DNA of 36,969 nucleotides from NCBI GenBank assembly GCA_003671255.1, contig QWPF01000014.1, positions 1 to 36,969 on the forward strand, read 5' to 3'. This stretch comes from Planctomycetota bacterium (GTDB taxonomy: Bacteria; Planctomycetota; Planctomycetia; Gemmatales; Gemmataceae). The position numbers were made by a program, and so were the translations under genes. Below, piece after piece: positions 1-36,969 of this stretch (its first letter is position 1; every line of letters starts with the position of its first letter). The notes beneath the pieces were generated by a model. That model searched no databases. It was not told the origin of the DNA and saw only the letters and a program-made list of their open reading frames with translations.

Positions 1-2424
1 TTTATTATCTTTACCCATAGGTTGCCCCTGCTTGTTGTCACCACTCTTGGGGGCGCCACCTTTTTCTTCCATACCTTTGGCATCCGGCGTCTTGCCCTTA
101 GGATCATTGCCCTTAGGATCGTTGCCCTTAGGATCGTTGCCTTTAGGATCATTGCCCTTAGGATCATTGCCCTTAGGATCATTGCCCTTAGGATCGTTGC
201 CCTTAGGATCGTTGCCCTTGGGATCGTTACCCTTAGGATCATTGCCCTTGGGATCATTGCCCTTGGGATCATTGCCCTTGGGCATGTTCTTATCTAAGCC
301 CTTAGCGTCATTTTTTCCTGCATCGTCCTTGTTATCATTTCCTTTCGAATCCCCTTTTTTGTCTGCGGGATCTTTGCCCATTGGGTTTTTGTCATCTTTG
401 CCTGAGTTGTCTGGGTTGTTTTTAGCAAGGGCGTCATTCAACCTTTTTTCCTGATCTTTAAAGTCTTCATTATTGCCCATTGGATCATTCTTAGCATCTT
501 TGTCATTGCCTTTGTTGTCGGGGTTGCCCTTACCTTTTTCATCGTTTTTAGATTTCTCTTGGCCCTTGCCTTCGCCCTGATTTCCGCCATCGGCTTTATC
601 AGCACTTTCTTTGCCTTCAGCTTTTTCACCCTGCTGGCCTGGTTGTTGCTTTTCGTCGGAGTTTTTTTGATCTTGTGGGTTTTTCTTTTGCTCCTCGCGC
701 TGTTGGTTCTCTTTCTTCAGCTTTTCGTCCTGCTTTTGTTCGTTCTGTTTTTTGTCTTCTTCAGCTTTTTCCTTATCTTTTTTAGCTTGTTCATCAGGGG
801 CACGGTCTGCAAAAGTGAGCCTGAAGACTTTACTTTTACCAAGGTTGGGCTTGGGGAAATCGCAGGCATCTTCAGCTTCAAGCCAATAATCGAGGTAAGA
901 ACCAGAAGTTGCTTTATAAGCGAGCCCATCTTCCGCCTGAAGCGAAGCGATGTTGATAAAATCCTTGTAAAGCAGGCTGGGAAGATTACCTCCCGAAGGA
1001 AGCTTGAGCGCTTTTTCATCGCGATAAACTTGGGGACGCAATGGGCGGTCTCCCGATGCAATCATCTTTAATACGACTTTATTAACACCAAAATCATCAA
1101 CAATTTTAGCTTCAAGATCAAGCACGCCATTAACTGAAGCAGTGGCTTCCTTACCAGGCGACATTAAATCAACCGTAGGTGCTGCATCCGCAATGGCTTC
1201 GAGCGGGGCTGGCATTGCATCTACATACTCATCCCTGACGGAAGAGGTAAATTCAATTTGATAAGTGCCTGATTGAGAAAGAACAAAAGAGGCTTCCATC
1301 AAGGAAGGATCGGAAGGCGATTTGATCAAATAGACTTTGTCGGTTTTATCTTTACCATAGAAAAAGCGAACGGTGCCATCTTTGACGGCGCAGTTGGCAC
1401 GAACACGGATTTTAACCGCGGTGCCTGCAGGTGCAGAAATCTTACGCTGCGCAGTAGTGGCTTCAGGCAATCCTGTGTAGGCCCTATATTTATAGGCAGC
1501 TTGAAAATCAACGATAAGCGGAGTCAACCGAACATCGACCTGATAATCTTTGGTTTTGGCATCGCCCGCAGCGACCATGTAAGAAAAACCGCTACGAACT
1601 TCGCTTGAAGGTATGCGGATTTTATGCTCACTGCTTAACTCCCCTGCGCCTAGAAACTTGGTCTGCCAAGGTTCATTTTCATGGTATCGCATCATAAGCC
1701 TGGGGGATTCTGGACTGCCTGCTGATGGCAACTTGCCCGTAACCTTGACCACAATATCAACCGGCATACCCATCGCAACAGTGATGTTGCCTTGTTCGGG
1801 CGTGAGGATCGCAACCGTGTTTCTAGTTGCAATAGTCGTTTCAATAAAAGGCGTGAAGGTTCTACCAAGCATGGAAAAGAATGGTGCTTTCCCGAAAATC
1901 ACCATGAGAATTACTAAGGCGAAAAACAACCCACCAGCAAGAGTTCCGATCATAAAAAGTTGCTTGCTCGAAACAAACTCTTCATCTTCGTGGGGTTTCA
2001 AATCTTTGGCGGCGCGCTTTCCCAGTGCCAATTTCACCGATTCAGGAATTCTATCATTTTTAAGATCAACCCAGTTGACGAGGCTATTCTTGGCATCGGG
2101 AATCGCCTGCTCTAAAATCAAAGCTGCATAAATGGGATTAACTGATTGCACAAGAGGCGTTAAAATCCGCTTGTAAATCCACCATCCCACAGAAACAGCA
2201 AACCCTGCAAACAAAAACTGTCTGGCCAAAGACGAAAGCGTTAGAAAGCGATCTAACAAAATCACAATCAAACCATACGCAAAAAGCATCACCAGCAAAC
2301 CAAAAACACCCGTGCCTACATCAATCCAACGAATCTGTTTTTCAATACGGTTGATTTGATCTTCAACAGCCCTTTCGCTTCGGGAAGTTCGGGGCTCAGG
2401 TGGTGATTTTAGTTCAGTAGCCAT
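1..2424 (-). CDS. DUF4175-like membrane protein with low-complexity tail (C terminus cut off)
   Basis: The reading frame is open from ATG at 2424 to the window edge, giving 808 residues without a stop, so the C terminus lies outside. A GGGAG stands about 12 bases upstream of the ATG. Three hydrophobic segments are visible near residues 36-57, 68-84 and 156-178. A beta-rich exported region follows with a YTGLP motif at 316-320 and Ig-like strand patterns such as DDFGVNKVVLKM. From about residue 541 the chain becomes an extreme K/D/E/Q/N/G-rich tail that includes thirteen DPKGN-type pentapeptides. The gene is a paralogue of the 1262-residue gene at 16613-20401: membrane segments, a D-x-x-x-SL motif near residue 110 and YTGLP all fall at matching positions. 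The function is unknown. It probably sits in the cytoplasmic membrane with most of the chain outside. It is divergent from the gene at 2650. Confidence 0.8.
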   Translation of the reverse strand, partial: MATELKSPPEPRTSRSERAVEDQINRIEKQIRWIDVGTGVFGLLVMLFAYGLIVILLDRFLTLSSLARQFLFAGFAVSVGWWIYKRILTPLVQSVNPIYAALILEQAIPDAKNSLVNWVDLKNDRIPESVKLALGKRAAKDLKPHEDEEFVSSKQLFMIGTLAGGLFFALVILMVIFGKAPFFSMLGRTFTPFIETTIATRNTVAILTPEQGNITVAMGMPVDIVVKVTGKLPSAGSPESPRLMMRYHENEPWQTKFLGAGELSSEHKIRIPSSEVRSGFSYMVAAGDAKTKDYQVDVRLTPLIVDFQAAYKYRAYTGLPEATTAQRKISAPAGTAVKIRVRANCAVKDGTVRFFYGKDKTDKVYLIKSPSDPSLMEASFVLSQSGTYQIEFTSSVRDEYVDAMPAPLEAIADAAPTVDLMSPGKEATASVNGVLDLEAKIVDDFGVNKVVLKMIASGDRPLRPQVYRDEKALKLPSGGNLPSLLYKDFINIASLQAEDGLAYKATSGSYLDYWLEAEDACDFPKPNLGKSKVFRLTFADRAPDEQAKKDKEKAEEDKKQNEQKQDEKLKKENQQREEQKKNPQDQKNSDEKQQPGQQGEKAEGKESADKADGGNQGEGKGQEKSKNDEKGKGNPDNKGNDKDAKNDPMGNNEDFKDQEKRLNDALAKNNPDNSGKDDKNPMGKDPADKKGDSKGNDNKDDAGKNDAKGLDKNMPKGNDPKGNDPKGNDPKGNDPKGNDPKGNDPKGNDPKGNDPKGNDPKGNDPKGNDPKGNDPKGKTPDAKGMEEKGGAPKSGDNKQGQPMGKDNK
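91..285 (-). repeat. 15-bp in-frame tandem repeat, 12 full units plus a degenerate 13th
   Basis: On the + strand the unit is RTTGCCCTTAGGATC, repeated head to tail every 15 bases from 91 to 270. A thirteenth unit at 271-285 ends in GGGCAT instead of GGATC. On the coding strand each unit reads as the pentapeptide DPKGN (about residues 714-778 of the host protein). Nearly all differences between units are synonymous: CCT/CCC, AAG/AAA, GGC/GGT and AAT/AAC. This suggests that the peptide is under selection even though the array probably grows and shrinks by slippage. Because the unit is a multiple of three, copy-number changes keep the frame. Confidence 0.95.
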
Positions 2425-2649
2425 TGCAATCAATTCTCCCAGAAAGGAAGCTCTCAACTTTATTTATTCTAGCTTAAAGACACATCAAATACTTCGCAAA
2501 TTTTCAACATAGCAAAAGAACCTTTTACTCATACTTTTCGCACCAAAGGTAGACAATACCAACTAACAAGGGTAGTATGCCCTGATAACAAGACGAGGCA
2601 ACGGGCCAAAAGATTGCAGAACCTGCCTAAATACTCAAGGAATCGCAAA
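2425..2649. promoter_or_regulatory. divergent intergenic region between the left-edge gene and the isomerase-like gene
   Basis: This 225-base stretch separates two genes transcribed away from each other, so it should hold both promoters. It is AT-rich, and I could not pick out a convincing -35/-10 pair. The only site that helps to fix a start is the AAGGAA at 2637-2642, seven bases before the ATG at 2650. Confidence 0.4.
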
Positions 2650-3549
2650 ATGAACGCTACAACCCGCAGAAACTTCCTCACTTATGCACCTTCCATCGCC
2701 ACATTAGCCTGTATTAACCCAGCATTTGCTGCCCAAAACACGAAAATCGAACCTAAAAGCATCCCTTTTAAACTTGGCCTCGTTACCTACAATCTCGGGG
2801 CAAAACTTGACCTACCCGCACTTCTAAGGGTCTGCAAAACCACAGGAATCTCCCCTGTTGAGCTTCGCACCACCCATGCACACAAAGTCGAACCCACTCT
2901 TTCCCCCGATGAAAGAAAAGATGTTCGTAAAAAATTCGCTGATGCAGGCATCGAAATCTGGGGCGCTGGTTCGGTCTGCGAGTTCCACTCAACCAGCAAA
3001 AAAACAGTCGATGAAAACATCGAAACTTGCAAACGATTTGTCGACCTCGTTCGCGACATCGGGGGCAAAGGAGTAAAAGTCAGGCCCAATGGCCTACCCA
3101 AAGAAGTCCCCATCCCTAAAACTTTGGAACAAATTGGAAAGGCTCTCATCTCTTGCGGGAAAGCTGCAAGCGATGCTGGTATCGAAATCTGGGTGGAAGT
3201 TCATGGTGCAGGTACCGCCAAACCTGAAAACATGAAAACCATCATGGAACAGTGTGGCCATGCTTCGGTTGGGGTTACTTGGAATTCAAACCCCGATGAT
3301 ATAAAAAATGGCAGTGTGGAAGAATCTTTCAAAATGCTGCAACCTTGGATTAAATCTTGCCATATCAACGACCTGTACAAGAACTCGCTGGGCACTTACC
3401 CTTACCGCGAATTATTCAAGCTATTCAGGCAATCAGGCTACAACAGGGCTACCATGATTGAAGTGGGGAAAACCTTCCCCGATGAGGCATCAACCATTGA
3501 GTTTTTACACACATACAAAGGCCTCTGGACAGAACTTGCTTCTGCATAA
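2650..3549 (+). CDS. Tat-exported sugar phosphate isomerase/epimerase-like TIM-barrel protein
   Basis: The protein has 299 residues from ATG 2650. I chose this start over the in-frame ATG at 2614 because AAGGAA lies seven bases upstream and because it puts a Tat signal, TTRRNFLTYA followed by a hydrophobic stretch and AFAA, at the N terminus. The mature part looks like the xylose isomerase/AP endonuclease 2 TIM-barrel family. It has alternating strands with acidic and histidine positions such as IEIWGAGSVCEFH, IEIWVEVHGAG, SCHINDLY and TMIEVGKTFPDE, which fit metal-binding barrel ends. Such exported proteins are common in planctomycetes and are usually of unknown substrate, presumably acting on sugars in the periplasm. 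The esterase gene follows after 16 bases, so the two are probably co-transcribed. The fold call is fairly sure; the substrate is not known. Confidence 0.8.
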   Translation: MNATTRRNFLTYAPSIATLACINPAFAAQNTKIEPKSIPFKLGLVTYNLGAKLDLPALLRVCKTTGISPVELRTTHAHKVEPTLSPDERKDVRKKFADAGIEIWGAGSVCEFHSTSKKTVDENIETCKRFVDLVRDIGGKGVKVRPNGLPKEVPIPKTLEQIGKALISCGKAASDAGIEIWVEVHGAGTAKPENMKTIMEQCGHASVGVTWNSNPDDIKNGSVEESFKMLQPWIKSCHINDLYKNSLGTYPYRELFKLFRQSGYNRATMIEVGKTFPDEASTIEFLHTYKGLWTELASA

Positions 3550-3565
3550 TTCGGATTTAACTTTC

Positions 3566-4423
3566 ATGGGACAAACGCAACGAATCGAACTAACCCTTGG
3601 CAACCTGCGAAGGTATGCTTTACTGCGAAAACCACGCAACTATTCAAAGCCCTGCCCAATGCTGATCATGCTTCATGGAGCAGGAGGCACCGCAACCTGG
3701 ACTCTCGACGAAACCGAACTTGATAAATTCGCAGATGAAAAAGGAATCGTCCTGCTCCTTCCCGAGGGCACTAGGGAAGATATGAACCGGGGGCCGGGAT
3801 TTCTACAAAATCCCCAAGTCTGGAATGATGGCTCACCTAGAGCACAAATGGGACAGCCAGGCGTTGATGATGTCGCATTTCTTGATCTCTTAATCGATCA
3901 TGTTTTAAATCTAAAGCTGATTGATCCAGCGAAAATATTCATGGCTGGCTTTTCGAATGGTGCAGGCATGACCTTTCGTTTCGCAAGCGAAGGAACTCAC
4001 AAACCCTCAGGAATTGCACCTGTTTCAGGTCTAATGCGACAAGATCAGCAACCCTCCATCCTAGCAATTCCCACAATTTACATCATGGGAAAAGCGGATC
4101 CTTTGATGCCTTTTGAAGGCGGTTCAATCATTTCGCCTTGGAGCCGTCTTTCAGAAAACAGGCCCGCAGTTTCTTCCACTATTGCCTCTTGGGAAAAAGC
4201 TCTGGGAGGTGTTAACACCTCAAGTAAAACCGAAACTCAAAACGGGGTTCAAATCATAGACAGGCGCTGTGGGCAGCTCGACACATCTTTCCGAACCATT
4301 GTGGTGGAAGAATTAGGGCACCATTGGCCGGGCGGTAAGGGAACGCTGAACAAGCGCCTTGCAGGCAAACCTTCCAACAAGATTCATGCGTCTTCAGAGA
4401 TCTGGAATTTTCTCAACGGCTAG
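3566..4423 (+). CDS. LpqC/polyhydroxybutyrate depolymerase-like alpha/beta hydrolase
   Basis: The protein has 285 residues from ATG 3566. A longer in-frame version from 3458 would overlap the preceding gene by 92 bases and adds no recognisable domain. The motifs fit the COG3509 (LpqC) esterase family: MLIMLHGAGGTA forms the oxyanion region, GFSNGAG carries the likely nucleophile S130, GKADPLMPFEGG carries the likely acid D178, and ELGHHWPGG holds the histidine at 252 or 253. Related enzymes cleave ester bonds of feruloylated polysaccharides or short polyhydroxyalkanoates. Most relatives are secreted, but no signal peptide is visible from this start, which is odd given its Tat-exported neighbour. 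No strong Shine-Dalgarno sequence is seen, so translational coupling to the upstream stop 16 bases away is likely. It converges on the minus-strand gene ending at 4442 with an 18-base gap. Confidence 0.8.
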   Translation: MGQTQRIELTLGNLRRYALLRKPRNYSKPCPMLIMLHGAGGTATWTLDETELDKFADEKGIVLLLPEGTREDMNRGPGFLQNPQVWNDGSPRAQMGQPGVDDVAFLDLLIDHVLNLKLIDPAKIFMAGFSNGAGMTFRFASEGTHKPSGIAPVSGLMRQDQQPSILAIPTIYIMGKADPLMPFEGGSIISPWSRLSENRPAVSSTIASWEKALGGVNTSSKTETQNGVQIIDRRCGQLDTSFRTIVVEELGHHWPGGKGTLNKRLAGKPSNKIHASSEIWNFLNG

Positions 4424-4441
4424 AATGAGAAGAGCACTGAT

Positions 4442-5035
4442 TTATCTAGGTTGCCTACGGCGCAAGCAAAGAGGTGGTTGCAGGATTTCTTGTAAAACTA
4501 AAGCGGAGCCAATCACCTTGGGGCCTTTTAAAAGCGCGAGGGCCTCGGTAATCAGAGGGCTGGTTTTAGAACCGAATTTTCGATCCGAGCCTTTAATTAT
4601 CGTAGCCGGAGAGAGTGGTAAAACTTCCGACTCGCTCGCCACCTTTTTTATTGTTCCAGTTTGCAACTGAATATCTGAAGGCACAAACGCTCTTGGCTTT
4701 TCATCCACCAACAATGGCACATCAAGTGGCTCAACCTTATTTCTTTTAGAGGTGTTTTTAGGGGTTCGTCGTTTTTCTTTGGGAGTTTCAGGTTCAACAT
4801 AGAGAGAAGCCATGGGTACTGAATCGGGTTTGGCCCTACGCTGCTTGGCTTCTTGAAAAAACCGCTCGAGGTCTGAAAGCGGAGGCTGGTTGCCCAGCCC
4901 CAGGTTTTTAGCCCCGGCGTTCGGATTTGGAGGAGCATTTTTATTGGCACCCGCCAACGAACTTATAATCCAGATTACAAACGCAATCCCAGGAATTATA
5001 AACCCTTCCCACCCTACTGCAAAAATCAAGTCCAT
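4442..5035 (-). CDS. single-pass membrane protein, last gene of the FloA cluster
   Basis: The protein has 197 residues. A hydrophobic stretch at about residues 8-29 is followed by a proline/asparagine-rich spacer and a predicted helical piece (PLSDLERFFQEAKQRR). A lysine-rich linker comes next, and the C-terminal part ends in a helix (TEALALLKGPKVIGSALVLQ) and an arginine-rich end. I do not recognise a family. It lies 21 bases downstream of floA on the same strand, the position that yqfB has in the Bacillus yqeZ-floA-yqfB operon, but I see no sequence likeness to YqfB. A role as partner or membrane anchor in the flotillin cluster is inference from position only. Confidence 0.65.
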   Translation of the reverse strand: MDLIFAVGWEGFIIPGIAFVIWIISSLAGANKNAPPNPNAGAKNLGLGNQPPLSDLERFFQEAKQRRAKPDSVPMASLYVEPETPKEKRRTPKNTSKRNKVEPLDVPLLVDEKPRAFVPSDIQLQTGTIKKVASESEVLPLSPATIIKGSDRKFGSKTSPLITEALALLKGPKVIGSALVLQEILQPPLCLRRRQPR

Positions 5036-5056
5036 AGCAAATACCTGATTAAAGAT

Positions 5057-6091
5057 TTAGGAAGAGGCCCTTTCTGGAGAACCCGCAATTGCATTGCGCA
5101 TTTGCGTGTCAGACTGCAAGTTTTTCATTTGGAAGTAATCCATGTAACCCATTTTGCCTTCGCGGATTGATTGCGAAATCGCCTTGGGTACTTCTGCTTC
5201 TGCAAGGATAACCTGAGCGCGATTTTCTTCGGTCTTCGCGCGCATTTCCTGCTCTAATGCCACAGCAAGAGCTCTGCGCTTTTCAGCATTTGCCTGCGCA
5301 ACCCGAAGATCTGCGCCTGCCTGCTCTTCCTGCAATTTTGCTCCCACATTCACGCCCACATCAATTTCAGCCACATCGATCGATACAATTTCAAACGCTG
5401 TTTGAGAATCCAAGGCATTCTTCAAAACCGCCTGAGAAATCAAATTCGGATTTGCAAGCACATCGGTATGATGCTCTGCACTACCAATCGCTTTTACAAT
5501 ACCTTCGCCAACACGGGCAATAATCGTTTCTTCGGTAGCACCACCAACCAACCTGTCGAGCTTGGTTCGAACCGTAACACGCGCACGGGCACGCAACTGA
5601 ATACCATTTCTGCAAACACCATCAAGAGTCGCCTTACCTTTAGAAGGATCAGGGCAATCAATAACTTTGGGATCTACACTGCGCTTGACTGCTTCATAAA
5701 CATCACGGCCAGCAAGATCGATTGCAGCAGCGGCACTCCATTTCAAATCCATCTTAGCTTTGTGGGCTGCGATAACAGCACTCACCACTTTCTGCAAATT
5801 ACCTCGGGAAAGCGCATGTGCTTCCATATCTTGTGGGCTCACATCCTTGACACCAGCTTGAACCAATGCAATTTTTTGTTTCACAATCGTCGCGTAATCA
5901 AGCCCGCACAACTTCATTCGCAACATATCTACAAACCCAATTCCTGCTCCCGTCAAAAACGACTGAACCCAAAGACCCACGAAGTTCAAAAGAAAGAATG
6001 CTACAAGAAGAAATATGATAAATCCGATAACACCCCCTACTAGGTAAACGGTATTAATCGAATCAGTAGCAGCTAGAATTTCACCAAACAT
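5057..6091 (-). CDS. floA: flotillin-like protein FloA
   Basis: The protein has 344 residues, near the usual length of FloA (YqfA, about 330). One membrane segment lies at about residues 19-40, followed by the SPFH-type core. Characteristic pieces are LCGLDYATIVKQKI, NLQKVVSAVIAAHKA, IQLRARARVTVRTKLDRLVGG split over the core, and the alanine/glutamate-rich heptad region around RVAQANAEKRRALA. It ends with YFQMKNLQSDT. FloA forms membrane microdomains that gather signalling and secretion proteins. A clear GGGAGAG stands just upstream of the ATG. The gene sits 42 bases downstream of a short NfeD gene. NfeD and flotillin genes are a classic pair, and NfeD partners are thought to help flotillin assembly. 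Confidence 0.93.
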   Translation of the reverse strand: MFGEILAATDSINTVYLVGGVIGFIIFLLVAFFLLNFVGLWVQSFLTGAGIGFVDMLRMKLCGLDYATIVKQKIALVQAGVKDVSPQDMEAHALSRGNLQKVVSAVIAAHKAKMDLKWSAAAAIDLAGRDVYEAVKRSVDPKVIDCPDPSKGKATLDGVCRNGIQLRARARVTVRTKLDRLVGGATEETIIARVGEGIVKAIGSAEHHTDVLANPNLISQAVLKNALDSQTAFEIVSIDVAEIDVGVNVGAKLQEEQAGADLRVAQANAEKRRALAVALEQEMRAKTEENRAQVILAEAEVPKAISQSIREGKMGYMDYFQMKNLQSDTQMRNAIAGSPERASS

Positions 6092-6133
6092 TGAACTCTC
6101 CCTTTATATTCAGACAGTTATTCGCAATTAAAA

Positions 6134-6673
6134 CTAGTTTAAATCCATGTTAGAGATTTGCATATTCTCAAACCCTGAGGCAACAAAAGGTTTTACCACC
6201 ACATGCCCGCCTTGGGCCGAAATACAAACCACAGTCAAGCCTTCAGCAATCAATATTCCCTCGCTAATTGCATCAATCCTGCGACCTTCGAAGTCTACTA
6301 TACCAGATGGGCGCAATTCTGAAAGCGTTTTACCTGTTTTCCCGACTAATAGATCCAGAACTTGATGGGATGGCATATTTCCTATGGTTTCCTCGGCGGC
6401 AACGCTTCGGACAGTCATTTTTCTGCCCATGCTGGTACGAGGCCAAGCCCAGAAGAATAATTTTAAAGCAACGGGAACCCCAACTCCTGACAGAGTTAAA
6501 AAAATCGCCCCCTGCAGCAAACCCTGCTTAAATGCAAAAGTAATACCCACAATCATGCTCGAAAGCGCAAGCATGCCAAGTATGCCACCCGTGGGAAGAA
6601 ACAATTCCAAACCAAACAGCAGAAACCCAATCGACACCAAAAAAGCTGCAAAAGTTAAGTTCGATGAATCCAT
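6134..6673 (-). CDS. short NfeD-family membrane protein
   Basis: The protein has 179 residues. Three hydrophobic segments at about residues 7-26, 32-50 and 54-75 contain the NfeD-type pattern LELFLPTGGILGML. The C-terminal 65 residues form the small OB-fold domain recognised by GKTGKTLSELRPSGIVDFEG and GLTVVCISAQGGHVVVKP. It lacks a protease domain, so it is a short form. It lies between the long NfeD gene (70 bases upstream) and floA (42 bases downstream). The usual role is membrane partner of the flotillin encoded next to it. Confidence 0.88.
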   Translation of the reverse strand: MDSSNLTFAAFLVSIGFLLFGLELFLPTGGILGMLALSSMIVGITFAFKQGLLQGAIFLTLSGVGVPVALKLFFWAWPRTSMGRKMTVRSVAAEETIGNMPSHQVLDLLVGKTGKTLSELRPSGIVDFEGRRIDAISEGILIAEGLTVVCISAQGGHVVVKPFVASGFENMQISNMDLN

Positions 6674-6743
6674 GGGTACTTCTTTTCCTTTTTACATTTC
6701 ATTCAAATATTAATGCAACAAACACATTCTTTAGAGAAAGAAC

Positions 6744-8975
6744 TCAGAAAACTTCACAAACAACAATTTTACTACCTTCAACCAAGCATACTTTTATTTT
6801 AGCTCCCTGAACGATGAAACCGCCATCCGAGACCACATCCAGCCAATGATCACCAAACTTTGCTTTTCCCGAAGGATGCAACGAAGTTTCTGCAACACCG
6901 ATCGAACCTAATAAACCTGCCAACCCTTGATGCAACTCATCTTCTGCAAACAAAGGCTGATCATCATACTCGGGGGGTTTAAGAAAAAGTTTGCTGGTCA
7001 TCGGCATGGAAGGCAAAAATTGCGCAATAATAACCACACTTACCAAGGCCCCCATGCAACTAATGCCATAAGGAGCCATCGATTTTCCGAGTCCAACCCA
7101 TTCATCAGGGTTTTTGGGCCAATGACCATACGCTACTAATCCGAGGCTTCCTAAAACCAATAAAATTCCAGCAATTCCAGTAATGCCAAATCCGGGAAGA
7201 ATAAAAATTTCGACACCAATAAGAATCATTCCCAAGAAAAAAAGAAAGATTGCGAGCCAGAAAATCTGACCCGAAAACTGCGAGTGCGACCAGAAAAACA
7301 AAACAAAGAAGAACGCTGATAAAACTCCGGGCAGGCTTATCCCAGGCATCTTAACTTCAAGTATAAGACAAGTGATTGCAAGCATGATCAGAACCACCCG
7401 AGTCCAGGGATGGGTCAGAAACTCCGCCAACTCATCCAGCCAATCCGTTCCTGAAATAGGTACGCTTTCCATCTTGAAGTTTTCAGAAAGTAATGCACTT
7501 TCAACATCCTTTGCCACGGTATTTACCATCCCTATTCTTGAATCGGTTGCCTGCTCCGCCCGAAGTCGCAACGGTTTGTTTTCATCTTCCTTGGAGAAGG
7601 GCTTAATTTGTAATTCAAGTTTAAGCGCAGGTTGATTGACCAAATCTTCAGAATCGATCAACTTGGTTTCACCTGTAACTTTGTGAACCACCAACGCTAT
7701 TCTGCTTGATGAATTCAAAAACGCCTCTGCTAATAATTTAGCTTCCAGCTTGCTTGCGATTTTTTCCTGCAGCAAATCCTCTAATTGAGTGCGCAGCCTC
7801 AACCGGGTTTCTGGATTAGAAATCAGAGCATCATCCAACGGCCCTAGCGAGGCGCCCTCTTCCATGATGATTTTCGAACAAGCAAGCGACATGATTAGCG
7901 ATAGGTCTCTTGCCCGCGTGGTATGAAAAGCAATCGTTTTAATGGGATTAACGCGGGATGACTTTTCCAGATCACGAATAAAGCTGGCAATCTCAAGCGC
8001 GGACTCCGCCATTCCTTGGCCACACTCAAACTGCAAAATCAGACAGTTGGCGCCCTGCCCTACGGCCCTGCTTACCCTGCGCTTGAATCGCTCAAATAAC
8101 TCGGGGTTAATCGGTCCCGTCAACACGATACGCCAAGGCACCAACTCCCGATTAGAAACCGTTGCGTCGCCCAGACTTTTTGCAGATAATCTAAGAATTG
8201 CAGCAAGTGCACCAAGAGTTTCCGCAGGTTCCTGCTCAGAAATGCCAAAAGTTTTAGCGGCTGCAAAATCGTAACGCCCCTCTTTTCCCGCCTGCAAAAC
8301 AATTTCACCTTGTGGATCTTCACCACGCTCGACAAAAATTTCCCTGCCCTTGGGGTTGGTGGCTTTAACTATCACCAAATCTGGTGCGTACATTTTCCGA
8401 ATCACCACCCGGGCAAATCTTCCTGCAGTTATTTCATCGTAGGCCGTTCGTATGGTGTTACTCAAAAATTCCCCGCTATCACCTACCACTCCGCCCACTA
8501 GCGCATCTTTAGAATAATAAATATTGTCGCAAGCAAGCAAAGGAAGCACCCCGTGCCTTTGCACCTCGCCATGCACCCAACCAAAAATCGTCAAACTGCC
8601 CCGATTTTTTAACAGGCGCAAGGATTGTGCGAGATCGTAAGCAGGGCCAAACTCAGAGGTGAAGGCTTTTCCCTGGGGATTAAAGTCAAGGATCAATTTG
8701 AAAACCGGCCGTTCTGCAGCGGGAACACCCTTCGTCTCAAGAATGAATTTGTCCAATGCCTCGAGAGCAAGATTGCGGATCCTTTTAGCAGCCTCGCTTT
8801 CAAAAGGAGTCGCTACAGGTATGACCACCGCAGGAAAAGGGGCGTTTGCAATTACATTTGAACTAAAGAAAAATGCGAAACCGATGAAAGGCATCAAGAA
8901 AAAATCACAGATGGCTAATCCAAGATATTTTAATTCTGCACAGAACTTCATCGATATTCCCATGGGATGTTTCAT
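6744..8975 (-). CDS. long NfeD protein with two degenerate ClpP-like domains
   Basis: The protein has 743 residues. An N-terminal hydrophobic stretch (about 16-45) is a signal or anchor. Two ClpP/crotonase-like domains follow, about 48-265 and 280-470. A membrane region at 523-660 carries the NfeD pattern EIFILPGFGITGIAG, and an OB-fold lies at about 680-743. Active long NfeD proteases have a serine in a pattern like SAGAYIALA before a DxIxM strand. Here the matching segments are RHGVLPLLACDNIYY (R140) and DLSLIMSLACSKIIM (D357), so both nucleophile positions appear lost. The start may also be one of the ATGs at 8963 or 8951; GGGA precedes the latter. A 6-bp inverted repeat (6727-6742) follows the stop and could attenuate transcription towards the short NfeD. 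The gene corresponds in position to yqeZ of Bacillus. Confidence 0.85.
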   Translation of the reverse strand: MKHPMGISMKFCAELKYLGLAICDFFLMPFIGFAFFFSSNVIANAPFPAVVIPVATPFESEAAKRIRNLALEALDKFILETKGVPAAERPVFKLILDFNPQGKAFTSEFGPAYDLAQSLRLLKNRGSLTIFGWVHGEVQRHGVLPLLACDNIYYSKDALVGGVVGDSGEFLSNTIRTAYDEITAGRFARVVIRKMYAPDLVIVKATNPKGREIFVERGEDPQGEIVLQAGKEGRYDFAAAKTFGISEQEPAETLGALAAILRLSAKSLGDATVSNRELVPWRIVLTGPINPELFERFKRRVSRAVGQGANCLILQFECGQGMAESALEIASFIRDLEKSSRVNPIKTIAFHTTRARDLSLIMSLACSKIIMEEGASLGPLDDALISNPETRLRLRTQLEDLLQEKIASKLEAKLLAEAFLNSSSRIALVVHKVTGETKLIDSEDLVNQPALKLELQIKPFSKEDENKPLRLRAEQATDSRIGMVNTVAKDVESALLSENFKMESVPISGTDWLDELAEFLTHPWTRVVLIMLAITCLILEVKMPGISLPGVLSAFFFVLFFWSHSQFSGQIFWLAIFLFFLGMILIGVEIFILPGFGITGIAGILLVLGSLGLVAYGHWPKNPDEWVGLGKSMAPYGISCMGALVSVVIIAQFLPSMPMTSKLFLKPPEYDDQPLFAEDELHQGLAGLLGSIGVAETSLHPSGKAKFGDHWLDVVSDGGFIVQGAKIKVCLVEGSKIVVCEVF

Positions 8976-8983
8976 ATCAGTTA

Positions 8984-10672
8984 TTATATCTTCTCTGAGG
9001 CATTTGATTCAAATTCTTCTTCGATCGCCAACTTTTCACCCGTCAAAGTTTCGTCTGCTGCTTTGCCATACTTCGATAACACCAGCAATAACCCAGCACA
9101 GATCAAATACCCACTAGCCCAATGATAGGGTGATTGCACTTTAACCGCATCAAGAAAAGGCTTATCAATCGAAGCGAGTATGGTCCAAGGAAATCCCACT
9201 GCTTCGTCCGCCAAGGGTGAATGTATGACCCCAAATAATGATAATAATGCAGCTACAAAACAATAACAACTGGCTTTGGACATCTTATCATCAAGAATGG
9301 AAACCATCATTGCAGCCCACAACATACCGGAAATAAGAAACCCGTTGGCAAGGCAACGAAGCGTTTGAATCGCATTAATAGCGTCAGGCCTTTCGGGCAA
9401 AAGTGGAGCGTAAATACTTTTGATCAACAGCAAACCAAGGTAGGCAAGGGAAGGAAGCATAGCCAGTGCAAGCGCAGGGTAATGTTTGGGGTTAACCACC
9501 CGGAAGGTTTGGGAAGTGATTTCAATTCCAACAAAAATAAGAATGGGAAAAAGCACCACTTTGGGAAGTACATGAAAAAGTACGGTCAGGCCACCCATGA
9601 AACCTGCCAACCCGATAAACAAAGCGGTAAGTAAAGTATACCCTGCCCGAGCGCCCATTTTCTTGTAGGCGGGCTGCCCGATATAAGGCGTGGTTTGAAT
9701 TACGCCACCTGCAAAGCCTGCTACCAAGGAAGAGATCGCCTCCACAAAAAGCACAGACCTTGTGTCATACTCATCACCTGCAGAAGCAGCACTTTCGGTG
9801 CAATCAATGCCCCCTATTATGGTTGCCAATGCAAATGGGAAAATCATTGGCATTCGACCCAACACCTCGTAAAAAACGGTGTTCCACCACTGCGAATCAC
9901 CCATGGAAAAAGCCCATGGGATTTGAAACCCAAAGTGCCCTGCAAATTCAAAGGGCTTGATCTCTGCAACAATACTGATGCCAAAAGTTTTTCCTACTAA
10001 AATCGAAATCGTATAAAGGGCTAACCCCAGCAACACCGAAAACAACGCCCCAGGAAATCTAAAGGGTAATACCCGATGGGCTAAAAGACATACGAGTATC
10101 ACTAAAAGGCAGGGCAAACCCACCACTGGCATGCCTGCTATATCTTCGCGTAAAGGCATAAATGAAATCAGAGTCAAGGCGATTGCCGCTAAAGAGCCTA
10201 GTAACCCAGCACGAGGAACCCATTGCCTTACAAGATTCCCGAAGGGCGAAAAAAAAACTTTGATCAATCCGGTAAGAATCAATACTCCCAATCCAACATT
10301 CCAGCCAAAGGTCATGGCTTGGTGGTGGTCCTCGGGATAAAGTTCATTGCCCTTTGCTAGTGCGGGAAGAAGCACCAAAAATGCCATCCCAAAAGTACTC
10401 GGAGTATCCAAACCCAAGGGCATTGCGGTGACGGTTTCGCTCTTGAGTTTTTTTGCAAGCCCCCATGCCATTAAGGTAAATGCAAGATCTCCTGCAAGTA
10501 CGCCCAGTGCCGTGCCAGGAAGCATGCGAGTCAGTACGAATTCAGGAGTATACCCATTGGGAATACCAGCAAAGGTTAAAAGGCTAAACAACGAAATCAT
10601 GACTGCGAGGTTATCGATGGACAAACCAAAAAAGGCGTTCCAATCGCCACGCGAAAACCATTTCATGTTCAT
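8984..10672 (-). CDS. NCS2-like (xanthine/uracil-type) permease
   Basis: The protein has 562 residues and is strongly hydrophobic, with about 13-14 predicted membrane helices. The N-terminal block GDWNAFFGLSIDNLAVM and the later MPLGLDTPSTFGM and GGIDCTESAASAGDEYDTR resemble the QPTG-like and motif regions of nucleobase/ascorbate-type (NCS2) transporters and their AzgA-like relatives. GGVIQTTPYIGQPAYKKMGARAGYT also fits this group. The substrate cannot be told from sequence; a purine or a related solute is the simplest guess. The next gene, long NfeD, starts 8 bases after the stop, so the permease is the probable first gene of the five-gene FloA/NfeD run. A GGA lies eight bases upstream of the ATG. 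Confidence 0.75.
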   Translation of the reverse strand: MNMKWFSRGDWNAFFGLSIDNLAVMISLFSLLTFAGIPNGYTPEFVLTRMLPGTALGVLAGDLAFTLMAWGLAKKLKSETVTAMPLGLDTPSTFGMAFLVLLPALAKGNELYPEDHHQAMTFGWNVGLGVLILTGLIKVFFSPFGNLVRQWVPRAGLLGSLAAIALTLISFMPLREDIAGMPVVGLPCLLVILVCLLAHRVLPFRFPGALFSVLLGLALYTISILVGKTFGISIVAEIKPFEFAGHFGFQIPWAFSMGDSQWWNTVFYEVLGRMPMIFPFALATIIGGIDCTESAASAGDEYDTRSVLFVEAISSLVAGFAGGVIQTTPYIGQPAYKKMGARAGYTLLTALFIGLAGFMGGLTVLFHVLPKVVLFPILIFVGIEITSQTFRVVNPKHYPALALAMLPSLAYLGLLLIKSIYAPLLPERPDAINAIQTLRCLANGFLISGMLWAAMMVSILDDKMSKASCYCFVAALLSLFGVIHSPLADEAVGFPWTILASIDKPFLDAVKVQSPYHWASGYLICAGLLLVLSKYGKAADETLTGEKLAIEEEFESNASEKI

Positions 10673-10859
10673 TTCAAATCCTTAGTAATAAAAGTCGTCA
10701 TGTTAATAGGATCCCTACTATTAATGAGATTATTATCAATTCATGGCTTTAAAGCGAAAAGAAAAAAGAAAGGTAACCACACTCGCTGCCTAAAAGGAGC
10801 TGGTTAAAATAGTAGTGGTGGTAACGATTATTCCAATAAAAGGACTTACTTCAAAAAAT

Positions 10860-10873
10860 TTAACATTTGTTAA
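10860..10873. promoter_or_regulatory. 14-bp palindrome, operator candidate
   Basis: TTAACA-TT-TGTTAA is a perfect 6-bp inverted repeat with a 2-base centre, the size of a typical dimeric-regulator site. It lies about 180 bases before fabF and close to the divergent permease promoter region. In AT-rich DNA it could arise by chance. Confidence 0.3.
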
Positions 10874-10900
10874 GCAAATAGGATTCACTAAACCTATTGC
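10874..10900. promoter_or_regulatory. inverted repeat GCAAATAGG...CCTATTGC
   Basis: The arms AATAGG (10877-10882) and CCTATT (10893-10898) are separated by ten bases. They extend with flanking GC pairs across one unpaired A, giving eight possible pairs. It lies next to the palindrome at 10860-10873. It could be an operator or a leader hairpin; there is no direct evidence of function. Confidence 0.25.
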
Positions 10901-11004
10901 GCATCAAGTTTAAATATGGGTAATATGGGATATATAAGGATATGCGAGAAGATTTAGCATAGGAAGCTTAGTAAGTATAGGCGTTTTGGTTTGCTACTTT
11001 AGTT

Positions 11005-11018
11005 ACGAGGAGGCTCGT
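11005..11018 (+). promoter_or_regulatory. hairpin carrying AGGAGG upstream of fabF
   Basis: ACGAG (11005-11009) and CTCGT (11014-11018) can pair around a GAGG loop. A perfect AGGAGG (11008-11013) spans the end of the stem and the loop. It is 18 bases from the in-frame TTG at 11032 and 33 bases from the ATG at 11047, too far to serve either directly. It may be a leader structure or a ribosome standby site. Confidence 0.35.
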
Positions 11019-11046
11019 TCAGCGATTTTCGTTGGGCGTTTCTATC

Positions 11047-12333
11047 ATGCGAAGAGTTGTTGTTACAGGCTTAGGAGTTGTTGCTCCAAACGGCATAGGC
11101 AAAGATGCATTCTGGAAGAATTGCGTTGAAGGAGTTAGCGGCGTTGGCCCTATTAAAACTTTCGATGCCTCTTCCCACCCTGTAAAAATCGCTGCAGAAG
11201 TTCCTGATTTTAACCTCGATTCTTTCATCCCCCACGAACACCGTAAAAGCATCAAGATCATGGGCCGTGCCGCAAAGTTTGGCGTCGCTGCTTCAGGCAT
11301 GGCAATCAGCGACAGCGGACTCGATCTAAACCGAATTGATCCCGAACGACTTGGCGTTATCATGGGCACCGGCCTAGTTCCCATGGATCTTCCCGACATC
11401 GCACCCCTGCTTGCAGAAGCATGCAATGGAAGCGGATTCAGACCCGAACACTTGGGCAAACAAGGGGCAGGCGCATTGTTCCCCCTTTGGATTTTAAAAT
11501 ATCTCCCCAACATGGTAGCTGCTCATATTTCGCTTATTCATGGAGCAAAAGGGCCTAACAATACCATCACCACTGCATGCGCTGCTGGAACTCAAGCCGT
11601 AGGCGAAGCTTTCAGACTTATTGCAAGAGACGATGCAGACTTTGTATTGGCAGGCGGCGCGGATAGCAGAATCGACCCTCTTCTTTTTCTCGCTTACTCC
11701 TCCATCGGTGCTCTTAGCCCCGCCAACCGCGAAGCTTCCGAAGTTTCACGACCCTTTGACGGGCAACGCGATGGGTTTGTATTAGGCGAAGGGGCTGGCG
11801 TTCTTTTACTTGAAGAATATGAACATGCCCGAAAACGAGGCGCAACCATTTACGCAGAAGTTACCGGACTAGGCAGCAGCTTTGATGCTTATGCAGTAAC
11901 CAAACCCGACCCCGAAGCGGGTGGCGCTTCTCGTGCAATTAAGTGGGCTCTTCGTGAAGCAAAACTTGATACCGATGATGTTGACTATATCAATGCTCAT
12001 GGCACCAGCACCCGTTTGAATGATCAAATGGAAACCATGGCAATCAAACAAGTGTTTGGCGAAAGAGCGAAAAAGCTGCCACTATCCTCAATCAAATCCA
12101 TGATTGGTCACTTGATCGGCGCTGCTGGGGCAGTCGAAGCTGTCGCAATGGCATTAACCTTAAAGCAGGGTGTACTACCACCCACCATCAATCAAACCAA
12201 CTTCGATCCCAAATGCGATCTTGATTATGTTCCAAATAGTGCGCGCGATAAAAAGGTTCGTACAGCGCTTAGCACCAGCTTTGGGTTTGGTGGCCAGAAC
12301 GCTGCGCTAGTAATGCAAAGCCTTTCGAACTAA
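11047..12333 (+). CDS. fabF: beta-ketoacyl-ACP synthase II (FabF)
   Basis: The protein has 428 residues from ATG 11047, close to the usual 410-415. This start gives the family N terminus MRRVVVTGLGVVAPNG; an in-frame TTG at 11032 would add five residues. The Cys-His-His triad is present: C178 in TTACAAGTQ, H318 in INAHGTSTRLND and H355 in SMIGHLIGAAGA, plus the conserved lysine K350 and the GFGG loop near the C terminus. FabF condenses acyl-ACP with malonyl-ACP in fatty-acid elongation in the cytoplasm. No acyl-carrier gene or other fab gene is next to it, so it may be a second, specialised synthase or a stand-alone housekeeping copy. It converges on surE with a 13-base gap. Confidence 0.93.
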   Translation: MRRVVVTGLGVVAPNGIGKDAFWKNCVEGVSGVGPIKTFDASSHPVKIAAEVPDFNLDSFIPHEHRKSIKIMGRAAKFGVAASGMAISDSGLDLNRIDPERLGVIMGTGLVPMDLPDIAPLLAEACNGSGFRPEHLGKQGAGALFPLWILKYLPNMVAAHISLIHGAKGPNNTITTACAAGTQAVGEAFRLIARDDADFVLAGGADSRIDPLLFLAYSSIGALSPANREASEVSRPFDGQRDGFVLGEGAGVLLLEEYEHARKRGATIYAEVTGLGSSFDAYAVTKPDPEAGGASRAIKWALREAKLDTDDVDYINAHGTSTRLNDQMETMAIKQVFGERAKKLPLSSIKSMIGHLIGAAGAVEAVAMALTLKQGVLPPTINQTNFDPKCDLDYVPNSARDKKVRTALSTSFGFGGQNAALVMQSLSN

Positions 12334-12346
12334 GCCTATTCCTTGC

Positions 12347-13033
12347 TTAAAAAATACCCAAAAGGCTGATGGCAATCTTGCCAGAAAAGCATACATCCAC
12401 ATCGGTGCCCGGCTCTGCATGCCTTGAATGGTAATCTCCAGCATATTTAAAAGAATCACCCTCAACCCTAAACGCCAAAGGCAACGGAGATGTATTTGGT
12501 TTGCAAAAAACAAACTCTGGATCAGGGTCTGATTCCTCCAGATGGGGAAGGTTCACATTCCAATAAGTTCCAGGCTTGATCGGTTTTTCAATCAGATGCG
12601 TAACTATAGAACGGGCAAACTTTTCTGACCTAGCCCAATCCATGGGCGCCCCCCGCCTGCGATATTGCGAGATTGCAATACCCGGAATCCCATGAAATGC
12701 AGCTTCCCTTACCGCAGCCACAGTTCCAGAAATAAAGATATCCACCCCGAGATTTCCCCCTGCATTTATTCCGGAAACCACCCAATCAACCTTGGGCAGC
12801 AACGAATGCAATGCAACTCGCACACAATCCGCGGGCGTACCATCAACCGACATAATCCCTGGCCTTATCTGCTTTACCTGTAAAGCTTCATCTGTGGTAA
12901 CACGATGCCCGCACCCCGATAATGCCCCGGATGGCGCCACCACGGTGACCAAACCAAATCCCACCATGGCTTTTTCAAATGCCAGAATGCCTGGCGCATC
13001 CACTCCATCATCGTTCGTCAATAAAATTTTCAT
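12347..13033 (-). CDS. surE: 5'/3'-nucleotidase SurE
   Basis: The protein has 228 residues, slightly shorter than the usual 250. The metal-binding N terminus MKILLTNDDG (D8, D9), S39 in the SGALSG loop and N89 in WVVSGINAGGN are all present, as are GTPADCV and the SGTVAAVREAAF motif. SurE removes phosphate from nucleoside monophosphates and is linked to stationary-phase survival. The gene is transcribed away from the small gene at 13101, with 67 bases between the two starts, and towards fabF. Only weak purine-rich sequence is seen before its ATG. Confidence 0.93.
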   Translation of the reverse strand: MKILLTNDDGVDAPGILAFEKAMVGFGLVTVVAPSGALSGCGHRVTTDEALQVKQIRPGIMSVDGTPADCVRVALHSLLPKVDWVVSGINAGGNLGVDIFISGTVAAVREAAFHGIPGIAISQYRRRGAPMDWARSEKFARSIVTHLIEKPIKPGTYWNVNLPHLEESDPDPEFVFCKPNTSPLPLAFRVEGDSFKYAGDYHSRHAEPGTDVDVCFSGKIAISLLGIF

Positions 13034-13100
13034 ATTAGTAATACTCTTAGCCTTGGGTTCCTTAGAATGATGTTAGGCAATTTTAGTTGAAAGGTCGAAC

Positions 13101-13337
13101 ATGAATCAATATTCCGTTAGTGAACTTAAGTTAGTGTACCGGATTCTGCATAAGAATCTCGCAACACACATTGAATTGATGGACGCAGATTTTTTAAGCG
13201 ATTTGCAAACAATCCTGCAGAAAAAAGCGGTAGCAGATGGGATTGATATAGGAGATCATGGCGCCTGGGATGCATGGCTGGGCAATGAAGCAATCTCTTG
13301 CCAAATTCGAAATGAAAACAGAACTCAATTAAATTAG
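13101..13337 (+). CDS. small conserved-looking hypothetical protein
   Basis: The protein has 78 residues. GAAAGG stands six bases upstream of the ATG, and the gene fits between its neighbours without overlap, which supports it as real. It is mostly helical by eye, with a C-terminal block DIGDHGAWDAWLGN that looks like a conserved motif rather than random translation. No membrane segment, signal or metal-binding motif is seen. It is divergent from surE and convergent with the NPCBM gene (14-base gap). The function is unknown. Confidence 0.7.
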   Translation: MNQYSVSELKLVYRILHKNLATHIELMDADFLSDLQTILQKKAVADGIDIGDHGAWDAWLGNEAISCQIRNENRTQLN

Positions 13338-13351
13338 TGTAAGCAAAGGAT

Positions 13352-14545
13352 TTAATCTGCCAGAAAGAACAGGCATTCGCACCAGTTGATTTTTGATCCT
13401 AAAGATGCCTCGATAACCAAGGATAACTCCTTAGTGCCTGCTAAGGGCAAATTCAAGCTACCAAGGCCATCTTTCCAAGTACGACCAACCCAACTTGCAA
13501 TTACTTTACCGTCAGCCAAAATCTTGATATCGGCCCTGCCCTGCCTGCCCTCCACATCATCAAAACCAAAAAAGCCACACAACTTTTGATACTTCCCATC
13601 CAGAGGGAAAGTGATTGATGTACTTCCCATGGTTGAAAAGCCATTAGTATAAGAGGAACCAGAAATCAAAAAGTCAGAATTCTTGGTGGCTTTAACAGTT
13701 TTCGCTTCCATCGGAGTTTCAAAAAACGGTACTTGTCTCAGTTTAATGTTCTTAAGTTCTTGAATTCTAACAACACTTTTGCCCAAAATTACTGCGTGCT
13801 GAATTTTGGAAAGGGGAATGCGAACCTTCACGCCCTGCATCGTTTTACCTTCAAGAATTCCCATCGAAAGATTGAATTCCGCAAGCGTTATCCTTGTACC
13901 AGAATCCAAAACCAAACTCATCACTTCAATCGTTTGCTCTTTTTTAGAATTGTCATCCGAACTTAAACCAACCAAGGAGATAGAATCCGTTTTGTATTCG
14001 GGTTTGCTGGTTCCCGTATCAAGCACAACAGTTTTTGCACCAAAACTTTCAAGCACCCCTTCCACACGCTCTGCATTATTCAAAACAACGAAATCTTTGG
14101 CCCGAATTTCACCAAGTATTTTGTTGCGGTAGGAAACAGGGTCAAGAATACCCAGAGGATTTTTCAACCATATCATCTTGGTATCCAAAAGCGGAACTAG
14201 AGTTTTGCTCCCAGAAACAAAATCCAAACTTTCAACCTCAAAGCTATCATCCTTCATCAACAAATTTTCAAACTTAATGCAATCATCATTCAAAAGCCAT
14301 AAGGTGCGGGCCAGGGGCAATTTTGGAATTACAGAATTTTTCCGGGCAATATAAACAGGATTGGCAAGCGTAAAACTTTTCCCTTCTGCAGATTGCATTT
14401 CCAAACTATTGGTTGCAGGCATTCGCTGAATGCTGCCCTCTTTGATCGTTCCAACTCTATCACGAACAATAAATAATGGCTCTTGAGCACTTGCAAAAGT
14501 CGCCCAACAAGAAAAAAACAATGCTGTCTGAAGGAGTAATTTCAT
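13352..14545 (-). CDS. secreted NPCBM/NEW2-type carbohydrate-binding domain protein
   Basis: The protein has 397 residues. A signal peptide (about 1-20, ending SAQ) is followed by a beta-rich N-terminal and middle region. The C-terminal part of about 140 residues fits the NPCBM module. Typical signs are the SGSSYTNGFSTMGSTSITFPL segment (read in two parts), CGFFGFDD, DIKILADGKVIASW and the final ASLGSKINWCECLFF. NPCBM modules are thought to bind glycans and are abundant in planctomycete exported proteins. The start overlaps the stop of the alpha-toroid gene by four bases (ATGA), so the two are translationally coupled. This is the last gene of the eight-gene operon. It probably acts outside the cytoplasmic membrane. 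Confidence 0.75.
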   Translation of the reverse strand: MKLLLQTALFFSCWATFASAQEPLFIVRDRVGTIKEGSIQRMPATNSLEMQSAEGKSFTLANPVYIARKNSVIPKLPLARTLWLLNDDCIKFENLLMKDDSFEVESLDFVSGSKTLVPLLDTKMIWLKNPLGILDPVSYRNKILGEIRAKDFVVLNNAERVEGVLESFGAKTVVLDTGTSKPEYKTDSISLVGLSSDDNSKKEQTIEVMSLVLDSGTRITLAEFNLSMGILEGKTMQGVKVRIPLSKIQHAVILGKSVVRIQELKNIKLRQVPFFETPMEAKTVKATKNSDFLISGSSYTNGFSTMGSTSITFPLDGKYQKLCGFFGFDDVEGRQGRADIKILADGKVIASWVGRTWKDGLGSLNLPLAGTKELSLVIEASLGSKINWCECLFFLAD

Positions 14546-15654
14546 TTTTGAAAAATAGGAAGATAATTGTTGGGTGTCTCAAGAACCAAGCAAGCCATTG
14601 CGGTTGCGTAATGACCACACACCTGATCAAACCAGGAACCATCGGGCCGCTGCCTAGAGATTAATTCATCGCGAATATAGGGAAACCAATCAGCCCAATA
14701 CTTACCACCTGCGGTATACATCGCCTGAACAGCATAATAATGGCCGTAAAAATAATGCATTTCCGTGCGTTGAAGATTAAGCCCCTGAGGTTTGGATTGA
14801 ACTAAAAACTGCAACCCAGCTTCGATCTCTGGCCCATCGTAAATACCCGCACTATATAAAGCGACAACCCCCGCAGCAGTGCGTGCAAATCCCATCTGCC
14901 CACCACCACCCGATTGTGCCATGTATCTAAACCAACCTTCGCGTTTATCTTGGCAGCGTTTCACATATTCAACACAGCGATCCACACGGGATTTAGGAAC
15001 AAGAATGCCTGAATTTCGCGCAGACCTTAAAGCCATGATTTGACAAATTGTCACGCTGATATCCGCATCCTTGGGCACGGGGTTATAACGCCATCCACCT
15101 TCCTGAGTCTGGCTATCCAAGATGCATTTAATAGCCCGTTCAAGGGCATCATGGGTTTGGGTTCTAAGTTCCTTATCAGGGATCATGCCATGAACTTCAG
15201 CAAGAAACAAAGTGGCAAAACCATGTCCATACATAGGGCCGTGCGGGGAAGACTTAGGGTTATGAAAAAAGCCCGGGTATCCCCCCTCTTTATTTTCCTG
15301 AGTAAGAATATATTTCAGGGCATCGGTAACTATTTTCCCGAACCTACCTCGCTGGGGCTGGCTTCCACCCGCCATGAATGCCAGTGCAGCTAGGCTGGTG
15401 ATTGCAACATTTCCGGTGTATGCGCCCGTGCCAAACGAACCATCGGGCCTTCTCCGGGTGGCAAGAAATTCGAGTCCTTTTTCGACGGCTTTATCCAACT
15501 GGGGAGTCATCATGCCCTTGGCCTGAGAACCATCAGGCAGATTAGGGCCCTTCTTTGTTGTTGGCTCTTGAAGTGCAATAGATGAAATTGGCATGGTTAA
15601 TAAACCAAGCCCTGTAAGCAAACATTCTCTGCGCTGGATAAATAGTGGCGTCAT
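14542..15654 (-). CDS. Tat-exported prenyltransferase/squalene-oxidase repeat (alpha-toroid) protein
   Basis: The protein has 370 residues. The N terminus IQRRECLLTGLGLL looks like a twin-arginine signal (R8, R9). The rest consists of alpha-alpha repeats with the QW-like signatures RRRPDGSFGTGAYTGNVA, QENKEGGYPGFF, QTQEGGWRYNPVPKDADIS and SRQRPDGSWFDQ, typical of the prenyltransferase/squalene-cyclase toroid. The catalytic DxDD of squalene-hopene cyclase is not present; DADIS is the nearest match. Its exported location also argues against a cyclase acting on membrane squalene, so binding or a structural role is more likely. It overlaps the neighbours on both sides by four bases, which ties it closely to the MoxR-type operon. 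Confidence 0.8.
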   Translation of the reverse strand: MTPLFIQRRECLLTGLGLLTMPISSIALQEPTTKKGPNLPDGSQAKGMMTPQLDKAVEKGLEFLATRRRPDGSFGTGAYTGNVAITSLAALAFMAGGSQPQRGRFGKIVTDALKYILTQENKEGGYPGFFHNPKSSPHGPMYGHGFATLFLAEVHGMIPDKELRTQTHDALERAIKCILDSQTQEGGWRYNPVPKDADISVTICQIMALRSARNSGILVPKSRVDRCVEYVKRCQDKREGWFRYMAQSGGGGQMGFARTAAGVVALYSAGIYDGPEIEAGLQFLVQSKPQGLNLQRTEMHYFYGHYYAVQAMYTAGGKYWADWFPYIRDELISRQRPDGSWFDQVCGHYATAMACLVLETPNNYLPIFQK

Positions 15655-16616
15655 TTTTTTCTGGCACCTTTTTCAGCAACTTTAGCATAATACTTTCGAA
15701 TCATTTCATCATAACGATCCATAAATTGGTTGGGTACACCATAAGCATTAAGCTCTGCCCGCAAAGTTTCAGGCAAATGCCCCCAAGCCTCTTTAAAAAC
15801 ATCTGCAGCAGGATTCAACTTATCTTTGGATGGATCGCTCTTGCCCCCATTCCCAGACTTCGAATCTTGGTCACCGCCTTTGCCCTGATTCGCAACCTCT
15901 GATTTTTCAGATGACCCTTTGTCACCTTTACCCTGCATATTTTTAGGCTGCCCTTTCCCTGCATCGGGTTTTCCATCGGGATCAGCTTTGCCTGTGCCCC
16001 CCTGCTTTTGCTGTTTCCCTGAATCTGCACCTTGCTGATCTTGCTTGGGGCCGCCCTGCTTCTGTTTATCCTGCCCTTTTTCAGAATCTTTGGAATTAGC
16101 ATCTTGGTTATCGGGGGATCCTTTTGATTGTTTATCCGAGCTTTCACTTTTCGATGAGGATTTAGATTGCGACTGCTGAGACTCTTTTTGGTTGTTTTGA
16201 TTTTTCTTAAGCAGTTTGTCGATATCTTCGAGAATATCGCGCTGCTTTTGCAGAGTAGTTTCCCCTAACTCAAGGTTTCCTAATCTGTCGTCAACATCTT
16301 TGAGGTTTTTCCCGATTCGTCCAAAAATCTCTTCCTCTTCAAGATTATCCTTGGGTAGATCGATGTCTTTTTCAGGGCGCAAACCCTTCTCTTTTTTCTT
16401 CTCTGGGTTAATCTCGGGTTTGTTTTTATCACTTGGAACAATCGCAGAATCTTTCGGTTTATCCTGAGGAACATCTGGCGTGGCTTTTTTCTTTTTCAAC
16501 TTTACAGGAGCTTCATCACCTGATTTATCCTGAGCAGGGACAGCCTCTTTCTCTTGTGCAATCATTGCCCCGGAAAGAAGTAAAAGTGAGAACAGCATGA
16601 TAATCCTGATACTCAT
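15651..16616 (-). CDS. secreted low-complexity protein with conserved-looking C-terminal motif
   Basis: The protein has 321 residues. A signal peptide (about 1-20, ending MIAQ) is followed by a lysine/proline-rich stretch. A short helical part (IFGRIGKNLKDVDDRLG and QKQRDILEDIDKLLKK) comes next, then about 130 residues of almost pure Q/K/S/G/D/N. The C-terminal 48 residues, with WGHLPETLRAELNAYG and QFMDRYDEMIRKYY, are ordered and look conserved. The likely plan is a helical domain and a C-terminal peptide tethered by a flexible hydrophilic linker. No enzyme motif is seen. It overlaps the genes before and after it by four bases each. The linker resembles the tail of the left-edge gene in composition. 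Confidence 0.75.
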   Translation of the reverse strand: MSIRIIMLFSLLLLSGAMIAQEKEAVPAQDKSGDEAPVKLKKKKATPDVPQDKPKDSAIVPSDKNKPEINPEKKKEKGLRPEKDIDLPKDNLEEEEIFGRIGKNLKDVDDRLGNLELGETTLQKQRDILEDIDKLLKKNQNNQKESQQSQSKSSSKSESSDKQSKGSPDNQDANSKDSEKGQDKQKQGGPKQDQQGADSGKQQKQGGTGKADPDGKPDAGKGQPKNMQGKGDKGSSEKSEVANQGKGGDQDSKSGNGGKSDPSKDKLNPAADVFKEAWGHLPETLRAELNAYGVPNQFMDRYDEMIRKYYAKVAEKGARKK

Positions 16617-19600
16617 TGTAAAACTCCCTGCGGTGCATTTCGTTGATTGAACTCGAGCAGAATTTCCAATAGTTCGCCAATTTCCCGCTGATCTTTTTGA
16701 AGCTGAAGCATCTCACGCCTCGCATCTTCAGGCATCTTTTTGGAATCAGGGAACTTGGTTGAAAGCTGTTCGGTTCGGTCATACAAATCCGCTTGTAGAT
16801 TACGCAATAATTTAAGTTGAGCTATCGAAGGGGGCTTGCGATCTTGCGCACCACCACCTGATTGATTTTGCTTCGCTTCATCAGGCTTTTTCTCTTGCTT
16901 TTCTTCTGGTTCGTTCTCTTTTCCTGCAGAGGCGAGCTGGGAAATTTCTTCCTTGAGTGCATTTTGAAACTGACCCAATCGTTTCAAAGCCTCTTTTTGC
17001 GCAGGCACCACTTTTTCTGACATAGCCGGGCCTTTGGTCTGGGTGCGAGGGTTTCGTTCCGCCAACTTGGCAGCATCGCGCATCGATCTGCCTGCCATAC
17101 CAATCGTTTTCATAAACACAGGCAAGCCATCAAGATCGCGGGAAGCGACGAGTTCGGTTTCTTCAGCAAGGCCGTTTTGGGATCGTGAAAACCCGGTAAG
17201 AGAAAGGATCTGAGCCCGTGTCCAAGCGCCTTTTTCATTCAGCAAAAGATCAAATCTGTCGGATTCTTTTAGCAAAGATTCCTGCCTATCAGAGAGCAGT
17301 TTTAAGCTTTCAGCAATTTTTTCTAAGCGCTCTCTCTGCAAATTTTCTTCGGTTTCTTTTACCAACTGCTGCACATCCTGAATCTCTCTTTGTAACTTTT
17401 CTTCTGCTTTATCAAGAGAATTGGGTTTAGGATTACCATCAGGTTCCTGAGGTGGATTTTGAACTGCCCGCCTTAACTCTTTCGCAGAGTCTTCGAGGTT
17501 ACCACCTTCGTTTTCGTTCTTTAGCCTGCTCAGAGTTTTAGCCATCTCCTCCATCTTTGAAGCTAATTTCTCCATCTCTGCATTGTTTTTTGCGAGAGAA
17601 TCTTTTTTTTGCTCATCATTCTTGATCTTTTGTGCTTCATCGCGTTTTTTACGAAGAGTTTGCATTTCCTGTTTCATTTCTTCGAGTTGCTTTTGAACCT
17701 CACGCAATTTCTTCGCAAGCTTTTGATTCATCTCGCGCGGATTTTCTTCAAGCTTATTTAATATCTCCTGCACCCCTTCCGCAGCTTTTGCCTGCGACTT
17801 TGATGCTTCCATCAAACGGTTAGATTCAATCTCTTCCTTTGCAGAACGAAGATTGTTTTTCAAATCCTTAACATCAGGGGAATCCAATGCTTCCTTGATA
17901 TTTTTAGTTGCAGATTCGTCTTGACGCTTGTTCTCCTGCATCGACTTATTCATTTTATCAAGCAAATTTTGAGCTTTTTGCGCCACCTTGTTTTGCTGCA
18001 AAGAAAGATTCTCGATCTTTTCCTTTTGCATCGGAGTAAGTTCGTCGGCTTTCTTGCCCGATGCGGAAGGATCTTGCTTTTGCGTATCCTCCACTTTTCG
18101 TTTCATCTCCTCCAATTCGAGAAGAGTTTCCCGTGCATCAGCACGCATCTCGGTCAACCCGGCCCAAGGTTCAAGATTTTTAAGTAATCCCTCCAACTTT
18201 TTCTCAACCTCTTGCTGCTTCTTAAGCGACTTCTCAAGTGCAGCGGCCACCTTTTCTTTATCCAAACCTTTTCCAGCATCTGCGGATTCCAACCGTTTGG
18301 ATGCCTCCGATAATTGCACTTCCACCTGTGCCAAATCCCCCTCTTCGATTTTTTTGATTTCTTTCGCCAACTCATTGAGACGGTTTAACGAAGCAGAGGC
18401 TTTTAACTTGTTAGCTTCCGCAAGCTTTTTGATTTTCTCAAGATCGCCTAGAATCCCCGCTTCTTTTTCGCCAAGTCTTTCGCTTACATTTTTTTGCCCC
18501 TGCTCTGCAGATTGAACAGCTTCCATTGCCTTCTGAATGTCCTCTTCCTTGGCTTTGATTTCATTCAAGGCAAAGTTGGTATCCTTGGTCGCCTTGCGCT
18601 GGATATCCCTCACTTTCAACAACTCCTGCCTGGCTTTCTCCTGGGCTTTCTCAAGCAACAATTCAATCCCATTTCGATCGACAATTTGAATTTCCAACCA
18701 ATCAGAACCACCTTTGGGTTTCAAAGGCAAAACATCGTCATGATCATTGGCTACGAAACGGAGGGAGAATCGATCCCCAGCCTTGAAAGAAGAACCATCC
18801 GAATTTTTCCAATCCTTCAACCGGACTAGGTGATCGAGTCCTAGACTATTTACAGGCTTATTCCGGGCCCCGTTCTTATCTAAAAAAGGCTGGCTCCAAA
18901 AATTCGAACTTGAAGCCTTAACACTATTTTGGGCCCCTTTAAATTCCAACCCCACTGTATTTAATCCGTAAAGAGCATCGTCTGCGGATACTTTAAGCAG
19001 CAATTCAGCTTCAGGAAACAACTGTAAAAAACCACTGTTCACAAGTGAAGAATCCATTTTCACCAGGGGAGAAGGATCCGTACGAACCTGCAAATCAAAA
19101 CTCCTGATCGCATATAAATCACTTTCATCCTCGATTACAACCGAATAAATTCCCGAAGCAATTGGAGCAAACGAAATTTCAAACCCGGTATTCAACCTAT
19201 CTAATGGAATTGCAGTTTCTGAAACAACAGTTTTGGCAGTTGATAACAAAACCAAAGCTGCCCAATGCTCGCCTGCAGAAAATAAGGAACCGACTATCCC
19301 GGGCAGTACATCTTTGTTCTCGGGTTGGAATTCGAGACGGGCGGATTTCAACGCCCGATCTGACAACCCTTTAAAAAACAAATTACTTCCAAGGGGTACA
19401 TCCAATTGCAAAGTACCTGGAGAAACATTTAAAGGCGAAGGCAATCCCGTATAAAAGGGCGGCAGGCAAGTTACCGTGGGCGAGGGATTTCCATTGATGT
19501 CCAAGAATACAGGGGGAGCCAACACCGTTATTTGATAAAGATCAGAAGAAGCATCGCCTGCAAAAATTTGCACTGAAAAATCACGACCTATTGCAGAGAC

Positions 19601-20401
19601 ATCTACTCTCCCGGTTAATTCCGAAACATTTTCCTCGTTGGTCTGGATATCTGCAATTAATTTTGAATGCAAGGCACCATCACAATGAAGCAGAACCGTT
19701 GCTTGCTGGGGGATTTTACCCTTGATCCTTGCAGCTATACGAAGAGTTTCATTTTTCCCAACTTTAGGTTTTGGGGCAACCATTTCAATTTGAGTGAGTG
19801 TAGGCCATGCTATGTTTTCATAAGGAAAGATCACCCGAGCCAATGCCACACCAGAAAAAGGCATGTAACCCAGAAAAACCAATAACATCGTAAGTGAAAA
19901 TATTCCTGATAGAAGAAAACTTAAACCCACAAAACGAACATGAACCTTGAAAAAAACATCCGCAATCATCACTTTGTCGAAAGCATCTGTAATCGCCTTT
20001 ACCACCAATTCTGCTGAGGCCCCTTGGATGGATTGATTCTTTTCTAGAAAATGAATAGCACTAGCGAGGGAATCTTTTAAGCGCGGATCAATACCCTCCA
20101 TTTGCAAAGCCAACTGAGTTGCAGTCAGCGAACAGCGGTTGATGGGTTTAAAGAAAACCATAAATGCAAAAGTGGAAAGTGCAAGCCATGAAATCAAACA
20201 GAAGGCACGCAACCAAGATTCCATATGTAGTTGGTATTCCAGAAGAACAATCCCTGTTAAAACGAATCCAGAGATTAGGGACCAGAGAAAGACCGCCCGA
20301 AAAAATCCATAGACTTTGTTTTGCAACAAGATGGAAGACATCAGGCGTTGCAAGCGCTCTGCATCGGGGGAAGCTTCGATTTCTTTGGTAAGTAAAGTCA
20401 T
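16613..20401 (-). CDS. DUF4175-like membrane protein with very long coiled coil
   Basis: The protein has 1262 residues. Membrane segments lie at about 31-55, 65-84 and 155-178. A large beta-rich region follows with YTGLP at 317-321 and a later Ig-like region (DDALYGLNTVGLEF). From about 570 to 1060 the chain is a highly charged heptad-rich coiled coil with blocks such as QLEEMKQEMQTLRKKRDE, and the C terminus has further helices and a Q-rich linker. The layout fits the DUF4175 group often coded beside MoxR/BatA operons. It probably reaches far into the periplasm. It is a paralogue of the left-edge gene. It is 33 bases downstream of the double BatA/VWA gene and overlaps the next gene by four bases. 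The start has AAAAGGA about eleven bases upstream. Confidence 0.82.
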   Translation of the reverse strand: MTLLTKEIEASPDAERLQRLMSSILLQNKVYGFFRAVFLWSLISGFVLTGIVLLEYQLHMESWLRAFCLISWLALSTFAFMVFFKPINRCSLTATQLALQMEGIDPRLKDSLASAIHFLEKNQSIQGASAELVVKAITDAFDKVMIADVFFKVHVRFVGLSFLLSGIFSLTMLLVFLGYMPFSGVALARVIFPYENIAWPTLTQIEMVAPKPKVGKNETLRIAARIKGKIPQQATVLLHCDGALHSKLIADIQTNEENVSELTGRVDVSAIGRDFSVQIFAGDASSDLYQITVLAPPVFLDINGNPSPTVTCLPPFYTGLPSPLNVSPGTLQLDVPLGSNLFFKGLSDRALKSARLEFQPENKDVLPGIVGSLFSAGEHWAALVLLSTAKTVVSETAIPLDRLNTGFEISFAPIASGIYSVVIEDESDLYAIRSFDLQVRTDPSPLVKMDSSLVNSGFLQLFPEAELLLKVSADDALYGLNTVGLEFKGAQNSVKASSSNFWSQPFLDKNGARNKPVNSLGLDHLVRLKDWKNSDGSSFKAGDRFSLRFVANDHDDVLPLKPKGGSDWLEIQIVDRNGIELLLEKAQEKARQELLKVRDIQRKATKDTNFALNEIKAKEEDIQKAMEAVQSAEQGQKNVSERLGEKEAGILGDLEKIKKLAEANKLKASASLNRLNELAKEIKKIEEGDLAQVEVQLSEASKRLESADAGKGLDKEKVAAALEKSLKKQQEVEKKLEGLLKNLEPWAGLTEMRADARETLLELEEMKRKVEDTQKQDPSASGKKADELTPMQKEKIENLSLQQNKVAQKAQNLLDKMNKSMQENKRQDESATKNIKEALDSPDVKDLKNNLRSAKEEIESNRLMEASKSQAKAAEGVQEILNKLEENPREMNQKLAKKLREVQKQLEEMKQEMQTLRKKRDEAQKIKNDEQKKDSLAKNNAEMEKLASKMEEMAKTLSRLKNENEGGNLEDSAKELRRAVQNPPQEPDGNPKPNSLDKAEEKLQREIQDVQQLVKETEENLQRERLEKIAESLKLLSDRQESLLKESDRFDLLLNEKGAWTRAQILSLTGFSRSQNGLAEETELVASRDLDGLPVFMKTIGMAGRSMRDAAKLAERNPRTQTKGPAMSEKVVPAQKEALKRLGQFQNALKEEISQLASAGKENEPEEKQEKKPDEAKQNQSGGGAQDRKPPSIAQLKLLRNLQADLYDRTEQLSTKFPDSKKMPEDARREMLQLQKDQREIGELLEILLEFNQRNAPQGVLQ

Positions 20402-20434
20402 GGTGCATCCAGTCCTTTTAAAGTGCTTGCTTAA

Positions 20435-23400
20435 CTATAACAGTTGCAAGCGCTTTCCCAAAAACCAATTCAAGGTTAGGAGTAATAAAACGAGGATAAA
20501 AACAAGGGGATGGTTCCATAAATCCCAGGGAGGCGAAGGGGAACCCGACGAAATTTGAAACCCTCGAGGAAGGTCGGAAGGCACTGATGCAGCCTTATCG
20601 GGAAAATAGAATTTCCCCTTCGAGGTGAGGGCAAACTTCGTTAAATCATTTTGCGCCATCGTCAGTTTTTCCATTTCACCCGGTGGAGGTAGAACGCTGC
20701 ACTCAACAAAGGGTGGAGCATCCTGCTTAAGGGGTTGCAACACCTGGAAAAGATATTTTCCATCGCGGGCATTATCTATGACGGCTTCAAAAGCACCCCT
20801 ACTGCCCGCAACTTTGGCAAGTTCAAGCGTGACTATTTCCTTCCCTTTGCCATCTTGAATATTTTTTCTTTCCATGGAAACCCTAACCGAGGAATTAACC
20901 TCCGCACCTGAAGCATCCAGAGGAAGCCTCACGAGTACACGGATGGAATCACCACGCCTATAGTTCCCCGTTTTATCGAGTTTAAGTGACATCTTCGAGA
21001 CAGAATTCCGGGAAAGGAAACGCAAAGTCTGAAGCCAGAAATAATTGTAATAGGCCTGATCTTCACGATATGCCCAACGCCATGATTCATCAAAAGCAAA
21101 AAACAAAACCCTGCCCGCACCATAGTATTGTAACACCATAAGTGGCACATTTTTGCCTGCCAACCCAAGGCCTCCCCCCTCTGTACTGGCAAGAACTTCT
21201 GCACCTTTTTTGGGCACCACACCTGCAAAACACCAATACATCTCCTTCATGCGATTCCAAAGAGTACTGTTTTCTTTATCTTCTGAGTGAAATCTAAAAA
21301 TAGGATGAGTGGTTGCAGAGGCAGCAGGAACCAAATGGTAACCTTGGTTGATACCTTCGGGCGATTCAATCAAAGGATTGGTATTAATTTCGACAGGTAA
21401 TAAATCGCGCAGAGAAGCAGCGTACTCTTGAGGGAAGAACCGCTGCCCCGCAAGAAAGAGCACGCCTCCACCTTTTTCGCGTGCAAAGTCGTTAAGATCA
21501 GAAAGGAATCGTTTGAATTTTGCAGCTTCCCGGGATTTCGGATCAACATCTCCAAAAATCACCACATCGTACAAAAACAACTCCCCTCGAGTGGGAAGGT
21601 CTGCAATCGCAGTGCGATCCTGTGAAGGGAAATCTGGGTCTGCTTCCAATAAAAGCACATTCAACGAAAAAAGTTTTCTCCCACCCGGAACTTCTGCCTG
21701 CCTCTCGAGAAGTGTTTTTAAGTACTGATATTCGTATCGCCTGCAGCCCTCGACAAAGAGAATTTTGACCGTGCTAGCCTGCTGAACAAGCACATTTTTT
21801 TCAATACGATTATTTGCAGTCTGCGACTCTTCCTTCTGCAAGGGGATCTCAATTTCATAAAGTTTCAGCCCTTCGGTTTTTGGTTTGTCAACCAGCCTTA
21901 TCACCGAAGGCGCCCCTGATTCATCAAGTGTAACTTCTTGGCGGTCAATAATATCGGGCTTCCCTTTTTCCTTAAGAAGCACTTGGGTGCGAAAGTTTTT
22001 ATAGCCTGCGGAAGAAACCCTTACATCCAAAACTACCCGGTCTCCGAATGCAATTTCATCAGGCCCTTGAACATCCAACACTGCAAGATCTTTGGGTTCC
22101 ATTTCCTCGCCCAATCCTACAACGAAAAAAGGAACCGAACTCTGAACCGCAAACTTTGTTACTTTCGATAATTCTTCGCCATCAGTGACAACTCCATCAG
22201 AAAAGAGAACCACACCTGCAAGAGGGGTGCCCCGGAAATCATTAAGCACCTGCCTGCAGGCATTGCCTATTTTGCTGCTATCATGGGAAGCATCAGGCTT
22301 GAGGGCACGGATTAAATTAAGGGCATCAGGGATTTCTTCAAGCTTGGAGATAAGAGCGATTTTTTCTGCCCGGGCAGAAAGGTGATACAGATGAATGCGG
22401 AACTTTCTTTCAAGAATATTGGCAAGAAACCCGCCTTGGTTTTCGGTAAGAATGGCTCGGGCAATTCCAATCCGGGTAACTTGATGACTGGACGCATCAG
22501 CAATTTTACGCAAAAACATTTCACGCGCCTCGTCTTGGTATTTATCTGCAACCGACATGCTTTGAGAATCGTCTATCAAAATCGCAATGTCGGGCCAGGT
22601 AAACCTTTCAAACCCCAAGCCAATCTGAGGCATCAGTATCCATAAAAGCATCCACCAAAAACCCAACCTCAAGCCCGTTAGAGTGATCGCACCCAACGCA
22701 CTACGATTGAATATCAACCTTACAAAAGCCATTCCTGTGCAAAAAGCCAGAACCCCAAAAAGCGATAACCTGACCGTTTTTGTGTTGATCACAGGAGAGA
22801 ATTCATTTTGAGTTATCAATCTGGTTTGCAATGTTTCCCCTTCTCCAACTTCAATTCGACCACGCATTGCCTCAAAATTTTCAACTACACTTGCAGGAAG
22901 AAACGAAAGCGCATTTACACTTGAATATGTGCCCAAAATACCCACCACACAAAATACAACAGGAATTAAAACGAGCCAACCCAACCCCATGACCAACCAT
23001 GGTTTTTTAGTGCTTGGCGTAAGCGACCTGCCCAGCCCCATCAACCAAGAAACCAAAAATTCCCCTATCGAAAAGATGAGGAACAATAGAAGAAATACCC
23101 CCGCAATTTTCTCTCTCAACATCCCTTTGTCTTCATTTTCAGAAGCAGTAGCAGAGTTATTTTCACTGGTGAAGTCTAAGGCATCCTTAACGAGCGAAAA
23201 ATTCGCCTCCGGATAGAACACATTGATCTCCTCCAGCGAAGTACGGGTAAGATCTGATTCCGATCCTGATTCCCCCATCGGGCTTAACATTGGATTTACA
23301 GCAAAACCATTGCTGGCCTGTGTCGAAAGATACCTTGCAAAATAAAACCCTGACTTGGAAGTATTGTTATAGTTCATCCTCGTAAATTCCTGATCCTGAA

Positions 23401-25405
23401 TCAAAGGCAATGTTTCAGAAGCACCATCAGGGAGCGAGATTTTAAATTCGCCTGATTGCTGCGTAGGAAAATCTTCAATCGCTGTTCCACAAAGTTGCGA
23501 CTGCTCTTTTAATTTCCCCGCACAACTTGCCAACATCAACTCTTGGATAAAAGGCAGATAACTAGGGTACGCAGGCCAGTTGTTCCATTCGGTGTTGGCA
23601 CTGCTACAGGCAAGGTAGACCCAACCCTTGGATCGTGAATCTGTAGCCTTGGAATTCTTTTGCAAAGAAGCAATGGGAGGTTGCCAACCCAACAATGCAG
23701 GAACAGTCAACGAGGTGTTTTTAGTTTCATCAACAACCCCGCCCGGAATAACACTTTTGAAATTCGCAAGATTTCTAACCAAAGATTTGGAGAGTGGTTC
23801 GGTTTGAAAAACAGTGGTGAATCGTGGGCCAAGCAACGATTGCTTATCTTCTGCGGTACGAAATGCGCTAAGAGGTGGCACTTGAAAAGCAGAGGAATCC
23901 GCTTGGAATTGAAAGAGTGAACCCTGAAGCGCAGACAGTGGCTTGATCAATTTCGCAGGTAAAAGCCCCTTACCTTCCTGATAAAGATTATCGTTGTAAG
24001 AAGCTGGTTCAGCCTGCTCACCCAACCAGAAAACCGCACCGCCACCTTTACGCACATACTCCGCAACTGTTTTCGCTTCTGCTGCACGCCATCGGGCGAT
24101 ATCACAAAAGAAAACAGAATCATAATTGGTCAGCCCGCGATTTAATTCATCCGCCAATCTTGGTTCATCAATCGATCGTGCCTTAAACTTCAAAGGGATG
24201 GAATCAACCCCATCGTTATCAAGTGCGATCTGCAAAAACCCAGTCGACCTTTCCAGCTCACGCGCAGAATACCTCCCATTCACCAACAAGATATTAAGCT
24301 CCTTGCTGACTCGAACGATCACCCTGCAGGAGTCATCAACTGCAAGATTATCCTGATCCAACTGCATTTGAACTGCGTAATCGCCCGGCTCTTTAAACTT
24401 GTATTTGAGTAACACTGTAGCCTGCGAGGAAGTCTGCATATCGACCGATTCCTCGAGCACTTGTGCAAGTGCGACGGAATCTGCACCTTGGGCGATTTTA
24501 CCTGCGAGCAATCGCACCTTCACCCTTGTTTGTGGCTTATCTCCAAAAGCTTGAAGCTTTGCAATAAATCTGGTTTCGGCACTAACCCCCGCGATTTGCC
24601 CATCGATTTCAAGATTCGTAATTGCAAGGTTGGCGGGTATTTCGGCACCTACATCAACAACACCAAGGGCGGCTTTGGTTCGAATTTTAGTAAACAAGGC
24701 GTTGGCAGGGCCTGCACCATTACCAAGCCAGGAACTCTTTTGAAGATCAGAAACGAAAAGAACTTTGCGCTCTTTAAACCGAGCAGGTGATCTCTGCAAA
24801 ATGGCATCAACCAAAGCAAGCGTCCCGGGAAGATCCGCGCAACCATGCGTAGCGCCCATAGCGGATATTTCTTCCCGCACCTTATCGAAATCTTCAGCAG
24901 CCTCGTTGATAATTATCCTCGGAGGGTATGCCATTTGCACCAAACTGATGGCATCACCCGGGTTGCAAGCTTGAACAAAGCGATCCGCATTTTGCCTAGC
25001 TTTTTCGAAGGCAGACTTACCCTCTTTTTGCGCCAGCATGCTAAGAGAAGCATCAAGAACAAGGATGGTGTGAGTCCGGGAGACGCCAGCAATTCGTTGC
25101 CCGCGCATCTCGGGGAATAACTTACGCCAATAGGGTTCCGCCCAAGGCATTGCAGCAGCACAAGCGGAAGCCAGCAAGAAAACCATCAAGCAACGCAGGG
25201 CGAGCAGCAACCATTGTTCGATGCGCCAGCGTTTCTCTTGAACTTTTTTAGCTTCTAACAGAAAACGAATGGTGGGCAGGTCGACAATCTGCCTGCGAAA
25301 CCTGCGCAAGAGATGTATGACCACGGGAATTGCAACAGCACCCGAAGCCGCAAGAAGCGCAGCAAAAGGTGTTTCAAACAGAAATGCGAACACCGGAAAA
25401 ATCAA
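20435..25405 (-). CDS. double BatA/VWA/GATase-like membrane protein (apparent fusion)
   Basis: The protein has 1656 residues from a TTG that overlaps the DUF58 stop (TTGA); GTG at 25393 is an alternative. The first half has a BatA-type N terminus (AIPVVIHLLRR, membrane segments at about 13-32 and 64-86), a VWA domain with MIDAS DASLS at 118-122, then a GATase1-like part (KGGGAVFWLG, 453-462). Membrane segments follow at about 765-790 and 803-828. The second half repeats the plan: membrane segments at about 880-898 and 907-928, MIDAS DDSQS at 945-949 with FSDGVVTDG, NILLV/KILFV-type strands, KGGGVLFLAG at 1311-1320, and a C-terminal membrane helix. In related operons these are normally two separate proteins. 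It is probably the membrane VWA partner of the MoxR ATPase. A single unbroken frame covers both halves. Confidence 0.85.
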   Translation of the reverse strand: MIFPVFAFLFETPFAALLAASGAVAIPVVIHLLRRFRRQIVDLPTIRFLLEAKKVQEKRWRIEQWLLLALRCLMVFLLASACAAAMPWAEPYWRKLFPEMRGQRIAGVSRTHTILVLDASLSMLAQKEGKSAFEKARQNADRFVQACNPGDAISLVQMAYPPRIIINEAAEDFDKVREEISAMGATHGCADLPGTLALVDAILQRSPARFKERKVLFVSDLQKSSWLGNGAGPANALFTKIRTKAALGVVDVGAEIPANLAITNLEIDGQIAGVSAETRFIAKLQAFGDKPQTRVKVRLLAGKIAQGADSVALAQVLEESVDMQTSSQATVLLKYKFKEPGDYAVQMQLDQDNLAVDDSCRVIVRVSKELNILLVNGRYSARELERSTGFLQIALDNDGVDSIPLKFKARSIDEPRLADELNRGLTNYDSVFFCDIARWRAAEAKTVAEYVRKGGGAVFWLGEQAEPASYNDNLYQEGKGLLPAKLIKPLSALQGSLFQFQADSSAFQVPPLSAFRTAEDKQSLLGPRFTTVFQTEPLSKSLVRNLANFKSVIPGGVVDETKNTSLTVPALLGWQPPIASLQKNSKATDSRSKGWVYLACSSANTEWNNWPAYPSYLPFIQELMLASCAGKLKEQSQLCGTAIEDFPTQQSGEFKISLPDGASETLPLIQDQEFTRMNYNNTSKSGFYFARYLSTQASNGFAVNPMLSPMGESGSESDLTRTSLEEINVFYPEANFSLVKDALDFTSENNSATASENEDKGMLREKIAGVFLLLFLIFSIGEFLVSWLMGLGRSLTPSTKKPWLVMGLGWLVLIPVVFCVVGILGTYSSVNALSFLPASVVENFEAMRGRIEVGEGETLQTRLITQNEFSPVINTKTVRLSLFGVLAFCTGMAFVRLIFNRSALGAITLTGLRLGFWWMLLWILMPQIGLGFERFTWPDIAILIDDSQSMSVADKYQDEAREMFLRKIADASSHQVTRIGIARAILTENQGGFLANILERKFRIHLYHLSARAEKIALISKLEEIPDALNLIRALKPDASHDSSKIGNACRQVLNDFRGTPLAGVVLFSDGVVTDGEELSKVTKFAVQSSVPFFVVGLGEEMEPKDLAVLDVQGPDEIAFGDRVVLDVRVSSAGYKNFRTQVLLKEKGKPDIIDRQEVTLDESGAPSVIRLVDKPKTEGLKLYEIEIPLQKEESQTANNRIEKNVLVQQASTVKILFVEGCRRYEYQYLKTLLERQAEVPGGRKLFSLNVLLLEADPDFPSQDRTAIADLPTRGELFLYDVVIFGDVDPKSREAAKFKRFLSDLNDFAREKGGGVLFLAGQRFFPQEYAASLRDLLPVEINTNPLIESPEGINQGYHLVPAASATTHPIFRFHSEDKENSTLWNRMKEMYWCFAGVVPKKGAEVLASTEGGGLGLAGKNVPLMVLQYYGAGRVLFFAFDESWRWAYREDQAYYNYFWLQTLRFLSRNSVSKMSLKLDKTGNYRRGDSIRVLVRLPLDASGAEVNSSVRVSMERKNIQDGKGKEIVTLELAKVAGSRGAFEAVIDNARDGKYLFQVLQPLKQDAPPFVECSVLPPPGEMEKLTMAQNDLTKFALTSKGKFYFPDKAASVPSDLPRGFQISSGSPSPPWDLWNHPLVFILVLLLLTLNWFLGKRLQLL

Positions 25406-26346
25406 GTAAGTGGCCCCCGCATCTCTTTTCTTATCCGCGACTTTCTACCCCGTAAATATTCCGACAATACTTCGCCAAGTACTTCGTCCGTCCTTAGCAA
25501 AACATAATCACTATCCAGCTTTCTCAACTCTTCACGCAGGCTTGTGCGCCACCGATCAAGATTTTCAAGATAGCTTTGCCTTAGAGAAACCGGGTCTGCA
25601 TCGAGTTGCGGTTCGCCCTCCAAACCTCGAAACAAAGTAGGATCTTGAAAAGGAAAATCCATCTCCTGAGGATCCATTACATGAAAAGCAATGACTTCAT
25701 GGCCAAGATGATTCAGGTGCTTGATGCCCTCCATCAGAGAATCCATATCGTCAAGAAAATCACTGAAGATAAATACAACGCCCTTACGGGTCATTCTCTC
25801 ACAAACTTCATGAAGCAATGGTGAGAGGCAGGTTTTCCCGGTGGTGGGGCCCAACGAAAGTATTTCGAATATCGCCTCCAATTGCGATACCCTTCCCGAG
25901 GGTGATAATCTGTTTAACACCTTATCGTTAAAAGTATAAAGGCCGATGGCATCTCCATCGTGCTGCAAAAGATATGCAAGAACGCTTGAAGCAATGGCAG
26001 CATGATCAAATTTAGAGCGGAGGCCAGACTTTGTTTTCTGCCAAGGAACAGAACCAAAAGCCATTGATTCACTGCAATCCACCAGTATAGAGCATGCAAG
26101 ATTTGTTTCTTGTTCGTATTGTTTGAGGTAGAGTTTTTCGGTTCTGGCAAGAACTTTCCAATCAAGCCTGCGAAGATCATCGCCTGCTGAATATTCGCGA
26201 TGTTCTGCGAACTCAACCGAGAAGCCCCGCATTGGGCTACGATGTTTGCCCGAGATAATACCTTGAACAATGGTTCTGGCTTCGAACTCGATAAGCCGTA
26301 GCCTGGCCAATACATCAGCATCAAGATATTTCCGTTTATTACCCAA
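25402..26346 (-). CDS. DUF58/VWA-like protein, MoxR partner
   Basis: The protein has 314 residues. The DUF58 signature is nearly complete: HRSPMRGFSVEFAEHREY, GDDLRRLDWKVLART and LYLKQYEQE. A MIDAS-like DCSES (90-94) follows inside a VWA-like fold, with FIFSDFLDD further on. The start is TTG at 26346. It is supported by GGGAG six bases upstream and because the next in-frame ATG falls inside the conserved signature. DUF58 proteins go with MoxR ATPases and BatA-type proteins in chaperone-like modules acting on secreted or membrane proteins. It lies 15 bases after moxR and overlaps the next gene by four bases. Confidence 0.9.
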   Translation of the reverse strand: MGNKRKYLDADVLARLRLIEFEARTIVQGIISGKHRSPMRGFSVEFAEHREYSAGDDLRRLDWKVLARTEKLYLKQYEQETNLACSILVDCSESMAFGSVPWQKTKSGLRSKFDHAAIASSVLAYLLQHDGDAIGLYTFNDKVLNRLSPSGRVSQLEAIFEILSLGPTTGKTCLSPLLHEVCERMTRKGVVFIFSDFLDDMDSLMEGIKHLNHLGHEVIAFHVMDPQEMDFPFQDPTLFRGLEGEPQLDADPVSLRQSYLENLDRWRTSLREELRKLDSDYVLLRTDEVLGEVLSEYLRGRKSRIRKEMRGPLT

Positions 26347-26361
26347 GCCTAACTCCCGAGA

Positions 26362-27423
26362 TTAGATTTCCGCAAACGGTATGGAGTCGATCAGTTTCTG
26401 AACAATTTTATCAGCGGTCATGCCATCAGATTCTGCATGATAGTTGGTAATGATCCTGTGCCTGAGAATGGGCATTGCAACTGCTTTGATATCTTCACGG
26501 GAGACAAAAAAGCGACCAGCAAGCGCAGCCCGTGCCTTCCCAGCCATCACCATGGCTTGCCCAGCTCTGGGCCCCGCACCCCAAGAAATGTATTTCCGCA
26601 CAAAATCTGGAACAGCGGCAGAAGATTCTTTATCACGATCCGGGCGGCTCTTACGCACAATATCCATCGCATATTTGACAACATGGGGCGAAGCGGGGAT
26701 TTTGCAAACAAGTTCTTGCATCCCCAAAATCTCAGCTTCACCAAGTACACGCTGAACGAGATGAGTATGCCCTGAAGTTGTGCGCGAAATAATCTCAAGC
26801 TCTTCGGCTTCCGATGGATAGCCCACCAAAATCATGAACATGAAACGATCCAACTGCGCTTCAGGTAGTGGATAAGTACCCTCTTGTTCAATAGGGTTTT
26901 GAGTTGCGAGCACAAAAAACGGTTTGGGTAATACATGCCGTTGACCACCCACCGTAACTTGAAGCTCTTGCATTGCTTCGAGGAGTGCAGATTGGGTTTT
27001 AGGCGGAGTCCGGTTGATTTCATCCGCAAGGACAAGGTTGGCGAAAACAGGGCCGTTGATAAAGCGGAAGACCCGCTCTCCCGAGGTTTTATTTTCTTGA
27101 AGGATTTCAGTTCCAGTAATATCGGAGGGCATTAAATCCGGAGTGAATTGAATTCGATTAGAAATAAGGCCAAGGCTGGAAGCCAAAGTTTTGACAATCA
27201 GGGTTTTCGCCAACCCCGGCACACCCACCAAAAGGCAGTGGCCCCGAGCAAAAAGGGCCAGCATCAATTGCTCAACAACCTCCGAACTTCCAACAATAAC
27301 TTTGGAAATTTCTTCCCGGATTTTAGCACCAGCCTGCTGGATCTTCTTAATGCCTTCAATGTCGCCTGCTTTTTCCTGTTCATTCTCAAACAGCACTTCG
27401 ATCATGTTTTGTTCATCGGGCAC
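26362..27423 (-). CDS. MoxR-family AAA+ ATPase
   Basis: About 353 residues. Walker A is GVPGLAKT, Walker B is LVLADEINR, sensor 1 is LATQNP and the arginine-rich GTYPLPEAQLDRF region follows. All are typical of MoxR proteins, including the A-K in place of G-K in Walker A. I prefer the GTG at 27423: AAAGG (27434-27438) lies ten bases before it, but only one base before the in-frame TTG at 27432. ATG at 27405 is a third option. MoxR ATPases use ATP to remodel or activate partner proteins that carry VWA domains, as encoded by the next two genes. The spacing is 15 bases to DUF58 and 15-24 bases to the PQQ gene upstream. Confidence 0.92.
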   Translation of the reverse strand: MPDEQNMIEVLFENEQEKAGDIEGIKKIQQAGAKIREEISKVIVGSSEVVEQLMLALFARGHCLLVGVPGLAKTLIVKTLASSLGLISNRIQFTPDLMPSDITGTEILQENKTSGERVFRFINGPVFANLVLADEINRTPPKTQSALLEAMQELQVTVGGQRHVLPKPFFVLATQNPIEQEGTYPLPEAQLDRFMFMILVGYPSEAEELEIISRTTSGHTHLVQRVLGEAEILGMQELVCKIPASPHVVKYAMDIVRKSRPDRDKESSAAVPDFVRKYISWGAGPRAGQAMVMAGKARAALAGRFFVSREDIKAVAMPILRHRIITNYHAESDGMTADKIVQKLIDSIPFAEI

Positions 27424-27447
27424 AGCAACCAAACCTTTCTTTTAAAT

Positions 27448-30400
27448 TCAAGGAACTAGAGAATAAACCTCGGAAGCCAACCCCACCAGTATCTCATTTT
27501 TATCAAGCAAAAACTTAGGAGGATGAACAGCCTGCGAATCATTACCAAAAGAAACTTCAGGAAAAAGATGGAACTCCTTCCCAACTTTTAAATCCCACTT
27601 CGCTCCGCCGGGATAGGTTTCCAAAAAGATCTTCTTTTGCAATGCCCCATTCAAAATAACCAAAGGCATGCCCTGCCCCTTGGGGTAAATAAAATCTGAA
27701 TTCCTAGTCAAAACCCAGGAACCAAGCTTCAAGGTGATTTTAGTGCATGCGGGAGGCTTTACCCAAACAAGAATCTTCTCACCATGAAAACTCATACACC
27801 AATCATATAGCAAAAAGGCGGGGGATAATTCAAAATATTTGGTTTCTTGCTGGGTACTCAAACTCCACGATTTAAAATGATTACCTGCAAATCCGTAAAG
27901 GTTATCACCCAAAAGGCGCCATGAATCAAGGTTGAGATTTTTCTCAAATATCAAAAGTGGCTTGCTCCAAATATGACTTCCTTTAATCAGATCGATGAGA
28001 AACAAAAAGGTTGCAGCATTCCCTTCAACACCAACGATGGCTTGATTGTTAAAGGCAAAAATCGTCCCTGGTTTGCCCGTTTTAAGTGACGCAGGAAGCA
28101 ATGCGATTTTCATGACACATTGAAAGCCCTGCGGTTCCATTAGGCAAAGCTTTCCATCTGAGTTGAGCCCAAGAATTTTATCCCCAACAGTTACCATGGT
28201 TTCCCAAGGCGCGTTATTCAATCTGGGCACGCCTCTAGGTTGCGAAATTCCCACCCCCAAATACCAGTAATTATTTTTACTATCCGGAATGATGCAGGCA
28301 TTCTGATCAATCGAAATCATTTTCTGCAAGAGAAGATGATGGTCAGAAAAATCGCTTTCAAAGATGGGAAAATGCGATTCGAAAAGAACCCGCCCGTCTT
28401 TGAAATCAAGACAATAAATTTTCCAAGAGCCATCGTGACAAAAGATTCTGTCGCCTAAAAGTACAAACTCGAAGGGGTTCTTGCTCTTATTAATTGGTGC
28501 AAAACACCATAGCTCCACACCCTTTTCCAAATCGAATGCCACAACTGATTTATCAAAACCAAGCAACAAAGTATCGCCCATCGTTTTCATCCAAGAACAA
28601 ATAGCCCCTAGTTTCGATTCCCAAAGTAAAGTTCCATCTGAATTGCGAACAACCTTGAATGCGTGAGAATAAGCAATTGCAGTCAAATTCGAGGTTTTGG
28701 CAACTTGTAATGAACCTTGATCAAAAAACTTCCCCGATCCAGCTTGCCTTACCACCCACTTGATATCACCACTTTTCGAAGATTCTTTTTCGCTATTATT
28801 ATTAGAATTGTTTGCTTTGTTTTGCTCAGCCCTCTTCACTTGGGAACCCAGGGGAAACACCTCATCGTGTATTTTGGGTTTTTCTTTGGTGGTTCCCTGA
28901 TATATGCGGATCGCACTGCGATCGACACTCAATAAAAGATCATCAAAGAGAAAAAGATTTCCCGGTTGCAACCGATGAAATAACGAAAGATCTGCAGCGG
29001 GCAAACCCGTTTTCATATCAACAACAAAAACGCCTTTGACCGTGGGCCAGATGTAATTATTCCCTAGTACGAATCCTCTCCCCGCAGAAGGCAGGGAACT
29101 CCCATCCGACGGAATGCTCCACCCTTGTTGATCCAAACCATTGGTTGCATTTAATCCCCTCAACCCATTTTCTGTCCCTAATAGCAAAACCCCATCTTTG
29201 ACCGCAATCAATTGATTTACATTTTCAACATCACGAGACCAAATAAGACCGCCGCTTGCACTATCCAATGCCTGAACCACTCTGCTTCTTGAATTTAAAT
29301 GATAAACAATAGCTTCATGAAAAATAGCCCTTAGCGGTGTTGGATTTTTTATGCTGCGTGTATTTTCATTGGGTGTAACCAGCCTTAACCAAGCCGCCTT
29401 ACCAGTCTTCTGATCCACCGCAGTAACTGCTCCGCCTCTGCTGGTTGCAATTACAAGGTTACCTGCAAGTGTCAAAAACGACTGCCTACTTTCATCCACA
29501 TTACCCCCAATTACTTCACCCGCCACCTCACAAGACCAAAGCAAATCTGGCGCACCTGCATTAAGATTGTAACAAAGAACTTTAGGTGCCTCCCTGCCAT
29601 TAACCTTTTGACCCACAAGAACAAAAACCCTTCCATCATGAACCAACGGATCACTTTCAAATCTATTGCTATCCCCGGAAGGAAGCTTAACTTCCCAAAG
29701 CAGGCGGGGCCCATCCAGATTTACTTCCAAGCAAGCAAGAAAACTTTCGCAATCTAAATCCCCCATTGGCACATTGGCAAAAAGCCCATTCTTGTTTTTA
29801 ACTGGCTTATCGAGTGTTACCAACACTTTGTTAGGTGGACAAAAAGTAAGAGCCATGCTTCTTCCCAAGCTTGATTGCTTGTTAAAATTATCTTTTGGAA
29901 GCATCTCTTTAGGGTCGTATAAGATATTTTTGGCACCAGAAACCACATTAAAAGATAGCAACCTCGAGCCATCTTGAAATAAAATGTGCGAACCAATCCG
30001 CAAAGGATGTGAAGGTAGATCAGCAGATTTTTGTGGAGACAAAAGGTTTTTTGCAGAAACAGCATCTGGCTCATCATTATCTATCGTTGCAATCGAGGTT
30101 TTCCAAACGGGTGGGTTGGCGCACCAGTTTCCCAGTTGGTGCACGGTTGGCCCCTGCGCAATGATTGGGTTTCGCTCCTTGTTTATGGCGTATGAATTCC
30201 AGTCGGTGCTGCTCAATCGAAATGATTTGGATTGTGAAAGCTCTTGAAGGGTTTTAACTAGGTTGCCTTTTTTTGATGCTATGGTTCCCTCCTCTTTGGG
30301 GAAGTCCGATGCAAATTGCTCCAATCGTTCCTTTGCAATTTTACCAAAGCCATCCCTTACTAAAGAACTCGCAACCAACCGGGCCCGAAGCAAGGGAAGC

Positions 30401-30963
30401 TGCTCAAAAAAAAGGGGCGTATCCAGATTCGATTTTTGCTGCGCTTCCAAATAAAGTGCTATAGGCAAATTCCACCAGTACTCCGCTTCTTCAATCTTGG
30501 ATTGTTCAAAAGCCCTATCACCCAGAAGCATGCATGCATCTAACCCGCTCTTACAAAAAACTCCATTACGAACAATTTCATAAAGCCCATTCGAATCTTT
30601 TTGCGTTTTGGCAACATCGAACTGCTTTTTAACATAAGCCTCCTGCTTTTTATATTCTTGCGAGTTCTTATCACTTCCCAAGAGGAACACTTGACAAAGC
30701 CATGATGCCCTTGTTGGATGATTTTTGCTATTTATCACCATCACATCAGGATTTGTTTCAATAATTTTAAAAAGGTTTTCCTGAGAAACTTTCCCGTCTT
30801 TTCCTAATAAGGTGCTTGCCAATTGATTTATTTTTGAAGTTAGCTCTTTATCTGACTGAATCGATTGCTGGGCAAAAAGGAAACAATCGAACAGTCCTAG
30901 ACTTAGGATTATTAGAACCCGGGCTGCAATACCTAGGCTTTTTAGCATTAATTTGGACCCCAT
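27448..30963 (-). CDS. exported PQQ-like beta-propeller protein with helical N-terminal region
   Basis: The protein has 1171 residues. A signal sequence or anchor (about 8-31) is followed by a helical, possibly TPR-like region to about residue 240. Beta-propeller repeats then cover most of the chain. PQQ-type blades are plain in AVTAVDQKTGKAAWLRL (about residue 508), VQALDSASGGLIWSRD (about 561), VVAFDLEKGVELWCF (about 804) and IYCLDFKDGRVLFES (about 850). No catalytic quinoprotein residues can be assigned, so a binding or scaffold role like that of BamB is more likely than dehydrogenase activity. It is the first gene of the eight-gene operon, and its own 320-base upstream region is divergent from the cytochrome operon. 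ATG at 30948, preceded by GGGG, is an alternative start. Confidence 0.82.
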   Translation of the reverse strand: MGSKLMLKSLGIAARVLIILSLGLFDCFLFAQQSIQSDKELTSKINQLASTLLGKDGKVSQENLFKIIETNPDVMVINSKNHPTRASWLCQVFLLGSDKNSQEYKKQEAYVKKQFDVAKTQKDSNGLYEIVRNGVFCKSGLDACMLLGDRAFEQSKIEEAEYWWNLPIALYLEAQQKSNLDTPLFFEQLPLLRARLVASSLVRDGFGKIAKERLEQFASDFPKEEGTIASKKGNLVKTLQELSQSKSFRLSSTDWNSYAINKERNPIIAQGPTVHQLGNWCANPPVWKTSIATIDNDEPDAVSAKNLLSPQKSADLPSHPLRIGSHILFQDGSRLLSFNVVSGAKNILYDPKEMLPKDNFNKQSSLGRSMALTFCPPNKVLVTLDKPVKNKNGLFANVPMGDLDCESFLACLEVNLDGPRLLWEVKLPSGDSNRFESDPLVHDGRVFVLVGQKVNGREAPKVLCYNLNAGAPDLLWSCEVAGEVIGGNVDESRQSFLTLAGNLVIATSRGGAVTAVDQKTGKAAWLRLVTPNENTRSIKNPTPLRAIFHEAIVYHLNSRSRVVQALDSASGGLIWSRDVENVNQLIAVKDGVLLLGTENGLRGLNATNGLDQQGWSIPSDGSSLPSAGRGFVLGNNYIWPTVKGVFVVDMKTGLPAADLSLFHRLQPGNLFLFDDLLLSVDRSAIRIYQGTTKEKPKIHDEVFPLGSQVKRAEQNKANNSNNNSEKESSKSGDIKWVVRQAGSGKFFDQGSLQVAKTSNLTAIAYSHAFKVVRNSDGTLLWESKLGAICSWMKTMGDTLLLGFDKSVVAFDLEKGVELWCFAPINKSKNPFEFVLLGDRIFCHDGSWKIYCLDFKDGRVLFESHFPIFESDFSDHHLLLQKMISIDQNACIIPDSKNNYWYLGVGISQPRGVPRLNNAPWETMVTVGDKILGLNSDGKLCLMEPQGFQCVMKIALLPASLKTGKPGTIFAFNNQAIVGVEGNAATFLFLIDLIKGSHIWSKPLLIFEKNLNLDSWRLLGDNLYGFAGNHFKSWSLSTQQETKYFELSPAFLLYDWCMSFHGEKILVWVKPPACTKITLKLGSWVLTRNSDFIYPKGQGMPLVILNGALQKKIFLETYPGGAKWDLKVGKEFHLFPEVSFGNDSQAVHPPKFLLDKNEILVGLASEVYSLVP

Positions 30964-31283
30964 AATTACTTAAGCCCTATGCTACCAAGTCGCAAGCGGG
31001 TTAAAAGTTTAAATGTTCCGACTTTCAAAAACAAATCCCGCTCTACTTCACCCAGTTTCTTATTTCTAAGAAACCCTCTTACTATCTTCTTAACATTGGG
31101 ACTTAACAAGTTTTTTCTCTCTTTCTTCTCCCATCTTTTGCAATAGTAAATAAAATGTTAGTTGGCATTGGTTTTGCTCGGTTTAACATTTAACTGATTA
31201 ATTTTTGATCAATTAAATGGTAAAGTGCTTTCAATGGAGAATCTTCCTTTTAAGCATTTTTGAATTTAAGGATTGCCTGACTT
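30964..31283. other. AT-rich divergent intergenic region between the MoxR-type operon and the oxidase operon
   Basis: This 320-base stretch holds no reading frame that looks real. It must contain the promoters of two long operons. A perfect 8-bp inverted repeat is listed separately. Other AT-rich symmetries are TTAATT/AATTAA (31198-31203 and 31211-31216) around TTTGATC. The ten bases TTTAACATTT (31182-31191) also occur at the palindrome before fabF (10859-10868). AAGGA at 31268-31272 is the likely ribosome site for the cytochrome gene. Confidence 0.5.
31055..31074. promoter_or_regulatory. perfect 8-bp inverted repeat, operator or hairpin candidate
   Basis: GTTTCTTA (31055-31062), a TTTC spacer and TAAGAAAC (31067-31074) form a perfect inverted repeat. 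It lies about 92 bases from the PQQ start and 210 bases from the cytochrome start. No T-run follows on either strand, so it is not a standard terminator. An operator controlling one or both divergent operons is the simplest idea. Confidence 0.4.
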
Positions 31284-32588
31284 ATGGCAAAGTGCTCTAC
31301 AAATATGATATCTGCCCTGCCCAAGTTTCTTGGGATGATTATGCTTGCATTAGTAGTTTGCATATTCTCGACTTCGGGTTGCAGCAACAATATTGATAGT
31401 TATCCTGATGATGTGGTGTACCCGTTCCGTGCAGATCTAATTGTAGATGAAGTACCAAAACTTACACGCGATCGTCTGCCGGGGCCGGGGCAATTAGATA
31501 AAGCCATCGCTCAAATCAAGGAACTAGGCGGAAAAACATTCAATCCGAAAGATCTTCCTGAAAACTTGCGAACCGAATTAGACACCGAACTTCAACGAAC
31601 TTTTGGCTCACCCTATAAGCCATCTGTAGGAATAGCTGACCACACAGAAATAATCTCCCTTGCAAAAGCCCTGAAACTCGATGAAGAAACCCTTGCAGCA
31701 GGGAGCAAGCTTTACCGTAGAAATTGCTTGCATTGCCATGGTCTGGCAGGCGATGGTCGTGGCCCCACAGGCCCATGGGTCAACCCACACCCAAGAGATT
31801 TCAGGCAGGGGAAATTCAAGTTCATCTCCTCCAACCCCAGTGGGAACAAAATTAAACCTCGCAGGGAAGATATTCTCCGCAGCCTAAAAGCGGGCGTTGA
31901 GGGAACTTCAATGCCTGCGTTTGGGTTGTTGGGTGAACAAGCACTTGAACAACTTACCAGTTATGTGCTTCATTTATCCTTAAGGGGCGAAGTAGAATTT
32001 GAAACAACCCGCACCCTTCTTAAAAAGAAAAACAGTGTAAGTGAGCTTTTCGAACTTCTTCCTGATGAAGAGCCCGCCAAGGAAACCGTGCAGGAATTCG
32101 TGAAACTTTATCTAAAAGACCTTCTCAAGGCATATCAAAAATCGGATGCGAAAGCGATTGAACCAGCATCGTATCCTAACTTTTCCGATGCAGAGATGCT
32201 TGACTCTGTTAAGCGCGGGTTCCACTTATTTAGCAGCAGTGCATCCGATGCCTTTGGTTGCGTGAGTTGCCATCAGGATTACGGGCGCCAAACTTTATAC
32301 CAATACGATGATTGGGGAACCTTGGTTAGGCCCTCGAACCTTACGCTATCGATTTATCGAGGAGGCAGAAGGCCCATAGATCTTTACTGGCGCATCAAGA
32401 GGGGAATTCCGCCTTCAAAAATGCCCGCGGTAACAGTTCCCGCAAATGAAGAAAGCCAAAAGATATGGGATCTCGTCAACTTCATTGAAGCTCTTCCCTT
32501 CCCGGGGTTGTTGCCTGATGATGTTCGATCCAAAGTATATGGCCAGGCAACCCGCGGGGTTGCAGAGCTTCCCGAATCCAAGAAGTAA
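31284..32588 (+). CDS. diheme c-type cytochrome lipoprotein
   Basis: The protein has 434 residues. The N terminus is a lipoprotein signal with lipobox STSGC, giving lipidated C33. Two heme c sites are visible: CLHCH at 148-152, with likely axial Met in TSMPAFG (M210), and CVSCH at 326-330, with likely axial Met in SKMPAV (M380). The first domain has the GDGRGPTGPWVNPHPRDF loop seen in class I cytochromes of planctomycete respiratory clusters. It is followed at once by coxB, so it probably passes electrons to the CuA site of the oxidase, from alternative complex III or another donor. AAGGA stands eleven bases upstream of the ATG; ATG at 31305 is a second choice. Confidence 0.88.
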   Translation: MAKCSTNMISALPKFLGMIMLALVVCIFSTSGCSNNIDSYPDDVVYPFRADLIVDEVPKLTRDRLPGPGQLDKAIAQIKELGGKTFNPKDLPENLRTELDTELQRTFGSPYKPSVGIADHTEIISLAKALKLDEETLAAGSKLYRRNCLHCHGLAGDGRGPTGPWVNPHPRDFRQGKFKFISSNPSGNKIKPRREDILRSLKAGVEGTSMPAFGLLGEQALEQLTSYVLHLSLRGEVEFETTRTLLKKKNSVSELFELLPDEEPAKETVQEFVKLYLKDLLKAYQKSDAKAIEPASYPNFSDAEMLDSVKRGFHLFSSSASDAFGCVSCHQDYGRQTLYQYDDWGTLVRPSNLTLSIYRGGRRPIDLYWRIKRGIPPSKMPAVTVPANEESQKIWDLVNFIEALPFPGLLPDDVRSKVYGQATRGVAELPESKK

Positions 32589-32595
32589 AACTAGC

Positions 32596-32600
32596 AGGAG
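32596..32600 (+). promoter_or_regulatory. ribosome binding site that supports the GTG start of coxB
   Basis: AGGAG lies eight bases before GTG at 32609 and just after the stop of the cytochrome gene. There is no in-frame ATG near the N terminus: the one in GATGC at 32614 is in another frame. The GTG start is therefore well supported. Confidence 0.75.
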
Positions 32601-32608
32601 CAGATTTA

Positions 32609-33520
32609 GTGTATAGATGCTGGGGCCTATTATTTGCAGCAGTCAACCTTGCAGCAATCGGGTTATTTGCAGTTTCCCCTGCTATGGGATGGTGGTTACC
32701 CAAAAATATCGCCAGCTATGGTGCAGATATTGACCATTTGTTTTACCTCATTCTAGTTGCAACCGGATTCTTCTTTATCGTTACTCAAGGAACACTTGTT
32801 TATTGCATGCTCCGCTTTAATGCTAAAGAAGGTGTTAAAGCCATGAACATTCATGGTAATACAAAACTTGAAATCATCTGGACTGCAATTCCCGCAATAA
32901 TTCTTATCTACATTGGTTTTGCTCAGACCCCCACTTGGGCAAAAATGAAGTACATCGAAATCGACACATGGTTCCCTGTAAGGTACAAAGGTACCAACAT
33001 CGAATCCGACCTGCATGTAACCGTATTGGGTAGGCAATGGGAATGGCGCATGAGGTATCCACAAGGAAACATCCCAGCAGATCCACAAGCTTGGGCCGAT
33101 CTGGGAAACCTTCACGACCTTCATGTTGTTAATGAACTTCATGTGTGGAAAGATGCGAAGGTCAAGATTCATTTAAAGACTCAGGATGTCATCCACAGTT
33201 TTTTCATGCCTAACTTAAGGCTGAAGCAGGATGCACTGCCGGGAAAAATAATGCCCATGGTGTTTTCGCCCATCGAAGCAAATGTTCGATACAACCCCAC
33301 AACAAAAATGATTGAAGAACTTAACCCTTCTTCCACCTGGGAAATCGCCTGTGCGGAACTATGCGGAGGCAACCACTATCGCATGAGGGGTAAACTTTTC
33401 GTTCACGAGACTAAACAAGATTATGAACGATGGTTCGCAGAAACCCTTAAAAACCAACGCCTTCACGAATCACCTCGCTTGCAACCCATCGTAGCAGCGG
33501 GCAACGGAGGCAAACCATGA
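32609..33520 (+). CDS. coxB: cytochrome c oxidase subunit II
   Basis: The protein has 303 residues from a GTG start. Hydrophobic segments lie at about 5-30, 43-67 and 87-105, one more than the usual two-helix hairpin. The cupredoxin domain follows with GRQWEWRM, a conserved aromatic region used for electron entry. The CuA ligands are complete: H196 (DVIHSF), C248, E250, C252 and H256 in CAELCGGNH, and M259. A stretch of about 15 residues (VRYNPTTKMIEELNP) between strands just before the CuA loop looks like a lineage-specific insertion. The subunit takes electrons from the cytochrome encoded upstream. Its stop overlaps the coxA start (ATGA). Confidence 0.95.
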   Translation: MYRCWGLLFAAVNLAAIGLFAVSPAMGWWLPKNIASYGADIDHLFYLILVATGFFFIVTQGTLVYCMLRFNAKEGVKAMNIHGNTKLEIIWTAIPAIILIYIGFAQTPTWAKMKYIEIDTWFPVRYKGTNIESDLHVTVLGRQWEWRMRYPQGNIPADPQAWADLGNLHDLHVVNELHVWKDAKVKIHLKTQDVIHSFFMPNLRLKQDALPGKIMPMVFSPIEANVRYNPTTKMIEELNPSSTWEIACAELCGGNHYRMRGKLFVHETKQDYERWFAETLKNQRLHESPRLQPIVAAGNGGKP

Positions 33521-35370
33521 ACCACGAACCTCACACTTCCCATGAAGCAAAGCCTAGATTCCTGACCACCTATCTTTTCTCCCAAGATCACAAGATGATA
33601 GGCATACAGTTTCTCTTTTCTGGTCTGATCTTCTTCGGTATTGGCGGGCTCCTCGCTCTTCTGGTTCGGTTGCAACTCGCATGGCCTGATGGCAACCTTC
33701 CCTACATTGGGAAGTGGTTCCCACAAAGCTGGGGGGGCAAAATGTCTCCCGAGTTTTACACCATGCTTTTCACCATGCACGCCAGCATCATGATTTTCTT
33801 TGTCATCATTCCATGGCTGACAGGAACCTTTGGCAACTTTCTTATTCCGCTAATGATTGGTGCAAGGGATATGGCTTTCCCGAAGCTCAACATGTTTTCT
33901 TATTGGGTGATGTGGCCTGCTTTTATCATCATCTTGGCAAGCTTTTTTGTGGATGGTGGCGCTGCAAGTTCAGGCTGGACGAGCTACCCCACACTTTCAA
34001 ATGTCGGCGCAGAAGCGGGCCTTGAAAAAATCCCCGCCAAGCCAGGCGAGCCTACAACCTCTTACACCGTCTTCAAAGATGATTCTTTTAATTCTCCCGC
34101 TGCGCCTGGTGCAGGCATGGGGCAAATATTCTGGCTTGTTTCTCTTATCTTCGTGGGTATTGGCTCGATGATGGGTTCTGTTAATTACATCACCACCATC
34201 CTCAACATGCGTGCACCAGGCATGGATCTTATGCGCATGCCCCTTACGGTTTGGTCCCTCTTTATCACCGCTATTCTTCAAGCGCTTGCGCTTCCCGTTC
34301 TTACCGTTGCTTTAATGCTGCCATTGCTCGACAAACTTATTGCTACCAGCTTTTTCCTGCCACCAGGCGGCCTTAGCTTCGGTAATTGGCATACTACTCC
34401 AGGGGGCGGGCAACCTCTGCTCTGGCAACACCTTTTCTGGTTCTATTCCCATCCTGCTGTTTACATCATGATCCTTCCAGCCATGGGCGTCGTATCAGAT
34501 ATTATTGCAACCTTTGCCAGAAAACCAATGTTTGGCTACAAACCCATGGTGTTCTCCATGGCTGCGATCGCATCCTTGGGATTCATCGTTTGGGGCCATC
34601 ACATGTTTCAAAGCGGCATGGACCCAAGGCTGGGAACAGGCTTTATGCTTGCCACCATTCTCATCGCAGTTCCGAGCGCAATTAAAACCTTCAACTGGCT
34701 TGCAACCTTATGGGGAGCTAGCATTCTTTACACTACAGCTATGCTTAACGCTCTCGCTTTTGTATCCATGTTTGTGATCGGTGGGTTGAGCGGAATATTC
34801 ATGGCAGCTACCCCTGTTGATGTTTATTTCCATGACACTTATTTTATTGTTGCTCATATCCACTATGTGCTTTTCATGAGCAGCATCTTTGGAATCTTTG
34901 CGGGCATCACTTTCTGGTTTCCCAAAATGTTTGGCAGACTTATGAACGAACCTCTAGGCAAAGTTCATTTCGCACTCACCTTCATTTTCGGCAACCTGAC
35001 ATTCTTCCCAATGCATATTCTGGGAATCGGTGGGCATCCTAGGCGATACTATGACCCTACGATTTATCAGTATCTCGAAAACCTTCAGCCCCTCAATCAA
35101 TTCATGACGATCTCTGCTATGCTTCTAGGGTTGACTCAACTTCTTTTTGTAATCAACATTTTTTACTCTTTATGGTTTGGTGAAAAAGCGGGCAAGAACC
35201 CTTGGAATTGCAACACTCTTGAATGGGATGCCCCATCACCACCACCACATGGAAACTTCGAGCAAATACCCGTGGTTCAAAGAGGCCCCTACGAATATGC
35301 AATTGATGGACCTCTTGATCATTTGACCCAATCATCCCCGGCCAGCGAAGGGGTAAAACACCATGAATAA
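33517..35370 (+). CDS. coxA: cytochrome c oxidase subunit I, A2-type
   Basis: The protein has 617 residues and about twelve membrane helices. Metal ligands are complete: H88 (FTMHAS) and H449 for heme a, H447 for heme a3, and H312, H361 and H362 for CuB, with the cross-link tyrosine Y316. The D-channel entry aspartate D118 (GARDMAFP) and the K-channel lysine K390 (VPSAIKTFNW) are present. The glutamate of the HPEVY motif is replaced by alanine, and the preceding residues are Y310-S311 (FWFYSHPAVY). This is the YSHP signature of A2-type oxidases. A loop of about 45 residues rich in G, P and S (residues 145-200) is inserted after helix III. GGAGG stands six bases before the ATG. No subunit III gene is present in the window. 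Confidence 0.95.
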   Translation: MNHEPHTSHEAKPRFLTTYLFSQDHKMIGIQFLFSGLIFFGIGGLLALLVRLQLAWPDGNLPYIGKWFPQSWGGKMSPEFYTMLFTMHASIMIFFVIIPWLTGTFGNFLIPLMIGARDMAFPKLNMFSYWVMWPAFIIILASFFVDGGAASSGWTSYPTLSNVGAEAGLEKIPAKPGEPTTSYTVFKDDSFNSPAAPGAGMGQIFWLVSLIFVGIGSMMGSVNYITTILNMRAPGMDLMRMPLTVWSLFITAILQALALPVLTVALMLPLLDKLIATSFFLPPGGLSFGNWHTTPGGGQPLLWQHLFWFYSHPAVYIMILPAMGVVSDIIATFARKPMFGYKPMVFSMAAIASLGFIVWGHHMFQSGMDPRLGTGFMLATILIAVPSAIKTFNWLATLWGASILYTTAMLNALAFVSMFVIGGLSGIFMAATPVDVYFHDTYFIVAHIHYVLFMSSIFGIFAGITFWFPKMFGRLMNEPLGKVHFALTFIFGNLTFFPMHILGIGGHPRRYYDPTIYQYLENLQPLNQFMTISAMLLGLTQLLFVINIFYSLWFGEKAGKNPWNCNTLEWDAPSPPPHGNFEQIPVVQRGPYEYAIDGPLDHLTQSSPASEGVKHHE

Positions 35371-36511
35371 GATCATTGACTTAGCACCAACAAAAATGCG
35401 CATCACCGCTGCTTGTAGCTGGATTTCAGCATTCTTAGTTCTATCACTCCTTACTTTGGGAACGCTTATCACCACATACAGGGTTGGTATGGTTGATCCC
35501 ATCTGGCCTACCGAACCTTGGTATCTGTTGAGCCAAAGCTGGTCTGAACCCTCTGCAGGTTATTTCATCGAACATATTCATAGAGTCGTGGGCTACATCA
35601 GTGGCTTTGCAATTCTAGGAATGATGCTGACATCTTTCCTTGTAAATAAAACTAGAACCAGCAAGGTCGCTTCCGTATTTTGCATCTTGGGGGTTTCTCT
35701 GGGCGTCCTTATAGCTATGACAAGCATCGATCGAACCAAAGCCATGGCTGATCCAATAGGCGCAGTCAACCAGATGAAAATGCGAATTGGCCTCGGCCTC
35801 GCTTTAGCTTCTGCCGTATTTCTTATGATTCAATCTATCAACGCATTTAGAAACAACGAGCAACACGCAGGCTTACAGTTCCTCGCACTTCTTTCCTACC
35901 TTGGCGTCATTAGTCAAGGTTTGCTAGGTGGACTCCGAGTTTACCTTCACGCCTTGGTAGGCCCTGAACTTGCAACCATTCATGGCGCAACCGGGCAGAT
36001 GGTTTTCGCACTGGTTGCTGGCACCGCAATACTTGCAACTTTCCCGGGCGCTTTCCCAAAACTCGAAGACAAGGAAAAACGACTCCTCCCCATCATTGGA
36101 TGGACTCTTGTAGTTGCTCTTTTATTTCAGCTTGCATGGGCCGTAATCGTCAGGCACGGCGGACAACCATGGGCGCAACGATTTCATATGATTGGCGCTT
36201 TCATCGTTTTCGGAGTGGTGGCATGGCTATCGCTGAGGATGGCTGGGGCAACCCATGCCCGCGCTTTTTTCAAACCTTATACCATACTACTAGGCTTGGT
36301 TGTTTTTGTTCAGGTTATACTCGGCGTTGAGGCCTACATAGGCAAATTCGCAACTGGTAAACCTTTAATTCAAGAGGCTGTCACTTTTGGACAAGCCACC
36401 GTTCGCACCTTACACGCATTGACCGGAGCCTTGCTTTTAGCAATCGCCTTTGCTGCTGCTTTAAGAATAAGTCAGGTTGCAAGATACAAAGGATTACAGA
36501 ATGAAATCTAG
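35363..36511 (+). CDS. ctaA: heme A synthase (CtaA/Cox15 family)
   Basis: The protein has 382 residues and many membrane helices. Conserved histidines occur in EHIHRVVGY (E70, H73), TIHGATGQMVFAL, QRFHMIGAF and RTLHALTGALLLA, matching the two-fold heme-binding layout of CtaA. The GGLRV segment is also typical. Compared with the common form of about 300-330 residues, a stretch near residues 105-165 with two extra hydrophobic segments lies between the ExxHR helix and the QGLLGGLRV helix. The enzyme oxidises the methyl group of heme O to make heme A for CoxA. The start overlaps the end of coxA by eight bases, with AAGGGG ten bases upstream. Confidence 0.9.
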   Translation: MNKIIDLAPTKMRITAACSWISAFLVLSLLTLGTLITTYRVGMVDPIWPTEPWYLLSQSWSEPSAGYFIEHIHRVVGYISGFAILGMMLTSFLVNKTRTSKVASVFCILGVSLGVLIAMTSIDRTKAMADPIGAVNQMKMRIGLGLALASAVFLMIQSINAFRNNEQHAGLQFLALLSYLGVISQGLLGGLRVYLHALVGPELATIHGATGQMVFALVAGTAILATFPGAFPKLEDKEKRLLPIIGWTLVVALLFQLAWAVIVRHGGQPWAQRFHMIGAFIVFGVVAWLSLRMAGATHARAFFKPYTILLGLVVFVQVILGVEAYIGKFATGKPLIQEAVTFGQATVRTLHALTGALLLAIAFAAALRISQVARYKGLQNEI

Positions 36512-36969
36512 TGCGACCTTAGAATTGAAACTACCTGTTCGCACCAAATCGCGCGCCATGGATTTCCTCGACCTCACCAAGCCTCGCATCTCTGCCATGG
36601 TTTTATTTTCGGTCGCTGCTGGCGGCCTTTACGCTGGCGCAAGAGGTGCTGAACTTCTTGTCGTTTTAAATACCGTCATCGGAACCACCATGGTTTCTGC
36701 AGGCGCTGGTGCATTAAACCACCTTTGGGAACGACGCACCGACTCCCTTATGCAGCGCACCGCTAATCGACCTCTTCCCGCAGGCAGATTACAACCACTT
36801 GAAACTTTTCTCTTCGGTATGCTTCTTGGCCTTGGTGGCACAGCTTATCTTTTAGTCACCGTCCCAAACATCCTTACCGCAATTCTCGCATTCTCTACCT
36901 TGGTTTCTTATGTGCTCATTTACACCCCACTTAAACAACTCACCACTTGGAATACCCTTATCGGTGCTA
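36501..36969 (+). CDS. ctaB: protoheme IX farnesyltransferase (partial, cut at window end)
   Basis: The first 156 residues are visible and the frame is open to the window edge. DFLDLTKPRI and the prenyl-diphosphate/Mg-binding motif NHLWERRTDSLMQRTANRPL are diagnostic for heme O synthase of the UbiA superfamily. Hydrophobic segments lie at about 31-47, 52-72, 103-120 and 124-143. It attaches a farnesyl group to heme B, giving the substrate for CtaA. AAGGA stands seven bases before the ATG, and the gene overlaps the end of ctaA by 11 bases, so it belongs to the same operon. Confidence 0.93.
   Translation, partial: MKSSATLELKLPVRTKSRAMDFLDLTKPRISAMVLFSVAAGGLYAGARGAELLVVLNTVIGTTMVSAGAGALNHLWERRTDSLMQRTANRPLPAGRLQPLETFLFGMLLGLGGTAYLLVTVPNILTAILAFSTLVSYVLIYTPLKQLTTWNTLIGA

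Follow-up and report, generated by a model that had tools for sequence, protein, structure and literature searches.

BatA and BatB are short proteins with a single VWA domain; they lack a GATase-like domain and are not fused. Those of the aerotolerance operon of Bacteroides and Leptospira (PMC3557215) resemble the protein described here in combining a double transmembrane (TM) anchor with a VWA domain and in having MoxR and DUF58 neighbours. The same domain order is displayed by a planctomycete pair of a BatA-domain and a VWA-domain protein, encoded on pPL62-3 of Planctomyces sp. SH-PL62 (WP_068423035.1 and WP_068423038.1) with DUF58 upstream. This pair differs, however, in being encoded by two genes, with three helices each and no linking helix.

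The genes RL3499–RL3502 of Rhizobium leguminosarum presumably encode a MoxR ATPase, a DUF58 protein, and two large membrane proteins. They are presented in the title of Vanderlinde et al. (2011; cited in PMC5118466 and PMC4255674) as a broadly conserved operon involved in cell shape and envelope integrity, and RL3501 is listed with a growth defect and described as a conserved hypothetical membrane protein. This operon is taken as the closest functional lead for our protein, to which it is likened by description; it differs in belonging to the Alphaproteobacteria and in consisting of separate genes. MoxR AAA+ ATPases are described as working with VWA partners, namely NorQ with NorD and RavA with ViaA (PMC9976466, PMC3893208). 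In these cases, the partner is a single soluble VWA protein and not a membrane double chain. Two homologous membrane units in one chain are also found in DUF606 and small multidrug resistance transporters, where, in contrast to the parallel arrangement with an odd helix number and an added helix predicted here, the halves of the fusions are antiparallel; for symmetric units in parallel orientation, single-chain evolution is considered to require an even number of spans (PMC3962082). Neither a description of such a fusion for Gemmata, MoxR, or VWA, nor an experiment on any of these proteins, was found in the open-access literature.

The window, i.e. the whole analysed stretch of 36,969 nucleotides from a member of the Gemmataceae, contains an open reading frame of 1656 codons at positions 20435..25405. 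The frame runs without interruption on the minus strand, as seen from the list of open reading frames and the translation, while the plus strand across the same positions is full of stops. The gene starts with TTG, which overlaps the stop of the DUF58 gene by a few bases, and belongs to a series on the minus strand that reads, in order, PQQ-like protein, MoxR, DUF58, fused chain, and coiled-coil gene:

27448..30963, minus strand: PQQ-like beta-propeller protein, conserved upstream neighbour (PF13360, E 1e-19)
26362..27432, minus strand: MoxR AAA+ ATPase, also a neighbour in relatives (PF07726, E 1e-62)
25402..26346, minus strand: DUF58 protein overlapping the start of the fused gene, also a neighbour in relatives (PF01882, E 4.5e-42)
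20435..25405, minus strand: fused BatA/VWA/GATase-like chain of 1656 aa with seven predicted TM helices (open reading frame and translation; full-length counterparts in 59 genomes of the order)
16613..20401, minus strand: protein of 1262 aa with an N-terminal membrane part and a long Lys/Glu/Gln-rich region, conserved downstream neighbour

Both the MoxR ATPase and the DUF58 protein are devoid of membrane helices. The 1262-aa protein was not assigned to any family in a Pfam search; its Lys/Glu/Gln-rich region probably forms a coiled coil, and its homologue comes after the second gene in most loci of the relatives. Further along the minus strand, downstream of this gene, overlapping genes at 13352-16616 encode a 321-aa protein without a Pfam match, a toroid protein resembling squalene-hopene cyclases, and a protein with an NPCBM domain. 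A gene of the latter type also stands after the split pair in plasmid pPL62-3. A membrane-organising group near the MoxR series, FloA flotillin and two NfeD-type proteins, is encoded at 4442-10672 (minus strand).

The fused chain consists of two homologous halves, each of which follows the layout TM-TM-VWA-beta-GATase-like-TM. The features of both halves and of the region between them are as follows:

23021..25405, minus strand: N half, residues 1-795 (BatA-type TM pair, VWA, beta, GATase-like, TM3); the Ncore profile matches complete separate first genes in other families, which end here
25157..25372, minus strand: BatA N-terminal double-TM domain, residues 12-83 (TM1 12-34, TM2 62-88; PF07584, E 5e-11; TIGR02226, E 1e-14)
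24746..25069, minus strand: VWA 1, residues 113-220, with a complete DxSxS MIDAS at 118-122 (PF13519, E 1.4e-15)
23456..24295, minus strand: GATase-like domain 1, residues ~371-650, KGGG at 453 (hhalign to GATase-like domain 2, 96.6%, E 5e-10)
23051..23113, minus strand: TM3, residues 765-785, end of the N half (hydropathy peak 2.57; homologous to the last helix of the separate first gene)
22889..23020, minus strand: junction insert, residues 796-839, a positively charged linker, TM4, and 16 residues, without counterpart in split genes
22937..22993, minus strand: TM4, residues 805-823, additional helix between the halves (hydropathy peak 2.58; in all 64 distinct fused genes)
20438..22888, minus strand: C half, residues 840-1656 (TM5, TM6, VWA 2, beta, GATase-like 2, TM7); the Ccore profile matches complete separate second genes
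22082..22591, minus strand: VWA 2, residues 939-1108, MIDAS DDSQS at 945 (PF00092, E 4e-9)
21014..21787, minus strand: GATase-like domain 2, residues ~1207-1464, KGGG at 1311 (weak Pfam ThuA/DUF7408/GATase1_like matches; profile match to 2gk3 and 3soz (STM1381), E 3e-6)

An earlier note, made from the sequence by a model, had read the region as two BatA/VWA/GATase-like proteins in one chain of 1656 residues, each half framed by membrane helices. Pfam and hhalign agree with this reading of the intact frame, which lies on the minus strand, and hydropathy placed two TM segments before and one after the soluble part of each half. The motifs occur in the order given there and within one residue of the positions given: DASLS at 118, DDSQS at 945, and KGGG at 453 and 1311 (454 and 1312 in the note).

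The N-terminal domain scored 43.3 bits against PF07584 (cut-off 25.9) and 54.4 against TIGR02226 (cut-off 23.05), and the MoxR and DUF58 genes that adjoin the fused gene provide the gene context of BatA. Each half combines a VWA profile match with a DxSxS MIDAS, and the Pfam matches of the BatA domain (12-83) and both VWA domains (113-220 and 939-1108) all exceed the cut-offs. The residues D118, S120, S122, and D220 of VWA 1, as well as D945, S947, S949, and D1070 of VWA 2, are invariant in 15 fused chains. AlphaFold2 models of the two halves, built from an alignment of six close relatives, reached a mean pLDDT of only 42 and 35; therefore, no contact between the halves can be shown. The VWA 1 part alone was usable and resembles the BatB structure 3ibs (rmsd 2.8 A over 145 columns).

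GATase-like domain 1 had no Pfam match of its own. For domain 2, the GATase-like/ThuA/DUF7408 matches at residues 1279-1464 stayed below the Pfam cut-offs (18.6 vs 27 bits and 21.3 vs 33.4 for the GATase1-like (PF07090)/ThuA superfamily); the domain resembles this superfamily only by fold, via 2gk3 and 3soz. The G-x-C-x-G elbow with the nucleophilic cysteine of class I glutamine amidotransferases is absent at the strands following KGGG (FWLGEQ and FLAGQR), so that both GATase-like domains probably have a binding or structural role.

Comparison of residues 1-795 with residues 840-1656 by hhalign, using profiles built from 15 fused relatives, aligned 641 columns with a probability of 99.1% (E 6e-19), as opposed to 2.8% in a control with one alignment reversed. 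The repetition is therefore not due to chance, and the N and C halves are ancient duplicates with one plan.

The boundary between the halves was located by comparison with families other than that of the window, in which the two proteins are encoded separately. There, the first gene extends 2-16 residues beyond TM3, up to the counterpart of residue ~795, and its end, AWxFG, corresponds to SWLMG at 786-790 of the fused chain. The start of the separate second gene, LGIEPVAAGEDTQW, corresponds to NFEAMRGRIEVGEGETLQT from residue ~842, so that homology to the second gene begins near residue 840 and not 800. On this N side, the junction that had been placed at residues 790-805 is confirmed, since the homologues outside the family are divided near residue 795, as predicted; it is, however, not a point. 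The view of the join as a simple boundary between a gene end and a gene start has to be abandoned, since an insert of about 45 residues (796-839) with an additional membrane helix lies between the two proteins and simple read-through would not account for it.

Between the halves, each fused chain carries a positively charged linker and a hydrophobic segment, followed in most of them by a TGDFLGFLP-like motif. With a fixed hydropathy threshold, the TM4 segment was detected in all 64 distinct fused genes. The full four-helix pattern was found in 62 of them; in the other two, another helix is sub-threshold. Exactly two helices precede the MIDAS in 40 of the 43 distinct split second genes, the three exceptions being due to a signal-like segment at the N-terminus in one case, a hydrophobic strand in another, and a helix below the threshold in the third. 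By hydropathy, the fused chain thus comprises 3+1+3 helices. Within the genus, a third-position bias and dN/dS values of ~0.1-0.2 extend through residues 786-840; therefore, the junction is translated and under purifying selection.

The distribution of charges points to a membrane topology in which the soluble domains of both halves would lie outside the cytoplasm, the first protein ending inside and the second beginning outside, according to the positive-inside rule. Lys and Arg versus acidic residues amount, per 100 residues, to 28 vs 6 in the TM1-TM2 loop, 13 vs 4 in the TM3-TM4 linker, 10 vs 12.5 after TM4, and 27 vs 8 in the TM5-TM6 loop. As to net charge, split first genes have +2.1 behind TM3, while the TM3-TM4 linker has +2.2 and the stretch after TM4 -1.1; split second genes have -1.6 ahead of their first helix, and the loop that follows has +2.1 to +2.7. 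Counting against this topology, 22% of the TM3-TM4 linkers are without a net positive charge. At the start of some split second genes lies a segment resembling a signal peptide (MSARVTATSLLASLAAAAAAPLASAQE in locus L096, for instance), as expected if the N-terminus is outside. With three helices per half, direct fusion would therefore flip the second half, and TM4 would restore the parallel orientation. Hydropathy and charge agree with the same orientation of both halves, as in a parallel dimer, the structural models of which are of low confidence.

The full-length, stop-free chain was present in 59 of 102 genomes of the order, including several complete genomes, and all 59 belong to the family of the window. 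In some of the remaining members of the family, the chain is truncated by contig ends; two have one TAG and two are frame-changed at the junction. The TAG codons, both away from the junction, interrupt otherwise intact fused genes at residue ~387 (locus L004 of G001) and in GATase-like domain 2 (L051 of G032), and represent either draft-genome errors or decay. Close relatives have neither a stop nor a frameshift at the junction. One of the frame changes is an extra base in a CCCC run within TM4 (G367, loci L102/L150) and the other a deletion that removes TM4 (G399, L103/L143). We considered these two as true fissions, but neither provides a clean start for the second gene, and error or decay is more likely. 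It is suggestive that G399, one draft genome and the sole member with the second half out of frame by more than one base, has lost TM4 too.

Outside the family, each of the pairs inspected, from loci of six other families of the class and further loci of the phylum sample (294 genomes, with the junction inspected for part of the matches), consists of two genes; in two of the three f4 loci and one other, the stretch holds the second gene alone. Homologues thus occur as single chains within the family but as two genes beyond it, and not, as the earlier note had allowed, as single chains throughout. Many outside matches lie in long open frames (~1500-1940), which could have indicated independent fusions elsewhere in the phylum, but the junctions fetched all contain stops. 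The two genes commonly lie side by side, at several outside loci in a shared frame with a stop between them. In the complete genome G050, by contrast, the partners are 1.5 Mb apart (L151, L039), the first behind MoxR and DUF58 at 0.355 Mb and the second at 1.91 Mb, ahead of the coiled-coil gene; therefore, they need not be co-transcribed.

When a tree was built from the second half, the fused genes grouped in a single clade (support 100) nested among split orthologues from the same class, with the family's paralogous copies in a different clade. All inspected paralogues of the window's family are split. One of them, in the window's own genome (L046; G000 C90:22000-34000), is a second MoxR-DUF58-BatA-VWA series, in which the membrane genes are separate but in one frame, with a single TAA between. 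Apparent split orthologues within the family (G007, G020, G027, and G391) and in G037 of the sister family were grouped with the paralogues. The fusion is ancestral to the whole family, has a single origin, and is not peculiar to the genome of the window.

We consider it highly probable that the gene arose by an ancestral fusion, since conserved, of two neighbouring homologous subunits that have three helices each and are associated with MoxR and DUF58, and that TM4 keeps the halves parallel in a covalent 1:1 heterodimer worked from the cytoplasm. The window does come from a 3.2-Mb draft genome of 191 contigs, and the frame changes of G367 and G399 demonstrate that errors occur at the junction; nevertheless, an assembly or sequencing error that removed a stop or shifted the frame is hardly credible, being refuted by the identical uninterrupted frame in 59 genomes, several of them complete, and by purifying selection across the junction. 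It is very improbable that the long single chain is ancestral and was split in other lineages. The unrooted tree alone cannot give the direction of change, and the frequent adjacency of the two genes, in several loci with a shared frame and a stop between, would fit a split. Yet split genes flank the fused clade on both sides, occur in the paralogues and throughout the phylum sample, and include the orthologues of the same class within which the fused clade is nested; an ancestral single chain would require many separate losses of TM4 at the same boundaries.

Alternatively, one chain might be translated and then cut at TM4, acting as an internal signal peptide, to yield two ordinary subunits. 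TM4 has the length of a signal-peptide core and is followed in this genus by VNA or ANA, which would suit signal peptidase I, and a signal-peptide-like segment starts some split second genes at the same place. We regard such cleavage as improbable, since the motif is not conserved: within 16 residues after TM4, a strict A-x-A occurs in 11 and [AV]-x-A in 16 of the 64 fused chains, and the conserved feature at this place, TGDFLGFLP, is unlike a cleavage site. Neutral drift, with a lost stop, a tolerated hydrophobic read-through, and an unchanged function, carries more weight but is still unlikely. The split partners serve all other families, so that fusion is not required for the role of the system; on the other hand, TM4 and the conserved motif after it have been kept in all fused genes across ~30 genera, with only two disruptions seen, each in a single genome.

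In the preferred reading, a conserved fusion with TM4 as the connecting helix, each half would be inserted N-terminus out and C-terminus in, leaving the VWA and GATase-like parts outside the cytoplasm. With an odd number of helices, the first protein would terminate on one side of the membrane and the second begin on the other; a new helix, TM4, would therefore have been added at the fusion, leading the chain out again and keeping both halves parallel. The product would be a parallel heterodimer, with a 1:1 ratio fixed by the covalent chain. The short positively charged loops would serve the MoxR ATPase and DUF58 as points of action on the cytoplasmic side, and the outside arms would bind a partner via the MIDAS sites. 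The neighbouring genes and the known MoxR/VWA pairs suggest that the halves may act together in a MoxR complex on the cell envelope. The chances are about even that the family offers a natural case in which two odd-helix subunits were joined in parallel by an invented linking helix into a covalent double-VWA receptor, with both MIDAS sites acting jointly under one MoxR motor.

Merging membrane proteins with an odd number of helices without inverting one of them is a textbook problem. The family of the window represents a dated case, with split outgroups, one fusion event, and one added helix kept in some 30 genera. It would have solved an odd-helix parallel fusion, which lies outside the even-number requirement (PMC3962082). 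This MoxR system is widespread, but few studies have dealt with it. Its two BatA/VWA proteins are homologues of ancient origin; they can bear being linked covalently at a ratio of 1:1, and one family has retained this link. That the separate proteins of the split systems form a heterodimer is therefore a testable prediction.
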